From NCBI RefSeq assembly GCF_017814435.1, contig NZ_JAGJCB010000003.1, positions 62,001-126,000 on the forward strand: 64,000 nt of DNA, written 5' to 3'. This DNA is from Mariniflexile gromovii (GTDB taxonomy: Bacteria; Bacteroidota; Bacteroidia; Flavobacteriales; Flavobacteriaceae). Both the position numbers and the translations under genes were made by a program. Positions 1-64,000 of the stretch are shown here, piece after piece. Within the stretch, counting starts at the first letter, position 1. Each line of letters opens with the position of its first letter. The notes below the pieces were generated by a model. The model did not search any database. It saw nothing but the letters and a program-made list of their open reading frames with translations, and was not told the DNA's origin.

Positions 1-51
1 GGAGCTTCATCAAAAGACATTCGTTTAAGAGGAATTTTAACTGTAAAATAA
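1..51 (+). CDS. C-terminal tail of a probable GH3 glycosidase (5' truncated)
   Basis: The first frame is open from the window edge and reads GASSKDIRLRGILTVK before a TAA at 49-51. A segment of the type G-x-SS-xDIRL-x-G followed by a short hydrophobic strand is typical of the fibronectin-III-like C-terminus of GH3 beta-glucosidases and beta-xylosidases, which is the basis of the call. The stop shares its last A with the ATG at 51, so this gene is translationally coupled to the GH30 gene and belongs to the same operon. Only 16 residues are visible, so the family assignment is tentative. Confidence 0.5.
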   Translation, partial: GASSKDIRLRGILTVK

Positions 52-1484
52 TGACAATGAAGATATTAAAATTAACAATATGCGCACTTCTGTTAGTCTT
101 AACAGCAAACGCACAAAAACCAAAAGTAAGTTGGGTTAGTTCAACCAACAACGAAGTTTGGGTTACTAAAAAATACAAACCTTCAAAAAGCAAAAAGGCT
201 TCAGATATTTCTATTGCTATCGATACTAAAAAACGAGAACAAAAAATAGATGGTTTTGGTGGCTGTTTCAATGAGTTGGGATGGGAAGCTTTAGGAATGG
301 TGACTTCAGAAGAAAAACAACAAATTTTAAACGATTTATTCAGTCAGGAAACAGGGTGTAAATTCAATATATGCAGAATGCCCATTGGTGCGAACGATTA
401 TGCGGTAGATTGGTACAGCCATAACGAAACGGAAGGTGATTTTGCCATGGAAAATTTCTCCATAGACCGTGATAAAAAACGACTCATTCCCTACATAAAA
501 GAAGCACAAAAGATAAATTCAGACATCCAAATTTGGGCGTCACCTTGGTGTCCGCCATCATGGATGAAACACAGCAAACATTACGCTTGTAAATCCAATC
601 CGGAATTTAATGATTTACCTGAAGAATGGAGTTCTACCGAAGAATTAGTATCACGTTTCATCACAGAACCAAAATATTTTGAAGCTTACGCCTTGTATTT
701 TTCAAAGTTTGTAAAAGCTTATGAAAAAGAAGGCATCGATATTTCAGCGGTTCACGTTCAAAACGAATACAATTCAGCACAAAATTTCCCATCATGTGTG
801 TGGAAGCCGCAAGATTTAGGAATTTTCATTTCAGATTATTTAGGACCTAAATTCAAAGCAGATAATTTAGATGCTGAAATATGGTTGGGTACGGTTGAGC
901 GTCCACAAATAGAGCGAGTTTCAGATGTAATAGAATACAAAAACGCCAAAGATTATATTAAAGGTGTCGGTTTTCAATGGGCAGGAAAAGGCGCAATAGA
1001 AGCGGTGCATGCTAAATATCCAGAGGTGCAATTAATGCAAACGGAGACCGAATGTGGCGATGGTTCTAACGATTGGAAAGCAGCCGAATACACCTTCAAC
1101 TTAATGAAACATTATTTTGAAAATGGCGCCAATTCATACATGTACTGGAATATGGTTTTAGATGAAACCGGGAAAAGTCAATGGGGTTGGAAGCAAAATT
1201 CCATGATTTCTATTGATAGCAAAACCAAAGCCATTCGCTACAATCCGGAGTTTTATTTAATGAAGCATTTAAGTGCTTTTGTAGCACCGGGTTCTGTAAA
1301 ATTAGCTTCATCTGGTGATGACGACCAAGCCATCGTTTTTTATAATGAAGCTAGCAAACAAGTGGTTGTTCTTGCTTATAACAACAGTGAAGAAAACCGC
1401 GACATCCAATTAAATATTAATGACAAGCAAATTAAGGTCATGGTTGATCCCAAGTCGTTTAATACCATTTCAGTGAGTTTATAG
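51..1484 (+). CDS. GH30-family secreted glycosidase
   Basis: Probable retaining exo-glycosidase of family GH30 (beta-glucosidase, beta-xylosidase or beta-fucosidase type), acting outside the cytoplasm. Residues 1-22 form a Sec signal peptide ending in ANAQ. The TIM-barrel landmarks are visible: KIDGFGGCFNELGWEAL near 66-81, the VHVQNE segment with probable acid/base E239, and MQTETEC with probable nucleophile E332 or E334. The acid/base Glu is followed by Tyr, where most GH30 enzymes have Pro. A C-terminal beta-sandwich (about 400-477) completes the usual two-domain length. The start is ATG 51, overlapping the upstream stop by one base, or ATG 57; both keep the signal peptide. It lies in the glycan-degradation operon, and beta-xylosidase activity would fit the xylose genes downstream, but that is inference. 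Confidence 0.88.
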   Translation: MTMKILKLTICALLLVLTANAQKPKVSWVSSTNNEVWVTKKYKPSKSKKASDISIAIDTKKREQKIDGFGGCFNELGWEALGMVTSEEKQQILNDLFSQETGCKFNICRMPIGANDYAVDWYSHNETEGDFAMENFSIDRDKKRLIPYIKEAQKINSDIQIWASPWCPPSWMKHSKHYACKSNPEFNDLPEEWSSTEELVSRFITEPKYFEAYALYFSKFVKAYEKEGIDISAVHVQNEYNSAQNFPSCVWKPQDLGIFISDYLGPKFKADNLDAEIWLGTVERPQIERVSDVIEYKNAKDYIKGVGFQWAGKGAIEAVHAKYPEVQLMQTETECGDGSNDWKAAEYTFNLMKHYFENGANSYMYWNMVLDETGKSQWGWKQNSMISIDSKTKAIRYNPEFYLMKHLSAFVAPGSVKLASSGDDDQAIVFYNEASKQVVVLAYNNSEENRDIQLNINDKQIKVMVDPKSFNTISVSL

Positions 1485-1498
1485 TTAAAGAAAAAGTA

Positions 1499-2287
1499 AT
1501 GAAACGAAGAGAATTTGTAAAATATTTAGGCGCTGGTTCTTTATTTATAGGAGCCACTTCTTGTGGAGCCACACGTATTTTTGGAAGTAGTTATGATGAA
1601 GACATTTGTAGAGAAGCATGGAAAAAGTTAGCTAATAAAGGCGAAGCTTTTGATTATGTAAGTCCAGAACCTAAACGCCCAAAGGTATTGCTGTATGGCG
1701 ATTCTATTTCAATAGGGTATACACCAACGGTTCGAAAGGAATTAGAAGGAAAAGCCAATGTTTACAGAATTTTTAATAATGGCGGATCCAGCGATACGTT
1801 TATTCCTAAAATGGAGAAGTTAAAACAAACCATGTTTCAACCGTATTTAAAAGGTGGTTGGGATTTTAAATGGGATGTGATTCATTTTAATGTAGGCCTG
1901 CACGATTTAAAATATCTTAAAAATGGAAAACTGGATGCAGTAAACGGCAAACAAGTAAACAGTATTGAAGTATACAAAGAAAATTTAGAGAAGATTTGTC
2001 TTTACTTGCAAAAAGAGCATCCTAAAGCGAAGTTAATTTTTGCCACCACCACGGCAGTTCCCGATGAAGGTGCCGATGGACGGATTTCGGGCGATAGCGA
2101 AAAATATAACATAGCTGCCAGAGAAGTTTTAGCTAAATTTCCTTCTATTGAAATTAACGATTTGTACAGTTTTACAAAACCAAATGCTGCAGAATGGCAT
2201 ATAAAACCACACGATGTGCATTACAACAATTTAGGTAAAACAGCACAAGGAAAACAAGTAGCAAACCTAATTGCTGAAAAATTATAA
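1499..2287 (+). CDS. SGNH/GDSL-type esterase, Tat-like lipoprotein
   Basis: Probable carbohydrate esterase (deacetylase) of the SGNH hydrolase superfamily. The N-terminus has KRREFVK, like a twin-arginine motif, then a short hydrophobic stretch and a lipobox ending ATSC (Cys22), so it may be folded before export and lipid-anchored. Block I is LLYGDSISIGY with nucleophile S69; NNGGSSDT supplies the block II Gly; HFNVGLHDLK is the modified block III; HDVHYNNLG near the C-terminus carries the Asp-His pair (D239, H241). At 262 residues it is a single catalytic domain. It lies 14 bases after GH30 and 2 bases before GH20, so removal of acetyl groups ahead of the glycosidases is a reasonable role. 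The natural substrate cannot be read from sequence. Confidence 0.8.
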   Translation: MKRREFVKYLGAGSLFIGATSCGATRIFGSSYDEDICREAWKKLANKGEAFDYVSPEPKRPKVLLYGDSISIGYTPTVRKELEGKANVYRIFNNGGSSDTFIPKMEKLKQTMFQPYLKGGWDFKWDVIHFNVGLHDLKYLKNGKLDAVNGKQVNSIEVYKENLEKICLYLQKEHPKAKLIFATTTAVPDEGADGRISGDSEKYNIAAREVLAKFPSIEINDLYSFTKPNAAEWHIKPHDVHYNNLGKTAQGKQVANLIAEKL

Positions 2288-2289
2288 AC

Positions 2290-4149
2290 ATGAAGAAACT
2301 AGTATTTATTATAGTAACTTTTCTTTTAACCATAAGCGGAATTGCTCAGGAAATTAATAACATTTTTATTCCGCAGCCTGAGTCTGTAGTGATGCAACCA
2401 GGTGGTTTTAAATTAAGTAATGAAACGCAGGTTTTCATCCCAAAAAGTTATGAAGCCAACCTAAAATCAATAATTTCATCAAAATTTAGAGATGATGTTG
2501 GATTGGAACTTGCTATAAAAACGGGTCGTGTAACCACAAGGTCTAATTACATCCTTTTTGAAAAAGTTAGAAATGCAGCGATTAAACCTGAAGGGTATAT
2601 TTTAGAAATTACTCCATCCAGTATCACCATAAAAGCTACCGATTATGCCGGTATGTTTAATGGTTTTCAAACCTTAAGACAAACCATTCCCGCAGGGAGT
2701 AAAGGAACAACCGCTATACCAAGCATGACCATTACCGATAATCCGAGGTTTCAATGGCGAGGTGTTTTAGCCGATGTATCGCGTCATTTTCAAACCAAAG
2801 AATTTTTGCTAAAGCAGATTGATGTGTTATCATCTTATAAAATAAATAAATTCCATTTGCATTTAACCGACGACCAAGGGTGGCGCATCGAGATAAAAAA
2901 ATATCCAAATCTTACTAAAAAAGGCGCTTGGAGAGCCGATAGAACGGGCATTGCATGGTGGGAACGTGAAGCCGCTACTGCCGATGAACCTAAAACCGTT
3001 GGTGGTTTCTATACCCAAGAAGAATTGAAGGAAATCATTGCTTATGCTAAAGTTAGAAATGTAGAAATTATACCAGAAATTGATGTGCCTGCGCATAGTA
3101 AAGCGTTAATAGCATCGTATCCGCATTTATTTTGTTATGATGAGGTGCCTGAAGGCGTAAATTTTGAAGTGGCCGTGGGCGGTAAAGCACCAGATAACGC
3201 CTTGTGTGCTGGCAAAGAAACAACCTATACATTTTTAGAAGATATTATAAAAGAAGTGGCAGCCTTATTTCCATCAAAATATTTACATATTGGTGGCGAT
3301 GAGTGCAACAAGAGCAACTGGAAAAAATGTCCGCATTGCCAGAAAGTAATGAAGGATAATAATTTGAAAGATGAAGAAGAATTGCAAAGTTATTTCATTC
3401 AGCGCATGCATAAAATGGTGACGGCCCAAAAGAAAACCATGATAGGTTGGGACGAAGTTTTAAGCGGTCATGGCGTGAAAGGTGCCACAATTATGGCGTG
3501 GCGAAGAGGCATGCATACCCCAGAATTACAGGCGCCAAGAGAAGGTTATCCAACTATTATGACCTCGTATTTGCACTCGTATATCAGTCGGGTGCAAGGG
3601 CCAACATTTATGGAACCCGAAGGTCCAAATTCGGTATTGCCATTATCTGTAGTGTATAATCATGAGCCCATTCCATCAGAATTAACCACCGAAGAAGCCA
3701 ACAGGGTTTTAGGAAATCAAGCCAGTTTATGGGCAGAATTTACGCCTACCGAAGAACACTTTGAATATATGTTGTACCCAAGAACATTGGCAAGTGCCGA
3801 GGTATCTTGGAGCAATCCGAAACTTAAAAGTTGGGAGCGTTTTCAAAATGCCTTAGTGTCCGATCATTTTAAAAGACTTGAACAATATGGTGTTAATGTA
3901 GCAAAAAGCATGTTTACCGTGTATCCAGCTTTTGCTATCGATCAATTGAATACAGAAGCAATTGTATTTTTAAAGACTGAAACCGTAGGCTATAACATTC
4001 ATTATACATTAGATGGCAGCGAGCCAACCATCCATTCAACAAAATATGAAGGTGATTTTAAAACAGTTCCTAAAAAACTTTTAAAAGCAGGCTTGTTCAA
4101 CGATAAAGGTGAATTATTAGGAGCTATAACCGAAATAAGATTAAAATAA
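2290..4149 (+). CDS. GH20 beta-N-acetylhexosaminidase
   Basis: Removes terminal beta-linked GlcNAc or GalNAc by substrate-assisted catalysis, in the periplasm or at the outer membrane. Residues 1-20 are a Sec signal peptide ending GIAQ. Residues about 20-150 form the GH20b alpha/beta domain. The catalytic barrel starts at PRFQWRGVLADVSRHF, with the family landmarks HLHLTDDQGWRIEIKKYP (about 189-206) and HIGGDE carrying the D337-E338 catalytic pair. NIHYTLDGSEPTIHSTKY near 575-592 is a chitobiase/hexosaminidase C-terminal beta-sandwich. At 619 residues it is normal for Bacteroidota. It sits 2 bases after the SGNH gene and 3 bases before the sulfatase. A second, lipoprotein GH20 lies at 13465-15762, so the operon has two non-identical hexosaminidases, probably for different linkages or locations. 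Confidence 0.95.
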   Translation: MKKLVFIIVTFLLTISGIAQEINNIFIPQPESVVMQPGGFKLSNETQVFIPKSYEANLKSIISSKFRDDVGLELAIKTGRVTTRSNYILFEKVRNAAIKPEGYILEITPSSITIKATDYAGMFNGFQTLRQTIPAGSKGTTAIPSMTITDNPRFQWRGVLADVSRHFQTKEFLLKQIDVLSSYKINKFHLHLTDDQGWRIEIKKYPNLTKKGAWRADRTGIAWWEREAATADEPKTVGGFYTQEELKEIIAYAKVRNVEIIPEIDVPAHSKALIASYPHLFCYDEVPEGVNFEVAVGGKAPDNALCAGKETTYTFLEDIIKEVAALFPSKYLHIGGDECNKSNWKKCPHCQKVMKDNNLKDEEELQSYFIQRMHKMVTAQKKTMIGWDEVLSGHGVKGATIMAWRRGMHTPELQAPREGYPTIMTSYLHSYISRVQGPTFMEPEGPNSVLPLSVVYNHEPIPSELTTEEANRVLGNQASLWAEFTPTEEHFEYMLYPRTLASAEVSWSNPKLKSWERFQNALVSDHFKRLEQYGVNVAKSMFTVYPAFAIDQLNTEAIVFLKTETVGYNIHYTLDGSEPTIHSTKYEGDFKTVPKKLLKAGLFNDKGELLGAITEIRLK

Positions 4150-4152
4150 GAT

Positions 4153-5640
4153 ATGAAATTTTCAAGACTAGTACTCATTTTTTTGTTGATTGCAACTTAC
4201 GCAACGGCACAGCAAAAACCCAATATTGTTTATATCATTTGTGATGATTTAGGCTATGGCGATGTACAGGTTTTAAACCCTGAAAAAGGAAAAATACCCA
4301 CGCCAAAAATTGATGCTTTTGCTAAGGAATCCATGACGTTTACCGATGCGCATTCGGCTTCAGCGGTGTGCACGCCATCACGTTATGCTATTTTAACGGG
4401 TCGTTATGCTTGGCGTTCCAGATTGCAAGAAGGGGTATTACGAGGAGGAGACGAATTTGAACCACTTATTGATAAGAATCTCGAAACAGTTCCTGCCATG
4501 TTAAAAAAAGCAGGTTACAAAACAGCTGCTCTTGGAAAATGGCATTTAGGATTTAATTTTTTAGATGAAAACGGAAAACCATACGATTTATACGAAGGCA
4601 AAAAACTGCTAGATGCACCCATTGGCGCTCATGTGCCTAACGGTCCGGTGTCTCGTGGTTTCGATTCGTACATAGGGTTTCACCATTCGGCATCCATGAA
4701 TACCGTTATAAAAGATGATAAGGTCATAGACCACATGCCGCCCATAAAAATGTTGCAATTTTTAGGCGACCATGCTACGGAATTCATTGCTAAAGAAGCT
4801 AAAAAAGACCAGCCATTTTTTATGTATTTAGCTTTGAATTCACCTCATAGTCCCGTTGTGCCTTCTGAAGCTTGGCAAGGTAAAAGCGGTATGGGTGCTT
4901 ACGCCGACTTTGTGATAGAAACCGATGATGCCGTTGGTCGTGTGCTAAAAGCATTAAAAGATAACGGCATTGCAGAAAACACCTTGGTGTTTTTTACAAG
5001 TGATAATGGCTGTTCTGCTCCAGTAGCAAAAGCAGATAAGTTGGAAAAGGAATTTGGTCATTATCCAAGCGCCAATTTCCGGGGATATAAATCTGATATT
5101 TGGGAAGGTGGCCACAGAATTCCGTTTATTGTACGTTGGCCAGGTCAAGTTGAAGCAAATTCAAAGAACGATAAATTAATCTGTCAAACCAGTTTAATGG
5201 CTACTTGCGCAGAAATTGCAGGTTTTAATATTTCAGAAAATACGGGAGTTGATTCGTATAGCATTTTGCCCATGTTAAAAAATAAAAAGGCAAAAACCAA
5301 TTACAATTTGGTGGTGCATCATTCGATCAATGGGAAATTTTCAATCAGAAATAAAAAATGGAAATTGGAATTAACACCCGGTTCTGGAGGTTGGACAAAT
5401 CCAACGGACAAGGTTGCTAGGGAAAAGAATCTCCCAGAAATTCAATTGTATAACATGAAAAAGGATGAGGAGGAAACGACGAATGTTTACAAAAAATATC
5501 CAAAAGTAGTCGAGAAATTGACCGCAGAATTAAAACGGATTGTTAAAAACGGAAGAACCACATCAGGAACCGTGCAAAAAAATGATGTGCCTGTAGATAT
5601 TTATAAAACAGCAAGCACCGAGGAGGCTACTGAACATTAA
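4153..5640 (+). CDS. Sulfatase (S1 type, formylglycine-dependent)
   Basis: Hydrolyses sulfate esters, presumably from the sugar substrate of this locus. Residues 1-20 are a signal peptide (ATAQ end). The metal-binding start NIVYIICDDLGYGD and the signature VCTPSRYAILTGRY are visible; Cys73 of CTPSR is the residue converted to formylglycine by a radical-SAM maturase that is not in this window. KWHLGF and FFTSDNGC are further family motifs. The 495-residue length is usual. It follows GH20 by 3 bases. The S1 subfamily and sulfate position cannot be decided by eye. A second Cys-type sulfatase at 11932 shows that the target glycan is probably sulfated at more than one position. Confidence 0.93.
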   Translation: MKFSRLVLIFLLIATYATAQQKPNIVYIICDDLGYGDVQVLNPEKGKIPTPKIDAFAKESMTFTDAHSASAVCTPSRYAILTGRYAWRSRLQEGVLRGGDEFEPLIDKNLETVPAMLKKAGYKTAALGKWHLGFNFLDENGKPYDLYEGKKLLDAPIGAHVPNGPVSRGFDSYIGFHHSASMNTVIKDDKVIDHMPPIKMLQFLGDHATEFIAKEAKKDQPFFMYLALNSPHSPVVPSEAWQGKSGMGAYADFVIETDDAVGRVLKALKDNGIAENTLVFFTSDNGCSAPVAKADKLEKEFGHYPSANFRGYKSDIWEGGHRIPFIVRWPGQVEANSKNDKLICQTSLMATCAEIAGFNISENTGVDSYSILPMLKNKKAKTNYNLVVHHSINGKFSIRNKKWKLELTPGSGGWTNPTDKVAREKNLPEIQLYNMKKDEEETTNVYKKYPKVVEKLTAELKRIVKNGRTTSGTVQKNDVPVDIYKTASTEEATEH

Positions 5641-5666
5641 TATAATAAGTAAAATCGTTCTGGTTT

Positions 5667-5689
5667 GTCATTCCGACAAAGGAGGAATC
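5667..5689. repeat. GTCATTCC-type palindromic repeat
   Basis: The bases GTCATTCCGACAAAGGAGG and the following AATC form an imperfect hairpin (ATTCC against GGAAT). Similar units occur at 22303, 34905, 38194 and 38244. It lies in the only long gap (5641-5777) of the degradative operon, between the sulfatase and the first GH92. It may be a neutral REP-like insertion or a processing or attenuation point. A weak promoter-like TATCGTTG follows near 5740. Confidence 0.55.
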
Positions 5690-5777
5690 GCAAAAGAGAA
5701 TCAAAGTGGTGAATTAGCTTCGTAGAACAAATGTTTATCGTTGCTCAAAATGAGAAAAACAGTATAAAAAGAGTTAT

Positions 5778-8111
5778 ATGTTATTTAGAAAAAGAAACAT
5801 AGTCATTATATTTTGTTTAGCACTAGCAGTTCTAGTCGGGGTTTCTTGTTCTTCTTCAAAAACAACAAACCAAAAAACACCAACAGAAAAGCAGCCGGTA
5901 GATTATATAGACCCAATAATTGGCGCCATTACTTATGGAAAAAAATCTAAAGATGCGCATGGTTTTGGTAAAACATTTCCAGGAGCCGCAACGCCTTTTG
6001 GTTTGGTGCAATTAAGTCCGGATACTGTTTCCGATGGCGACAATGGTTCAGGATATTCCTTTGAACATGAAACTATGGAAGGGTTTAGTTTTACCCATAT
6101 GAGTGGCGTGGGCTGGTTCGGAGATTTAGGAAACTTTTTGGTAACACCAACTACAGGGAAGCTACAAACCAATAGAGGCGTTCCTGAAAATCCGGAAGGC
6201 GGTTACCGTTCACGATTTTCGCATGATACCGAAGTAACCCAAGCAGGCTATTACGCGGTAACTTTAGAGGATTATAAGGTGAAAGCAGAATTAACGGCGG
6301 CACCCAGAGCAGGCATCATCCGGTTTACGTATCCGGAAAATGAAAGTGCCAGAATTCAAATCGATTTAGCGCGTCGCGTTGGTGGTACCTCCACAGAACA
6401 ATACATAAAAGTAGTTAATGAAAACACCATTGAAGGCTGGATGAAATGTCCGCCCGAAGGTGGTGGCTGGGGTGCTGGTGCGGGTAATGCCGATTATGTA
6501 GTGTATTTCTATTGCCAATTTAGCAAGCCATTAAAAGACTACGGAATTTGGAGTGCCGATATACCTGATGTTCCAAGAAAAATGCGCTATATCAGGCAAG
6601 ACGATTACCAAACAGCCGTAAAAAATGCCGAAATTTTTAAAGGTAAGCAGGAAATGCAAGGTAAGCATTTAGGCTTTTTTACCAATTTCAGTACAAAAGA
6701 AGGCGAACAAGTATTGGTGAAAAGTGGTATTTCATTTGTGAGTATCGAAGGTGCTAAGGAAAATCTGGAGCACGATATTAATCATTGGGATTTTGATAAA
6801 ACAAGAAAAGAAGCGCGCAATCGGTGGAGTGAAGCGATAAAAAGTATTGCGGTAACGGGCGCATCCGATGTAAAGAAAACTATTTTTTACACGGCCATGT
6901 ATCACACCATGATAGACCCTCGTGCCTTTTCCGATGTGAATGGCAATTATATAGGTGCCGATAAAAAAGTGCATCAAACCAATAGTTTTACTTATCGAAC
7001 GATTTTTAGTGGTTGGGATGTGTTTCGTTCACAATTTCCGTTACAAACAATTATCAATCCATCTTTGGTAGATGATGAGATTAATTCATTATTACAAATG
7101 GCAGAATTGAGCGGTAGGGAGTATTTACCGCGTTGGGAAATGCTAAATTCGTATTCTGGGGTGATGTTGGGTAATCCAGCGGTTTCGGTTATTAATGATG
7201 CCTATCAAAAAGGCATTCGCAACTACGATATTGAAAAAGCATTTAAATACTCTAAAAACACGGTAGATAACACAGGAAATGGCGAGTTGGGTTATTTCCA
7301 CAAACACATTTCAAAAACACTTGAATATGCCTATTCAGATTGGGCATTGGCAACCTTTGCAAAATCTTTAGGTAAAAACGACATTGCAGAAACTTATTTC
7401 AAAAAAAGCAAAAATTATAAGAATATTTGGAACGATGAGGTGAATTGGTTTAGGGCTAAAGATAGCACCGGAATTTGGATGGAATGGAAAGGAAAAACCG
7501 TGCATGGACAAGGGTGTATTGAGAGCAATCCGTTTCAACAAGGGTGGTTTGTGCCTCACGATATCGAAGGCTTAAAAACCTTGATGGGTGGCGAAGAAGC
7601 CTTTAAAAACGAATTGATTACGTTTTTTGAAAACACGCCAGAAGATTTTCTTTGGAACAACTATTACAACCATGCCAACGAACCTGTGCATCATGTGCCG
7701 TTCATGTTCAACGAAGCAGGTGTGCCGCACTTAACCCAAAAATATACCCGTAAAATTTGCGATAAGGCTTATGGCACCGATGCTTACGGATTGTGTGGTA
7801 ATGAAGATGTTGGGCAATTATCGGCGTGGTACGTATTGGCTTCCATAGGGATTCATCCGATTAATCCGGGCGATAATAAATACCAAATTACGAGTCCCGT
7901 TTTTAATGAGGTTGAAATTAAATTGGACAACAATTATTATTCAGGAAAAACATTCAAGATTACCGCTCAAAACAATTCCAAAGAAAACATTTATATACAA
8001 GCCATTAAGTTGAATGGTAAACCATTAAATCGCTTTTGGATAACGCACGAAGAAATCACCAATGGTGGTATTTTAGAAATGGACATGGGGCCAGAACCCG
8101 TTATTAATTAA
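5778..8111 (+). CDS. GH92 alpha-mannosidase, lipoprotein
   Basis: Calcium-dependent exo-alpha-mannosidase family. Residues 1-25 end in a lipobox (VGVSC, Cys at about 24), followed by a Ser/Thr/Lys/Gln-rich linker, as for a surface or periplasmic lipoprotein. The N-terminal beta-sandwich starts with VDYIDPIIGA and has the GH92 hallmark FPGAATPFGLVQLSPDT. The (alpha/alpha)6 part contains YRTIFSGWDVFRSQFP, and the C-terminal hallmark is GLCGNEDVGQLSAWYVLASIG. The 777 residues match the family. A second, divergent GH92 lies at 17437-19653, so two mannosidic linkages (for example alpha-1,2 and alpha-1,3 or alpha-1,6) may be handled. The gene is preceded by the 137-base gap with a palindromic repeat, so it could have its own promoter. 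Confidence 0.95.
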   Translation: MLFRKRNIVIIFCLALAVLVGVSCSSSKTTNQKTPTEKQPVDYIDPIIGAITYGKKSKDAHGFGKTFPGAATPFGLVQLSPDTVSDGDNGSGYSFEHETMEGFSFTHMSGVGWFGDLGNFLVTPTTGKLQTNRGVPENPEGGYRSRFSHDTEVTQAGYYAVTLEDYKVKAELTAAPRAGIIRFTYPENESARIQIDLARRVGGTSTEQYIKVVNENTIEGWMKCPPEGGGWGAGAGNADYVVYFYCQFSKPLKDYGIWSADIPDVPRKMRYIRQDDYQTAVKNAEIFKGKQEMQGKHLGFFTNFSTKEGEQVLVKSGISFVSIEGAKENLEHDINHWDFDKTRKEARNRWSEAIKSIAVTGASDVKKTIFYTAMYHTMIDPRAFSDVNGNYIGADKKVHQTNSFTYRTIFSGWDVFRSQFPLQTIINPSLVDDEINSLLQMAELSGREYLPRWEMLNSYSGVMLGNPAVSVINDAYQKGIRNYDIEKAFKYSKNTVDNTGNGELGYFHKHISKTLEYAYSDWALATFAKSLGKNDIAETYFKKSKNYKNIWNDEVNWFRAKDSTGIWMEWKGKTVHGQGCIESNPFQQGWFVPHDIEGLKTLMGGEEAFKNELITFFENTPEDFLWNNYYNHANEPVHHVPFMFNEAGVPHLTQKYTRKICDKAYGTDAYGLCGNEDVGQLSAWYVLASIGIHPINPGDNKYQITSPVFNEVEIKLDNNYYSGKTFKITAQNNSKENIYIQAIKLNGKPLNRFWITHEEITNGGILEMDMGPEPVIN

Positions 8112-8133
8112 GAAAAATAAAAAACAAATCAAT

Positions 8134-9435
8134 ATGAAGAAGATAGCCATTATTTGCCTTTTAGGTTTACTTACATTTACCAGTAATGCTCAAAAACATT
8201 ACCAATACCCCATGCCCGAGTACACACCTACGCAAGGGAATTTAGACGCACGTAAAGAGTTTCAAGATATGAAATTTGGTATGTTCATCCACTGGGGTGT
8301 TTATAGCATTTTAGCCGATGGGGAATGGGTGATGTTTTTAAAGAAAATTAAAGCAGACAACTACGAACGTTTAGCCGATTTCTTTAATCCACAAGATTTT
8401 AATGCGGAAGAGTGGGTGAAAATAGCAAAATCTGCAGGTATGAAATACATCACGATAACCTCGCGTCACCACGACAGTTTCAGTATGTTCGATACCGATG
8501 CCAGCGATTTTAATATTGTAGATGCCACACCTTACGGAAAAGACCCATTAAAAGAATTGGCAGAGGCGTGTAAAAAAGAAGGTATTAAATTGAATTTTTA
8601 CTATTCTTTACTGGATTGGAAACGTGACGATTATAAAGAAGGCAAAAAAGGAGATGCCGAAGCTTGGGACAACTATGTAGACTTTATGAAAGCCCAACTT
8701 ACAGAATTACTAACCAACTACGGTGAAATAGGCATGATTTGGTTTGATGGTCATTGGGACCAAAAAGAAGCAAACTGGCAATACGACGAGATTTATTCTT
8801 TAATTCATAAGTTAAGTCCGAGTACCTTAATAGCTAACAACCACCACATACAACCAATTCCTGGAGATGATATTCAAACATTCGAGCGCGATTTGCCAGG
8901 TGAAAATCACGGTGGTTATAGCGATGGCGTTCACGTTAGTCAATTACCTTTGGAGTCTTGCGCTACCATGGCGAGTAAATGGGGGTACAGTATTTACGAC
9001 GAGAAATTTAAATCAGCAAAACAACTCATTCACTTTTTAGTAAAAGCAGCTGGTAAAAATGGAAATTTATTATTGAACGTAGGCCCGATGCCAAACGGTA
9101 AAATTCAACCAGAATTCGTAGACACTTTAAAGGAAATGGGCGAATGGACTTCTAAATATGGCGAAAGTATTTATGGCACAAGAGGCGATGTTATAAAAAC
9201 CCAAGACTGGGGAACCATTACCAAAAAAGATAAAACGCTTTATGTGCATATATTAAATGGCACATCAGAGCCTTATATTTTTATTCCAGAATTGAAAGAA
9301 AAAATAAGTTCAGCAACATCGTTTGATGGCAAAACAAAAATCAAGTTCAAGCAAATGAAAGAAGGCACATTTTTATATGTAGACACTAATTCTATGAACG
9401 ACATCGATGAAATTGTAAAACTTAACATCAAATAG
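8134..9435 (+). CDS. GH29 alpha-L-fucosidase
   Basis: Retaining exo-alpha-L-fucosidase. A 19-20 residue signal peptide ends SNAQ. Family motifs are FGMFIHWGVYSILADGEW (about 48-65), YITITSRHHDSFSMFDTD (about 105-122) and MIWFDGHWDQ, where D205 is the expected nucleophile. The C-terminal part (about 350-433) is the short beta-sandwich. At 433 residues it is a compact member. GH29 enzymes act on alpha-1,3/4- or alpha-1,2/6-linked fucose; the linkage cannot be told here. It lies 22 bases after the first GH92 and 13 bases before the large esterase. Together with GH92 and GH20 it points to a fucosylated glycan. Confidence 0.94.
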   Translation: MKKIAIICLLGLLTFTSNAQKHYQYPMPEYTPTQGNLDARKEFQDMKFGMFIHWGVYSILADGEWVMFLKKIKADNYERLADFFNPQDFNAEEWVKIAKSAGMKYITITSRHHDSFSMFDTDASDFNIVDATPYGKDPLKELAEACKKEGIKLNFYYSLLDWKRDDYKEGKKGDAEAWDNYVDFMKAQLTELLTNYGEIGMIWFDGHWDQKEANWQYDEIYSLIHKLSPSTLIANNHHIQPIPGDDIQTFERDLPGENHGGYSDGVHVSQLPLESCATMASKWGYSIYDEKFKSAKQLIHFLVKAAGKNGNLLLNVGPMPNGKIQPEFVDTLKEMGEWTSKYGESIYGTRGDVIKTQDWGTITKKDKTLYVHILNGTSEPYIFIPELKEKISSATSFDGKTKIKFKQMKEGTFLYVDTNSMNDIDEIVKLNIK

Positions 9436-9448
9436 AAAGTATTTTATT

Positions 9449-11914
9449 ATGACTAATTTTCGTTTAGGATTCCTTTTATTTATTACCTTTTTGGGTGTTT
9501 CATTACATGCTCAAGACACCATTCCGTTAAAAAACGGATTGGTAATTGGGGCCACCAACAAAGGCGATAGATCCATCATTTATACCGATCCTGTTTTTCA
9601 TAATTTCATAACAAAAACCAATTATGAACCTATTGTAAACGATTCTGTTGGCATAGGAAGACAAGATAACGTGGAACGTTGGGAACCCTTAACCACAGAC
9701 GAAAAAGGCGTTTTTAAAAGTAGAAAACTAAGAGGCGGTTATTTGTATGTTACTTACAATGCGCCTATATCAGAAATTAAAATCCTTGAAATTTCAGGTC
9801 ATAATGAAGTGTTTGTAAATGGCATTCCTCGTGGAGGTGATGTGTATAACAAGCACCTTACGTTTCATCCCATTGAACTCCTTAAAGGAAAAAATACCTT
9901 TTTGGTAAGGGGCGGCCGAGGTGAAGTGTTTATGCAATTACTTTCAGTTGAAAAACCAATTGCTTTGTTGGAACGTGATATGACCAATCCCGATTTTTTA
10001 ACCACTGAAAGCGATATTAAAATTGGGTCTATCAGAATATTGAATTCCACAGCAAAAACACTCAAAAATCTAAAAATCGTAGCAGAATCTCAAGGTAAAA
10101 CATTAGAAACTAAGGTGTCTTCGATTGTGCCCTTATCTATGCGAAAAGTACCGTATCAGGTAAAAGATAATTATACTGAAAAAGATACAGTTCGAGTAAA
10201 AATACAATTGTATGAAGGTTCTAAACTGATTGATGAAGCATCAGTTTTATATCAAGTTAGAACTCCTGAAGAGCGTTATTCGAGAACATTTATTTCAAAC
10301 ATTGATGGTAGTGTACAATATTTTTCAGTAAAAGAAGGTGATTTAAAAACAGATGAAAAGCCTGCCATGTTTTTATCGGTTCATGGTGCCAATGTGGAAG
10401 CGAAAAACCAAGCGGTGCAATATCAAGCCAAAGATTGGGGTCATGTTATAGCCCCAACAAACCGCAGAGATTATGGCTTTAATTGGGAAGATTGGGGCCG
10501 ATGGGATGCTATGGAAGTTCAAGAGCTTACCGAAAAAATGTATGGTACAGACCCAAAGCGTACCTATCTAACAGGGCATTCTATGGGTGGTCATGGCACA
10601 TGGCATTTGGGTGCTATATTTCCTAACAAATGGGCAGCTATTGCACCTATTTCTGGTTGGTATTCGTTGTTTTCGTATGCGAATAAAGAAGAGGTTGAAA
10701 AGCCAACGCCTTTAGAAAATATGTTTGTGCGTTCCAATCATGCTAGCCATACTTTAGAGTTGTCTAGAAATTATCTACACCATGGGGTGTACATTCAACA
10801 TGGTGATGCCGATGAGGTGGTTCCTGTAGACCAAGCCCGATTTATGCGAAAACATTTAGCCGAGTTTCATCCAGATTTCGCATATCTGGAGTATGAAGAC
10901 AAAAAACATTGGTTTGGTATCGATTTTCATACCATATTCGATTATTTTAAATGGCATACCATTCCCGAAAACGGCGATGTAAAAACGTTTGAATTCCGTA
11001 CTCCAAACCCTGGTGTATCTTCAGAAAGTAGATACGTAACATTATATCAACAAGAAAAATTATTTGAATTTTCTGGAGTTAAAGCCACTCAAAATATTCG
11101 TACTGAAAAGCAAATTAAGAATCATGAAGATTTAAAAACACGAACCATTTCTCTTGAAACCGAAAATTTAAAAAAGTTCAAACTCGATTTAAAACATACC
11201 ATAGCTTCAGATACGGTTCAGGTTAAAATAGACAGTACTTCTTTTGAAAATTTAGTGGCATATAAAGGAAAAGAAGTTTGGTTTGAAAAAGTAAATGGCA
11301 CATGGTCATTAACTAAAGCGCCAACCAATACCTTCGAGAAAAATCCAAGCAGGTACGGTAATTTTAAGGAAGCCTTTAAAAACAACATGCTGTTTGTATA
11401 TGGAACAAAAGGTAACGATGCCGAAAATAATTGGGCATTCAACAAAGCCCGTTTTGATGCCGAAACTTTTTATTATCGAGGCAATGGCTCTACAGATATC
11501 ATTTCTGATAAAGAATTTTCACTTAAAAAATATAAAGACCGATCGGTTATTCTATACGGAAATGCTTCTACAAATTCTGCGTGGAAATTGTTGTTGGCCA
11601 AAAGTCCTGTGCAAGTGAAGCGTAACGAAGTTACAGTTGGTAGTAAAATCTTAAAAGGGGATGATTATGGGGTCTATTTAACTTACCCAAGAATAGATAG
11701 TAAAACGGCGTCGGTTGCAGCGATTACAGGAACAGGATTGAAAGGATTTGAGGCAACGATACCTAACAAATATTTTGGTTCAGGAACCGATATTCCTGAT
11801 GTTATGATTTTCACCAATGCCATTTATGCAAATGGTATTGAAAGTGTAAAAGCCGTAGGGTACTTTGGTAATGACTGGAGTTTAGAGCATGGCGAAATCG
11901 AGTGGGGAAATTAA
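9449..11914 (+). CDS. Large secreted alpha/beta-hydrolase (esterase/peptidase S9-like)
   Basis: A signal peptide (residues 1-22, SLHAQ) is followed by about 270 residues rich in beta strands. After that comes an alpha/beta-hydrolase domain (about 300-510) with nucleophile S378 in TYLTGHSMGGHGTW, an Asp in HGDADEVVPVDQ, and a His in EDKKHWFG. The roughly 310 residues that follow have no family I recognise. The hydrolase core resembles PHB-depolymerase/acetyl-xylan-esterase and prolyl-oligopeptidase-like enzymes. In a glycan operon an O-acyl esterase is more likely than a peptidase, but this is inference. The long N- and C-terminal regions could be carbohydrate-binding. Its end overlaps the first possible ATG of the next gene. 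Confidence 0.75.
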   Translation: MTNFRLGFLLFITFLGVSLHAQDTIPLKNGLVIGATNKGDRSIIYTDPVFHNFITKTNYEPIVNDSVGIGRQDNVERWEPLTTDEKGVFKSRKLRGGYLYVTYNAPISEIKILEISGHNEVFVNGIPRGGDVYNKHLTFHPIELLKGKNTFLVRGGRGEVFMQLLSVEKPIALLERDMTNPDFLTTESDIKIGSIRILNSTAKTLKNLKIVAESQGKTLETKVSSIVPLSMRKVPYQVKDNYTEKDTVRVKIQLYEGSKLIDEASVLYQVRTPEERYSRTFISNIDGSVQYFSVKEGDLKTDEKPAMFLSVHGANVEAKNQAVQYQAKDWGHVIAPTNRRDYGFNWEDWGRWDAMEVQELTEKMYGTDPKRTYLTGHSMGGHGTWHLGAIFPNKWAAIAPISGWYSLFSYANKEEVEKPTPLENMFVRSNHASHTLELSRNYLHHGVYIQHGDADEVVPVDQARFMRKHLAEFHPDFAYLEYEDKKHWFGIDFHTIFDYFKWHTIPENGDVKTFEFRTPNPGVSSESRYVTLYQQEKLFEFSGVKATQNIRTEKQIKNHEDLKTRTISLETENLKKFKLDLKHTIASDTVQVKIDSTSFENLVAYKGKEVWFEKVNGTWSLTKAPTNTFEKNPSRYGNFKEAFKNNMLFVYGTKGNDAENNWAFNKARFDAETFYYRGNGSTDIISDKEFSLKKYKDRSVILYGNASTNSAWKLLLAKSPVQVKRNEVTVGSKILKGDDYGVYLTYPRIDSKTASVAAITGTGLKGFEATIPNKYFGSGTDIPDVMIFTNAIYANGIESVKAVGYFGNDWSLEHGEIEWGN

Positions 11915-11931
11915 TTAAGACATCATTGATT

Positions 11932-13440
11932 ATGCGTTGTTTAATAAATGTAAAACGAATTTTGATTTTCATCTTTGTTGCAAGTATGTTTTCGTTTAAA
12001 ACAACTTCTCAAGTAAAAAATCAACAACCAAACTTTATTTTTATCATGGTTGATGATTTAGGAAAAGAATGGATTTCAAGTTACGGCGCTTCCGAAATTG
12101 AAACACCTAACATCGACCAAATAGCAGCAACAGGAATAAAATTTAATAACGCCTATTCAATGCCACAATGTACACCAAGTCGTGTGGCTTTAATTACGGG
12201 GCAATACCCATATTCAAACGGTTGGGTGAGTCATTTTGATGTGCCTCGTTGGGGATTGGGAGTTAACTTTGATGCCGATAAAAACCCAAGTTTTGCCAAA
12301 GTATTACAACAATCAGGGTATAAAACAGGTATAGCAGGGAAATGGCAAATAAACGATTTTAGGATAGAACCCAAAGCCATGGAAAAAGCTGGGTTTGATG
12401 CCTTTTGTATGTGGACAGGGTATGAATCTGGGAATAAGCCTAGTGAAAATCGTTATTGGGATCCATATATTTATACCAAAGAAGGCAGCAAAACTTACAA
12501 AGGTCAATTCGGACCCGATATTTTTTCCGATTTCATCATTGATTTTATAAATAATAATAAGGATAATCCTTTTTGTGTCTATTATCCTATGGTGTTAACG
12601 CATACACCATTTGTACATACGCCTCATGAACCCCATGTTAAAACCAATTATGAAAAGCATCAGGCCATGGTTCGATATACCGATTTCATTATTGGTAAAA
12701 TAGTGAAGTCGCTTGAAGATTCTGGATTAATGGATAATACCTACCTAATTTTTACCACAGATAATGGAACAGCGCCCTATATTGTTGGAAAAAGAAATGG
12801 TGTTTATATGCGAGGAGGAAAAGCCTTTCTTACTGAAAATGGTATTAATGCACCATTTATAGTATCAACACCCTCTAAAAATCATTTTGAAAGTGATGCT
12901 TTAATAGATTTTACAGATGTTTATCCAACATTATTAGAGTTGGCAGGAATAAAAAAAGATTCAAATGTTGCCATTGATGGTCATTCATTTGCCGATGTGT
13001 TATCAGGAAAAACTAAAAAAAGCCAGCGAGATTATACGCTATCCATGGGAGGTTTACCGGCAGGAATTGATGAGGAAGGAAGAATGCAGAACGCCTTTGT
13101 ATTCAGAGATAGAGTGCTTCGAAATGAAAAATTTAAAGTGTATGTAGATAGCCTAAAACAAGTAATTCGTTTGTTTGATATGGAAAAGGATCCTTATGAA
13201 ACTAAAAATCTTATTGAAAATAAATCGTATCGAAAAGTAGTGAAGCAATTCAATAATTACGTCAATACATTACCTAATGCCGATGCTAATCCTAAATATA
13301 ACAAAATTGAAGGCTTGCCAAGTGATGAAGATCCGGAAGTTTTAAATAAAGCCGCAAAACGGAGCAAAAATAGAAAAACCAATATGATGCCGTTAGCCAC
13401 CAAGGAAGAGTTTTTAAAAGTAAGTAGTAAAACAAATTAA
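11932..13440 (+). CDS. Second sulfatase (S1 type)
   Basis: Sulfatase with NFIFIMVDDLGKEW (metal site) and the signature PQCTPSRVALITGQYP, in which Cys80 (counting from ATG 11932) becomes formylglycine. FTTDNGTAPYIVG is the second metal-binding segment. An in-frame ATG at 11902 overlaps the upstream gene, but starting at 11932 gives a clean signal peptide (MRCLINVKRILIFIFVASMF and on to TSQ), so 11932 is preferred. It is clearly different from the first sulfatase (CTPSRY versus CTPSRV and different surroundings), so it is not a recent duplicate. Its C-terminus is Lys- and Asn-rich. Substrate and subfamily are not assigned. Confidence 0.92.
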   Translation: MRCLINVKRILIFIFVASMFSFKTTSQVKNQQPNFIFIMVDDLGKEWISSYGASEIETPNIDQIAATGIKFNNAYSMPQCTPSRVALITGQYPYSNGWVSHFDVPRWGLGVNFDADKNPSFAKVLQQSGYKTGIAGKWQINDFRIEPKAMEKAGFDAFCMWTGYESGNKPSENRYWDPYIYTKEGSKTYKGQFGPDIFSDFIIDFINNNKDNPFCVYYPMVLTHTPFVHTPHEPHVKTNYEKHQAMVRYTDFIIGKIVKSLEDSGLMDNTYLIFTTDNGTAPYIVGKRNGVYMRGGKAFLTENGINAPFIVSTPSKNHFESDALIDFTDVYPTLLELAGIKKDSNVAIDGHSFADVLSGKTKKSQRDYTLSMGGLPAGIDEEGRMQNAFVFRDRVLRNEKFKVYVDSLKQVIRLFDMEKDPYETKNLIENKSYRKVVKQFNNYVNTLPNADANPKYNKIEGLPSDEDPEVLNKAAKRSKNRKTNMMPLATKEEFLKVSSKTN

Positions 13441-13464
13441 CATCAAAATAACAAAACCCTAAAG

Positions 13465-15762
13465 ATGAAAAATTATATAGCTTTTTTATTCATAACGTTA
13501 CTTTTAGCGTCGTGTGCACAAACAAAACCGACTTTCAAAGTAGAAGATATTTCGCTACTGCCAAAACCAACAAGTTTTCAGTTAAAGGAAAGTTCCTTTC
13601 AGTTCAAGGCGAATACATCCGTAGTACAACAAGATAAAAGTCAGCAAAAGGCTGTAAATTATCTTCTAGGATTGTTTAAAGCGGCAGCAGAATTCAATTT
13701 ACAGGTGGTAAATAAAGTATCTGAAAATGCCATTGTTTTTGAAAATGTTGAAGGATTAAAAGATGGTGCATATACTTTAGAGGTGAATCCAACGTCCATT
13801 ATGGTAAAAGCATCGGAAGAAACTGGGTTTTTTAATGCCGTTCAAACCATTCGCCAGTTATTGCCAGTAGACATTGAAAGTAAAGAAAAAGTGCAAGCAA
13901 ATTGGTTTGTGCCTTGTGTTGTTATAGAAGATGAACCTCGTTTTGTTTGGCGTGGTATGCATAACGATTTTAGTCGTCATTTTATTGATATTGATGAGGT
14001 TAAATCTTTTTTAGATTATATGGCGCTTTATAAATTGAATACCTATCACATGCATTTAACCGATGACCAAGGGTGGCGCATTGAAATAAAAAAATATCCA
14101 TTATTAACCGAAAAAGGTGCTTGGAGAACGCCAAACAATCAAGATACCATTTGTATGGAAAGAGCTGTGGAAAACAAGCTGTATACCATTGATGAGGCTA
14201 AATTTAAAGAGATTGATGGAGAGCGTAAATACGGTGGCTTTTTCACCCAAGAGCAAATTAAGGAAATTGTTGCCTATGCTGATGAACGTTGTATTACCGT
14301 AATTCCAGAAATAGATATGCCTGGTCACTTCAAATCGGCCATCGATAATTATCCGTTTTTATCATGTAACGAAGAATCTGGTTGGGATACCGTATTTACC
14401 TATCCAACGTGTTTAGGTAAGGAAACAACCTATGAATTCATGAAAAATGTATTAAGTGAAGTGATTCCTTTATTTCCTGCTAGTTATGTTCATATTGGTG
14501 GTGATGAAGTGAATATCAAATCATGGGAAAAATGTCCTAACTGTCAAAAAGCCATCAAAGAGCACGGGTTAAAAAACGAACACGAATTACAATCATTCTT
14601 CAATAGGGATATCGAGCAATTTTTACAATCCAAAGGAAAACAATTTTTGGGCTGGGATGAAATTGTTGAAGGTGGTTTAACAAAAGAAGCTACCATCATG
14701 TGGTGGAGAGGATGGCGACCTGAAGCGCCAAAAAAAGCGGCAGAAAATGGAAACGACGTGATAATAACACCAACCGATGCTTATTATTTCGATTATTTAA
14801 ATGAAGGAAACACCTTGGAAAAAATATATAATTACGAACCCATTCCAGAACATTTTACAGCAGAAGAGGCTAATCATGTTTTGGGCATTCAAGCCAATTT
14901 ATGGTCCGAATGGATTCCTAGTTTTAAGCGTTTGCAGTACCAAGCATTCCCCAGAATGTTGGCAGTGGCAGAAAATGCATGGGTAGATCAAGAACGCGAT
15001 TTTGAAGCGTTTAATAAAAGAGTCGAAAAGCAATACGACCGTTTAGATATGCTGGATGTGTATTATTACATTCCTGCTGTTCAAGGTCTTGAAAAGGATA
15101 TTGCTTTTGTGGATACTACCGAAGTTACATTAAAATTGGCTTACCCACTTGATGGGGTCGATATTTATTATTCTTTAGATGGCAGTATTCCAACAAAAGA
15201 AACCATAAAATATAACGGACCTTTTGTGGTAAACGATACCATTACTATTAAAGCACGTGCTTATCGTGGCGATAAATTCAACGATTTAAAAACGGCAAAA
15301 GTTATTCAGAAAGTTTATAAAGGAGCTTCTAGTGAAACCCCAAAGGCATCAGGATTAAAAAGATGGATTACCAGAGGGAGGTTCAAAAAAGTAGAAGAAA
15401 TCAAAACACCTACTGATACTAATTTCACCAAAGTGGATAGTATTTCTTTAGGAGACTTTAAAAATGAAAAAGACTTTTCTATAAGTTACCAAGGGTATTT
15501 TAAAGCGGAAAAAGATGGAATTTATGAATTTGAAACGCGCTCTGATGGTGGTAATTTATTGTTTATCGGAAATGAAGTCGTTGTAGATAATGGCGGTTAT
15601 CATGGACCAAGAAAACGCCACGGAAAGATAGCCTTAAAAAAAGGATGGCATCCCATAACCATTCACTACAAACCCAGCGAAAACCCGAAAATGATTGATG
15701 TGTGGTATGCGTTACAAGGTGAAGAACTAACACCAATAAGCAGTTCTGTTACAGGTTTTTAA
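13465..15762 (+). CDS. GH20 beta-hexosaminidase with PA14-like C-terminal domain, lipoprotein
   Basis: Lipobox LLASC puts Cys17 as the lipidated residue, so the protein is membrane-anchored. GH20b domain to about 150; barrel from PRFVWRGMHNDFSRHF; HMHLTDDQGWRIEIKKYP and HIGGDE with the D347-E348 catalytic pair. A chitobiase C-terminal sandwich (VDIYYSLDGSIPTKETIKY) follows, and then an extra roughly 120-residue domain whose YQGYFKAEKDGIYEFETRSD, NLLFIGNEVVVDNGGYHG and GWHPITIHY segments are PA14-like, a fold often used for glycan binding. At 765 residues it is about 145 longer than the other GH20 of the operon. The split (soluble versus lipid-anchored with binding module) suggests different points of attack. 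Confidence 0.93.
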   Translation: MKNYIAFLFITLLLASCAQTKPTFKVEDISLLPKPTSFQLKESSFQFKANTSVVQQDKSQQKAVNYLLGLFKAAAEFNLQVVNKVSENAIVFENVEGLKDGAYTLEVNPTSIMVKASEETGFFNAVQTIRQLLPVDIESKEKVQANWFVPCVVIEDEPRFVWRGMHNDFSRHFIDIDEVKSFLDYMALYKLNTYHMHLTDDQGWRIEIKKYPLLTEKGAWRTPNNQDTICMERAVENKLYTIDEAKFKEIDGERKYGGFFTQEQIKEIVAYADERCITVIPEIDMPGHFKSAIDNYPFLSCNEESGWDTVFTYPTCLGKETTYEFMKNVLSEVIPLFPASYVHIGGDEVNIKSWEKCPNCQKAIKEHGLKNEHELQSFFNRDIEQFLQSKGKQFLGWDEIVEGGLTKEATIMWWRGWRPEAPKKAAENGNDVIITPTDAYYFDYLNEGNTLEKIYNYEPIPEHFTAEEANHVLGIQANLWSEWIPSFKRLQYQAFPRMLAVAENAWVDQERDFEAFNKRVEKQYDRLDMLDVYYYIPAVQGLEKDIAFVDTTEVTLKLAYPLDGVDIYYSLDGSIPTKETIKYNGPFVVNDTITIKARAYRGDKFNDLKTAKVIQKVYKGASSETPKASGLKRWITRGRFKKVEEIKTPTDTNFTKVDSISLGDFKNEKDFSISYQGYFKAEKDGIYEFETRSDGGNLLFIGNEVVVDNGGYHGPRKRHGKIALKKGWHPITIHYKPSENPKMIDVWYALQGEELTPISSSVTGF

Positions 15763-15768
15763 TCGATA

Positions 15769-17436
15769 ATGAATCTGATAAACATGGGTAAATTAAATTT
15801 AAGTAAACATATTATTGTTTCCATATTAGCATTTTTTAGTGTTTTAGGAACAGAAATAGTTGCACAGAAAGCACCTTTAATTTTAGATATGGTACATCAC
15901 AATCCAGGTGAGACACCATATCAATCTAAATACAATAACCCTGCGGTTGTAAAAGAAATGGGCTATAATGGTAAGGTGTATTTTCTTTTTGAATCGCCAG
16001 CGTTGGCCATTAATTGGGAGTCGGTAGATGCCGATATTTTGCCCAAAGGTTCAGAAGATCGTAAATGGGTTGATGAAAAGGCGGCGCAAATAAAGCAAAT
16101 GCATGCAGCATGTAAAGCAGAAGGTATGGCTATTTACGCCATGTCAGACCTTGTTTTGTTTCCTAAAAGATTGATTGAGAAATTCCAAATAGAAAAAACC
16201 TTTGGAGATCCTAACGATGCGTTAACCGAAAAATTGATACGTGCCCAAATAAACGAAATGTTCGATCAATTTTCAGACATGGATGGCTTGGTAGTTCGTA
16301 TTGGTGAAACTTATCTGCACGATGCACCTTATCATTTAGGAGCTATTGAGGATAAAAAAAGTCCAGAAAAAACAATCATTCCCCTCATCAATATATTGAA
16401 AGAAGAAATTTGTGTAAAACGGGATAAGCAACTTATTTTCCGCACTTGGGGAGCCTTTGATGTAAATTTGGAGGCTTACCTAAAAGTTAGTGATGCCGTA
16501 GAGCCACATAAAAATTTAATTATTAGTGTTAAGCACTGTGAAGGCGATTTTCATAGAGCAAACGCGTTTAGTAAAGTGATTGGGCAAGGGCGCCATCGTC
16601 AAATTATCGAAGTGCAATCGGCTCGCGAGTATGAAGGAAAAGGGGCTTACCCTAACTATATTGCAAACGGCGTTATTGATGGTTTTGAGGAGCATGCTAG
16701 TATGCCAGAAGAAGCAATCAACAGTATTCAAGAGTTTGTAGATACCAAAACAGAATTGTATGCAGGTGTTTGGACATGGTCTCGCGGTGGCGGATGGGAT
16801 GGTCCGTATATTAAAGATGAGTTGTGGTGCGATTTAAATTCTTGGGTAATGGCGCAATGGGGTCAAAACACAGATAAAAGTGAGGCGTTTATTTTTAATA
16901 GATATGCCACAGAACGCTTGAATTTAACTGGTGATGATGTTGCTAAATTCAGAAAACTATGTCTGCTTTCTGCGGAAGCCGTAGTAAGAGGCAGAAACAC
17001 TACATTTAGAGACATGAACCCTTGGTGGACGCGAGATCAAGGTATCGCATGGCCTATGGTAGGTAAGGGTGAATTGGCACATAAAAGAAACTTGGCGCAA
17101 AAGGATGAAGCGGTAGCAAAATGGGAAGAAATTGTAAGGTTAGCAAAATCTATACGTTGGCAAAATGAAGAAACTAAAAATCATGCCATCGGTTCTTCGG
17201 AATACGGATTAAGACTGTATAAAATATATAGAATTTTGGTATATATGGATGCTGCCGTAATTAAAAAGGATGAAAAAGAGGTTAAAAAGTGGATTAAAGC
17301 CTATGATAAGGCTTGGAAAGATTATAATAAATTAGCAGAAGAATACAGTAGCATTGCCACGCTTTACACCCAAGATTATAAAAGACATATTGCAAATAAT
17401 GCAAATCTTATGGTAAATAAATTGAGAACGAAGTAA
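15769..17436 (+). CDS. Divergent GH67-like (alpha-glucuronidase-like) secreted protein
   Basis: Not a standard family member. The start is ATG 15769 or ATG 15784; both give a signal peptide ending EIVAQ. From memory of GH67 alignments, three stretches look related: GLVVRIGETYLHD (E180), ISVKHCEGDFHR (D260), which resembles the IKNGPxDFQ strand holding a catalytic Asp of alpha-glucuronidases, and IIEVQSAREYEG (E281 or E287), which resembles their ExQxxQEYxG strand holding the paired Glu. WTWSRGGGWDGPY and DLNSWVMAQWG parallel the later GH67 barrel. At 555 residues it lacks the GH67 N-terminal domain. Location between GH20 and GH92 supports a glycosidase role. Uronic-acid removal is a hypothesis; it could be a new specificity. 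Confidence 0.55.
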   Translation: MNLINMGKLNLSKHIIVSILAFFSVLGTEIVAQKAPLILDMVHHNPGETPYQSKYNNPAVVKEMGYNGKVYFLFESPALAINWESVDADILPKGSEDRKWVDEKAAQIKQMHAACKAEGMAIYAMSDLVLFPKRLIEKFQIEKTFGDPNDALTEKLIRAQINEMFDQFSDMDGLVVRIGETYLHDAPYHLGAIEDKKSPEKTIIPLINILKEEICVKRDKQLIFRTWGAFDVNLEAYLKVSDAVEPHKNLIISVKHCEGDFHRANAFSKVIGQGRHRQIIEVQSAREYEGKGAYPNYIANGVIDGFEEHASMPEEAINSIQEFVDTKTELYAGVWTWSRGGGWDGPYIKDELWCDLNSWVMAQWGQNTDKSEAFIFNRYATERLNLTGDDVAKFRKLCLLSAEAVVRGRNTTFRDMNPWWTRDQGIAWPMVGKGELAHKRNLAQKDEAVAKWEEIVRLAKSIRWQNEETKNHAIGSSEYGLRLYKIYRILVYMDAAVIKKDEKEVKKWIKAYDKAWKDYNKLAEEYSSIATLYTQDYKRHIANNANLMVNKLRTK

Positions 17437-19653
17437 ATGAAATATTATAGCTATTTAATACTGGTATTAGGTTTAGGAGTTATTTCTTGTAAAGATGGAA
17501 ATAAACAGAAAGTAAAAGAAGTTTCAATAGAAAAACTTACCAGTTACGTAAACACCTTTACGGGTACCGATGGCCCTGGGAACACCTATCCCGGAGCCGT
17601 GGTGCCTTTTGGGATGGTACAGTTAAGTCCAGATAATGGTTTGCCTGGTTGGGATAGAATTGCAGGCTATTTTTACCCAGATTCTACCATTGCAGGTTTT
17701 AGCCATACGCACCTTTCTGGTACCGGAGCGGGTGATATGTACGATTTGTTGGTGATGCCCTTAAATAGCAGATTTACTGAAAGTTTAACGCCAGAGGGCG
17801 CTTACAGGCCTTATTCTAAATTTTCACACGAAAAAGAAAAAGCGAGTCCGGGGTATTATTCTGTAGATTTATTAAGTTCTGGCATCAAAGCAGAATTAAC
17901 AACAACAGCACGTGTTGGCTTTCATCAATATACGTTTCCTGCAGATGAAAAAAGCCAAATCATTCTCGATTTGGGCTATAGTTTAAATTGGGATAAACCT
18001 ATGGAAACTAAAATTACCATAGAGGATACCCGAACCATTTCAGGCTACAGAAAATCGAAAGGGTGGGCAGCGGACCAACGCGTGTATTTTGTTATGAAAT
18101 TCTCTAAACCATTTGATAACGCTCAGTTATATAAAAATTCTGAAGCAATAAATGAACAAACTGTTGAAGGGCAGTTTACCAAGATAATAGCAGATTATAA
18201 AACGTCCGATAATGAAAAAATACTGGTAAAAGTAGCCTTGTCTTCAGCAAGTATTGAGGGCGCTCGTAAAAACTTAGACGCTGAAATACCTCATTGGAAC
18301 TTCAACCAAACCGTTGAAGAAGCTGATAAAGTTTGGGAACAGTATCTTTCAAAAATAAAAATAGAAGGAACAAAGGAGCAGAAAGAATTGTTTTATACCA
18401 ATTTGTATCATGTATTTTTAACCCCATCATTACATAGCGATATAGATGGGGCTTACAAGGGTGCCGACGGAAATAACCACATAGCCAAGGGTTATAACAA
18501 ATACGATACTTTTTCGCTTTGGGATACCTTTAGAGCAACACATCCATTATATACCATGATTGCCCCCAACGAAACGGAGGATATGATTAAATCGTTTCTG
18601 TCACATTATGATGAAACAGGTCTGTTGCCCGTTTGGTCGTTAGCAGGCAATGAAACGAATATGATGATTGGTTACCACGCAGTTCCTGTTATTGTAGATG
18701 CGTACTTTAAAGGGATTCCTTTAGATGCTAAAAAAGCATTGGAAGCATGTGTAGCATCGGCCACAGAAAAGGGCAGACAAATAGATACCTATATGAAATT
18801 AGGATATGTGCCAACAGGTGAAAGTCATGAAAATTGGTCCGTATCCAAAACATTAGAATATGCTTATAACGATTGGTGCATTGCACAATTAGCAAAAGCC
18901 TTGGGTGAAAAAGACATTGAGAAAACCTTTGCCAAAAGAGCCACGAATTGGAAAAATTTATACGATTCAAAATCTACTTTTTTCCGTCCAAAAGATGAAA
19001 AAGGAAATTTTACAAGTCCGTTTTCGCCCAAAGAATATACCAAAGAGTTTTGCGAAAGTAATGCATGGCAATATTTTTGGTTTGTGCCCCACGATATAGA
19101 TGGGTTGATAACTGTTTTAGGTAAAGAACGTTTTACACAAAAACTGGATTCCATGTTTACGTATTACCCTGCTAAAGATGATAAGTTACCCATTTTCAGT
19201 ACAGGCATGATTGGTCAATATGCACATGGAAACGAACCTAGTCATCATGTGGCATATTTGTATAACAACATCCATCAGCCATGGAAAACCCAAGAAATGG
19301 TTCGTAAAATCATAAACACCCAATATAGTACCAAGCCTGATGGTTATTGTGGTAATGAAGATTGCGGACAAATGTCGGCGTGGTTAGTCTTTTCTTCCAT
19401 AGGAATGTATCCTATAAATCCAGCCGATGGTATTTATAGTTTAACATCGCCATATATACAAGAAGCAACAATTCAATTAGAAAATGGAAAGCAATTTAAA
19501 ATAACTACCGAAAATCAATCGGATGAAAACAAGTACATACAGGCTATGACTTTAAACGGAAAACCCTATAATAAACTTACTTTAACCCATAAGGAAATAT
19601 TGGAAGGTGGCCAACTTCATTTTGTGTTGGGTAGTAATCCAAATAAAGATTGA
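17437..19653 (+). CDS. Second GH92 alpha-mannosidase, lipoprotein
   Basis: Lipobox VISC gives a lipid-anchored protein (Cys at about 19). The GH92 hallmarks are YPGAVVPFGMVQLSPDNG near the N-terminus, THLSGTGAGDM, the YDTFSLWDTFRATHPLY segment and the C-terminal GYCGNEDCGQMSAWLVFSSIGMYPINP. Its ATG directly follows the upstream TAA without a gap, so the genes are coupled. It differs enough from the GH92 at 5778 (SGTGAGDM versus SGVGWFGD; LWDTFRA versus GWDVFRS) to be a separate subgroup rather than a recent copy. It is the last gene of the degradative operon; no strong hairpin follows, and the regulator gene starts after a 76-base AT-rich gap with its own promoter. Confidence 0.95.
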   Translation: MKYYSYLILVLGLGVISCKDGNKQKVKEVSIEKLTSYVNTFTGTDGPGNTYPGAVVPFGMVQLSPDNGLPGWDRIAGYFYPDSTIAGFSHTHLSGTGAGDMYDLLVMPLNSRFTESLTPEGAYRPYSKFSHEKEKASPGYYSVDLLSSGIKAELTTTARVGFHQYTFPADEKSQIILDLGYSLNWDKPMETKITIEDTRTISGYRKSKGWAADQRVYFVMKFSKPFDNAQLYKNSEAINEQTVEGQFTKIIADYKTSDNEKILVKVALSSASIEGARKNLDAEIPHWNFNQTVEEADKVWEQYLSKIKIEGTKEQKELFYTNLYHVFLTPSLHSDIDGAYKGADGNNHIAKGYNKYDTFSLWDTFRATHPLYTMIAPNETEDMIKSFLSHYDETGLLPVWSLAGNETNMMIGYHAVPVIVDAYFKGIPLDAKKALEACVASATEKGRQIDTYMKLGYVPTGESHENWSVSKTLEYAYNDWCIAQLAKALGEKDIEKTFAKRATNWKNLYDSKSTFFRPKDEKGNFTSPFSPKEYTKEFCESNAWQYFWFVPHDIDGLITVLGKERFTQKLDSMFTYYPAKDDKLPIFSTGMIGQYAHGNEPSHHVAYLYNNIHQPWKTQEMVRKIINTQYSTKPDGYCGNEDCGQMSAWLVFSSIGMYPINPADGIYSLTSPYIQEATIQLENGKQFKITTENQSDENKYIQAMTLNGKPYNKLTLTHKEILEGGQLHFVLGSNPNKD

Positions 19654-19703
19654 TAGGTATCTCCTAATTATATAATCTCAAATTAATTTCAAAATATAAT
19701 TAT

Positions 19704-19732
19704 TTGTAGATTAAAAATAATATTTATATTTG
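19704..19732 (+). promoter_or_regulatory. Promoter of the regulator-xylose cassette
   Basis: TTG at 19704-19706, 18 bases, then TATATTTG at 19725-19732 match the Bacteroidota housekeeping promoter (TTG, spacer of about 19, TAnnTTTG). Transcription would start near 19738-19742, which excludes the TTG at 19730 as a translation start. Confidence 0.7.
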
Positions 19733-19756
19733 CAAACCAGAACAGAACAGAACGGT

Positions 19757-20746
19757 TTGATTCATTTTGATATTAATACGAATAGTGAGGTGCCTAGGTA
19801 TCAACAATTGGTTAATGCAGTTAATGATGCATTGGCTAATAATACCTTGTCTAATGGTGATGCTTTGCCTTCTGTGAATGCTGTTTGTAAAGACTACAAT
19901 TTGTCTAGAGACACCGTTTTTAAAGCATATTCTATCTTAAAAGAAAACGGGGTGGTTGAATCTGTTCCAAACAAAGGCTATTATGTAGCGAATGATACCC
20001 GAAAGGTGCTTCTCGTTTTAGATACCTTTAAAGCTTACAAAGAAGTATTGTACCATGAGTTTGTAAATAATTTGCCTAAAAAAGTGATTGTAGATGTGCA
20101 GTTTCATCATTATAACATCAACAATTTCAAAACTATTTTAAATAATAGTAAAGGGAAATATTTTAAATATGTCGTGATGACTTTCGACCATAAAGAAGTA
20201 TCCGATGTGTTGTTCGATTTTGATAATGATAAATTATTGTTAATCGATTGGAACGTCCATTCAAAAAAATCTAACAATTACGTTTTTCAAGATTTTGGAA
20301 ATGCCTTCCATGATGCTTTACAGGAAGCTGTTGTTCCTTTTAAAAGGTACAAAAAATTGGTTTTTGTATATCCTACATTTACAAAACACCCAACAGAATC
20401 GGTGTCGTTTTTTAAGCAATTCTGCGAAAGTCAAAATTTTAAATATAAAATTGTTACCGATGTGAACGATTTTAAAGTAGTAAAAGGGGAAGCCTATATA
20501 AGTGTTAGCGATAGGATTTTAGGAACATTTTTAGAGCAATGCCGTATCGAAGCATTCGAACCGGGTGTCGATGTTGGGTTTCTATCTTATAATGAAACCC
20601 CTATGAAAAAATTCATTTACAAAGGGATTTCGGTGGTGTCAACCGATTTTAAAGCCATGGGTGCCAAAGCAGCAGAATTCATCAATCAAGATGCCCCAAT
20701 ACAAACATACATACCAACTAAATTAATATTAAGAGATTCACTATAA
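19757..20746 (+). CDS. GntR-type regulator with LacI-like sensor domain
   Basis: Probable regulator of the xylose genes. Residues about 1-70 form a winged helix of the GntR type (EVPRYQQLVNAVNDAL, LPSVNAVCKDYNLSRDTVFKAYSILKENGVVESVPNKGYYV). The rest resembles a periplasmic-binding-protein sensor (EAFEPGVDVGFLSYNETPMKKF, ending in a LacI-like VVSTDFKAMGAKAAEFI). The frame has no ATG near its start. It opens with a TTG at 19730, but that lies inside the -7 box, so the TTG at 19757 (M-IHFDINTNSEVPRY) is more likely and fits the usual N-terminus of such proteins. Xylulokinase follows after 4 bases, so this regulator is co-transcribed with its probable targets and the ligand is likely a pentose. 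Confidence 0.82.
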   Translation: MIHFDINTNSEVPRYQQLVNAVNDALANNTLSNGDALPSVNAVCKDYNLSRDTVFKAYSILKENGVVESVPNKGYYVANDTRKVLLVLDTFKAYKEVLYHEFVNNLPKKVIVDVQFHHYNINNFKTILNNSKGKYFKYVVMTFDHKEVSDVLFDFDNDKLLLIDWNVHSKKSNNYVFQDFGNAFHDALQEAVVPFKRYKKLVFVYPTFTKHPTESVSFFKQFCESQNFKYKIVTDVNDFKVVKGEAYISVSDRILGTFLEQCRIEAFEPGVDVGFLSYNETPMKKFIYKGISVVSTDFKAMGAKAAEFINQDAPIQTYIPTKLILRDSL

Positions 20747-20750
20747 AATT

Positions 20751-22235
20751 ATGTACTATTTAGGATTAGACATTGGAAGTTCATCTATAAAAGCAGCTTT
20801 GGTTGAAATAGCTTCAGGCAAAAGCTTAGGTGTAGTTCAAGAACCTGAAAAAGAAATGGGCATGTTTGCTCAAAAAAATGGATGGGCAGAACAGAAACCA
20901 GACGATTGGTGGCAGCATGTATGCAATGCCATACAGAAGTTGAAAAAGCAGCACAACATATCAAGAACACAAATAAAAGGCATCGGTATTTCGTACCAAA
21001 TGCACGGTTTGGTGGTTGTGGATAAGGCAGGGAAACCGCTTCGTAAAAGTATCATTTGGTGCGATAGTAGAGCGGTGGAAACCGGACACAAAGCTTTTGA
21101 AGAAATAGGCGAAGCAACCTGTGCAGCTCATTTGCTAAATTCACCAGCAAATTTTACAGCCTCCAAATTAAAATGGGTTAAAGATAACGAGCCAGACATT
21201 TATAAAAACATTTACAAGTTTATGCTTCCGGGCGATTATGTTGCCTATAAGTTTTCAAACAAAATAAATACCACCATATCAGGCTTGTCTGAAGGCATTT
21301 TTTGGGATTTCAAGAAGGATGAGGTAGCCAATTTTCTTTTAGAGCATTATGGCATCGACAAAGCATTAGTACCCGATATTGTCGACACCTTTGGTGAGCA
21401 ATCTTTAGTGGATGAACAAGGTGAGGCCGAAAGCGGTATCGCAGCAGGAACCCCTATTTATTACCGTGCAGGCGATCAACCCAACAATGCGCTGTCCTTA
21501 AACGTGTTCAATCCAGGTGAAGTTGCTGCAACAGGCGGTACTTCGGGTGTGTTTTATGCCGTAACAGAAAGTCTTTCGGGTAAGGAAAGCACGCGGGTTA
21601 ATAATTTTGCACACGTTAACTATAAGAAATCAATCCCGAGAATAGGTAAGTTGTTAAATATTAACGGTGCCGGAATACAATACCGTTGGTTATTGAATAA
21701 TTTGGCGGTAAGTAGTTACGAAGAGATGAATAATCTAGCATCCGAAATTCCAGTAGGTTCCGATGGCGTTTGCCTAATTCCATTCGGTAATGGTGCAGAA
21801 CGTATGCTAAACAATAAAGAAATCGGCACGCGTATTGTCAATCTCAACTTAAACAACCACCACAAGGGGCACATGTGCCGTGCGGCACTTGAAGGTATCG
21901 CCTTTTCGTTTGTGTATGGTATGGAAATCTTAAAGTCCGATGGTATCAAACCTACCGTTATTCGCGCTGGAAACGACAACCTGTTCCGGTCAGAAATTTT
22001 CGCAAATACGGTGGCGACATTAATCGAGCAAGAAATAGAAATTTACAATACCACGGGCGCCATTGGTGCAGCACGTGCGGCTAATTTACATAAAGGCGAT
22101 TTTAAAAGTTTTGGAAAAGCCATCATCGACAACGACCATGTTATGACCTTCATGCCTTTTAAAGACAAAACAGCATACCAAGAAGCCTATAACAACTGGA
22201 AAACCGAATTAGAAATAGTAATCAATAATAAATAA
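20751..22235 (+). CDS. xylB: Xylulokinase
   Basis: ATP-dependent phosphorylation of D-xylulose to xylulose 5-phosphate in the cytoplasm. FGGY-kinase fold: phosphate-1 loop YYLGLDIGSSSIKAALVE at the start, GIGISYQMHGLVVVD, the substrate-contact IIWCDSRA, the catalytic Asp D242 in RAGDQPNNAL, and the adenosine-site GGTSGVFYAV. At 494 residues it has the usual length. It lies between the regulator (4-base gap) and xylose isomerase, in the order regulator-xylB-xylA-symporter. A 236-base repeat-filled gap separates it from xylA. Confidence 0.95.
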   Translation: MYYLGLDIGSSSIKAALVEIASGKSLGVVQEPEKEMGMFAQKNGWAEQKPDDWWQHVCNAIQKLKKQHNISRTQIKGIGISYQMHGLVVVDKAGKPLRKSIIWCDSRAVETGHKAFEEIGEATCAAHLLNSPANFTASKLKWVKDNEPDIYKNIYKFMLPGDYVAYKFSNKINTTISGLSEGIFWDFKKDEVANFLLEHYGIDKALVPDIVDTFGEQSLVDEQGEAESGIAAGTPIYYRAGDQPNNALSLNVFNPGEVAATGGTSGVFYAVTESLSGKESTRVNNFAHVNYKKSIPRIGKLLNINGAGIQYRWLLNNLAVSSYEEMNNLASEIPVGSDGVCLIPFGNGAERMLNNKEIGTRIVNLNLNNHHKGHMCRAALEGIAFSFVYGMEILKSDGIKPTVIRAGNDNLFRSEIFANTVATLIEQEIEIYNTTGAIGAARAANLHKGDFKSFGKAIIDNDHVMTFMPFKDKTAYQEAYNNWKTELEIVINNK

Positions 22236-22250
22236 TCAATATAAAATAAG

Positions 22251-22390
22251 TTTCAGGGCGTTACCACAAGGGTCGGGCTTTTCGCTAAATCTTTTGGTTT
22301 TTGTCATTCCTGCGTAGGCAGGAATCCACAATAAAAATAAGGGTTTGTTTTTTAAGGAAGAAACCTAATCAAAACAACCAAAAGGATATC
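22251..22390. repeat. Flavobacterial intergenic repeat with a nested GTCATTCC palindrome
   Basis: The stretch starts CAGGGCGTTACC, then AAGGGTCGGGCTTTTCGC, a short GC-rich block unlike the surroundings. Arms ATCTTTTGGTT (22289-22299) and AACCAAAAGGAT (22376-22387) are inverted with one bulged base, and enclose a smaller hairpin GTCATTCCTGCGTAGGCAGG plus AATCC at 22303-22327. I recall GGGCGTTACC-GGGTCGGGCTTT blocks as a dispersed repeat in Flavobacteriia; the copy number here is unknown. It sits between xylB and xylA, inside a presumed operon. Confidence 0.6.
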
Positions 22391-22414
22391 GCTGCACCAA
22401 TTAAACAAATCCAC

Positions 22415-22470
22415 AAATCAACGAATAAACAAATCAACGAATAAACAAATAAACAAATAAACACATAAAA
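22415..22470 (+). repeat. AACAAATCAACGAATA tandem repeat before xylA
   Basis: A C-and-A-rich, G-poor run made of imperfect 16-base and then 8-base units (AACAAATCAACGAATA twice, then AACAAAT and variants) ending just before the xylA ATG at 22472. As leader RNA it would be unstructured, which can favour translation of a highly expressed gene in bacteria that lack Shine-Dalgarno sites. The functional reading is inference. Confidence 0.6.
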
Positions 22471-22471
22471 C

Positions 22472-23797
22472 ATGGCATTAATAGGAAACAAAGAATACTA
22501 CAAAGGTATTGGAGACATCAAATTTGAAGGAAAAGAATCAGACAACCCATTAGCGTTTAAATACTACAACCCAGACCAAGTGGTTGCAGGTAGAACGATG
22601 CGCGAGTGGTTTAAATTTTCGGTAGCATACTGGCATACATTCTGTGGACAAGGATCAGATCCATTCGGTCCTGGCACACAAAGTTTCGAGTGGGACAAAG
22701 CATCCGATCCCATTCAAGCAGCAAAAGACAAGGCTGATGCCGCTTTTGAATTCATCACTAAAATGGGATTCGGTTACTACTGTTTCCACGATTACGATTT
22801 AATCCAAGAAGGATCAACCTTCGCAGAATCTGAAAGCAGATTAGCAACCATCACCGAGTATTTAAAACAAAAACAAGCCGATTCTGGCGTGAAATTACTT
22901 TGGGGAACAGCCAACTGTTTTTCAAACCCACGTTACATGAACGGTGCTTCAACAAACCCAGATTTTAATGTAGTAGCACGTGCTGGTGGACAAATAAAAC
23001 TGGCTTTAGATGCTACAATGGCATTAAACGGAGAAAATTATGTTTTCTGGGGTGGTCGTGAAGGTTACATGACGCTTTTAAACACCGATATGGGACGTGA
23101 GTTGGATCACATGGGACAGTTTTTAGCTATGTGTAGAGATTACGCCCGTGCCAATGGCTTTAAAGGTAATTTCTTCATCGAACCAAAACCAATGGAGCCA
23201 TCTAAACACCAATACGATTTCGATTCGGCTACGGCTATCGGTTTCTTAAAAGAATACGGTTTAGATAAAGATTTCAAAATAAACATTGAAGTAAATCACG
23301 CAACCTTGGCACAACACACCTTCCAACACGAAATTGAAGTGGCTGCTAAAGCGGGTATGTTGGGAAGTTTAGATGCTAATCGTGGTGATTACCAAAACGG
23401 TTGGGATACAGACCAGTTCCCAAATAACATTCAAGAAACTACCGAAGCCATGTTGGTATTCCTAAAAGCTGGTGGCTTACAAGGTGGCGGTGTTAATTTT
23501 GATGCTAAAATCAGAAGAAACTCAACCGATTTAGAAGATGTATTCCATGCACACATTGGTGGCGCCGATACTTTTGCTAGAGCTTTAATTACTGCTGATA
23601 AAATCATGACGTCTTCGGCTTACAACAAGCTTAGAACAGAGCGCTATGCATCATTCGATTCTGGTAAAGGAAAGGATTTTGAAAAGGGTAAATTAGGTTT
23701 ACAGGATTTATACAAAATAGCTCAAGAAAACGGCGAATTGCCACTAACAAGTGGGAAACAAGAGTTGTTTGAAAATATAATTAACCAATATATTTAA
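22472..23797 (+). CDS. xylA: Xylose isomerase
   Basis: Interconverts D-xylose and D-xylulose with two divalent metals in the cytoplasm. It is a class II (long) enzyme of 441 residues. Motifs are [25 protein letters not shown] with catalytic H106 and D109, [41 protein letters not shown], the metal ligands around [19 protein letters not shown], and [19 protein letters not shown]. The start ATG follows a G-poor tandem leader. With xylB and the downstream symporter it completes xylose entry into the pentose phosphate pathway. Confidence 0.97.
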
Positions 23798-23829
23798 TAT
23801 TAATTTTCACCAACTAAACTAAATATTTT

Positions 23830-25500
23830 ATGAAACATCATTTTTTAGTTATGCAATCAGTTTTAGAAAACTTAGATTGGGTAGTATTAGGAATTTACTT
23901 CCTTGCGCTTATAGCGGTGGCCGTTTGGGTTGTTCTTCAAAAAAACAAAGACACCGAAGATTACTTTTTGGCAGGTAGAAATGTGGGGTGGTTTGTTATT
24001 GGAGCTTCCATTTTTGCGTCCAATATTGGGTCGGAACACGTTGTTGGGCTTGCAGGAACGGGATTTGAATCGGGTACGCCCATGGCGCATTACGAGCTGC
24101 ATGCGTGGATTGTTTTGCTTTTAGGGTGGTTGTTTTTACCGTTTTATATTCGAAGTGGTGCTTTTACCATGCCAGAGTTCTTGGAAAAACGTTTTGACAG
24201 TCGTTCGCGTTGGTTCCTGTCCTTGTTCTCATTGGTCGCTTATGTGCTTACAAAAGTATCTGTAACTATTTATGCCGGTGGTATTGTGGTGTCTGAACTT
24301 TTAGGAATTCCGTTTTGGTACGGCGCTATTGGTATTGTAGTTTTTACAGGAATTTATACGGTTGTGGGAGGTATGAAAGCGGTTATTTATACCGAAACCT
24401 TGCAAACTGTGATACTAATATTTGGTTCGGTTGTAATAACCTATTTAGGCTTACAAGAAGTAGGTGGTTGGTCGCAATTGAGAGAGACTGTAACGGCGGT
24501 AAGTCCGGAGCATTTTAATATGTGGCGTCCTATGAACGATCCGCAATTTCCATGGACAGGTCTGTTAATAGGTGGTACCATCGTTGGTATTTGGTATTGG
24601 TGTACGGACCAATATATTGTACAGCGTACATTGGCTGCAAACAATATTAAAATTGGTAGACGTGGTGCTATTTTTGGAGCTTATTTAAAATTGCTTCCTA
24701 TATTGATTTTCTTGGTTCCTGGTATTATTGCATTCGCATTATCTATCCAAAACCCAGAAGTGTTTTCGGTTGAAAAGGCTGATAGAGCATTCCCTATGTT
24801 AGTGAAAACCTTATTGCCGGTTGGTTTAAAAGGATTGGTAGCTGGAGGGTTAATGGCAGCTTTAATGAGTTCATTGGCTTCGGTTTTTAACTCATGCTCA
24901 ACAATTTTCACCATAGATATTTATAAAAAATTATATCCAGAAAAAACGGAGAAAGTTTTGGTAAATACAGGTAAAATAGCAACCGGATTTATTGTTGTGT
25001 TGGGTATTATTTGGATCCCCATTATGGAAAAAATAGGTGGTGGTGTTATGTATCAGTACCTTCAAAATGTACAATCATACATTGCGCCTCCGGTAACAGC
25101 TGTGTTTTTATTGGGAATTATATGGAAACGCGTTAATTCCACCGCAGCTATAACCACCTTGTTAACGGGATTGGTGCTGTTGGTTTTAAGGTTAAGTAGT
25201 GAAATATATTACCAGCCACAAATACTTGCAGGTGAAACTGTGGAAGGGATAGCCTATGCTTTTGCAACCATAAATTTTGCGCACATGGCAATATTCATGT
25301 TTATTTTCTCGGTGTTTATTTGTATTTCTGTGAGTTTGATGACGCAAGCGCCAAATTATGAAACTATAAAAGGATTGGCATTTGGTACCCTTTCTGAAGA
25401 ACAAAAAGCAGCTAACAAAGGTAGTTACGACACGATTGATGTGGTGCTGTCGGTACTACTTGTTGTTATTGTTATTGGGGTTTTAACCTACTTTACTTAG
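23830..25500 (+). CDS. Sodium/solute symporter (SSS family), probable xylose transporter
   Basis: Polytopic inner-membrane protein of 556 residues with about 14 hydrophobic segments. Family landmarks are DYFLAGRNVGWFVIGASIFASNIGSEHVVGLAGTG near the N-terminus (TM1-2 sodium and sugar site), SGAFTMPEFLEKRFDSRSRW, TGIYTVVGGMKAVIYTE, YWCTDQYIVQRTLAA and AGGLMAALMSSLASVFNSCSTIFTIDIYKK. These are typical of the SGLT-like branch for sugars. It lies 32 bases after xylA, so import of D-xylose is the best guess; a related sugar is possible. A second ATG (residue 8) gives an equally good N-terminus. The gene is followed by a long palindrome that should end transcription. Confidence 0.92.
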   Translation: MKHHFLVMQSVLENLDWVVLGIYFLALIAVAVWVVLQKNKDTEDYFLAGRNVGWFVIGASIFASNIGSEHVVGLAGTGFESGTPMAHYELHAWIVLLLGWLFLPFYIRSGAFTMPEFLEKRFDSRSRWFLSLFSLVAYVLTKVSVTIYAGGIVVSELLGIPFWYGAIGIVVFTGIYTVVGGMKAVIYTETLQTVILIFGSVVITYLGLQEVGGWSQLRETVTAVSPEHFNMWRPMNDPQFPWTGLLIGGTIVGIWYWCTDQYIVQRTLAANNIKIGRRGAIFGAYLKLLPILIFLVPGIIAFALSIQNPEVFSVEKADRAFPMLVKTLLPVGLKGLVAGGLMAALMSSLASVFNSCSTIFTIDIYKKLYPEKTEKVLVNTGKIATGFIVVLGIIWIPIMEKIGGGVMYQYLQNVQSYIAPPVTAVFLLGIIWKRVNSTAAITTLLTGLVLLVLRLSSEIYYQPQILAGETVEGIAYAFATINFAHMAIFMFIFSVFICISVSLMTQAPNYETIKGLAFGTLSEEQKAANKGSYDTIDVVLSVLLVVIVIGVLTYFT

Positions 25501-25525
25501 AGAATTATCAATTTTAAAACTTCAT

Positions 25526-25668
25526 AAAAAAGAGGCTATCTGAAAAGTCCATATATTGTCAAACTGAACTTGTTTCAGTTTCTAATAAATATTGATTGTC
25601 AAAGAGTTAAGATTCTGAAATAAATTCAGAATGACACTTGTTGATACTTTTCAGATAGCCTCTTTTTT
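25526..25668. repeat. Long palindromic repeat, probable two-way terminator (copy 1)
   Basis: The outer arms at 25526-25548 and 25646-25668 are perfect 23-base inverted copies (core GAGGCTATCTGAAAAGT). They enclose an inner inverted pair, GTCAAACTGAACTTG at 25558 onward against the stretch ending TTCAGAATGAC at 25635. A-run and T-run ends give a terminator on both strands. It lies between the convergent symporter gene and waaA. A second copy with the same outer core is at 29211-29347. Confidence 0.8.
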
Positions 25669-25671
25669 AAT

Positions 25672-26907
25672 TTATAAATTTAGGTATGCCAATATTTTAT
25701 TTACGGCACCCTTGTTGTTTTCAATGTATTCCAAATTGTTTTTTCCAGCAAGTAATCGTTTTTCGTTATTTTGAATAAGTTCATTTAAAATACGATTAAA
25801 CTCTTTTTGGTTTGAAATAGAAAACATACCGCCTCTATCAATCATGTCTTGTGCTTCTAAGAATTTAGAATGGTGGTTTCCAATAATAATCGGTACGCCA
25901 AAAACAGCAGGTTCTAAGGTGTTGTGCAGTCCCGTTGTGCCCATGGCGCCACCAACATAAGCGATGTCGGCATAACTGTAAATTTTTGAAAGAATACCAA
26001 TCGTATCTATGATGAAAACTTGGGTGGTTTCAAGGTTTTTGTTGCTTTTCTCAGAAAACAAAACACTTTCAACCGTCAGTTTTTCTTGAATGTTTTTTAT
26101 TTGTGAAGGTTTGATGTTATGCGGTGCAATAATAAATTTCACGTCTTTTGAAGCTTCCGAATTAATAAAATTAATAAGCAAACTTTCATCTTCTGGCCAA
26201 GAGCTGCCTGCAACAATACAAAGTTTGTCTTGTTTGAAGGTCTCAATAAAATCTAATGTATTATCAATGGTTAACTGACTGGAAACCCGATCAAACCGTG
26301 TATCACCCGAAACAGTTACCTTAGTGTAATTTATAGATTTAAGCAGTTTTTTTGAAGTGTCGTTTTGGGTAAAAATATGTTCAAAAGCAAATAAGGCATT
26401 CCGTAATTGCTTCCCGTAAAATTTAAAAAAGGATTGGTTTTCCCGAAACGCGGCCGAAATTAAAATAGCTTTTAGGTGTCTTCTTTTTACTTCATTTAAA
26501 AAATTAGGCCAAATATCGTATTTAACAAAAACAGTAAGTTGGGGGTTAATCAGGTCTAAAAACTGTTTCGCATTCGCTTTAGTATCTAGAGGAAGATAAA
26601 CAACAATATCAGCAATAGGTGAGTTTTTCCTAATTTCATAACCCGATGGCGAAAAAAAACTCAGTACAATTTTGTGCGTTTTAAATTGTTCTCTCAATGC
26701 TTTAAAAACAGGAAGTCCTTGCTCGTATTCGCCTAAGGATGCGCAATGGAACCAAAGGGTTTTATCCTGATGTTTTAAGTTTTCTTTTAGGGTTTTAAAG
26801 GTGTTTTGTCTCCCAAGAACCCCACTTTTAATTTTTTCGTTAAATGCCGATGCACATTTTAAACCAAAATGCGCCAGATGTATACCAATGTTGTAAATAA
26901 AACCCAA
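25672..26907 (-). CDS. waaA: 3-deoxy-D-manno-octulosonic acid (Kdo) transferase
   Basis: Transfers Kdo from CMP-Kdo to lipid IVA in lipopolysaccharide core assembly, at the inner membrane. The N-terminus MGFIYNIGIHLAHFGLKCAS is the membrane-associated anchor. WFHCASLGEYEQGLPV contains the conserved ASxGE motif with the catalytic Glu. LSFFSPSGYE, VFVKYDIWPNFLNEVKRRH, VSGDTRFDRV and YVGGAMGTTGLHNTLEPAVFGVPIIIGNHH are the other family landmarks of this GT-B enzyme. At 411 residues it is of normal length. It converges with the symporter gene and diverges from the aminotransferase gene at 27035. Confidence 0.93.
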   Translation of the reverse strand: MGFIYNIGIHLAHFGLKCASAFNEKIKSGVLGRQNTFKTLKENLKHQDKTLWFHCASLGEYEQGLPVFKALREQFKTHKIVLSFFSPSGYEIRKNSPIADIVVYLPLDTKANAKQFLDLINPQLTVFVKYDIWPNFLNEVKRRHLKAILISAAFRENQSFFKFYGKQLRNALFAFEHIFTQNDTSKKLLKSINYTKVTVSGDTRFDRVSSQLTIDNTLDFIETFKQDKLCIVAGSSWPEDESLLINFINSEASKDVKFIIAPHNIKPSQIKNIQEKLTVESVLFSEKSNKNLETTQVFIIDTIGILSKIYSYADIAYVGGAMGTTGLHNTLEPAVFGVPIIIGNHHSKFLEAQDMIDRGGMFSISNQKEFNRILNELIQNNEKRLLAGKNNLEYIENNKGAVNKILAYLNL

Positions 26908-26953
26908 AACTTAATTGTTTGGCGTAAAAATACATTTCTTTAAAATAATTTCA

Positions 26954-26984
26954 TTGGTTACCGTGTACTAATTTTGTAATTTCG
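26954..26984 (+). promoter_or_regulatory. Probable promoter of the aminotransferase-galE pair
   Basis: TTG at 26954-26956, a 20-base spacer and TAATTTCG at 26977-26984 (one mismatch to TAnnTTTG). A perfect TAATTTTG also occurs at 26969-26976 but is too close to the TTG. The ATG is at 27035. Confidence 0.5.
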
Positions 26985-27034
26985 TGACTTATTAAAGTAT
27001 AGAGCTTTCTATATCTATAATCTTATATTTTCAA

Positions 27035-28168
27035 ATGAAAAAAATTCAAATGGTTGATCTTAAAGGTCAATATGATGGAATTAAAGACCTTGTTAATTCT
27101 TCAATCCAAGAAGTTTTAGAAACAACCGCTTATATAAACGGGCCAAAAGTTCACCAATTTCAAAAGAATTTAGAACAATATTTAGGAGTAAAGCACGTCA
27201 TTCCATGTGCTAATGGTACCGATGCATTGCAAATTGCAATGATGGGCCTAGGTTTGAAACCAGGAGATGAGGTTATTACTGCCGATTTTACATTTGCCGC
27301 CACTGTTGAGGTGATAGCACTTTTACAGTTAACGCCTGTTTTGGTTGACGTGAATGAAGATGACTTTAATATTAATATTGAAGCGATAAAAGAAGCCATT
27401 ACGCCAAAAACCAAGGCCATTGTACCTGTGCATTTATTTGGACAATGTGCAAACATGGAAGCTATTATGGAATTGGCCAAAGCGCATAATTTATTTGTAA
27501 TTGAAGATAATGCCCAAGCTATTGGTGCCAATTACACCTTTAAAAATGGAAAAAAGGCACAGGCAGGAACGATAGGTCATGTGGCATCAACATCATTTTT
27601 CCCATCTAAAAACTTAGGATGTTATGGCGATGGCGGAGCGATTTTTACAAATGATGATGCGTTAGCACATACCATTCGAGGGATTGTAAACCATGGTATG
27701 TACGAACGATACCACCACGATGTAGTGGGGGTGAATTCTCGTTTAGATAGTGTTCAAGCGGCTGTTTTAGATGCTAAACTACCTCATTTAAACACATACA
27801 ATAAGAAAAGACGTGAGGCAGCTGATAAGTATGATGCTGCTTTTAAAAATATTTCAAATATTGTAACGCCTTATAGAAATGGGAGTGAAGATTCGCATGT
27901 TTTTCATCAGTACACGTTAAGAATATTGGGTTCTGATAGGGATGCATTAGTTAAACATTTGAATGAAAATGGAATTCCTTGTGGCGTGTACTACCCCATA
28001 CCACTTCATAAGCAAAAAGCGTATGAAGACTCAAGATATAATGAAGCCGATTTTCCTGTAACCAATCAATTGGTAAAGGATGTTATTTCATTACCAATGC
28101 ACACAGAATTAGATGATGAACAAATTGAATTCATCACATCAACAATCATAAAATTTATAAATGGATAA
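27035..28168 (+). CDS. DegT/DnrJ/EryC1-family PLP aminotransferase
   Basis: Sugar aminotransferase that transfers an amino group to a nucleotide-bound keto-sugar, for surface glycans. Motifs are IPCANGTDALQIAMMGLGLKPGDEVITADFTFAATVE (cofactor phosphate site), VIEDNAQAIGA, and SFFPSKNLGCYGDGGA with the PLP-binding K192. VNHGMYERYHHDVVGVNSRLDSVQAAVL is the usual C-terminal contact. The overall look is closest to WbpE-like enzymes making 3-amino-GlcNAcA, but that is not certain. 377 residues, full length. It overlaps galE by 8 bases, so they are co-translated. No glycosyltransferase cluster follows, so the product is probably used elsewhere. Confidence 0.88.
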   Translation: MKKIQMVDLKGQYDGIKDLVNSSIQEVLETTAYINGPKVHQFQKNLEQYLGVKHVIPCANGTDALQIAMMGLGLKPGDEVITADFTFAATVEVIALLQLTPVLVDVNEDDFNINIEAIKEAITPKTKAIVPVHLFGQCANMEAIMELAKAHNLFVIEDNAQAIGANYTFKNGKKAQAGTIGHVASTSFFPSKNLGCYGDGGAIFTNDDALAHTIRGIVNHGMYERYHHDVVGVNSRLDSVQAAVLDAKLPHLNTYNKKRREAADKYDAAFKNISNIVTPYRNGSEDSHVFHQYTLRILGSDRDALVKHLNENGIPCGVYYPIPLHKQKAYEDSRYNEADFPVTNQLVKDVISLPMHTELDDEQIEFITSTIIKFING

Positions 28169-29186
28169 AATATTAGTTACCGGAGGTTTAGGTTTTATAG
28201 GCTCGCACACTGTAGTTGAATTGCAAAACGAAGGCTATGAAGTAGTTATTATTGACGATTTATCAAATTCGTCAATTACAGTTTTAGACGGTATAACTGC
28301 TATAACAGGTAAAAAACCACTTTTCGAAAAGCTCGATTTAAAAGAAAAATCGGGTGTTGAAGCATTTTTCGCAAAACACCATGATATAAAAGGGGTTATT
28401 CATTTTGCGGCAAGTAAAGCGGTCGGCGAAAGCGTTCAAGAACCTTTATTATATTACGAAAACAACATAAGCACTCTGGTTTATATCCTGAAAGAATTAA
28501 AGAAATTACCGGAAGCAAGTTTTATATTCAGCTCTTCGTGTACGGTTTATGGGCAAGCAGACGAATTGCCAATTACCGAAAATGCACCGGTAAAACAAGC
28601 GGAATCTCCATATGGTAACACCAAACAAATAGGTGAAGAAATTATAAGCGATACGTGTAAAGTAGCTCCTAATATGAAAGCAATTGCTTTGCGTTATTTT
28701 AATCCAGTTGGAGCGCACGAGACTGTTAATATTGGAGAATTACCAATAGGTGTACCACAAAATTTGGTGCCTTTCATTACGCAAACTGCTATTGGATTAA
28801 GAGAGCAACTATCTGTTTTTGGTGATGATTATCCTACGCCAGATGGAACCTGTATTCGCGATTATATTCATGTGGTCGATTTAGCTAAAGCACACGTTAT
28901 TGCACTAAAACGTCTTTTGGAAAATAAAAATAAAGCCAATTACGAAACCTTTAACTTGGGTACAGGAACAGGAAGTTCTGTATTGGAAGTAGTGAAATCT
29001 TTCGAGAAAGTTTCAGGTAAAAAACTGAATTATAAAATTGTTGGCAGAAGAGAAGGTGATGTTATTTCAGCTTATGCCGATACAACTAAAGCAAATGATG
29101 AATTGGGTTGGAAAACAAAATTATCATTAGATGATGCGATGCGTTCCGCTTGGAAATGGGAACAAAAAGTAAGAGGGAATAATTAA
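28161..29186 (+). CDS. galE: UDP-glucose 4-epimerase
   Basis: Interconverts UDP-glucose and UDP-galactose, possibly also the N-acetyl forms. It is an extended short-chain dehydrogenase: NAD loop ILVTGGLGFIGSHTVVEL, IDDLSNSS, the FSSSCTVYG stretch and the YxxxK pair Y151/K155 in SPYGNTK. DGTCIRDYIHVVDLAKAHV and NLGTGTGSSVLEVV are typical of GalE. 341 residues, full length. It overlaps the aminotransferase gene by 8 bases. The second copy of the long palindrome follows it and separates it from lspA on the opposite strand. Confidence 0.94.
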   Translation: MDKILVTGGLGFIGSHTVVELQNEGYEVVIIDDLSNSSITVLDGITAITGKKPLFEKLDLKEKSGVEAFFAKHHDIKGVIHFAASKAVGESVQEPLLYYENNISTLVYILKELKKLPEASFIFSSSCTVYGQADELPITENAPVKQAESPYGNTKQIGEEIISDTCKVAPNMKAIALRYFNPVGAHETVNIGELPIGVPQNLVPFITQTAIGLREQLSVFGDDYPTPDGTCIRDYIHVVDLAKAHVIALKRLLENKNKANYETFNLGTGTGSSVLEVVKSFEKVSGKKLNYKIVGRREGDVISAYADTTKANDELGWKTKLSLDDAMRSAWKWEQKVRGNN

Positions 29187-29210
29187 TTATTTCTGAAGGA
29201 TGGACATATA

Positions 29211-29347
29211 AAAAGGGCTATCTGAAAAGTGTGGTTCTATGTCATATTGAGCTTGTCGAAATATTTCAATTTACTGATAATCAATATCGGTTTCGATAAG
29301 CTCAATCTGACAAATAAAACTTAATACACTTTTCAGATAGCTTTTTT
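29211..29347. repeat. Long palindromic repeat, probable two-way terminator (copy 2)
   Basis: The outer arms GCTATCTGAAAAGTG (29217-29231) and CACTTTTCAGATAGC (29327-29341) are perfect, flanked by A-run and T-run. Inside, TTGAGCTTGTCGAAA and TTTCGATAAGCTCAA form a second stem. The outer core equals that of 25526-25668, while the inner stem belongs to a different sequence class. It lies between convergent galE and lspA. Confidence 0.78.
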
Positions 29348-29380
29348 ATTTTTTATGAAATGAAGTTTAAAATGAAATTT

Positions 29381-29911
29381 TTAAACAGCCTTTTCTATAT
29401 TGTCACTGTCTTTTTTCTTTCCAAAATTAACAAACAATAAGATGAACATACCTGTAGTTACCGAAAGGTCTGCCATATTAAAAATACCTGTTCTGAATAC
29501 CCCACCTAAATCGATAAAGAAAAAATCGGTTACCGATCCATAAACAATACGGTCATAAACATTTGCAATACCACCACCAATGATGCTGGCAAAAGCAAAC
29601 AACGACCATTTGTCAATGGTCTTGTCTTTTAAAATATGGCGAAGCACAAAGCCTAAAACTAATATTGGTAAAATAAGTAATAAAATGATTCTAAGTGTTG
29701 GATTTAAATCGCTACCCATACCTAAAAAGGCACCTGAGTTTTCAACATTCATCATTATAAATGTGTCCCCAATTAAGGAAATACGTTCGCCAAGTTGAAA
29801 ATCGGTTCGTGGTTGAATGTTCGCTCTAACCAGTATTTTTGAGATTTGGTCAATAGCAATTGTAACCACAATTACTAATATAATATATGCACTACGTTTT
29901 GTTACCTTCAT
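29381..29911 (-). CDS. lspA: Lipoprotein signal peptidase
   Basis: Inner-membrane aspartyl protease that removes signal peptides from prolipoproteins. Four hydrophobic helices; the motifs are MMNVENSGAFLGMG, SIIGGGIANVYDRIVYGSVTDFF and GIFNMADLSVTTG. D129 and D148 are the probable catalytic pair, with the family's 19-residue spacing. Length 176, normal. Its ATG shares one base with the fabD stop (TAATG), so it is coupled to fabD. This enzyme would mature the lipoprotein glycosidases of the left half of the window. Confidence 0.95.
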   Translation of the reverse strand: MKVTKRSAYIILVIVVTIAIDQISKILVRANIQPRTDFQLGERISLIGDTFIMMNVENSGAFLGMGSDLNPTLRIILLLILPILVLGFVLRHILKDKTIDKWSLFAFASIIGGGIANVYDRIVYGSVTDFFFIDLGGVFRTGIFNMADLSVTTGMFILLFVNFGKKKDSDNIEKAV

Positions 29912-30792
29912 TATAAACTTGCAGAAGCCGTTTGAGACTCTCTATTTATTTTCTTTACTAAACCTTGTAACACATTTCCAGGACCTACTTCGGTAAACAA
30001 GGTGGCACCATCAGCAATCATTTGTTGTACAGATTGCGTCCAACGTACAGGCGCGGTTAATTGTGAAATTAAATTGGCTTTTATGGCTGCTTCATCAATA
30101 ACGGCATTGGCAGTTACGTTTTGGTAAATAGGACAATTTGGTTTACTAAAAGTGGTGTTTTCAATAGCTGCCGCCAATTCTTCACGGGCAGGTTCCATTA
30201 AAGGTGAGTGGAATGCACCACCAACCGGTAATACCAAAGCACGTTTAGCACCTGCTTCTTTCATAGCTTCGCAAGCTCTATTAATAGCGTCAACTTCACC
30301 TGAAATTACTAATTGGCCTGGGCAGTTATAATTTGCAGCTACTACAACACCTTCGGTAGCAGCACATACTTTTTCTACAATAGCATCATCTAAACCTAAA
30401 ACGGCAGCCATGGTACTTGGTTGTAATTCGCAAGCTTTTTGCATAGCCAAAGCACGTTGCGACACCAATTTTAAACCATCTTCAAAATTTAAAGCGCCAT
30501 TGGTAACTAATGCTGAAAATTCTCCAAGTGAATGTCCTGCAACCATATCTGGTTTAAAGCTTTCGCCTAATGTTTTTGCTAAAATTACGGAGTGTAGAAA
30601 TATAGCAGGTTGCGTTACTTTCGTTTCCTTTAAGGCTTCAGGAGTTCCTTCAAACATGATGTCTGTGATGTTGAAACCAAGAATTTTGTTTGCTTGTTCA
30701 AATAATTCTTGAGCTAAAGGCGAGTTTTCATATAGGTCTAAGCCCATTCCTGTAAATTGTGCTCCTTGTCCAGGGAAAATATATGCGTTCAT
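29911..30792 (-). CDS. fabD: Malonyl-CoA:ACP transacylase
   Basis: Loads malonate onto acyl carrier protein for fatty acid synthesis. Starting at the ATG at 30792 the protein opens MNAYIFPGQGAQFTGMG, the expected family start; an upstream in-frame codon at 30819 would add nine unconserved residues across a promoter-like TATTTTTG (30817-30824, minus strand), so it is rejected. Catalytic S88 is in AGHSLGEFSALV, with the partner His in VGGAFHSPLM. About 293 residues, normal. Coupled to lspA by a one-base overlap. Confidence 0.95.
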   Translation of the reverse strand: MNAYIFPGQGAQFTGMGLDLYENSPLAQELFEQANKILGFNITDIMFEGTPEALKETKVTQPAIFLHSVILAKTLGESFKPDMVAGHSLGEFSALVTNGALNFEDGLKLVSQRALAMQKACELQPSTMAAVLGLDDAIVEKVCAATEGVVVAANYNCPGQLVISGEVDAINRACEAMKEAGAKRALVLPVGGAFHSPLMEPAREELAAAIENTTFSKPNCPIYQNVTANAVIDEAAIKANLISQLTAPVRWTQSVQQMIADGATLFTEVGPGNVLQGLVKKINRESQTASASL

Positions 30793-30840
30793 ATTTGTTA
30801 GTTTAATAAAGTGCTGCAAAAATAGGAATAATATTAATAT

Positions 30841-32397
30841 TTATAAGCCTTTTATGGCTGCTTCGGCACAGCGTTCGCCATCCATAGCAGCCGACACGAT
30901 GCCACCTGCATAACCACCGCCTTCTCCACAAGGAAACAAACCTTCAATTTGTGGATGCTCCAAATGTTCATTTCTAGGAATGGAAACTGGCGAAGAGGTT
31001 CTAGATTCTACACCCACAATATTAGCTTCGGAAGTATAATAACCACGCATTTTTTGTCCGAATGTTTCAAAGCCTTTTCGCAATCTGCTACCTATTAATT
31101 TAGGTAAAAGCGAATGTAAAGGTGCCGAATTTAATCCAGGTTGGTAGGAGGTAGGGTTTAAATCTGCCGATAAGCGTCCTTCTACAAAATCGGTTAAGCG
31201 TTGTGCGGGTGCTACTTGACTGCGTCCTCCTGCTGTAAACGCCATACGCTCTAGGTTTTTTTGGTATTCCAAGCCTTTTAATGCGCCAAATTGCTCGTAT
31301 TTTGGTAAATCTCTGTGCATATCAATTTCAACCACAATACCTGAGTTGGCAAATAAGTTGTTGCGTTTTGAAGGCGACATACCGTTTACCACCACTTCGC
31401 CATTGGCAGTGGCGGCAGGTACAATAAATCCACCTGGACACATGCAAAATGAATACACGCCACGTTCATTTACTTGTTGTACCAAACTGTATGAAGCGGC
31501 AGGTAGTAATTCATGACGCTCTCCACTGCAATGGTATTGGATAGCATCTATAATATGTTGCGGATGCTCCACACGAACGCCCATAGCAAACGATTTGGCT
31601 TCTAAAGCAATTTCTTTGTTATGGAGTAAATAGAAAATATCTCTAGCCGAATGTCCCGTTGCTAAAATAACACGGGTGGCAGGCATCTCGTCGCTATTAT
31701 TTAGTTGAATAGCCTGTATTTTGTTGTTTTTTATAATGAAATCGGTAACTCGGGTTTCAAAATGAATTTCGCCACCATATTTTAAAATCGTTTCCCGAAT
31801 GTTCTGCACCACTTTAGGGAGTTTGTTGGTGCCTATATGTGGATGTGCATCTACCAAAATTTTGTCGGTGGCACCATGAAATACGAGGTTTTCAAAAATA
31901 CGGCGCACATCGCCACGTTTTAAACTTCGTGTGTATAGTTTTCCGTCAGAATACGTTCCAGCACCACCCTCACCAAAGCAATAATTGGAATCTTCATTCA
32001 CAAAATGGTCTTGGTTGATGGCTCTTAAATCACGACGGCGGTCTTTTACATTTTTACCGCGTTCTAAAACAATGGGTTTAAAACCCAATTCAATACAACG
32101 CAATGCGGCGTACATACCTGCAGGACCAAAACCAATAATATGAATGGGTTTTGCTTTTGAAACATCTTTATAATCAAATTGATATTCGGATGTTTTAGGT
32201 AATACTTCCCGAATGTAAACAGCTACTTTATAGTTGAAAATAATTTTAGGCTTTCGGGCATCAATAGATTTTCGAAGGACTTTTATTCCTGTAATGTCTT
32301 CCTTATCAATATCAAGGATATGCGACGCTTTTTGCACCAAAATATCGTTGCGCTCTTCTTCTTTAAGTGAAATACGAAGCTGAAGTTCTTTTACCAT
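30841..32397 (-). CDS. FAD-dependent oxidoreductase of the COG2509 type
   Basis: Conserved flavoprotein of unknown substrate. An N-terminal region of about 80 residues precedes the Rossmann FAD motif HIIGFGPAGMYAALR (G89, G91, G94). VLERGKNVKDRRRD, NYCFGEGGAGTYSDGKLYTR and ILATGHSARDIFYLL are the hallmarks I recognise for this group, and GLFPCGEGGGYAGGIVSAAMDGERCAEA is the C-terminal FAD contact. 518 residues, typical. A TAATTTTG box on the minus strand at 32402-32409 lies only a few bases before the ATG, so the mRNA could have almost no leader. The gene is 42 bases downstream of the DHFR fusion. Confidence 0.85.
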   Translation of the reverse strand: MVKELQLRISLKEEERNDILVQKASHILDIDKEDITGIKVLRKSIDARKPKIIFNYKVAVYIREVLPKTSEYQFDYKDVSKAKPIHIIGFGPAGMYAALRCIELGFKPIVLERGKNVKDRRRDLRAINQDHFVNEDSNYCFGEGGAGTYSDGKLYTRSLKRGDVRRIFENLVFHGATDKILVDAHPHIGTNKLPKVVQNIRETILKYGGEIHFETRVTDFIIKNNKIQAIQLNNSDEMPATRVILATGHSARDIFYLLHNKEIALEAKSFAMGVRVEHPQHIIDAIQYHCSGERHELLPAASYSLVQQVNERGVYSFCMCPGGFIVPAATANGEVVVNGMSPSKRNNLFANSGIVVEIDMHRDLPKYEQFGALKGLEYQKNLERMAFTAGGRSQVAPAQRLTDFVEGRLSADLNPTSYQPGLNSAPLHSLLPKLIGSRLRKGFETFGQKMRGYYTSEANIVGVESRTSSPVSIPRNEHLEHPQIEGLFPCGEGGGYAGGIVSAAMDGERCAEAAIKGL

Positions 32398-32438
32398 GGG
32401 GCAAAATTAGGGAAATTTGAAATAGTAGCTAAAAGGAA

Positions 32439-33329
32439 TTATTTTCTTTCATAGGTTAAAAACGTAAAGTCGAATTCATTTTTATCATCTTTTTTATGGA
32501 AAACTGAATTTGTTTCTTTCCAAATGGAGGTATCTACTTTTGGAAAAAAGGTGTCCGCAGGAAACGATGCGTGCACCCTAGTTAATTCTATTTTATCAGC
32601 AACTAAAATGGCTTGTTTGTAAATTTCACCACCACCAATTACAAAAGGTTGTGGGTCGCTGGCACTGGCTTTAATGGCGTCTTCTAAGGTATGAACCAAA
32701 ATAACGCCTTCTGGAACCTGGTAGTTTGTATTTCTAGTAATAACTACGTGTGTTCTGTTTGGTAATGGTTTTGGAAAACTTTCAAAAGTTTTACGTCCCA
32801 TAATAATATGGTGCCCGCTTGTAAGTGCTTTAAATCGTTTTAAGTCGTCACTTATGTGCCAAATCAATTTGTTGTGTTTGCCAATAGCATCGTTTTCGGC
32901 AGCAGCAACAATAATAGTAAGATTGGTAGCAGGGTTAATCGCTTTTTTTTTTAGTAAGGAAGCATCTTCTGGTAATTCTTGTTTAAGTTTTTCAATGCGT
33001 GCCTGTTGTTTGGCGACCAACTTGTTCAGTTGTTGTTGTTCCCAATCTTTACCCATAAATTTATGGGTGATAAAGACATTAAAAGCATGGTATAAAAATA
33101 AAAACAACCAAAATAGAATTGCAAACACAAACCAATTGGTGTCTAATGGTGTAAAGTTTTCACCAAAACCTAGACCTAAATTAAACAAGATTAAAAAAAC
33201 AGAGCCTATAAGGAAAACTACAAAATGAATGTATAAACGCTTTTTTTGTTTGATGCGCTTTTGTGCATTTTGAATAAGTTCTAATTGGTCTTTGTCTATT
33301 TGTGGGATGTCTTTCTTTTTACCGAACAT
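32439..33329 (-). CDS. folA: 2TM-domain / dihydrofolate reductase fusion
   Basis: Residues about 20-95 form a 2TM module (two hydrophobic helices: LYIHFVVFLIGSVFLILF and NWFVFAILFWLFLFLYHA, then FNVFITHKFMGKDWEQQ). A charged linker follows, and from about 132 a complete DHFR: LTIIVAAAENDAIGKHNKLIWH, DDLKRFKALTSGHHIIMGRKTFESFPKPLPNRTHVVITR and PFVIGGGEIYKQAI. DHFR reduces dihydrofolate to tetrahydrofolate and partners thyA, which lies upstream on the same strand. Here it would be membrane-anchored. The two parts join at a run of ten A (coding strand; T-run at 32943-32952), so frame depends on that run. The DHFR part has no ATG of its own at the expected place. Confidence 0.85.
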   Translation of the reverse strand: MFGKKKDIPQIDKDQLELIQNAQKRIKQKKRLYIHFVVFLIGSVFLILFNLGLGFGENFTPLDTNWFVFAILFWLFLFLYHAFNVFITHKFMGKDWEQQQLNKLVAKQQARIEKLKQELPEDASLLKKKAINPATNLTIIVAAAENDAIGKHNKLIWHISDDLKRFKALTSGHHIIMGRKTFESFPKPLPNRTHVVITRNTNYQVPEGVILVHTLEDAIKASASDPQPFVIGGGEIYKQAILVADKIELTRVHASFPADTFFPKVDTSIWKETNSVFHKKDDKNEFDFTFLTYERK

Positions 33330-33630
33330 AATACTTGAAAATAATTTGTAAAGTTAATGCTTTTTGTCAATTCATAAATATTAATTAGAATCTTAATTGG
33401 GTTGGATTCTAGAAAAGCGTTTTTGGATAAAAGTGACTGATAATCAAACAAAAAGAATGATTTCTTATTGACGATTATATAATTAATATGCTGAAATAAT
33501 TAACAACTTTAAATTTTTGTGAATTGATATTACTAAATTGATAATTCTTTGTTGTTTAATGTATTAAATACTTACGTCTGAGAAATAGTTTTATAAATTT
33601 GTAGCATAAAACAACACAAAAAATTAAATT
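33330..33630. other. AT-rich divergent intergenic region
   Basis: This 301-base gap lies between the divergent DHFR fusion and CBM48 genes. It holds no credible coding frame. A TAAATTTG box at 33594-33601 fits the -7 element for the CBM48 gene (leader of about 25 bases), without a clear TTG upstream. No strong hairpin or recognised riboswitch was seen. Confidence 0.5.
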
Positions 33631-33927
33631 ATGGCTATTACGAAACAATATTTAAAAAGCAAACCAGTATGCAAAGTAACTTTTTCTATACTAGCAGAGG
33701 ATGCTAAAAAAGTATCTGTTGTGGGAACTTTTAATGATTGGAATGCGAAAGCGGCACCACTTAAAAAATTGAAGAATGGTACTTTTAAAGGTACTGTAGA
33801 CTTAGATCAAGATAAATCATATGAGTTTAAATACTTAGTAGATGGTGCATTTGTAAACGATGACGCTGCAGATGCTTATGTATGGAATGATTTTGCTTCA
33901 GCTGATAACAGCGTAGTAAATGTTTAG
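33631..33927 (+). CDS. Stand-alone CBM48 / isoamylase early-set domain protein
   Basis: A 98-residue cytoplasmic protein consisting only of the early-set glycogen-binding domain: CKVTFSILAEDAKKVSVVGTFNDWNAKAAPLKKL, GTFKGTVDLDQDKSYEFKYLVDG and DDAADAYVWNDFASADNSVVNV. The VVGTFNDWN and YEFKYLVDG segments are typical of CBM48/AMPK-beta-type modules that bind alpha-glucans. No catalytic domain is attached and no glycogen gene is adjacent. It is a single-gene unit on the strand opposite its neighbours, with its own -7 box and a strong terminator shared with thyA. Role unknown; glycogen binding is inferred. Confidence 0.85.
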   Translation: MAITKQYLKSKPVCKVTFSILAEDAKKVSVVGTFNDWNAKAAPLKKLKNGTFKGTVDLDQDKSYEFKYLVDGAFVNDDAADAYVWNDFASADNSVVNV

Positions 33928-33946
33928 TTAAATCCTTAAATTAAAC

Positions 33947-33982
33947 AAAAAGCGCTTTCATTTTTTTGAAAGCGCTTTTTTT
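33947..33982. terminator. Two-way terminator between CBM48 and thyA
   Basis: Arms AAAAAGCGCTTTCA and TGAAAGCGCTTTTT form a strong stem, with T-runs in both directions. It serves both convergent genes; it reaches the thyA stop codon. Confidence 0.9.
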
Positions 33983-34805
33983 ATATAGCTACAACACCTT
34001 TAATATGTGGGTGTGGATTATAGTCTACCAAGGTGAAATCTTCAAAAGTAAAGTTAAAAATATCTTTTACTTCAGGGTTTAGTATCATTTTTGGTAGTGG
34101 TCTAATATCTCTGGAAAGTTGTAATTCCAATTGCTCATAATGATTGCTGTAAATATGGGCATCACCAAAAGTGTGGATGAATTCTCCAGCTTCATACCCA
34201 CAAACTTGTGCCACCATCATAGTGAATAAAGCATAAGATGCAATGTTAAATGGTACACCCAAAAAGATATCGGCACTACGTTGATACAGTTGGCAGGATA
34301 GTTTTCCTTCGGCAACATAAAATTGAAAAAACGCATGGCAAGGCGGTAATGCAGCTTTACCATTGGCAACGTTTTCGCTAAAGCTTTTTGAGGTATCGGG
34401 CAATACTGAAGGATTCCAAGCAGAAACCAACATGCGTCTGCTATTTGGGTTGTTTTTTAAGGTGTCAATAACTTCTTTAATTTGGTCAATCTCATCGCTG
34501 TTCCAATTGCGCCATTGGTGTCCGTACACGGGACCTAAATCACCATTTTCATCAGCCCATTCATTCCAAATACGCACGCCATTTTCGGTAAGATATTTAA
34601 TATTGGTATCGCCTTTTAGAAACCAAAGCAGTTCGTAAACAATCGATTTTAGATGTAGTTTTTTTGTGGTTACCATAGGAAAGCCTTCGCTTAAATCAAA
34701 TCGCATTTGATAACCAAAAACACTTTTTGTACCAGTACCAGTGCGGTCTCCTTTTTCATTTCCGTTGTCTAAAACGTGTTTTACTAAGTCGTGATATTGC
34801 TTCAT
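33981..34805 (-). CDS. thyA: Thymidylate synthase
   Basis: Makes dTMP from dUMP with methylene-tetrahydrofolate. Landmarks are [65 protein letters not shown] with nucleophile C156, [22 protein letters not shown] and [12 protein letters not shown]. 274 residues, normal. It is 123 bases downstream of the nucleoside transporter on the same strand, and the DHFR fusion lies further downstream beyond the CBM48 gene, so the folate/thymidine genes cluster without forming one operon. Confidence 0.97.
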
Positions 34806-34904
34806 TTATTAATCTTTTCTTCGGAAATAAAAATATAAAAAGCATCAAAACTTAACGCTTCAAAGCCCAATATATTATTATAAAGTTATTAACTAAAATT
34901 GAAA

Positions 34905-34926
34905 GATTCCTGCTTCCTCAGGAATG
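34905..34926. repeat. GATTCC-GGAATG hairpin downstream of the nucleoside transporter
   Basis: ATTCCTGCTTCCTCAGGAAT forms a hairpin just 2 bases past the transporter stop. Same class as the repeats at 22303 and 38244. It could stabilise or end the transporter mRNA; only a weak T-rich tail follows on the minus strand. Confidence 0.5.
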
Positions 34927-34928
34927 TA

Positions 34929-36452
34929 TTATCCAATAATCATGCCTGCAATTGTAGCAGAAACTAGTGAAGCAATACTACCACCTATAAGTGCCTTAAT
35001 GCCAAATTGCGACAATGTTTTACGTTGCCCTGGTGCCAAGGAGCCAATGCCACCTATTTGAATGCCTATAGATGCAAAATTTGCAAAACCACACAACATA
35101 TAAGTAGCCATAATAATTGATTTTTCGTAGTTTAAATGGGTTGCATTTGCAATGTCTTTTAAGTCCCTAAGTTGTATATAGCCTATAAATTCACTCGCGG
35201 CTATTTTAATGCCAAGTAGTTGGCCCATCATCATCATATCTTCTTTAGCAACACCAATTAACCACATTAATGGCGCAAAAACATAGCCTAAAACAAGTTC
35301 AATTGATAAATTTTGGTAACCTGTATTGTTAGCTATCCAGTTGTTTACAGATGAAATATCTCCCATCCAACCTAAAATACCATTAAACATGGCAATAAAC
35401 GCCACAAAAACCAATAACATAGCGCCAACGTTTACGGCTAGTTTTAAACCTTCGGTAGTTCCATTTGCAATAGCATCTAGAAAGTTTGAGCCAATTTTTT
35501 CTTGTGAAACGGTAACATCGGTATTTATGTCTTCAGTTTGCGGGTATAGTATTTTTGAAATAACAATGGCGCCTGGAGCTGCCATAACGGAAGCTGCCAA
35601 TAAATGTTTTGCGTAAAAGAGTCTTAATATAGGATCGTCACCACCTAAAAAGCCAATATAGGCAGCTAGTACAGCACCGGCAACGGTTGCCATACCGCCA
35701 ATCATAACCAAAAGCATTTCAGATTTGTTCATTTTTTCTAAATACGCTTTAATTAAAAGAGGTGCTTCGGTTTGACCTAAAAAGATATTTCCCGCTACAC
35801 TTAAACTTTCAGCTCCAGAAATTTTTAATGTTTTTGAAAGCAACCAAGCCATGGCTTTTACTACTTTTTGAATAATGCCTAGATAGAATAAAACAGAGGT
35901 TAATGCTGAGAAAAATATTATGGTTGGTAATACTTGAAAGGCGAAAATAAAACCAAAAGTGTCCATATCAACCACCAAACCTTCAAACAGGAATTTGCTG
36001 CCGGCTCTGGTGAAATCTAAAACGTTTACAAATAGACTGCCAACAAATTCGAAAATTGCTTTAATGAATTCAACCTTTAAAACGCCAATGGCTATCAAAA
36101 GTTGAAACGCTAAACCAATACCAACAATTTTCCAATCAATGGCTTTTCGGTTACTACTGAATAAAAAAGCTATAAAAATTAAAGAAACCATTCCTAAAGC
36201 ACCGCGCCAAAGGCTGTTTATTGAAAAACCTTGACTGGGAATAATGGGTTTAGACTCTAAAGTAGTTGTTTCTTCTTGCTGTTCAGATATGGTAATATCA
36301 GAAGACTCTTTAATATTGTTTTTTAAAGAAGATTCGTTTGCAACTTCATTTAAAACAGTGTCTTGAACTGTTATTTTATCTTTGTCTTGTGCTGTTATTG
36401 GTGTAGTAAATACGAATAAGATGATGGCAATGGACAAAAATATTTTTTTCAT
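34929..36452 (-). CDS. CNT-family nucleoside transporter (NupC-like) with N-terminal extension
   Basis: Concentrative nucleoside symporter of the inner membrane. From about residue 75 the CNT core is clear: SLWRGALGMVSLIFIAFLFSS, WKIVGIGLAFQLLIAIGVL, VLPTIIFFSALTSVLFYLGIIQ, the motif GQTEAPLLIKAYL, GGMATVAGAVLAAYIGF and the late helices NVGAMLLVFVAFIAMFNGIL. Before it lies a signal-peptide-like start (MKKIFLSIAIILFVFTTPITAQ) and a charged Glu/Ser/Thr-rich segment of about 50 residues, which puts the total (507) roughly 80-100 above a plain NupC. The nearby thyA and downstream nucleotide genes fit a pyrimidine-salvage theme. Confidence 0.9.
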   Translation of the reverse strand: MKKIFLSIAIILFVFTTPITAQDKDKITVQDTVLNEVANESSLKNNIKESSDITISEQQEETTTLESKPIIPSQGFSINSLWRGALGMVSLIFIAFLFSSNRKAIDWKIVGIGLAFQLLIAIGVLKVEFIKAIFEFVGSLFVNVLDFTRAGSKFLFEGLVVDMDTFGFIFAFQVLPTIIFFSALTSVLFYLGIIQKVVKAMAWLLSKTLKISGAESLSVAGNIFLGQTEAPLLIKAYLEKMNKSEMLLVMIGGMATVAGAVLAAYIGFLGGDDPILRLFYAKHLLAASVMAAPGAIVISKILYPQTEDINTDVTVSQEKIGSNFLDAIANGTTEGLKLAVNVGAMLLVFVAFIAMFNGILGWMGDISSVNNWIANNTGYQNLSIELVLGYVFAPLMWLIGVAKEDMMMMGQLLGIKIAASEFIGYIQLRDLKDIANATHLNYEKSIIMATYMLCGFANFASIGIQIGGIGSLAPGQRKTLSQFGIKALIGGSIASLVSATIAGMIIG

Positions 36453-36476
36453 AGGAAAGCGAAGTAAATAGATGCG

Positions 36477-37100
36477 TTATTCTCTTTTTGAAATTTCGTC
36501 GCGAATATGTGCTGCTTTTTCATAATCTTCATTAGCAACGGCTTCGTCTAGTAATGCGTGTAATTCCTGTAGTGTTTTTCCTTTAAAGCTTTCGCGTGGT
36601 GCATTTGGTTCCAGTTCATTGGCAATTAACTCGTCCATTAAAACACTGTCCTGAGCATCGTCTTCTTCCTCTTCTTTTTTAGGATTCACCTTTAAATAAA
36701 TACCTGCTTTATCCAGAATGTTTTTATAAGTAAAAATAGGCGCATCAAAGCGCAGTGCCAAAGCAATAGCATCACTGGTTCTGGCATCTATGATTTCTTC
36801 AATTTTATCGCGTTCGCAAATTAAGCTAGAATAAAAAACGCCGTCTACCAATTTATGGATGATAACTTGTTTAACAACAATATCAAAACGGTCGGCAAAA
36901 TTTTTAAATAAATCGTGTGTTAAAGGTCTTGGAGGTCGAATTTCTTTTTCTAAAGCAATAGCAATGGATTGAGCTTCAAAAGCACCAATAACTATAGGTA
37001 ATTTTCGGTCGCCATCTACTTCGTTTAAAATCAATGCGTAAGCGCCGTTTTGGGTTTGGCTATAGGATATTCCTTTTATATTTAATCTAACTAAACTCAT
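36477..37100 (-). CDS. DUF151 bifunctional-nuclease domain protein with UVR motif
   Basis: Residues about 1-135 are a DUF151 (bifunctional nuclease) domain: LNIKGISYSQTQNGAYALILNE, LPIVIGAFEAQSIAIALE, RPLTHDLFKNF and ARTSDAIALALRFDAPIF. An acidic linker (EEEEDD) leads to a C-terminal UVR-type helix pair, LQELHALLDEAVANEDYEKAAHIRDEI, as found in UvrB/UvrC-interacting proteins. The start is ATG 37100; an in-frame TTG at 37118 adds six unconserved residues. Nuclease activity is known for some family members, but the cellular role is unsettled. It lies between etfA and the nucleoside transporter (24-base gap) on the same strand. Confidence 0.88.
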   Translation of the reverse strand: MSLVRLNIKGISYSQTQNGAYALILNEVDGDRKLPIVIGAFEAQSIAIALEKEIRPPRPLTHDLFKNFADRFDIVVKQVIIHKLVDGVFYSSLICERDKIEEIIDARTSDAIALALRFDAPIFTYKNILDKAGIYLKVNPKKEEEEDDAQDSVLMDELIANELEPNAPRESFKGKTLQELHALLDEAVANEDYEKAAHIRDEISKRE

Positions 37101-37220
37101 AAATTTATAAAAACGCAAAGAACTGTTTAAATTAGGACTTTACCAACTGCAAAGGCAGATTTAAAAATATAATGCTAATTTAAGCAGTTCTTTAAACAAT
37201 ACAAGTTATAAAAAAATAAT

Positions 37221-38180
37221 TTATTGCTGCGCTTTAAAGGCTTTTAATTTTTCAATAAGTTCTGGTACTACCGTAAAAGCATCACCTACAACGCCGTAAT
37301 CGGCAGCTTTAAAGAAAGGTGCTTCTGGGTCAGAGTTTATTACAACTTTTACTTTGGATGCATTAATACCAGCTAAGTGTTGGATAGCGCCCGAAATGCC
37401 TATGGCAATATATAAATTGGCAGCAACGGGTTTTCCTGTTTGCCCCACGTGTTCACCGTGAGGTCTCCAACCTAAATCTGAAACTGGTTTGGAACATGCG
37501 GTTGCAGCGCCTAGTACAGAGGCTAATTCTTCAATCATACCCCAGTTTTCTGGACCTTTTAATCCGCGACCTCCAGATACTACTATTTCTGCATCAGCAA
37601 TACTTACTTTGTTGGATGCTTTATCAACCGATTCTACTTTTACACCTAAATCTGAAATTGTAGGCGAAAAATCTTCCGCGGAAGCGCTACCACTTTTTTC
37701 AACCAATCCAAACGAGTTATTTGAAACGCCCACAATTTTAACATCTGTGTTTATGGTTAATGTTTCAAAAGCTTTATTAGTGAAAGCAGGACGTTTTACG
37801 GTAAAAGGTGATGTGCTTGAAGGTGCTTCAATAACGTTTGAAGCGTAACCAGCATTTAAACCTACCGCTAAAAGTGGTGCTACATATTTACTGTTAGCGC
37901 TAGAACTTAAAACGACTACTTTTGTGCCTTCTTTTTCTGCGGCTTGTTGAATGGCTTCGGTATAACCTTTAGCATTAAAAGCGTCTAATTGTGGGTTTGA
38001 AACTTTTAAAACTTTATCAACGCCGTAGTTGCCTAGTTCTGAAACATCGTTAGCGTTTATTGTAATGGCTGTAACTGTAGTGCCCAATTGGTCGGCAACA
38101 GCTTTGGCATATGAAGCCACTTCAAAAGCTATTTTTTTAAATTTTCCTTGTTCTGATTCTGTATATACTAAAACTGACAT
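37221..38180 (-). CDS. etfA: Electron transfer flavoprotein, alpha subunit
   Basis: FAD-carrying subunit of the soluble ETF that takes electrons from acyl-CoA dehydrogenases. The C-terminal FAD domain is clear: IVVSGGRGLKGPENWGMIEELASVLGAATACSKP, DLGWRPHGEHVGQTGKPVAANLYIAIGISGAIQHLAGI, and VVINSDPEAPFFKAADYGVVGDAF. Start ATG 38180 (MSVLVYTE) is preferred; the upstream in-frame ATG at 38198 lies inside a palindromic repeat. About 319 residues. It follows etfB after 91 bases that contain two repeat hairpins, an unusual insertion between two subunits needed in equal amounts. Confidence 0.95.
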   Translation of the reverse strand: MSVLVYTESEQGKFKKIAFEVASYAKAVADQLGTTVTAITINANDVSELGNYGVDKVLKVSNPQLDAFNAKGYTEAIQQAAEKEGTKVVVLSSSANSKYVAPLLAVGLNAGYASNVIEAPSSTSPFTVKRPAFTNKAFETLTINTDVKIVGVSNNSFGLVEKSGSASAEDFSPTISDLGVKVESVDKASNKVSIADAEIVVSGGRGLKGPENWGMIEELASVLGAATACSKPVSDLGWRPHGEHVGQTGKPVAANLYIAIGISGAIQHLAGINASKVKVVINSDPEAPFFKAADYGVVGDAFTVVPELIEKLKAFKAQQ

Positions 38181-38193
38181 AATTTTTTCTTTT

Positions 38194-38268
38194 GTCATCC
38201 TGAACTTGTTTCAGGATCTTATTATTACTTTCTTATTCAACGCGGATTCCAGCTTTCGCAGGAATGAC
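38194..38268. repeat. Two palindromic repeat units between etfB and etfA
   Basis: Unit A (38194-38219) begins GTCATCCTGAACTTGTTTC and folds as ATCCTGAA against TTTCAGGAT. Unit B (38244-38268) reads GGATTCCAGCTTTCG and ends CAGGAATGAC, folding as ATTCC against GGAAT, in the opposite orientation. The units would form two hairpins in the etfB-etfA mRNA. Confidence 0.65.
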
Positions 38269-38271
38269 AAA

Positions 38272-39018
38272 TTAAATAACCTTTGCTTCGTTATGAAGTA
38301 GGCTAACCAACTCATCTAAATTATCGGGTGATACTAATTTTACAGCGCCTTTTGGAGCTGGTTTTTCAAACTTAACAGAAGATGTTTCGTTATTTGCGTC
38401 AACAGGATCTAAAACGGTTAAAGGTTTTTGGCGCGCCATCATGATCCCACGCATGTTTGGAATGCGTAAATCGCTTTCTTCTACCAAACCTTTTTGTCCG
38501 CCAATTACCAAAGGCAAAGAGGTAGATACTGTTTCTTTTCCGCCGTCAATTTCTCTAATTGCCGTTGCTTTGTTTCCGTCAACTTCCAAATTAATGCAGT
38601 TGTTTACAAAGTTTGCGTTTATTAATCCTGCAATCATACCAGGTACCATACCGCCGTTATAATCGATGGATTCACGACCTGCAATTACCAAATCGTAACC
38701 GCCATCTTTAGCAACATGCGCTAATTGTTTAGCCACTGAAAAACCATCGGTAGCTGCTGTGTTTACACGTATGGCAGCATCAGCGCCTATAGCCAAAGCT
38801 TTGCGTAAAGTAGGTTCGGTTTCTGCACCGCCAACATTAATTACAGTAACGTTAGCGCCTTGTTTTTCCTTAAACCACATGGCTCGGGTTAAACCAAATT
38901 CATCGTTTGGGTTAATTACAAATTGTACCCCTGTGGTGTCAAATTTCGTATCACCTTCAGTAAAATTAATTTTAGATGTGGTGTCTGGAACATGACTTAT
39001 ACATACTAATATCTTCAT
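38272..39018 (-). CDS. etfB: Electron transfer flavoprotein, beta subunit
   Basis: Partner of EtfA. ILVCISHVPDTTSKINF at the start, FGLTRAMWFKEKQGANVTVINVGG, TLRKALAIGADAAIRV, KDGGYDLVIAGRESIDYNGGMVPGMIAGLI (AMP/FAD-binding loop) and RIPNMRGIMMARQKPL (the docking loop region) are typical. 248 residues, normal. It is divergent from pdhB, with a 235-base AT-rich gap between them that should carry promoters for both. Confidence 0.95.
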   Translation of the reverse strand: MKILVCISHVPDTTSKINFTEGDTKFDTTGVQFVINPNDEFGLTRAMWFKEKQGANVTVINVGGAETEPTLRKALAIGADAAIRVNTAATDGFSVAKQLAHVAKDGGYDLVIAGRESIDYNGGMVPGMIAGLINANFVNNCINLEVDGNKATAIREIDGGKETVSTSLPLVIGGQKGLVEESDLRIPNMRGIMMARQKPLTVLDPVDANNETSSVKFEKPAPKGAVKLVSPDNLDELVSLLHNEAKVI

Positions 39019-39222
39019 TTTTTTTATTTTTATTTTATTATTTTGAATATTATTAAAATTTGGGAAGAAAGTCGATATTTTAAAAAATAATACTGCTTAC
39101 TACCACTGAAAACTGTTTACTTTTTTAACAGGTTACGAAGTTAATTATTTTATTCTGAATATTTACTATGCACGCATAATAAATTTTAAATAAATCTTTT
39201 AAAAAGGTAAGTCTTTTATTGT

Positions 39223-39230
39223 TATTTTTG
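39223..39230 (+). promoter_or_regulatory. -7 box of pdhB promoter
   Basis: TATTTTTG matches TAnnTTTG and stands 24 bases before the pdhB ATG. The -33 element is not clear (only T-runs near 39197-39200). Confidence 0.5.
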
Positions 39231-39253
39231 CAACTCGTGTTAAAATATATTAA

Positions 39254-40231
39254 ATGAAGACAATTCAATTTAGAGAGGCTATTTGCGAAGCAATGAGCGA
39301 AGAAATGCGCAGAGATGAAAGCGTTTACTTAATGGGTGAAGAAGTAGCAGAGTATAATGGTGCTTACAAAGCATCAAAAGGAATGTTAGATGAATTTGGA
39401 CCAAAACGTGTTATCGACACGCCAATCGCAGAGCTTGGTTTTGCGGGTATAGCCGTAGGGTCTACTATGACGGGAAACAGACCTATTGTAGAGTACATGA
39501 CTTTCAACTTTTCTCTAGTTGGTATTGACCAAATTATAAATAATGCTGCAAAAATCAGACAAATGTCTGGTGGGCAGTTTAAATGTCCTATTGTTTTTCG
39601 TGGGCCAACAGCCTCTGCAGGACAATTAGGTGCAACACACTCACAAGCTTTTGAAAGTTGGTTTGCCAACACGCCAGGTTTAAAAGTTATTGTGCCATCC
39701 AATCCATACGATGCAAAAGGATTGTTAAAAGCTGCAATTCGTGATGATGACCCAGTTATTTTTATGGAAAGTGAGCAAATGTATGGGGATAAAGGCGAAG
39801 TGCCAGAAGGAGAGTATATTATTCCAATAGGGGTGGCTGATGTTAAAAGAGAAGGAACAGATGTTACCATTGTATCTTTTGGGAAAATTATTAAAGAGGC
39901 TTACAAAGCAGCAGAAGAGCTTGAAAAAGAAGGCATTTCATGTGAAATTATAGATTTACGTACCGTGCGTCCTCTAGATAAAGAAGCTATTTTAAAGTCG
40001 GTTAAGAAGACCAACCGATTGGTAATTTTGGAAGAAGCATGGCCTTTTGGAAACGTTTCAACAGAAATAACATATATCGTACAAGCTGAAGCATTCGATT
40101 ATTTGGATGCTCCTATAGTAAGAATAAATACCGGGGATACACCAGCAGCATATTCGCCAGTTTTACTTGAAGAATGGTTGCCAAACAGCGATGAGGTTGT
40201 TAAAGCCGTGAAAAAAGTATTATACAAATAA
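39254..40231 (+). CDS. pdhB: Pyruvate dehydrogenase E1 component, beta subunit
   Basis: Thiamine-diphosphate-dependent E1 beta subunit of the pyruvate dehydrogenase complex. TIQFREAICEAMSEEMRRDESVYLMGEEVAEYNGAYKASKGM carries the conserved ThDP-contact Glu region; RVIDTPIAELGFAGIAVG, GPTASAGQLGATHSQAFESWFANTPGLKVIVPSNPYDAKGLL, IIDLRTVRPLDKEAI and EEAWPFGNVSTEI are family hallmarks. 325 residues, normal. Its alpha partner and E2 are not adjacent, as is common in Flavobacteriaceae. A strong terminator follows. Confidence 0.93.
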   Translation: MKTIQFREAICEAMSEEMRRDESVYLMGEEVAEYNGAYKASKGMLDEFGPKRVIDTPIAELGFAGIAVGSTMTGNRPIVEYMTFNFSLVGIDQIINNAAKIRQMSGGQFKCPIVFRGPTASAGQLGATHSQAFESWFANTPGLKVIVPSNPYDAKGLLKAAIRDDDPVIFMESEQMYGDKGEVPEGEYIIPIGVADVKREGTDVTIVSFGKIIKEAYKAAEELEKEGISCEIIDLRTVRPLDKEAILKSVKKTNRLVILEEAWPFGNVSTEITYIVQAEAFDYLDAPIVRINTGDTPAAYSPVLLEEWLPNSDEVVKAVKKVLYK

Positions 40232-40254
40232 ATTAACAATTTTTACGTTATATA

Positions 40255-40289
40255 AACTTCATTAACACCCCTGTTAATGAAGTTTTTTT
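40255..40289 (+). terminator. Terminator after pdhB
   Basis: AACTTCATTAACA, loop CCCC, TGTTAATGAAGTT, then TTTTTTA: a perfect 13-base stem and T-tract. An in-frame ATG at 40277 for the next gene lies inside this hairpin, which argues for the ATG at 40295. Confidence 0.9.
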
Positions 40290-40294
40290 ATATT

Positions 40295-42787
40295 ATGAAC
40301 ATAAAACTACTACTCGCTTTATTCTTCTTCGGAATTATTTCCACATTCGCTCAAACCAAAGTTAGTGGTTATGTGTTTGATGAAAATAATCAACCCATTT
40401 CATTTGCCAATGTTTTATTCAAAGGTTCCACACAAGGCACCATTACTGATGAAAACGGGAAATTTTATCTAGAATCTTCTACTACTTGGAACGATTTAAT
40501 AATTTCTTTTTTAGGGTACGAAACCTTAAATGTTTCTTTAACAAAAAAAGTAAATTACGATTTAAAATTTGTTCTAAAGGAAGAAGCGGCGCAGTTAAGT
40601 CAGGTGTTCATTGTGGCAGGGAAACAATCTAAAAAGAATAATCCTGCCATTGATTTGCTTCGTAAAATATGGGAGCATAAACGAAAAAATGGCTTAAAAC
40701 ATTTTAAGCAGTTCGAATACAATAAATACGAAAAGGTAGAATTTGACATCAATACCATCGATAGTGCGCTTATAAAAAGCAAATTGTTTAGAGGTATGGA
40801 ATTTGTTTTTAATGAAGTTGATACCTCAAAAGTTACCGGAAAAACCTACTTGCCTATATTTATTAATGAAGCCGTTTCAACAGTATATGGCGATAATGTT
40901 ATTAATAAAGAAAAGGAAGTTTTAAAAGGTAATAAAAATTCCGGATTTAGTGATAATCAAATCATTATAGATTTTGTTGGCGATTTATACTCCGATTATG
41001 ATATTTACGATAATTACCTAAAGTTTTTTGATAAAAGTTTTGTGAGCCCGCTGTCAAGAACGGGAATAAACACTTATAATTATGTTTTAAAAGACAGTGC
41101 ATATATAGATAATAAATGGTGCTACAATATTATATATTACCCAAGGCGTAAAAACGAGCTGACTTTTAAAGGTGATTTTTGGGTAGCCGATACCACTTAT
41201 GCCATAAAAGAAATTAATCTTCAGGCATCTAAAAGTGCCAATATCAACTGGGTAAAAGAAATTTACATTGAGCAGGAATTTGAAGTTTTAAATGATTCTA
41301 TTTTTCTTGTGAAACGCGATTATATGATGAGTGATTTTGCCTTTAACAAAAAGGAGAAGTCTAGAGGTATTTATGGTAAACGAACCACTTTATATGATAA
41401 TTATAAATTCGATATTGAAAAAGACAAGAAGTTCTATGACACTGAAGTTTATAATTACGACAAAGATGTGTACGATCGAGACGATAATTTTTGGGCTGAA
41501 AACCGCTTAGAAGCTTTAAATAAAGATGAAAAAGGGGTTTATAAAATGTTGGACACCTTAAAAACCGTAAAAAAATTTAAAAGACTTTATAACTTAGGAA
41601 GCATTTTAGCATCAGGATACATTGAGTTTAATGAATTGCCATTAGATTACGGTCCTATTTTTTCAACCTTTGGTTTTAATGAAGTAGAGGGTTTACGATT
41701 ACGAGCCGGTGGGCGCACTTACTTTGGTAAAAACGACCTGTGGCGTTTGGAGGGTTTTTTAGCTTATGGTTTTAATGACGATAAATTTAAATATGGCATT
41801 TCAGGAAAATGGTTAATTGATAAAAAGAACCGATTTATTATTTCTGGAGGAAACAGGCGCGATGTTGAACAAACCGGTGCAAGCTTAACCACCAGTACCG
41901 ATGTTTTAGGCAGAAGTTTAGCATCATCTTCAGTGGTTGGAACGGGAGTAAACGATAAATTAACCTCCATAAACTTAACCAGTTTAGCTATTGAAATGGA
42001 GCCTTGGAGAAATCTTATTTTTAGAATGGGCGCCAATTATAGAACGCTATCATCGGCTTCACCAACTTTCAGTTTAGATTATAACACGCCAACAGGGGTG
42101 GAATCTGAAATTAAGCAATACGAATCTACTTTTTCGGTGTCGTATTTTCCAAAGCGAAAAATGACGGGTTTTGGTGTAGAACGTTTGAATGCGAATGATG
42201 ATTATGCGAGTATTTTTGCTCAAGTAAGTCGTGGCGATAAAAGTTTGTTTAATAGCGATTTTGATTATACCAAGGTTCAGTTTTCATACATTCAGCCATG
42301 GTTAGTGGGTGGTTTTGGTCGGTTAACAACTACTGTTGAAGCAGGCAAAACTTTTGGAGAAGTCCCATTAGGTTTATTAAGTCCCATTCCAGGGAATCAA
42401 TCGTATTTCTCAATTTACAACACATTTTCCCAGTTAGATTTTTACGAGTTTGTGTCAGATACCTATACGTCATTACAATTAGAGCATAATTTCAATGGGC
42501 GCTTTTTCTCTAGAATTCCATTCTTAAGAAAATTGAACCTTCGTGAAATTGTAGGTATACGTGGTGTTTGGGGCGATGTGTCGCAAGAAAATAAAGATTT
42601 AAATGCTTCCGGATTAATTTATCAATCTCCAAACGAAAAAATGTATTACGAATATAGTTTTGGTGTTGGTAATATTTTTAAAGTATTTAGAATAGACTTC
42701 AATTTTAGAGGTAATTATTTAGATGAAGTTCAAAACCCTAATGCACGTAAGTTTGGTGTCACAGGGTCCTTTGGGTTTCATTTTTAA
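40295..42787 (+). CDS. DUF5686 outer-membrane protein with carboxypeptidase-regulatory-like domain
   Basis: Signal peptide MNIKLLLALFFFGIISTFAQ, then a CarboxypepD_reg-like beta-sandwich (KVSGYVFDENNQPISFANVLFKGS, GTITDENGKFYL, about 22-100), then a long region ending in amphipathic beta strands and the aromatic terminus GVTGSFGFHF, as for an outer-membrane barrel. This is the DUF5686 arrangement common in Bacteroidota. No TonB plug domain was recognised, so it is not a classical transporter. Function unknown. The start at 40295 is chosen because the earlier ATG (40277) lies in the terminator hairpin and spoils the signal peptide. Confidence 0.82.
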   Translation: MNIKLLLALFFFGIISTFAQTKVSGYVFDENNQPISFANVLFKGSTQGTITDENGKFYLESSTTWNDLIISFLGYETLNVSLTKKVNYDLKFVLKEEAAQLSQVFIVAGKQSKKNNPAIDLLRKIWEHKRKNGLKHFKQFEYNKYEKVEFDINTIDSALIKSKLFRGMEFVFNEVDTSKVTGKTYLPIFINEAVSTVYGDNVINKEKEVLKGNKNSGFSDNQIIIDFVGDLYSDYDIYDNYLKFFDKSFVSPLSRTGINTYNYVLKDSAYIDNKWCYNIIYYPRRKNELTFKGDFWVADTTYAIKEINLQASKSANINWVKEIYIEQEFEVLNDSIFLVKRDYMMSDFAFNKKEKSRGIYGKRTTLYDNYKFDIEKDKKFYDTEVYNYDKDVYDRDDNFWAENRLEALNKDEKGVYKMLDTLKTVKKFKRLYNLGSILASGYIEFNELPLDYGPIFSTFGFNEVEGLRLRAGGRTYFGKNDLWRLEGFLAYGFNDDKFKYGISGKWLIDKKNRFIISGGNRRDVEQTGASLTTSTDVLGRSLASSSVVGTGVNDKLTSINLTSLAIEMEPWRNLIFRMGANYRTLSSASPTFSLDYNTPTGVESEIKQYESTFSVSYFPKRKMTGFGVERLNANDDYASIFAQVSRGDKSLFNSDFDYTKVQFSYIQPWLVGGFGRLTTTVEAGKTFGEVPLGLLSPIPGNQSYFSIYNTFSQLDFYEFVSDTYTSLQLEHNFNGRFFSRIPFLRKLNLREIVGIRGVWGDVSQENKDLNASGLIYQSPNEKMYYEYSFGVGNIFKVFRIDFNFRGNYLDEVQNPNARKFGVTGSFGFHF

Positions 42788-42927
42788 TTAAATAAAAGAA
42801 GTTAGATTGCTTAAATTGATTTTTTCAACTGTAAAAAATGAATTAACAACAAAAAGTAACTGTTTAACAAATTTTTATGACGAATTGGTTTGTTGAAATA
42901 GTCAAGTAATATAATTTTACCGCCTTT

Positions 42928-43329
42928 ATGAAGAAGGTATTATCTAAACATTTTCTTTTTTTAGTATTCCTATGCTTTAGTGGGCTAGTTTCTGCGCGCA
43001 CTATTTCCATAAGTAATGTTTCACAATTTTCTTATCTAAAAAAATATGTACAGGTATTAGAAAGTAATGCCGATACAGTTAAGCAAGATTTAGAAATTGC
43101 TACAACTTCAATTGAACGTCTATTAGAAATCAAAATTACCGAAGTTGAAATTGAAGAAAGCTTAAATTTTCATTCTAAAAAAACGGCGCCAAATACAGCT
43201 GTAATTCCCTTTTCAATTGCTTTACAGCAGCCATTTCATATTTATAAAAAAGACAAGTCGAATACCGAGTCTTTTAATTTTTACATTCCCAACAAGCGGT
43301 ATATTACATACCAAGTATTCCGAATTTAG
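42928..43329 (+). CDS. Small exported protein of unknown function
   Basis: 133 residues with a signal peptide (1-23, GLVSA end). The mature part has a helical middle (KYVQVLESNADTVKQDLEIATTSIERLLEIKITEVEIEES) and a C-terminal strand-rich end (SFNFYIPNKRYITYQVFRI). I recognise no family. It stands alone ahead of the RND efflux operon, separated from it by 112 bases that include a hairpin. A poor TAATTTTA box precedes it. It could be part of envelope-stress or efflux regulation by position only; no evidence for that in sequence. Confidence 0.6.
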   Translation: MKKVLSKHFLFLVFLCFSGLVSARTISISNVSQFSYLKKYVQVLESNADTVKQDLEIATTSIERLLEIKITEVEIEESLNFHSKKTAPNTAVIPFSIALQQPFHIYKKDKSNTESFNFYIPNKRYITYQVFRI

Positions 43330-43368
43330 AATTTTATTTGTGTAGTCCTTAAACTACTCGTGTTACAT

Positions 43369-43395
43369 GCCATCCTTTTAGCCAAAAAGGGATGC
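43369..43395 (+). terminator. Possible hairpin before the efflux operon
   Basis: GCCATCCTTTTAG and CCAAAAAGGGATGC pair imperfectly into a stem with no strong T-tract. It may be a weak terminator after the small exported protein or a leader hairpin for the efflux genes. Confidence 0.3.
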
Positions 43396-43441
43396 TTAAC
43401 CTGTTTCTTTACCTAAAAACAAATAAAATTTTATCATTATC

Positions 43442-44527
43442 ATGAAAAGTAAAATGCTTTTAATAACGGGGCTTTGTGCCTTGTTTATATATACAAGTTG
43501 TGAATCAAAAAAAGAAAAGAAAGAAAAAGACGTTGCGTTTTTAATAACCAATCCTATAAAACTTGACACCACCATTACAAAAGATTATGTATGCCAAATA
43601 CATGCTGTTAGGCATATAGAAGTTAGAGCTTTAGAAAAAGGCTACCTAAAAGAAATTTTTGTTGATGAAGGACAGTTTGTAAAAAAAGGCCAAAAAATGT
43701 TCAACATTATGCCTAATATTTATCAAGCCGAATTACAAAAATCCAAAGCAGAAGAACAAGCTGCAAACATAGAATACCAAAACACAAAACTATTATCCGA
43801 TAGTAATGTGGTTTCCAAAAACGAATTAAGTATGGCACAAGCCAACTTAGAAAAAGCCAGGGCAGAAGTAGCTCTAGCACAAACTCACTTAGGGTTTACT
43901 GATATTAGAGCACCTTTTGATGGGATTATGGACCATTTGGAAGCGCGCGAAGGCAGCTTGCTTGATGAGGGCGAACTGCTTACCACATTGTCTGATAACA
44001 GTAAAATGTGGGTGTATTTTAACGTACCCGAATCGGAATATTTAGATTATATCATCAGTAAAAATAAAGAGGATTCCAAAAATGTGAGTCTGTTAATGGC
44101 AAATAACAAACCATTTCTTCATGATGGTATTGTAGAAACCATTGAAGGTGAATTTAATAATGAAACCGGAAATATTGCTTTTAGAGCTACCTTCCCAAAT
44201 CCAGAAGGTATTTTAAGACATGGTGAAACAGGAAGCATTCTTATGAAGGTGCCTTATAAAGATGCTATCATCATTCCTCAAAAAGCCACTTTCGAAATTT
44301 TAGATAAAAAATACGTTTTTGTAATAGGTAATGATAACGTTGTTAAACAACGCGAAATTACCATTAAAGGCGAACTGCCTAATTTATTCATTATAGAAAA
44401 AGGGTTGTCTGTAACCGATAAAGTGTTATTGGAAGGTATCCGAATGGTTAAAAACGGAGAAAAAATCCAAACCAAGTTTGAAAAACCAGAATCGGTATTG
44501 CAACATTTAGATATGTACGCAGAGTAA
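43442..44527 (+). CDS. RND efflux periplasmic adaptor (membrane fusion) lipoprotein
   Basis: Links an inner-membrane RND pump to the outer-membrane channel. Lipobox around YTSC (Cys20) gives lipid anchoring. The barrel-sandwich hybrid half-motifs are HIEVRALEKGYLKEIFVDEGQFVKKGQKMFNI and FTDIRAPFDGIMDHLEAREGSLLDEGELLTTL, with a coiled coil between them (ELQKSKAEEQAANIEYQNTKLL to KARAEVALAQTHL). The beta-barrel and membrane-proximal domains follow. 361 residues. First gene of a three-gene adaptor-pump-channel operon (24 bases before the pump). Confidence 0.92.
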   Translation: MKSKMLLITGLCALFIYTSCESKKEKKEKDVAFLITNPIKLDTTITKDYVCQIHAVRHIEVRALEKGYLKEIFVDEGQFVKKGQKMFNIMPNIYQAELQKSKAEEQAANIEYQNTKLLSDSNVVSKNELSMAQANLEKARAEVALAQTHLGFTDIRAPFDGIMDHLEAREGSLLDEGELLTTLSDNSKMWVYFNVPESEYLDYIISKNKEDSKNVSLLMANNKPFLHDGIVETIEGEFNNETGNIAFRATFPNPEGILRHGETGSILMKVPYKDAIIIPQKATFEILDKKYVFVIGNDNVVKQREITIKGELPNLFIIEKGLSVTDKVLLEGIRMVKNGEKIQTKFEKPESVLQHLDMYAE

Positions 44528-44551
44528 TCAAAAACCCTTAATCTTAAAAAA

Positions 44552-47500
44552 ATGTTTAGTAAATTTATACATAGACCGGTATTGGCTATCGTCGTATCGG
44601 TAATCATTGTTTTTACGGGTTTGCTGGCCTTGAAGCAATTGCCCATTTCTCAATTTCCCGAAATATCACCAACCACGGTAAATATATTTATAGCCTACCC
44701 GGGCGCAAGTGCCGATGTGTTGGTGAAATCAACGCTTATTCCTTTGGAAACCGCCATTAATGGTGTGGAAGGCATGCGTTACATCGCTTCCGATGCTACC
44801 AGTGCGGGTGAAGGAACCTTACGTATTATTTTTGAACCTGGTACAGACCCCAACCAAGCGGTGGTTAGGGTGAAAACGCGTGTAGACCAAGTAATGCCAA
44901 ACCTTCCAGAATTAGTGCAGCGTGAAGGTGTTGTAATTACACCCGTGCAACCAAGTATGCTTATGTATGTGAACTTGTATAGCAAGGCGAAAAATGACGA
45001 CGAAAAATTCTTGTACAACTACGCATATACCAAAATAGTACCCGAAATACAGCGTATTAAAGGTATTGCCAGTGCACAAATTTTAGGAAGCCGTAAGTAC
45101 GCCATGCGTGTTTGGTTAAAGCCAGATAGAATGCGTGCTTATAATGTGTCGGCTGAAGAAGTCCTAAAAGCGATGGACGAACAAAGCGTTATTGCTCGAC
45201 CTGGTAGATTGGGGCAGAGTTCTGGTAAAAAATCACAATCGCTGGAGTATGTTTTGGTTTATAAAGGCCGATATAATGAACCAGATGAATACAAAGAAAT
45301 CATTATTAGAGCCAATGAAGAAGGAGAAATTTTAAGGCTGAAAGATCTAGCCGATGTAGAATTAGGAAGCGAATTCTTCGATATTTATTCCAATTTAGAT
45401 GGGCATCCTTCTGCATCCATCGTTTTAAAACAAACCTTTGGTAGTAATGGTAGTGATGTTATCAATGAAGTAAAGGCGAAATTGGAAGAATTAAAAACCG
45501 AATTACCGCCAAATGTGGACTATAAAATTGGGTACGACGTATCAAACTTTTTAAATGCGTCCATCGAGCAGGTGCTTCATACGTTAAGAGACGCTTTTAT
45601 ACTTGTTGCCATTGTGGTATTTATATTTTTGGGCGATTGGCGTTCTACGCTTATCCCAATTATTGCGGTGCCTGTATCGTTAATTGGGTCGTTCTTCATT
45701 ATGCAAATGTTCGGGCTTTCGGTAAACTTAATCACTTTATTTGCATTGGTATTGGCTATTGGTATTGTGGTTGATAATGCCATTGTAATTGTAGAAGGGG
45801 TTCACGTAAAAATGTCCGAAGAAAACCTGTCTCCTTATAAAGCATCACAAGCAGTTTTAACCGAAATGGGTGGCGCTATTGTTGCCATTACTTTGGTTAT
45901 GGTATCGGTGTTTATACCAATTTCGTTCATGACTGGGCCTGTGGGTGTTTTTTACAGACAGTTTTCAATCACCATGGCTGGGTCTATTATAATTTCAGCA
46001 GTTGTAGCGCTTACGTTAACTCCGGTTTTATGTGCTATTCTGCTTAAAAATAATCATGGGCAACCCAAAAAGAAAACACCCATTGATAAGTTTATAGATT
46101 GGTTTAATCGCAAGTTTGATAAACTTACAGGGCGTTATGTTGACTTTTTAAAATTGATTGTAAACCGAAGAGTCATCACTTTCGGAATATTAATAGCGTT
46201 CTGTATTGGTATATTCTTTTCAAACCAAGTGTTACCGGCAGGTTTTATTCCGGGAGAAGATCAAGGGATGATTTACGCCATCATTCAAACACCTCCAGGT
46301 TCTACTTTAGAACGTACCAACGATGTGGCACGCAAACTTCAAAAGCTATGTGAAGAAATTGAAGGTGTAGAGTCTGTGTCCTCATTAGCGGGTTATGAAA
46401 TTATGACCGAAGGTCGCGGTTCCAATGCAGGTACTTGTCTTATCAACCTAAAACCATGGTCCGAACGTAAACATTCTGTGCATGAAATCATGGAAGAATT
46501 GGAAGAAGAAAGTAAAAACTTGGGCGCTGTTATAGAGTATTTCGAGCCGCCAGCGGTTCCCGGTTTTGGATCTTCGGGTGGATTCTCCATGCGTTTGTTA
46601 GATAAAACCAATTCAACCGATTATCATGAGTTTGAGAAAATAAACAACCATTTCTTGGATGCATTAAAAAAGCGTAAAGAACTAACAGGTGTGTTTACGT
46701 TTTATGCTGCAAACTATCCACAATATGAGTTGATTATAAATAATAAAGCGGCAATGCAAAAGGGTGTTTCTATTGGAAATGCTATGGAAAACTTAAACAT
46801 TCTTATTGGTAGTACCTATGAACAGGGGTTTATTAAGTTCGACAGGTTCTTTAAAGTATATACCCAAGCAGCACCGGAATATCGAAGACTTCCATCGGAT
46901 TTAGAAAAACTTTTTGTTAAAAATGAAGCGGGTGACATGGTGCCTTATTCCGCATTTATGAAAGTTGAAAAAAGATTGGGGCCTAACGAAATTACACGTT
47001 ACAATTTATATAATTCCGCTGCTATTTGTGGGTTGCCAGCTTCAGGTTATACCAGTGGCGATGCTATTAATGCGATAAAAGAAGTAGCTAAAGAAAATTT
47101 ACCCTTAGGTTATGATATCGCTTGGGAAGGCTTGTCCTATGATGAAGCCTCCAGAGGTAATGAATCCTTATACATTTTTATTGTGGTATTAATTTTTGTG
47201 TACTTGGTACTTGCGGCACAATACGAAAGTTTCATGCTGCCATTAGCGGTTATATTATCGTTGCCCGTGGGTATTTTCGGGTCGTTTATATTGCTACAGT
47301 TTATGGGGCTTGCAAACGATGTGTATGCCCAAATTGGTATGATTATGTTGGTGGGGCTTTTAGGTAAAAATGCGGTGTTAATTGTAGAATTTGCAGTCCA
47401 GAAACACCGTGCAGGGGCAACAATATTGGAAGCATCCATTGAAGGTGCTAAAATGCGATTCCGCCCCATTTTAATGACGTCCTTTGCTTTTATTACAGGT

Positions 47501-47782
47501 TTAATTCCGTTGGTGGTGGCAACGGGTGCTGGTGCCATTGGTAACAGAACTATTGGAGGTTCAGCACTAGGGGGAATGCTTATTGGTACGCTTGCAGGTG
47601 TCATTATCATCCCTGGTTTATATTACTTTTTTGCAACTATTTCCGATGGACGCGATTTAATTAAAAATGAACATCACGAACCAATGTCAGAAGAATTGAT
47701 GCGTATGAGCGAAAGTGAAAGTAAATTGAAGAAAATTAATAAGCTTCTTAAAAAACTATTAAAAAGAACTGAAAATGAATAA
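44552..47782 (+). CDS. RND efflux pump, HAE1 (AcrB-like) inner-membrane subunit
   Basis: Proton-driven multidrug exporter. 1076 residues with 12 predicted helices and two large periplasmic loops (PISQFPEISPTTVNIFIAYPGAS; porter domains). TM4 reads AIGIVVDNAIVIVEGVHVKM: the usual Asp-Asp proton relay is D408-N409 here. TM10 keeps the relay Lys in GLLGKNAVLIVEF. The FIPGEDQGMIYAIIQTPPGS segment is the second-half counterpart. The C-terminus is a charged tail (LKKINKLLKKLLKRTENE). It overlaps the channel gene by 8 bases. Substrate spectrum is unknown. Confidence 0.95.
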   Translation: MFSKFIHRPVLAIVVSVIIVFTGLLALKQLPISQFPEISPTTVNIFIAYPGASADVLVKSTLIPLETAINGVEGMRYIASDATSAGEGTLRIIFEPGTDPNQAVVRVKTRVDQVMPNLPELVQREGVVITPVQPSMLMYVNLYSKAKNDDEKFLYNYAYTKIVPEIQRIKGIASAQILGSRKYAMRVWLKPDRMRAYNVSAEEVLKAMDEQSVIARPGRLGQSSGKKSQSLEYVLVYKGRYNEPDEYKEIIIRANEEGEILRLKDLADVELGSEFFDIYSNLDGHPSASIVLKQTFGSNGSDVINEVKAKLEELKTELPPNVDYKIGYDVSNFLNASIEQVLHTLRDAFILVAIVVFIFLGDWRSTLIPIIAVPVSLIGSFFIMQMFGLSVNLITLFALVLAIGIVVDNAIVIVEGVHVKMSEENLSPYKASQAVLTEMGGAIVAITLVMVSVFIPISFMTGPVGVFYRQFSITMAGSIIISAVVALTLTPVLCAILLKNNHGQPKKKTPIDKFIDWFNRKFDKLTGRYVDFLKLIVNRRVITFGILIAFCIGIFFSNQVLPAGFIPGEDQGMIYAIIQTPPGSTLERTNDVARKLQKLCEEIEGVESVSSLAGYEIMTEGRGSNAGTCLINLKPWSERKHSVHEIMEELEEESKNLGAVIEYFEPPAVPGFGSSGGFSMRLLDKTNSTDYHEFEKINNHFLDALKKRKELTGVFTFYAANYPQYELIINNKAAMQKGVSIGNAMENLNILIGSTYEQGFIKFDRFFKVYTQAAPEYRRLPSDLEKLFVKNEAGDMVPYSAFMKVEKRLGPNEITRYNLYNSAAICGLPASGYTSGDAINAIKEVAKENLPLGYDIAWEGLSYDEASRGNESLYIFIVVLIFVYLVLAAQYESFMLPLAVILSLPVGIFGSFILLQFMGLANDVYAQIGMIMLVGLLGKNAVLIVEFAVQKHRAGATILEASIEGAKMRFRPILMTSFAFITGLIPLVVATGAGAIGNRTIGGSALGGMLIGTLAGVIIIPGLYYFFATISDGRDLIKNEHHEPMSEELMRMSESESKLKKINKLLKKLLKRTENE

Positions 47783-49226
47783 TATAAAAAACCAGGTGCT
47801 TCCCAACAAAAAATTATGGTTGGTTGGTGTCATTATCATAGCCATATTTTATTCTTGTGTGCCAGCTATTCAGGTGGTTCAAGAAAATAAGGAAGTTCCC
47901 AATCAATTTGATACGCAGTCTATAGATACTACAAATACAGCATCCGTAAAATGGAAAGATTATTTTACCGATCCGTATTTAAATGAATTGATAGAAACGG
48001 CTTTAAAAAATAATCAAGAATTGAAAATTACGCTTCAGGAAGTGGAAATTGCCAGAAACGAAGTAAAAGCCAAAAAGGGGGAATATTTGCCTTTTGTAGA
48101 TTTTCAAGCGGGTGCTGAAACCGAAAAAGTTGGTAGATTTACCAGTCAAGGAGCCAATGATGCCAATACCGAAATTGAACCAGGAAGAGAATTTCCAGAG
48201 CCTTTGCCTAGCTACAATTTAGGACTACAAGCAAGATGGGAATTGGATGTTTGGAAAAAACTTCGAAATGCTAAAAAAGCAACGTATCAGCGTTACATCG
48301 CTTCTGTTGAAGGCCAAAATTTTTTGGTTACCAACTTAATTGCTGAAATAGCAAATTCATATTATGAGTTGCTAACTATTGATAATCAGCTATCTATTGT
48401 AGAAGAAAATATAGATATTCAAAGTAATGCTTTAAAAATAGTGAATCTTCAAAAGCAAGCAGCACGTGTTACCGAGTTGGCTGTACAACGTTTTGAAGCT
48501 GAGGTGTTACATACACAAAGTCTTCAATACGATATTAAACAGCAAATTACGGAGACCGAAAATAAAATTAATTTTTTAGTAGGAAGATTTCCGCAGCCCA
48601 TTTTAAGAAGCTCAGCGTCTTTTTACAATTTAGTTCCAGAAAGTTTATCGGTAGGTGTTCCGTCGCAATTATTGGAAAACCGACCCGATGTTAGGCAGGC
48701 GGAAATGGAATTGGAAGCTTCCAAGTTGGACGTAAAAGTTGCAAAAGCTAGGTTTTTTCCATCTTTAGGCATTTCGGCAGGAATTGGTTTAGAGGCATTT
48801 AATTTGTCGTATATAACAAAAACACCTGAATCTTTATTTTACTCGGTTGTAGGTGATATTGCAGGACCATTGATCAATAGAAATGAAATAAAAGCATTGT
48901 ATTTTAATGCGAATGCAAAACAATTACAAGCAGTTTATAATTATGAACGTACCGTGTTGAACGCTTATCTTGAGGTTGCTAATCAACTCTCAAACATTAG
49001 CAATCTTGAGAAAAGCTATCATTTGAAATCGCTTAAGGTTGATGCACTTACACGTTCTATTGATATTTCTAACACGCTTTTTAAATCGGCAAGAGCAGAT
49101 TATATGGAAGTATTGCTAACACAACGCGATGCTTTAGAATCTAAATTTGAACTTGTTGAAACCAAAAAAGCACAAATGAATGCCGTGGTTAATATGTACC
49201 GCGCTTTAGGTGGTGGTTGGAATTAA
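47775..49226 (+). CDS. RND efflux outer-membrane channel (TolC/NodT-type) lipoprotein
   Basis: Outer-membrane factor completing the tripartite pump. A hydrophobic start with lipobox IFYSC, then two TolC-like repeats: WKDYFTDPYLNELIETALKNNQELKI, LGLQARWELDVWKKLRNAKKATYQRYIASVEGQ, NFLVTNLIAEIANSYYELL and, in the second half, LLENRPDVRQAEMELEASKLDVKVAKARFFPSLGISAG. These match the NodT family of lipoprotein channels. 483 residues, normal. Co-translated with the pump (8-base overlap). A hairpin follows the stop. Confidence 0.94.
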   Translation: MNNIKNQVLPNKKLWLVGVIIIAIFYSCVPAIQVVQENKEVPNQFDTQSIDTTNTASVKWKDYFTDPYLNELIETALKNNQELKITLQEVEIARNEVKAKKGEYLPFVDFQAGAETEKVGRFTSQGANDANTEIEPGREFPEPLPSYNLGLQARWELDVWKKLRNAKKATYQRYIASVEGQNFLVTNLIAEIANSYYELLTIDNQLSIVEENIDIQSNALKIVNLQKQAARVTELAVQRFEAEVLHTQSLQYDIKQQITETENKINFLVGRFPQPILRSSASFYNLVPESLSVGVPSQLLENRPDVRQAEMELEASKLDVKVAKARFFPSLGISAGIGLEAFNLSYITKTPESLFYSVVGDIAGPLINRNEIKALYFNANAKQLQAVYNYERTVLNAYLEVANQLSNISNLEKSYHLKSLKVDALTRSIDISNTLFKSARADYMEVLLTQRDALESKFELVETKKAQMNAVVNMYRALGGGWN

Positions 49227-49254
49227 AAGTATCTTACTATAATAGTAATAAAAT

Positions 49255-49288
49255 TAATCCTCACAAGTAATCGATCTTGTGAGGATTA
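49255..49288 (+). terminator. Hairpin after the efflux operon
   Basis: TAATCCTCACAAG and CTTGTGAGGATTA form a perfect 13-base stem with an 8-base loop; the tail is only partly T-rich (CTAATTTG). Confidence 0.7.
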
Positions 49289-49385
49289 CTAATTTGAATA
49301 CATGGGTTTACATTCATATATTATGCTGAAAAAAATATTTGTTTTATCTAAAGAATTAATAACATAAAAACAACATTGTTTTTTG

Positions 49386-49416
49386 TTGCTTAACGCATAG
49401 GTGTTCAGTATCTTTG
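49386..49416 (+). promoter_or_regulatory. Promoter of ppa
   Basis: TTG at 49386-49388, a 20-base spacer and TATCTTTG at 49409-49416 match the Bacteroidota consensus. The ATG is at 49440, leaving a short leader. Confidence 0.75.
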
Positions 49417-49439
49417 TGCGTATAATAAGAAATAAAAAT

Positions 49440-49967
49440 ATGAGTGAAAATACCCCATTAACTTTTGATGTATTGATAGAAATACCTAAAGGCAGTAGAA
49501 ATAAATACGAATATGATTTCGCATTACATAAAATCCGTTTTGACAGAACTTTATTTTCATCTATGATGTATCCAGGCGACTATGGTTTTATTCCTGAAAC
49601 TTTAGCCCTAGATAAAGATCCATTAGATGTACTTGTTTTAGGTATTGAACCAACTTTCCCCATGGTTGTAATGGAAGTAAAGCCAATTGGCGTTTTTTAT
49701 ATGACTGATGAAAAAGGTCCAGATGAAAAAATTATCTGTGTACCCGTTTCAGATCCAGTATGGAGTAACAGAGAGGATATTTCAGAGTTAAACCCGCACC
49801 GTCTTAAAGAAATTGAACACTTTTTCCAAGTTTATAAAGATTTAGAAGAAAAGAAAGTTGATGTTGGTGGTTGGGGAGATGCTAAAGAAGCTGTTAGAAT
49901 TTACCACGAATGTGTGAAGCGCTATGATGAAAGTGATCACAAGAAAAAAAGAACATTTACCATCTAA
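49440..49967 (+). CDS. ppa: Inorganic pyrophosphatase (soluble, family I)
   Basis: Hydrolyses pyrophosphate in the cytoplasm. Family I motifs: FDVLIEIPKGSRNKYEYD, SMMYPGDYGFIPETLALDKDPLDVLVLG (with the metal-binding Asp residues), and WSNREDISELNPHRLKEIEHFF. About 175 residues, normal. A GTG at 49401 is in frame but lies within the promoter, so ATG 49440 (MSENTPLTFDVL) is the start. The membrane pyrophosphatase hppA follows after a terminator, so both pyrophosphate-consuming routes are side by side. Confidence 0.96.
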   Translation: MSENTPLTFDVLIEIPKGSRNKYEYDFALHKIRFDRTLFSSMMYPGDYGFIPETLALDKDPLDVLVLGIEPTFPMVVMEVKPIGVFYMTDEKGPDEKIICVPVSDPVWSNREDISELNPHRLKEIEHFFQVYKDLEEKKVDVGGWGDAKEAVRIYHECVKRYDESDHKKKRTFTI

Positions 49968-50001
49968 ATTATTAGATTGTCAATAAATCGAATAAAAAAT
50001 G

Positions 50002-50031
50002 AACCATCTTTAATTTAAGGTGGTTTTTTTT
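50002..50031 (+). terminator. Terminator after ppa
   Basis: AACCATCTT, loop TAATTT, AAGGTGGTT and a T-run. One G-T pair in the stem. It separates ppa from hppA, which therefore needs its own promoter. Confidence 0.75.
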
Positions 50032-50097
50032 ATCACTTATATTTTCCTATTTTTAGCTCCATTAAAAAATATTTAATCAATAACTAACTAAATTTAT

Positions 50098-52476
50098 ATG
50101 GAATTAATAGTGAAATTTTTACCGCTTTTTGGGGTTTTGGCATTAGCATTTGTGTTTATAAAAAGTGCTTGGGTAACTAAGCAAGACCAAGGGAATGAGC
50201 GCATGATAAAAATTGCAAAAAACATTGCCGATGGCGCCATGTCTTTTTTAAAAGCAGAATATAAAATTTTATCAGTTTTCGTAATAGCCGTAGCAGTTTT
50301 ATTGTTTTTTAAAGGAACAAATGAAGCAGGTTCTAACGGTATGGTTGCTGTCTCTTTCATAGTTGGTGCTATTTGTTCGGCATTAGCTGGTTTTATAGGG
50401 ATGAAAGTGGCCACCAAAGCTAACGTAAGAACCACAAGTGCAGCAAGAACGTCCTTAGGAAAAGCCTTAGAAGTGGCATTTGCAGGAGGAGCCGTAATGG
50501 GGTTGGGCGTTGTTGGTTTAGGTGTTTTAGGTTTGAGTGGGTTGTTTATGATTTATAGCGGTCAAGGTTGGGATATTAATGAAGTGCTTAATGTGCTTTC
50601 AGGATTTTCACTTGGTGCATCTTCCATAGCATTATTTGCCCGTGTTGGTGGCGGTATTTACACCAAAGCTGCCGATGTAGGTGCCGATTTAGTAGGAAAA
50701 GTAGAGGCAGGAATTCCGGAAGACCACCCGTTAAACCCTGCAACCATTGCAGATAACGTAGGAGATAACGTAGGTGATGTTGCTGGTATGGGAGCCGATT
50801 TATTTGAGTCGTATGTAGGTTCCATTATTGGTACCATGGTTTTAGGAGCCATTTTTACGGCTTTACCTGAGTTTCAGGCTTCTTTTGATGGATTAGGTGC
50901 CGTGTATTTACCGTTGGTATTGGCTGCTGTTGGAATTATCATGTCTATCATCGGAACATTTTTTGTAAAAGTAAAAGATGGAGGGAACCCACAAACAGCC
51001 TTAAATATTGGTGAATTCGGTTCGGCAGGTTTAATGGTGGTTGCATCTTATTTCATTATAAACCAAATGCTTCCAGCTTCATGGAATTTTGAGGGTATTG
51101 AATATTCTTCTATGGGCGTATTTTGGGCAACTATAGCTGGTTTAGTAGCTGGTTTAGCTGTGGGTAAAGTAACTGAATATTATACAGGTACAGGGAAAGG
51201 TCCTGTAAATTCCATTGTAAAACAATCTGAAACAGGCGCAGCAACAAATATTATTGCTGGTTTAGGTATTGGTATGATGTCTACTATGGTTCCTATTTTA
51301 TTAATTGCTGCCGCTATATTGGTATCCCATCATTTTGCTGGTTTATATGGTATAGCAATTGCTGCGGTAGGTATGTTGGCAAATACGGGCATACAATTAG
51401 CAGTTGATGCTTACGGACCAATTTCTGATAACGCAGGTGGTATTGCTGAAATGGCTGAGCTACCTAAAGAAGTTAGAGAACGTACCGATAAATTGGATGC
51501 TGTTGGAAATACTACGGCCGCTATTGGTAAAGGTTTTGCTATCGCATCAGCAGCATTGACAGCATTGGCATTATTTGCCGCATTTATGCATACAGCAAAT
51601 GTAAAAGCTATTGACGTGTCTAAACCAGATATTATGGCTGGTTTATTAATAGGTGGCATGTTGCCATTCGTATTCTCAGCCTTGTCTATGAATGCGGTTG
51701 GGCGTGCTGCTATGGCAATGATTGAAGAAGTGCGTCGTCAATTTAGAGATATACCACAGTTAAAAGCAGCATTAGAAGTCATGCGTAAGTATGATTCTGA
51801 TATGAGTAAGGCTTCAAAAGAAGATAGAGCCATTTTTGATGCTGCCGATGGATATGCTGAATATGATAAATGTGTTGCTATTTCAACAAAAGCATCTATT
51901 AAGGAAATGGTATTACCCGGATTGTTAGCTATTGCAGTACCTGTTGCCGTAGGGTTTATAGGAGGTGCTGAAATGTTAGGTGGTTTACTTGCAGGTGTTA
52001 CCACCTGTGGGGTACTTATGGCAATCTTCCAATCGAATGCTGGTGGTGCTTGGGACAATGCTAAAAAAACGATTGAGGAACAAGGAAAAAAAGGAACCGA
52101 TGCCCATAAAGCAGCGGTTGTAGGAGATACGGTAGGAGATCCTTTTAAAGATACATCAGGGCCTTCATTAAATATCTTATTGAAATTAATGTCTGTTGTG
52201 GCACTGGTTATTGCTCCAAGTATAGCTTTGAGTTCCGAGGTTGTTACAGCTTATGTGTCAGATAACACTCCAGAAATTGTTGAAATTACCAAAGAAGTGA
52301 AAGTTGATATGTACAACAACGAAGATGGTACTGTAAAAGCTATTGTTACTACTGTTATTACAAATAATGGAGAAAAGATAACAAGTTATGAGACTTTCAA
52401 GGGTGAAGAAGCTGAAGTAAAAGCAAGTATTGAGGCTTTTAAAGAAAACCAAAGCGAGGACACTATTGTAAATTAG
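50098..52476 (+). CDS. hppA: Membrane-bound ion-pumping pyrophosphatase
   Basis: Couples pyrophosphate hydrolysis to sodium or proton export across the inner membrane; about 16 helices. The substrate-site segments are [70 protein letters not shown] and [19 protein letters not shown]. In [10 protein letters not shown] the residue A474 takes the place where potassium-independent enzymes have Lys, which points to the potassium-dependent class. At 792 residues it is long: after the last helix there is an extra roughly 75-residue tail (from about [19 protein letters not shown] to the end), acidic and with repeated [10 protein letters not shown]-like strands. Ion specificity is not decided. Confidence 0.95.
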
Positions 52477-52497
52477 CTTACTGCTTTTAATTGAAAT

Positions 52498-52532
52498 AAA
52501 AGAAGCCACGCCAAAAGCGTGGTTTCTTTTTT
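52498..52532 (+). terminator. Terminator after hppA
   Basis: AAAGAAGCCACGC, loop CAAAA, GCGTGGTTTCTTT and a T-run. Confidence 0.9.
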
Positions 52533-52573
52533 ACATAAATTTCTTTTTTTTCGTTTTAATTAATAAAACTTCT

Positions 52574-52607
52574 TATCTTTGAACTGGTTAACCAATTTGG
52601 TTATCCA
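52574..52607 (+). promoter_or_regulatory. Promoter -7 box and tandem TGGTTAACCA operator of the PL6 gene
   Basis: TATCTTTG at 52574-52581 fits the -7 box. Two boxes follow directly: TGGTTAACCA (52585-52594, a perfect palindrome) and TGGTTATCCA (52598-52607), spaced 13 bases apart. The form TGGTnnACCA resembles the operator of FadR-type GntR repressors. The boxes overlap the expected transcription start, so binding would repress. The regulator is not in this stretch. Confidence 0.6.
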
Positions 52608-52624
52608 ATTAAGCTTAAAGACAT

Positions 52625-54370
52625 ATGAATAATCGAATTTTAATTTTATTGCTTTTGTTAGTTTGTAATGTTCATGCACAATATGTTACAACAAATTCTG
52701 AACTTACTAGCGCCATAAGTGCTGCTACTGCAGGTACCACAATTACGCTAAAGAATCAAACTTGGACTAATGTTCAAATAAGTATAAACAAAAATGGAAA
52801 TTCGGCTAACCCCATTACCATTAAAGCAGAAACCCCTGGAAGTGTATTTTTTGAAGGTGCAACCAACGTGAAATTAGGAGGGAGCTATATTTATTTTGAA
52901 GGTGTTGTGTTTCAAAATCCACCAGCTTCGGTAAGTACAGGTACTCCGATAATGGATTTTAGAGCATCGAGTACAGATTGTAATAATTGCAAAGTTACCA
53001 ATATCAAAATAGACGCTTTCAACCAAGGTGCCTCCCAGCAAACGAGTGTATTTAAATGGATATTATTGCGGGGTTCAAATAATGAAGTAAGTTACTCTTC
53101 ATTTCTTGGAAAACACGGTGTGGGCAGTATCATTAATGATAATAGAGACTCTTCTAACCCTAATTATCATAAAATACACCACAATTATTTTGCGAATAGA
53201 ACACCTCAAGGTACTTCTGCCGTTAATGATAATAATGATCAAGACGCTATAAGAATTGGTAACAGTTCAACATCATTATCAAATTCTTTTACGGAAGTTT
53301 ATGACAATTATTTTTACAATTTTGTTGGTGAAATTGAAGTAATCTCTAACAAGAGTGGAAGTAATAAGTACTATAATAATACATTCGCAGATTATTCAGG
53401 GGCATTAACTTTAAGACATGGAGATAATTGTGAGGTTTATAATAACTTCTTTTTGGCCAATGGCCACTCTTTTAGTGGTGGCGTTCGGGTGATGGGTGAA
53501 AACCATAAAATTTACAATAATTATATTGAAGGCACCGTGGCTAAATATCCAAATAATTCGTCTACTAACGGTCTTGCAGGTATTAATATCCATAACGGTA
53601 TATTAAATAGTGCTTTAAATGGATATTACCAAGTGAAAAATGCAACTATAATAAATAACACTTTTGTTAATTGTGATTTGGGTATAAGAGTTGGTGCTAC
53701 ATTTAATTCTACTCAAGATCAACCGCCTCTTAATGTAGTAATAGGCAACAATATCATGTATCAAAACACTAACAGAGCGATTCAGGTTACCACTCAGTTA
53801 ACAGGAGCGTCTTCAAAGTATGAGAATAATATAAAACAAAACGGTACATTCGATTCGTTTGGGTCTGTAACCGCGTCGGGTAATAGTAATGTTACTTCAG
53901 GGTTATTAGCTTCAGGTACCGATATTTATAATATAGTTGCGGGAAGTGTAGCGATAGATTACGGGGCTGGTTCTTATGCGTTTTTAACAAAAGACATTCT
54001 TGGTGGCAACAGAGAAGTAGCTTTTGATGCTGGTGCAGAAGAATATGGTGCTGGCGGAACAATTGTACCTTACAAACAATCGGATGTAGGAGTTAAAGTT
54101 GGTTTTGGAGCATCAGGTACTTTATCAATAGGTGATAATGTAAAGAAACCATCTAACATTAAGGTGTATCCTGTGCCAACAAAAGATGAATTGATAATTT
54201 CATCCTTAAATAAAAATATAGGAACTATTGAGATATTTGATATTACTGGTAAGTTATTGATGAAAAAGACCAATAATTCTACACTGGCAAAAATTAATGT
54301 AAGTACCTTTTCAAAAGGAATCTACATACTTAAAGCCGATGATTTTAAAAGCCGTTTTGTTGTAGAATAA
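52625..54370 (+). CDS. PL6-family alginate-lyase-type enzyme with T9SS sorting domain
   Basis: Polysaccharide lyase family 6 (alginate lyase or chondroitinase-B type), secreted. Signal peptide 1-18 (VHAQ). A right-handed beta-helix follows with many short Asn-rich coils. EVISNKSGSNKYYNN holds K243 and LTLRHGDNCEVYNNFF holds R264; their 21-residue spacing equals that of the catalytic Lys/Arg pair of PL6. GGVRVMGENHKIYNNYIEG is a further family landmark. Residues about 507-581 are a type IX C-terminal sorting domain (VYPVPTKDELII, IEIFDITGKLLMK, KGIYILKADDFKSRFVVE). It is an orphan, not in an alginate locus within this window. Alginate is the likeliest substrate. Confidence 0.9.
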   Translation: MNNRILILLLLLVCNVHAQYVTTNSELTSAISAATAGTTITLKNQTWTNVQISINKNGNSANPITIKAETPGSVFFEGATNVKLGGSYIYFEGVVFQNPPASVSTGTPIMDFRASSTDCNNCKVTNIKIDAFNQGASQQTSVFKWILLRGSNNEVSYSSFLGKHGVGSIINDNRDSSNPNYHKIHHNYFANRTPQGTSAVNDNNDQDAIRIGNSSTSLSNSFTEVYDNYFYNFVGEIEVISNKSGSNKYYNNTFADYSGALTLRHGDNCEVYNNFFLANGHSFSGGVRVMGENHKIYNNYIEGTVAKYPNNSSTNGLAGINIHNGILNSALNGYYQVKNATIINNTFVNCDLGIRVGATFNSTQDQPPLNVVIGNNIMYQNTNRAIQVTTQLTGASSKYENNIKQNGTFDSFGSVTASGNSNVTSGLLASGTDIYNIVAGSVAIDYGAGSYAFLTKDILGGNREVAFDAGAEEYGAGGTIVPYKQSDVGVKVGFGASGTLSIGDNVKKPSNIKVYPVPTKDELIISSLNKNIGTIEIFDITGKLLMKKTNNSTLAKINVSTFSKGIYILKADDFKSRFVVE

Positions 54371-54458
54371 TTAAAACAACCTGTTTGTGAAACCCAAGAT
54401 AAATTACAAACAGACAGATTTTTTTAATCTTTATGATTAAATGAGTTAACAAACACTT

Positions 54459-54491
54459 AAAAAAAAGCCACAATTTTTGTGGCTTTTTTTT
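54459..54491 (+). terminator. Terminator after the PL6 gene
   Basis: A-run, GCCACAA, loop TTT, TTGTGGC and T-run; symmetric, so it could work on both strands. An in-frame ATG at 54477 of the next gene lies in this stem and is rejected as start. Confidence 0.9.
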
Positions 54492-54503
54492 ACCTTAATC
54501 CCC

Positions 54504-55769
54504 ATGAATTATTATGATATAACTACATTAGGTATCGCATTTGGTTTGGGGCTGTTGGTAGGCCTACAGCGCCAACGGGATGACGATAAAATGGCTGGGG
54601 TTAGAACCTTTACCATTATATCCATATTGGGGGTTGTTGCTGGATTTCTGAACGAGTCTTATCATAACCCATTTATTTTACCTGTTTTAGGGCTTTCATT
54701 AGCATTAATATTGGTGGTTGCTAATTTGATAAAAAGCAAAAATAATCAAGATGCCGGAATAGGGCAGACCACCGAAGTCGCTGCTTTATTAATGTTTGCT
54801 ATTGGAGCTTATCTTGTTTTAGGAAGTCGAGTGATTGGTGTGATGATGGGAGCATCCTTAGCCATTTTATTATACCTAAAAGAACATCTTCATGATTTTA
54901 TAGAACGATTGACCCAAAAGGATTTATCTGCAATTTTCACTTTGGTGGCCATTAGTATGATTGTGCTTCCTATTCTTCCTAACGAAACCTATGGGCCTTA
55001 TGATGTGCTTAATCCAAGAAATATTTGGTGGATGGTAACACTTATAGTGGGTATTAGTGTGGTGGGATATTTTATTTACAAATTTGTGGGGAAGAATACC
55101 GGCATCATTTCCAATGGTATTTTAGGTGGACTTATTAGCAGTACGGCAACAACCGTTAGCTATGCACGAAAAACTTCAAAAACTAAATCAATTAGTAAAA
55201 TTGCAGCGTTTATTATTACCGTGGCATCATTAGTGTCAATGGTAAGAATATTGATTGAAGTAGGGGTTGTTGTTCCCGAAAAATTGGCTATTATTGCAGT
55301 GCCTATTGGCGCTGAGATCATTATAATGATCATTATCGCTATATCTTTATTTTATTTAATCAATAAAGAAGAATCGGATTCTGATATGCCAGAGCCTGAA
55401 AATCCAGCACAATTTAAAAGTGCTTTAATATTTGGATTACTGTATGGCTTTATTTTATTGGCAGTTGCGTTTACTAAAGAGCAATTTGGAGAAAATGCGC
55501 TCTATATTGTTTCAATAATTAGCGGTTTAACCGATGTGGATGCCATAACATTATCGTTATCCAACTTAATAAAAAACGGCTCTTTAGAAGCTGATTTTGG
55601 TTGGAAACTAATATTATTGGCTGCCCTTTCAAATTTGGTGTTTAAAGGCATTATGGCTATGGTGCTTGGAACCAAACAATTAACCAAGTGGATTTCAATA
55701 GCTTTTGGTATATCATTGTTTTCTGGGTTATTAATCATTTGGTTATGGCCAGAAAATTGGCATTTTTAA
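54504..55769 (+). CDS. MgtC/SapB-type membrane protein with DUF4010
   Basis: Polytopic inner-membrane protein of 421 residues. The N-terminal MgtC-like part has LGIAFGLGLLVGLQRQRDDDKMAGVRTFTIISILGVVAGFL; the C-terminal half matches DUF4010 (SNGILGGLISSTATTVSYARKT and SGLTDVDAITLSLSNL). The start ATG 54504 (MNYYDITTLG) lies just past a terminator; the longer frame would begin inside it. MgtC-like proteins have been linked to magnesium limitation and virulence, but the DUF4010 group is not characterised to my knowledge. It is 9 bases before the App1-like gene and probably co-transcribed. Confidence 0.85.
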   Translation: MNYYDITTLGIAFGLGLLVGLQRQRDDDKMAGVRTFTIISILGVVAGFLNESYHNPFILPVLGLSLALILVVANLIKSKNNQDAGIGQTTEVAALLMFAIGAYLVLGSRVIGVMMGASLAILLYLKEHLHDFIERLTQKDLSAIFTLVAISMIVLPILPNETYGPYDVLNPRNIWWMVTLIVGISVVGYFIYKFVGKNTGIISNGILGGLISSTATTVSYARKTSKTKSISKIAAFIITVASLVSMVRILIEVGVVVPEKLAIIAVPIGAEIIIMIIIAISLFYLINKEESDSDMPEPENPAQFKSALIFGLLYGFILLAVAFTKEQFGENALYIVSIISGLTDVDAITLSLSNLIKNGSLEADFGWKLILLAALSNLVFKGIMAMVLGTKQLTKWISIAFGISLFSGLLIIWLWPENWHF

Positions 55770-55778
55770 TTAAAAAAT

Positions 55779-56777
55779 ATGTTCAAAAAAGATCCGCTTC
55801 AAATTATTTCTTTCCAAACCTATGGATCCTCCAATCATTTATATGTTAGAGGAAGAGCCCTTGAAGATGAAAGCATAGATCTAGAACAGAAAGGTGTATT
55901 TAAATTACTTTTAAACGCTTGGAAAAGTTTCGAAACCGATGAGGTAAAAAATGCCGAACTTATAGTTAAAGTAGGTACAGATAAGTTTTTTTACACTACC
56001 ACAGATAATAAAGGCTACTTTTTATTGGATGAAAAGGTAGAAAATATTAATAGCTATGCCAATGACGAAGGTTGGGTGAAATTGGAATTTTCCTTTAAGC
56101 TGGAAAAATTATCTAGAAGCATTAAATCTAATAACCGATTTCCCGGAGAGATGCTTATTCCATCACAAAAAGCGTCTTTTGGAGTGATTAGCGACATTGA
56201 TGATACCATTTTACACACAGGCATCAGCTCCATTTTAAAATGGCGTGTTCTTATAAACACCTTTTTGGTTTCATCAGGAAAAAGGATGCCGTTGGAAGGT
56301 GCTCCAGAATTTTATCATTTATTGCACCAGGGCAAAAATGGGGATGAAGCAAACCCCATTTTTTATGTGAGCCATAGTCCATGGAATTTATATAGGTATT
56401 TGGAATTTTTTTTAAAGAAGAACAATTTTCCAAAAGGGCCAATTGTTTTAAGGAATTTCCCTAAGCCTTTTTCCAGAAAAAATAAAGGTGAAAAACCACA
56501 AAAACAAAAAGAGATTTTAAATATTTTGAAGGCGTATCCTAAAATGGATTTCATATTAATTGGAGATATTGGCGAGCATGACCCAGATATTTACTTAGAG
56601 ATTGCTGAGGCGTATCCAAATAGGATTTCTGCTATATATTTACGGAGCGTTAACCACAAAAAGAAAATGCTTCGTGTAAAAAGTCTTTATGACCAATATA
56701 AAACGACCCCGGTTTTATTAGTTGAAAACACAAATCAGGCTATTGAACATGCCAAAAAGCACCATTTTATAAAATAA
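55779..56777 (+). CDS. App1-type phosphatidate phosphatase (DUF2183)
   Basis: HAD-like phosphatase related to yeast App1 and bacterial DUF2183 proteins. An N-terminal beta-rich domain (LYVRGRALEDES, FFYTTTDNKGYFLLDE) precedes the catalytic domain: FGVISDIDDTILHTGISS gives the DxDxT signature (D139, D141), followed by FYVSHSPWNLYRYLEFFLKKNNFP, FILIGDIGEHDPDIYLEIAEAYP and AIYLRSV. 332 residues. No signal peptide, so cytoplasmic. It follows the MgtC/DUF4010 gene by 9 bases. Phosphatidate is the substrate of the eukaryotic enzyme; bacterial substrates are unsure. Confidence 0.88.
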   Translation: MFKKDPLQIISFQTYGSSNHLYVRGRALEDESIDLEQKGVFKLLLNAWKSFETDEVKNAELIVKVGTDKFFYTTTDNKGYFLLDEKVENINSYANDEGWVKLEFSFKLEKLSRSIKSNNRFPGEMLIPSQKASFGVISDIDDTILHTGISSILKWRVLINTFLVSSGKRMPLEGAPEFYHLLHQGKNGDEANPIFYVSHSPWNLYRYLEFFLKKNNFPKGPIVLRNFPKPFSRKNKGEKPQKQKEILNILKAYPKMDFILIGDIGEHDPDIYLEIAEAYPNRISAIYLRSVNHKKKMLRVKSLYDQYKTTPVLLVENTNQAIEHAKKHHFIK

Positions 56778-56827
56778 AAGTCTTTAAAAAAAACACCTGT
56801 TATACCATCAATAATTGCCAAGTCTAA

Positions 56828-56878
56828 TTCCTCGGATTTATTGTGCTTGATTTTAAAAGTAAATTCGTTGTAGAGTAA
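56828..56878 (+). pseudogene. Remnant of a T9SS C-terminal sorting domain
   Basis: In frame before a TAA the bases encode FLGFIVLDFKSKFVVE and stop. The last nine residues are the same as the C-terminus of the PL6 enzyme (DFKSRFVVE, stop) except Lys for Arg, and the bases are similar too (GATTTTAAAAG, GTTGTAGA). A stop codon lies immediately upstream (56825-56827), so no gene can be read through. This looks like the 3' end left after deletion of a T9SS cargo gene, 3' of the App1-like gene. Confidence 0.6.
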
Positions 56879-56917
56879 ACTGATATTATGGTTTAAGGAA
56901 ATAAAAAGGTTCATATA

Positions 56918-57769
56918 TTAAAATGTTCCCACAAGTCCTATAGTGCCATATCCAGCTTTTAATTGCCAACTTATATTCTTGGGTTTAGAGTAATTGTATG
57001 CATTTTTCCTTTTCATAAAATTATCAACACCATCTACAACTACAATGCTTACGGCAATACCAACACCTATGTCACTCAACCAATGGGCTTCTGCCCATAG
57101 TCGGCTAATAGGCGCAATAGAACCAATGGTGTAAATACCTGCTTTGGCCCAAAAGCTGTCAAACTGTTTGGCTATGGCATGTGCCATTGAAAAAGAAAGT
57201 ATAGAGTGACCTGATGGAAAAGAGTGATACCCAGGAGTTCCTTCAAAAGGTTTAAAGTTATTATGGTTGCCAGTGTTTGGACGTGCACGACCAAGGGCTG
57301 TTTTAGTAATGGATTGTATAATGCCTGATGTTGCAGCAGATGCAATAATTAAGACTCCCGTATGCCTTACTTTCTCATTATCTGTAATAAGTCCAAAACC
57401 ATATATGCCTGCTGAGATCATGAAGAAGTTTTGTGGACTTCCAAAGTACCAACCAAACTCTTTAAAAAACTCTGGCACATCTTCATTTTGGTTTTTAAAA
57501 ATAGTTCGTGCTTCATTGTCAGATAGATACAATATGCTTGTGCCGGCAACAATGCTTCCCGCAGTAATAAAATCATTCTTCTGCCATCGTAGAGGTTGAG
57601 TGAATGCGTTCCCCATGCTTTGTAAGGTGAACTTACCATCAAAAGCAAGTTGTTTCCATATTCTATGTTTTGTAGCAGTGGTATCTATGCTGTCTTGCGC
57701 AAATAGTTTGTTTGCCGGTGTGAATAAGGCAAAAAACAAGACTGTAAAAAGGATGTTTTTAACGTTCAC
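56918..57769 (-). CDS. PAP2-family membrane-associated phosphatase
   Basis: Lipid phosphatase/chloroperoxidase superfamily. The frame has no ATG at its start; the GTG at 57769 gives MNVKNILFTVLFFALFTPAN with a signal peptide ending LFAQ. Motifs are KTALGRARP (C1), YHSFPSGHSILSF (C2 with catalytic-loop His) and SRLWAEAHWLSDI (C3 with nucleophile His). 284 residues. It may dephosphorylate undecaprenyl pyrophosphate or a phosphatidate-type lipid; the App1-like gene next to it, facing it, suggests phospholipid turnover, but this is inference. Confidence 0.88.
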   Translation of the reverse strand: MNVKNILFTVLFFALFTPANKLFAQDSIDTTATKHRIWKQLAFDGKFTLQSMGNAFTQPLRWQKNDFITAGSIVAGTSILYLSDNEARTIFKNQNEDVPEFFKEFGWYFGSPQNFFMISAGIYGFGLITDNEKVRHTGVLIIASAATSGIIQSITKTALGRARPNTGNHNNFKPFEGTPGYHSFPSGHSILSFSMAHAIAKQFDSFWAKAGIYTIGSIAPISRLWAEAHWLSDIGVGIAVSIVVVDGVDNFMKRKNAYNYSKPKNISWQLKAGYGTIGLVGTF

Positions 57770-57819
57770 CAAGAGTTTTTTTTGAAAATGAATAGGGATT
57801 GATTATTGATTTCTCAATT

Positions 57820-58434
57820 TTAAAACAACCCATTTATTTCAGCATCAATAGTATTGATCACAAAGCCTAAATCTTCAGGATTATCAACAAAATCAAGTTT
57901 ATCAACGTCAATAATTAAAAGTTTGCCTTTGTTATATCCATGTATCCAAGCTTCGTAGCGTTCGTTCAACCTACTTAAATAATCTATACTAATGGAGTTT
58001 TCGTATTCGCGTCCGCGTTTGTGGATTTGAGATACCAAATTAGGGATGGTGCTTCGTAAATAAATCAACACATCTGGTCCTTTTACCAAGGATTCCATCA
58101 ATTCAAAAAGCGATTTGTAGTTTTCAAAATCACGATTGGTCATCAAACCCATAGCGTGCAAGTTGGGTGCAAAAATATGGGCGTCTTCGTAAATGGTTCG
58201 GTCTTGAATAATGTCTTTGCCACTTTCACGAATTTGTAAAACTTGGCGAAACCTACTGTTTAAAAAGTACACTTGCAAATTAAAACTCCAACGTTCCATT
58301 TGGTTGTAAAAATCGTCTAAATAGGGGTTGTCTACAACGTCTTCAAGCTGTGCTTCCCACTTATAATGTTTTGCTAGTAATTTTGTAAGGGTGGTTTTTC
58401 CTGCGCCAATATTTCCGGCAATAGCAATATGCAT
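57820..58434 (-). CDS. Deoxynucleoside kinase
   Basis: Phosphorylates deoxynucleosides for salvage (dGK/dCK/dAK-like). P-loop HIAIAGNIGAGKTTLTKLL at the start, EDVVDNPYLDDFYNQMERWSFNLQVYFLNSRFRQ (substrate-contact helix), IIQDRTIYEDAHIFA with the catalytic ERS/DR-type Asp-Arg, YLRSTIPNLVSQIHKRGREYENSI as LID region. 204 residues, full length. It starts one base after the stop of the upstream gene (58436-59224), so both are in one transcript. Substrate preference is unknown. Confidence 0.92.
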   Translation of the reverse strand: MHIAIAGNIGAGKTTLTKLLAKHYKWEAQLEDVVDNPYLDDFYNQMERWSFNLQVYFLNSRFRQVLQIRESGKDIIQDRTIYEDAHIFAPNLHAMGLMTNRDFENYKSLFELMESLVKGPDVLIYLRSTIPNLVSQIHKRGREYENSISIDYLSRLNERYEAWIHGYNKGKLLIIDVDKLDFVDNPEDLGFVINTIDAEINGLF

Positions 58435-58435
58435 G

Positions 58436-59224
58436 TTAGTTGATTTTTAATTGGTACTTCTGTAGGTTTTCCTTGTGGTAAATATACAAGGTTTCGTTGG
58501 TTACATAAAACTGATTTATTAACAAATTTGGTAAGTTAATGGGAACGATGGTTCCTGAATCCTTTTTCATGTAAAACAAGGCGTTATCTTTTTTGAAAAT
58601 GATGTTTTCATTATCAATTTCAATAGATGTGTATCCATGGTTTTTTATCTTCTTTAAAAGATTTCCAAAATAATCATATACAAAAAGCTGTTTTTCAGTA
58701 AGCACCCAACAGTTATTATAGTTGCTTTTTATGTCTAACACAGTGCTTTTAATAGGCAACGTTTGAGCGCGTTTTGTTTTGGTTTTATAATCAAAAAGCT
58801 CTAATTGCTGCGTGTTTTCGTTAAAAATCCAAATGGTATTATCCGAACCCGTAGCAACGTGTGATACGTTTTTATAATCCGGAAGCGCGTTAAAATCTAT
58901 TTTAAATATTTCGGCTAAACGATTGTCCAAAACGATTACAGTATTAAAATCTTTGTAAAAAATATTGATTTTTAAAGGGTTGAAGGTGTTTACGGAATAT
59001 ATGTTGCCTAATTGAAAATTACTATAGCCAATATCGATACCCTTGGTTTCTTTACTATGTTTAAACAAAACATTGTCAAGAATATAAAAAGTGGTATCAA
59101 AATTATTTGTACTTAAAAAAGTGTCAGCATCCAGTTCGGTTTCACCAATTAAAGAAGTTTCAATAAATTCTTGAGAACTAACAGAAAGAGAAAGAAAAAC
59201 CAATAAATATAAAGCGTATTTCAT
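58436..59224 (-). CDS. Exported beta-propeller-like protein of unknown function
   Basis: A 262-residue protein with a signal peptide (1-17, SVSS). The mature part consists of short repeated units with Trp, Tyr and Asp at turns (TIWIFNENTQQLELFDYKTKT, NCWVLTEKQLFVYDYFGNLLKKI, DNALFYMKKDSG), which suggests a beta-propeller. No catalytic motif recognised. It is coupled to the deoxynucleoside kinase gene (1-base gap), an odd partner for an exported protein; the pairing appears common in Flavobacteriaceae as far as I recall. Function unknown. Confidence 0.7.
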   Translation of the reverse strand: MKYALYLLVFLSLSVSSQEFIETSLIGETELDADTFLSTNNFDTTFYILDNVLFKHSKETKGIDIGYSNFQLGNIYSVNTFNPLKINIFYKDFNTVIVLDNRLAEIFKIDFNALPDYKNVSHVATGSDNTIWIFNENTQQLELFDYKTKTKRAQTLPIKSTVLDIKSNYNNCWVLTEKQLFVYDYFGNLLKKIKNHGYTSIEIDNENIIFKKDNALFYMKKDSGTIVPINLPNLLINQFYVTNETLYIYHKENLQKYQLKIN

Positions 59225-59266
59225 AGTGGCACGAAAAATACAAAAATTAATAAAATAATTTAAGAA

Positions 59267-59293
59267 TAGTTTAACAATTCGCCTGTTAAACTA
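59267..59293. promoter_or_regulatory. 10-base inverted repeat between divergent genes
   Basis: TAGTTTAACA (59267-59276) and TGTTAAACTA (59284-59293) are perfect inverted copies with a 7-base spacer. TAATTTCG at 59292-59299 is a near -7 box for the GLPGLI gene. It may be an operator for one or both divergent genes. Confidence 0.4.
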
Positions 59294-59364
59294 ATTTCGA
59301 TTTTTTAAGTCTAAATGATTTAAAATTATAATTTTAAATCAAATTTTTAAAAAGCCCATATTAT

Positions 59365-60201
59365 ATGAAACTCCATGTTGTTAAAATAAGTGTTATTTGC
59401 TTAATGTTTTTTGCTTCGGCGGTGTCGTTCGCTCAAAAAGACTTTCAAGGAAAAGCCTATTATGAATCTAAAACCACGCTCGATATGAATAATTTTGGTG
59501 GTGGTGATATGAGTGAAGAACGAAAAAAGGAAATAGCCCAACGAATGAAAAGTATGCTCGAAAAAACATTTGTTTTAACCTTTAATCAATCGGAATCTTT
59601 TTATAAGGAAGAAGAAAAATTAGAAGCGCCAGGTGGTGGAAGTGGACGTTGGGGAGCCATGATGAGTAGTTTCACAGCGGGTCCACAATATAAAAATGTT
59701 AAAAACCAATTGCTTTTACAAGAGCAGGAGTTTTTTGGAAAAAAATTCCTAATTAAAGATTCATTGCCAAAATTGAATTGGAAAATGGAAGGCGAAATGA
59801 AACAAATTGGTCAGTACACCTGTTTTAAAGCCACTGCAACAAAAACGGTAGATGCATCGGGTGGCGTTCTAAGTTTTAGAAGACCTTCAAACAATGAAGA
59901 AGATGAAACACCTAAAACAAAAGAAATTGAGGTAGTGGCGTGGTACACTATGCAAATTCCAGTAAACCAAGGTCCTGATGATTATTGGGGACTACCAGGG
60001 TTGATTTTAGAATTAAATGCCGATAGAACCACTATTCTTTGTTCAAAAATCATATTAAATCCAGAGGAAAAAGATGATATCAAAGTGCCTTCAAAAGGAA
60101 AAGAGATTACCAAAAAAGAATACGAGGAAGTAGTAAAAAAGAAAACCGAAGAGATGCGCCAGAATTTTAGAGGCGGTCAAGGTGGCGGCGGAAGAAGGTA
60201 A
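59365..60201 (+). CDS. GLPGLI family exported protein
   Basis: Family named after a conserved C-terminal motif, here DYWGLPGLILELNADR (about 212-227). Signal peptide 1-23 (VSFAQ). The mature part is beta-rich with FQGKAYYESKTTLD at its start and a low-complexity Gly-rich tail (FRGGQGGGGRR). 278 residues. It is 27 bases before an outer-membrane barrel protein, the usual pairing for this family in Bacteroidota. Role unknown; periplasmic or cell-surface assembly with the barrel is suspected. Confidence 0.88.
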   Translation: MKLHVVKISVICLMFFASAVSFAQKDFQGKAYYESKTTLDMNNFGGGDMSEERKKEIAQRMKSMLEKTFVLTFNQSESFYKEEEKLEAPGGGSGRWGAMMSSFTAGPQYKNVKNQLLLQEQEFFGKKFLIKDSLPKLNWKMEGEMKQIGQYTCFKATATKTVDASGGVLSFRRPSNNEEDETPKTKEIEVVAWYTMQIPVNQGPDDYWGLPGLILELNADRTTILCSKIILNPEEKDDIKVPSKGKEITKKEYEEVVKKKTEEMRQNFRGGQGGGGRR

Positions 60202-60228
60202 TTCCAAAATTAATCCCATTTATAATTA

Positions 60229-62928
60229 ATGAAATTAAAAATATCTGTGTTACTATTTTTAGTAACGGGTTCGGTGGCTTTTGCCCAAATAAAACTAGAA
60301 GGCGTTGTAAAAGATAGTATTGGTAACCCTTTAGAGCTTGCCAATGTCGTTGCCATAAACCAACAAACAAAAGCATTGGATGCTTATGGCATTACAAACG
60401 ACCAAGGGCGGTATAAGCTCAGTTTAAAAAAGAACGCGTCCTATAAGCTTCAAGTAAGTTATATAGGTATGAAAGCAGGCGAGGAACTATTTGAATCTAA
60501 AGAAAGTGATGTTGTTAAAAATTTCACATTACAAAATGATAATACTTTAGATGAAGTCAATATTGTTTACGAAATGCCCGTAGTTGTAAGAGGCGATACT
60601 TTAATTTATAATGCCGATTCCTTTAATAAAGGTACCGAAAGAAAACTGGGTGATGTTCTTAAAAACTTACCAGGTGTTGAAATTAATGACGACGGACAAA
60701 TACAAGTTGAAGGCAAAACCGTTTCAAAAATAATGGTTGATGGTAAAGAGTTTTTTGATGGCGATACTAAATTGGCAGTTCAAAATATACCATCGAATGC
60801 GGTTGATAAGGTACAAGTGCTTAAAAACTACGCCGAAGTTAGTCAGCTAAGTGGTGTTACCAACAATCAAGATAATGTTGCCATCAATATCAAATTAAAA
60901 GAAGGTAAAACAAATTTTTGGTTTGGTAACGTAACTGTAGGTGGAGGTGCTTCAAACCAAAACGAGTTGTATTTAGTGCAACCAAAATTGTTTTATTACA
61001 GCCCTAAATACAGCATTAATACCATAACCGATTTAAATAATTTAGGTGAAATAGCTTTTACGCGACGCGATTATTTCAACTTTACTGGTGGTTTTAGAAG
61101 CCCCAGCCGCAGCAGTGGTACCAATATTAATTTAGGAAGCAATAGTTTAGGTTTTTTAACGACTCAAAATAATAGAGCTAAAGACATCAATACCAAATTT
61201 GCGGCAGCCAATTTTAGCTGGTCGCCCAACAAAGCGTTGGATTTAAGTGGTTTTGCTATTTTTTCAGGAAATAGAACAGACATTCAGGAAATTAGAGATG
61301 TTCAGTATTTTGATAACGCTTTAAGAAACGAGAACAAAGAAAACAACACCCATCAAAGTAGCGATTTGGGTATGGTAAAATTATCGGCTAAATACAAACC
61401 CAATACCAGCAACCAGTTGGATTATGATATTCTGGGAAGACTTTCAAAAGAATCTCAAGACCAAAATGTACTTTCAACCCAGATAGGGACTATTAATGAA
61501 TTAGAAGATTCAAGCCCATACAGCATCAATCAAAATTTAAATTATTATTACACATTGGATGCTACAAATATTTTTGCTTTAGAAGTTCAGCATTTTTTAC
61601 AGGATGAAGACCCGTTTTACAATGCCATTTTAGAGGACAAAGATAATTATGATAGTACAGCAGCTATTTTAGGTCTAGATGGCGCGCAATTAGATTATAA
61701 TGTAGCCCAAGATAAACGTGTAAAATCCAATCAAATGGATGCAAAACTTGATTATTGGAATATCCTTAATAATAAAAGTGACATCAATTTTACCGTTGGA
61801 ACCATATTAAGTACCCAACAGTTTAATTCAGAAATTTTTCAGTTTTTAGATGATGATTCCCAATTCAATCCAACGCCAACTATAAATGATGGGTTGGATG
61901 TGAATGATATTAAATACAATTTTAGTGATGTTTATTTAGCGGCACATTACAGGTTGAAATCGGGAATTTTTACATTTACTCCGGGAATTTCGGCACATGC
62001 TTACAGTACCAATAATACACAGTTCAATACCAAAAGCACCGATAATTTTTTCAGATTACTACCAGATTTTAATATGTTGATGCAGTTAAAAAAGAGTGAG
62101 CAAATTACCTTGAATTACCGCATGCAAACACAATTTACCGATGTATCCAAATTTGCAGAAGGCTTGGTGCTTAACAGTTATAGCTCTTTGTTTTCTGGCG
62201 ATCCGGCTTTGGAAAATGCTTTGTCGCACAATGTAAACCTATCTTATTTTAGTTTCAACATGTTTAATTATACCAACGTATATGCAAGTCTTAACTATAA
62301 TAAAAGCATTGATAACATTAGAAATATATTAACGCCATCTGATGCCAATAGTGTGGTATTTGTTAGTTCCCCATTCAACTCGCCTTTTGCAGATGAAAGC
62401 GCCAGTGCTAACGGAAGGTTTCAGCGCACTTTTGGAAAAATTAGAGCTTCGGTGAACGGAAATTTTAATTATTCAAAATTCAATCAATTTTTTCAAAACA
62501 CACCATCTGTAAACGAGAGTTTTTCGCAAACTTATGGTGCGGAATTAAGAACCAATTTTAAAACAGCGCCTAATATTGAAATAAATTACCGCCACAGCAT
62601 TCAAGATAATAACAATAACAGGTTTTTTACAAAGTCGCCATCGGTAGAAGTAGATGCGCTTATACTAAAATCATTTACATTTAAAACGGATTTTTCATAT
62701 ACGAACTATAGTAACGAAGAAAAAACCATTAATAATTACAAATTTTGGAACGCTTCATTGTCTTATAAAAAAGATAAAAACTCTAAGTTGGAGTATGAAG
62801 TGAAAGCGACTAACTTGTTCAATACCAAATCACAAAACAATACAAACTCTAGCAATATTTCGGTAAGTGCCACCGAATATTTTATACAGCCACTATTTGC
62901 ATCGTTTAGATTGCGTTATGAATTGTAA
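60229..62928 (+). CDS. TonB-receptor-like outer-membrane beta-barrel protein
   Basis: Outer-membrane protein partnering the GLPGLI protein. Signal peptide 1-19 (AFAQ), then a carboxypeptidase-regulatory-like domain (IKLEGVVKDSIGNPLELANVVA, GITNDQGRYKLSLKKN), then a plug-like domain (TLIYNADSFNKGTERKLGDVLKNLPGVEINDDG, IMVDGKEFFDG, QVLKNY), then a long amphipathic beta-strand region (about 250-899), ending in an aromatic-rich strand (QPLFASFRLRYEL). This is the OMP_b-brl_3 class. No TonB box was recognised. Substrate is unknown; peptides or iron complexes have been suggested for relatives. Confidence 0.88.
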   Translation: MKLKISVLLFLVTGSVAFAQIKLEGVVKDSIGNPLELANVVAINQQTKALDAYGITNDQGRYKLSLKKNASYKLQVSYIGMKAGEELFESKESDVVKNFTLQNDNTLDEVNIVYEMPVVVRGDTLIYNADSFNKGTERKLGDVLKNLPGVEINDDGQIQVEGKTVSKIMVDGKEFFDGDTKLAVQNIPSNAVDKVQVLKNYAEVSQLSGVTNNQDNVAINIKLKEGKTNFWFGNVTVGGGASNQNELYLVQPKLFYYSPKYSINTITDLNNLGEIAFTRRDYFNFTGGFRSPSRSSGTNINLGSNSLGFLTTQNNRAKDINTKFAAANFSWSPNKALDLSGFAIFSGNRTDIQEIRDVQYFDNALRNENKENNTHQSSDLGMVKLSAKYKPNTSNQLDYDILGRLSKESQDQNVLSTQIGTINELEDSSPYSINQNLNYYYTLDATNIFALEVQHFLQDEDPFYNAILEDKDNYDSTAAILGLDGAQLDYNVAQDKRVKSNQMDAKLDYWNILNNKSDINFTVGTILSTQQFNSEIFQFLDDDSQFNPTPTINDGLDVNDIKYNFSDVYLAAHYRLKSGIFTFTPGISAHAYSTNNTQFNTKSTDNFFRLLPDFNMLMQLKKSEQITLNYRMQTQFTDVSKFAEGLVLNSYSSLFSGDPALENALSHNVNLSYFSFNMFNYTNVYASLNYNKSIDNIRNILTPSDANSVVFVSSPFNSPFADESASANGRFQRTFGKIRASVNGNFNYSKFNQFFQNTPSVNESFSQTYGAELRTNFKTAPNIEINYRHSIQDNNNNRFFTKSPSVEVDALILKSFTFKTDFSYTNYSNEEKTINNYKFWNASLSYKKDKNSKLEYEVKATNLFNTKSQNNTNSSNISVSATEYFIQPLFASFRLRYEL

Positions 62929-62945
62929 AATAGCGTCATTTTATT

Positions 62946-62975
62946 TTGCATAGTTGCTAAACTATGATATATTTG
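62946..62975 (+). promoter_or_regulatory. Promoter of tRNA-Tyr
   Basis: TTG at 62946-62948, a 19-base spacer and TATATTTG at 62968-62975: an essentially ideal Bacteroidota promoter, with the tRNA start at 62987. Confidence 0.85.
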
Positions 62976-62986
62976 CGCTCGGTTTT

Positions 62987-63068
<82 letters not shown>

Positions 63069-63076
63069 CAAAACTT

Positions 63077-63106
63077 AAAAAGCAAGCTGTTAAGCTTGCT
63101 TTTTTG
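63077..63106 (+). terminator. Terminator after tRNA-Tyr
   Basis: AAAAGCAAGCT, loop GTTA, AGCTTGCTTTT and a T-run. Confidence 0.85.
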
Positions 63107-63195
63107 TTTTATTGGTGTTTTGAGAATAAAGGGTTTGTGGATCAAGAGCAATTGTTTAATGTTTTTTACAAGGTATTAGCTGCTGGCTTTTTTGT

Positions 63196-64000
63196 TCAAT
63201 CCAAAAAAATATTCCTCAATTTTTGACTGGCTTTTTCTAATACGGCAATTTGATTGTTTACTAATTCACTTTGCTGAGTTAGCATGGTTTTTATTTGTTT
63301 AGAGGCTTGCTCTAGATTATTAAAAAGATGGATTGTTTGATTTGTTAAAATCCACAAATTTCCGAGGTTGTCATCAAATTCTTTATGTTCTGAATGAGCC
63401 TTGTCTAATAAAAATAAAGTTGGTAAAAGTAATTTCTCATGTTGTTGCCATATACTTTTTTCAAGATTAATATGTTTAATTTTATTTGAATTTTCTTGGA
63501 TTTTAAAGAGTTCAAAGAATAATGGGTCATTTTTCTCTTTTAGGTACACTAAACTTCCTCCAAAAGCATCAGACCAATTATCTAAATTTAGGTTGTAATT
63601 TTTTTTAAGTTCAAATTCAAGAACTTGTTTACTCTCTAAGTCATTATTTATTTGAATAAAAATATCGTTTATAATACCGCAAGAATCAAGAATTTCTTTA
63701 AACTCATTTAATAGTTTTTTTTTGTTTTCTTTTGAATAAAACTTTAAATAAGAAAGTAAATAATCTTCCTTATCTATCTTTTCAGCTAATATTTTTAAAT
63801 CATAAGTTACGTGTTTTGTTAATGGGATAGAATCAATCCCAGAATTATCAATTTGATAAATTAAATCTTTTATATTTTTATTTTGACCTTTTGAGTTTTC
63901 GATTGCATTATTTACAATCATTGAAAAATATGTTAGCTTATTTTTGATATCTTCCTTTTTTGCATTTAATTCATTTTTCCTGTCAGATACAATTTGTCGA
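63196..64000 (-). CDS. Hypothetical helical protein, 5' end beyond the window
   Basis: The frame is open from the stop at 63196 to the right edge (upstream codons read RQIVSDRKNELNAKKEDIKN and on), so the ATG at 63921 is not necessarily the start and the gene is 5'-truncated. The visible 268 residues are rich in Lys, Glu, Asn, Ile and Leu with heptad-like stretches, so mainly helical or coiled-coil (KKKLLNEFKEILDSCGIIND, NNLEQASKQIKTMLTQQSELV). No signal peptide is visible and I recognise no family. The gene is more AT-rich than its neighbours and sits just 3' of a tRNA gene, a frequent island site. Confidence 0.65.
   Translation of the reverse strand, partial: RQIVSDRKNELNAKKEDIKNKLTYFSMIVNNAIENSKGQNKNIKDLIYQIDNSGIDSIPLTKHVTYDLKILAEKIDKEDYLLSYLKFYSKENKKKLLNEFKEILDSCGIINDIFIQINNDLESKQVLEFELKKNYNLNLDNWSDAFGGSLVYLKEKNDPLFFELFKIQENSNKIKHINLEKSIWQQHEKLLLPTLFLLDKAHSEHKEFDDNLGNLWILTNQTIHLFNNLEQASKQIKTMLTQQSELVNNQIAVLEKASQKLRNIFLD

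Follow-up and report, generated by a model that had tools for sequence, protein, structure and literature searches.

A 555-residue protein in an array of glycan-degrading genes

The window, by which we mean the whole 64,000-nucleotide stretch of Mariniflexile gromovii DNA analysed, carries a gene for a 555-residue protein (the 555-aa protein), which forms one same-strand array with all the other window genes listed in Table 1. As stated in the original prediction, the gene is flanked by a GH20 ORF and a GH92 ORF. We also examined the upstream stretch of the same contig (C23:12001-63000). Its opposite strand carries SusC, SusD, two sulfatases and an MFS transporter. On the same strand as the 555-aa gene are two GH20, two GH92, a symporter, a GH29, four sulfatases, a GH3 with PA14, a GH95, a GH130, a CBM9 protein, a GHL10 glycosidase-like protein, an Asparaginase_2 (glycosylasparaginase-type) protein, PNGase F, a GH30, two further sulfatases and a second PA14 GH3. 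Contig C23 thus totals four GH92, four GH20, two GH29, one GH95, two GH3 and ten sulfatases, together with xylose genes.

Table 1. Positions of the 555-aa gene, its neighbours in the window, and the predicted features and candidate active-site codons of its product
Feature	Position	Strand	Basis or remark
GH30 glycosidase	51..1484	+	Pfam
GDSL-like esterase	1499..2287	+	Pfam
GH20 beta-hexosaminidase	2290..4149	+	Pfam
Sulfatase	4153..5640	+	Pfam
GH92 alpha-mannosidase	5778..8111	+	Pfam and NCBIfam
GH29 alpha-L-fucosidase	8134..9435	+	Pfam
S9-peptidase/esterase-fold protein, 821 aa	9449..11914	+	Pfam; esterase/S9 fold in the middle only, other parts unassigned
Sulfatase	11902..13440	+	Pfam
GH20 beta-hexosaminidase with PA14	13465..15762	+	Pfam
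GH67-like putative exo-uronidase, 555 aa	15769..17436	+	ATG start; structure prediction and alignments
Predicted N-terminal helix, signal-like	residues 5-31 of the 555-aa protein		by eye
Predicted TIM barrel	about residues 37-340 of the 555-aa protein		predicted structure
Helical C-terminal part	residues 352-555 of the 555-aa protein		predicted structure
R177 codon	16297..16299	+	faces GH67 Lys: R 58/58, K 10/10
E180 codon, proposed catalytic acid	16306..16308	+	just after barrel strand 4
R225 codon	16441..16443	+	strand 5; Arg in 58/58 family, 10/10 GH67
D260 codon, proposed base or water-positioning acid	16546..16548	+	just after strand 6; D 58/58, 10/10
E281 codon	16609..16611	+	within strand 7; E 58/58, 10/10
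E287 codon, proposed base	16627..16629	+	after strand 7; E 57/58, 9/10
GH92 alpha-mannosidase	17437..19653	+	Pfam and NCBIfam
GntR-type regulator	19730..20746	+	Pfam
FGGY sugar kinase, xylulokinase-like	20751..22235	+	Pfam; below NCBIfam cut-off
Xylose isomerase (XylA)	22472..23797	+	NCBIfam
Sodium:solute symporter	23830..25500	+	Pfam

The genes that we took together as the mark of an N-glycan locus, namely PNGase, GH92, GH20, GH130 and SusC/D, occur jointly on C23, with SusC/D on the opposite strand. The earlier description of a mannose/HexNAc locus is correct but too narrow, as PNGase F, GH130, the glycosylasparaginase-type protein, fucosidases, sulfatases and xylose genes are also present. 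The first three of these suggest that the locus is aimed at N-glycans, and the genes for xylose, fucose and sulfate are compatible with a decorated N-glycan of a plant, algal or invertebrate kind, which is the likeliest substrate at the C23 locus. The same combination of PNGase, GH92, GH29, GH3 and GH130 functions is described for plant N-glycan loci of gut Bacteroides in the available text of PMC9522356. The present locus differs from those in its added sulfatases and GH67-like protein, and a count of "glucuron" in that text gave 0. We interpret XylA and the kinase as serving xylose catabolism. We set aside a role in glucuronoxylan breakdown here, as no GH10 or GH11 was found among the Pfam-scanned genes (a subset of the ORFs, in which GH30 can include xylanases). 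UxaC, present in two copies on other contigs of this genome, says little, since 7 of the 14 control genomes also carry it.

No lipobox cysteine was seen in the 555-aa protein on inspection by eye. Searched alone, the protein gave no GH67 match in Pfam at E≤1, nothing in NCBIfam at E≤0.1, and only four weak, chance-like matches among PDB sequences by phmmer (best E 0.078). A single-sequence Pfam match to RPN11_C (E 0.0048) was under that family's cut-off and was rejected as spurious. Searches of Pfam-A, NCBIfam and PDB sequences give the family no name, and the proposal of an uncharacterised glycosidase family is consistent with the libraries searched. The literature searched, with most subscription papers outside its scope, names no such family.

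Relationship to GH67

Relatives were collected across the genome collection with six short peptide patterns, giving 58 loci. Alignment A1 comprises 54 rows, namely the window protein and 53 relatives that are 46-86% identical. At E≤1, 41 of the 54 members matched PF07488, the middle domain of GH67, with 1.8e-6 as the lowest value. RPN11_C, the Pfam family that followed, was matched by 12 members (best 0.0048), which sets the noise level of this comparison. In a search of 11 genomes, two relatives exceeded Pfam's own cut-off for PF07488. When the family was compared with ten true GH67 proteins by hhalign, the alignment covered 244 columns at E 1.6e-4, with a probability of only 50%, and paired D260 with the GH67 Asp and E287 with the Glu of the GH67 QEYLG motif.

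As a control, a profile of the ten GH67 proteins was run with filters off against the 641 ORFs called in the loci (L074, the same gene as L017, being a repeat in this set). Among the 58 clustered family ORFs, 13 fell under E 0.001, 23 under 0.016, 49 under 0.18 and 57 under 1, the 58th being the divergent paralogue L073 (E 17). The four long multidomain family ORFs, which clustered apart from the 58, gave E 0.58-2.9. Only three of about 570 other ORFs, neither family nor GH67, fell under E 1: two GH20 (0.016 and 0.18) and one unassigned ORF (0.61). The window protein itself gave E 0.074, and 35 of the 58 family ORFs scored no better than the best unrelated GH20. In the reverse run, the family profile found nine of the ten GH67 proteins at E≤0.48 (best 6e-4); the tenth, L070, gave E 3 and the first unrelated ORF 1.9. 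Against PDB sequences, the family profile picked up no GH67 chain at E≤1, and three weak matches to FliS and a rhoptry fragment (E 0.21-0.29) in that search were set aside. The family as a whole resembles GH67 more than chance allows; the window sequence taken singly does not.

We modelled the protein with AlphaFold2 using A1 as input (pLDDT 88.7, pTM 0.88). The confidence falls to 68 at residues 261-270 and 65 at residues 341-350. The original prediction depended on a TIM barrel, and this is the fold predicted, with strands taken at residues 37-43, 68-71, 121-127, 173-178, 221-226, 250-258, 277-283 and 331-340; strands 129-132 and 189-192 were not counted into the barrel. A control model of a true GH67 protein reached a pLDDT of 71.3 with strand 7 unresolved, and is thus only a loose guide for strands 4-6. 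In Foldseek, the top match was GH67 1mqq (E 3.9e-12, TM 0.56), almost tied with GH138 (E 5.1e-12, TM 0.52), and GH84, GH20 and GH89 followed lower. In VIA-align, the top match was GH67 1k9e (Z 21.1, rmsd 3.8, 406 residues), and the first nine rows were all GH67 (Z 21.1-19.1). GH138 came at Z 18.7 (rmsd 4.2), with the longest alignment among the rows listed (463 residues), and the GH84 and GH20 barrels at Z 17.3-18.6. VIA-align treats rows within 1 Z as ties, so that the lower GH67 rows are level with GH138 and GH84, and the top five GH67 rows are clear of both. The homology to the GH67 middle domain that had been proposed is therefore borne out by the PF07488 matches, hhalign, the GH67-profile run and the fold comparison.

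GH115 was only tentatively set aside as the nearest relative, there being no GH115 among the 50 rows listed by each of Foldseek and VIA-align. According to the available text of PMC3879575, the GH115 xylan alpha-1,2-glucuronidases have the GH67 core fold in common, and the active-site residues are not conserved. In contrast, the GH67 active-site residues appear to be retained in the 555-aa protein. GH138 (BP0997, acting on rhamnogalacturonan II; a pectin enzyme in PDB titles) is the second structural family, nearly tied with GH67 in Foldseek, and shows 9-14% identity to the protein.

The protein resembles GH67 (1k9e/1mqq of Bacillus stearothermophilus and 1h41 of Pseudomonas cellulosa) in its barrel, its acid-bearing strands, and the aligned D260/E281/E287 and basic pair. 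It differs in its low identity (11-14%), in having no match to GH67N and GH67C, in its context, where the xylan setting was not seen, and in its length, which is 144-188 residues below that of ten GH67 ORFs taken from other genomes (699-743 aa). The N-terminal shortfall first noted was confirmed: a long piece is missing, since barrel strand 1 starts at residue 37 of the predicted structure, the structural alignment (model residues 31-510 with 1k9e residues 86-679) begins at GH67 residue 86, and the GH67 ORFs are as long as given above. Of the 20 Pfam families that the 54 members matched between them at E≤1, none was GH67N or GH67C; the helical C-terminal part of the model nonetheless aligns to GH67 residues up to 679. 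We did not file the protein in GH67, because two of the three GH67 domain models are unmatched. It most likely works like GH67 despite these unmatched domains.

Candidate active-site residues

E180, D260 (in KHCEGDFH), and E281 and E287 (in EVQSAREYEG) were found where the original prediction placed them, and all four are invariant across the 54 rows of A1. As had been suggested, they align with GH67 acids. They are located at the ends of strands 4, 6 and 7 of the predicted barrel. The family and GH67 counts in Table 1 come from a joint MAFFT alignment of 58 family rows and ten GH67 rows, in which K255 and W343 also face a GH67 Lys and a GH67 Trp (10/10 each). MAFFT sets E180 two columns from the GH67 Glu, on a GH67 Asn, and the HMMER alignment of a relative, L028, pairs it with the GH67 Glu using one gap. 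The distance from E180 to E281, 101 residues, equals that from E285 to E386, mutated positions given in the PDB titles of 1k9e and 1mqr; the GH67 positions in PDB titles are E285, E386 and E292. In GH67, the Lys/Arg pair facing R177 and R225 binds the uronate carboxylate, and the set of Glu (strand 4), Asp (strand 6) and Glu (strand 7) provides the catalytic acid and base.

We consider it very improbable that the protein is a catalytically dead or non-hydrolytic barrel with a binding role. In the joint alignment, the divergent paralogue L073 carries Ala in place of E287, which would fit such a loss, and keeps the equivalents of E180, D260 and E281; the invariance of all four acids across the 54 rows and five phyla argues against it. 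An altered specificity on the same ancestral barrel, either a GH138-like alpha-galacturonidase or a non-uronic glycosidase acting, e.g., on N-acetylhexosaminides, appears distinctly unlikely. GH138 has galacturonidase activity. The near-tie and long alignment with GH138, the GH84 and GH20 barrels coming next, and a GH20 as the best unrelated ORF in the GH67-profile run are in accordance with this possibility, but GH67 was top in both structure searches and the aligned basic pair and D260/E281/E287 are retained.

Distribution, genomic contexts and proposed function

The family occurs in five phyla, Bacteroidota, Verrucomicrobiota, Kiritimatiellota, Lentisphaerota and Planctomycetota. Many of its source genomes are MAGs, and two MAGs from different phyla (L029 and L030) carry identical proteins. 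The gene is sparse: among 295 genomes sampled from the class, the window's own was the single carrier, and the gene occurred in 4 of 149 relatives and in 3 of the 6 genomes of the genus. No family match was found in the phage records, and only 2 of 72,556 plasmid records, both Persicobacter, had one. In some relatives the domain lies inside long proteins (L042:3746-7375, L049:4194-11279, L050:502-5328 and L052:6537-11306); of the two scanned, L042 also has SASA and Golvesin_C, and L052 has DUF5013. A genus-mate carries the 36% identical paralogue (L073:10598-12259), in a locus that holds GH29 and GH31 clusters.

In a tree of 58 rows, of which 28 are without a label, the window protein falls in a 15-row group (clade A, support 100/99), all from GH20/GH92-type loci. 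In the fetched flanks of the 14 other clade-A loci, labelled by Pfam on one or two representatives per single-linkage cluster, we found GH20 in 14, GH92 and a right-handed beta-helix protein in 11 each, the cluster of the window's 821-aa esterase-fold protein in 8, sulfatase genes in 7 and GH29 in 6. The gene next downstream is a GH92 in 10 of these loci, and the one next upstream is a GH20 in 8. The beta-helix protein, near the family gene in 20 of the 58 loci (e.g. L054:1892-4084), was not found in the window's first 30 kb or in L059/L060, where a sulfatase occupies its usual place. PNGase F (PF09113) was searched for in 14 clade-A genomes (that of L005 was left out). It lies on the same contig, 33-44 kb off, in 4 of them, the window's included, and anywhere in 8 (three being weak, 828-838-aa frames), with none in 6. 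In 8 non-clade-A genomes with the gene, PF09113 occurs in 5, on the same contig in 0. Since PNGase F is near in 4 of 14 genomes, the N-glycan reading is well founded for the C23 locus and tentative for the clade as a whole.

The window's genome has a second family copy, 72% identical, on a different contig (C49:62001-100000; L071/L072). It belongs to clade B, grouping with copies from GH95/GH31-type loci, and its neighbours are GH95, DUF2961, SASA (sialate-esterase-like), a sulfatase, GH31, GH43 and a heparinase II/III-type lyase. Neither of two large proteins encoded beside it, L072:8919-10880 (653 aa) and L072:10896-13628 (910 aa), was matched by Pfam at E≤0.001, and the cluster of each recurs in 3 other fetched loci. 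Some relatives lie in loci without N-glycan marks. Fucosidases, esterases and sulfatases are found in both clade-A and clade-B contexts, and removal of uronic acid from fucose would suit both.

Taken together, the homology observed, the predicted fold, the gene context, and the acids' conservation and placement on the barrel strands lead us to favour, with modest confidence, a periplasmic, probably inverting exo-uronidase, homologous to the GH67 catalytic domain, that would uncap a decorated N-glycan or a similar glycan. From these observations we infer the activity, mechanism, anomer, type of uronic acid, linkage, substrate and periplasmic location. In this model, the protein is reduced relative to GH67, lacking the N-terminal domain, and would have been remodelled away from the active site. 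A terminal hexuronic acid would be bound in a pocket on the C-terminal face of the predicted barrel, where R177 and R225 may hold its carboxylate, E180 may protonate the glycosidic oxygen, and D260/E287 may activate water for a single displacement as in GH67. The enzyme would take off a uronic acid in alpha linkage, GlcA being the likeliest, from an N-glycan bearing sulfate, fucose and xylose or from a similar mannose/HexNAc/fucose glycan, clearing the way for the fucosidases and the GH20 and GH92 enzymes. A review, PMC6994554, reports GlcA on antennal fucose of N-glycans from a marine snail and from the blue mussel without giving the anomer, and describes insect GlcA caps as beta-linked. The insect caps count against this reading, because a GH67-like enzyme is expected to cut alpha.

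An exo-uronidase of the same design could instead act on a fucose-containing sulfated algal polysaccharide, such as GlcA on fucan or a fuco-branched glucuronomannan, with the N-glycan genes belonging to a neighbouring, merged locus; we regard this as possible but rather unlikely. GlcA on fucose also occurs in some brown algal fucans. Consistent with this alternative, a GH29, GH95 or beta-helix cluster is present in 35 of the 58 fetched loci and a sulfatase cluster in 23, and no PNGase F is near in 10 of the 14 clade-A genomes. The clade-B copies, including this genome's second, lie beside GH95, GH31, GH43, esterases and sulfatases, and GH29/GH95, xylosidases, GH30 and GH31 are typical of such loci in the available text of PMC6298971. 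However, the PNGase F, GH130 and glycosylasparaginase-type protein at the present locus indicate glycoprotein glycans, as does the GH20 in all 14 other clade-A loci. Diatom glucuronomannan loci were also considered and set aside: they have GH92 and sulfatases in common with the present locus (PMC9723552, PMC6298971), but the glucuronomannan in the available text of PMC9723552 has beta-GlcA.

The broader proposal, that these proteins of five phyla form a glycoside hydrolase family of their own, new and sister to GH67, in which the clade-A members would be the first known enzymes to uncap uronic acid (e.g. GlcA on fucose) from marine N-glycans, is speculative and unlikely. E180, D260 and E287 are testable residues for the unnamed family, and the enzyme might serve as an analytical tool for glucuronylated glycans of invertebrates or algae. 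The 555-aa protein would be a marine bacterium's putative enzyme, distant kin of those that trim acidic sugars from xylan, in a cluster seemingly devoted to glycoprotein sugar chains. If the preferred exo-uronidase reading is true, it would add a uronidase step to marine glycoprotein-glycan breakdown and would show the move of the GH67 catalytic site out of xylan degradation.
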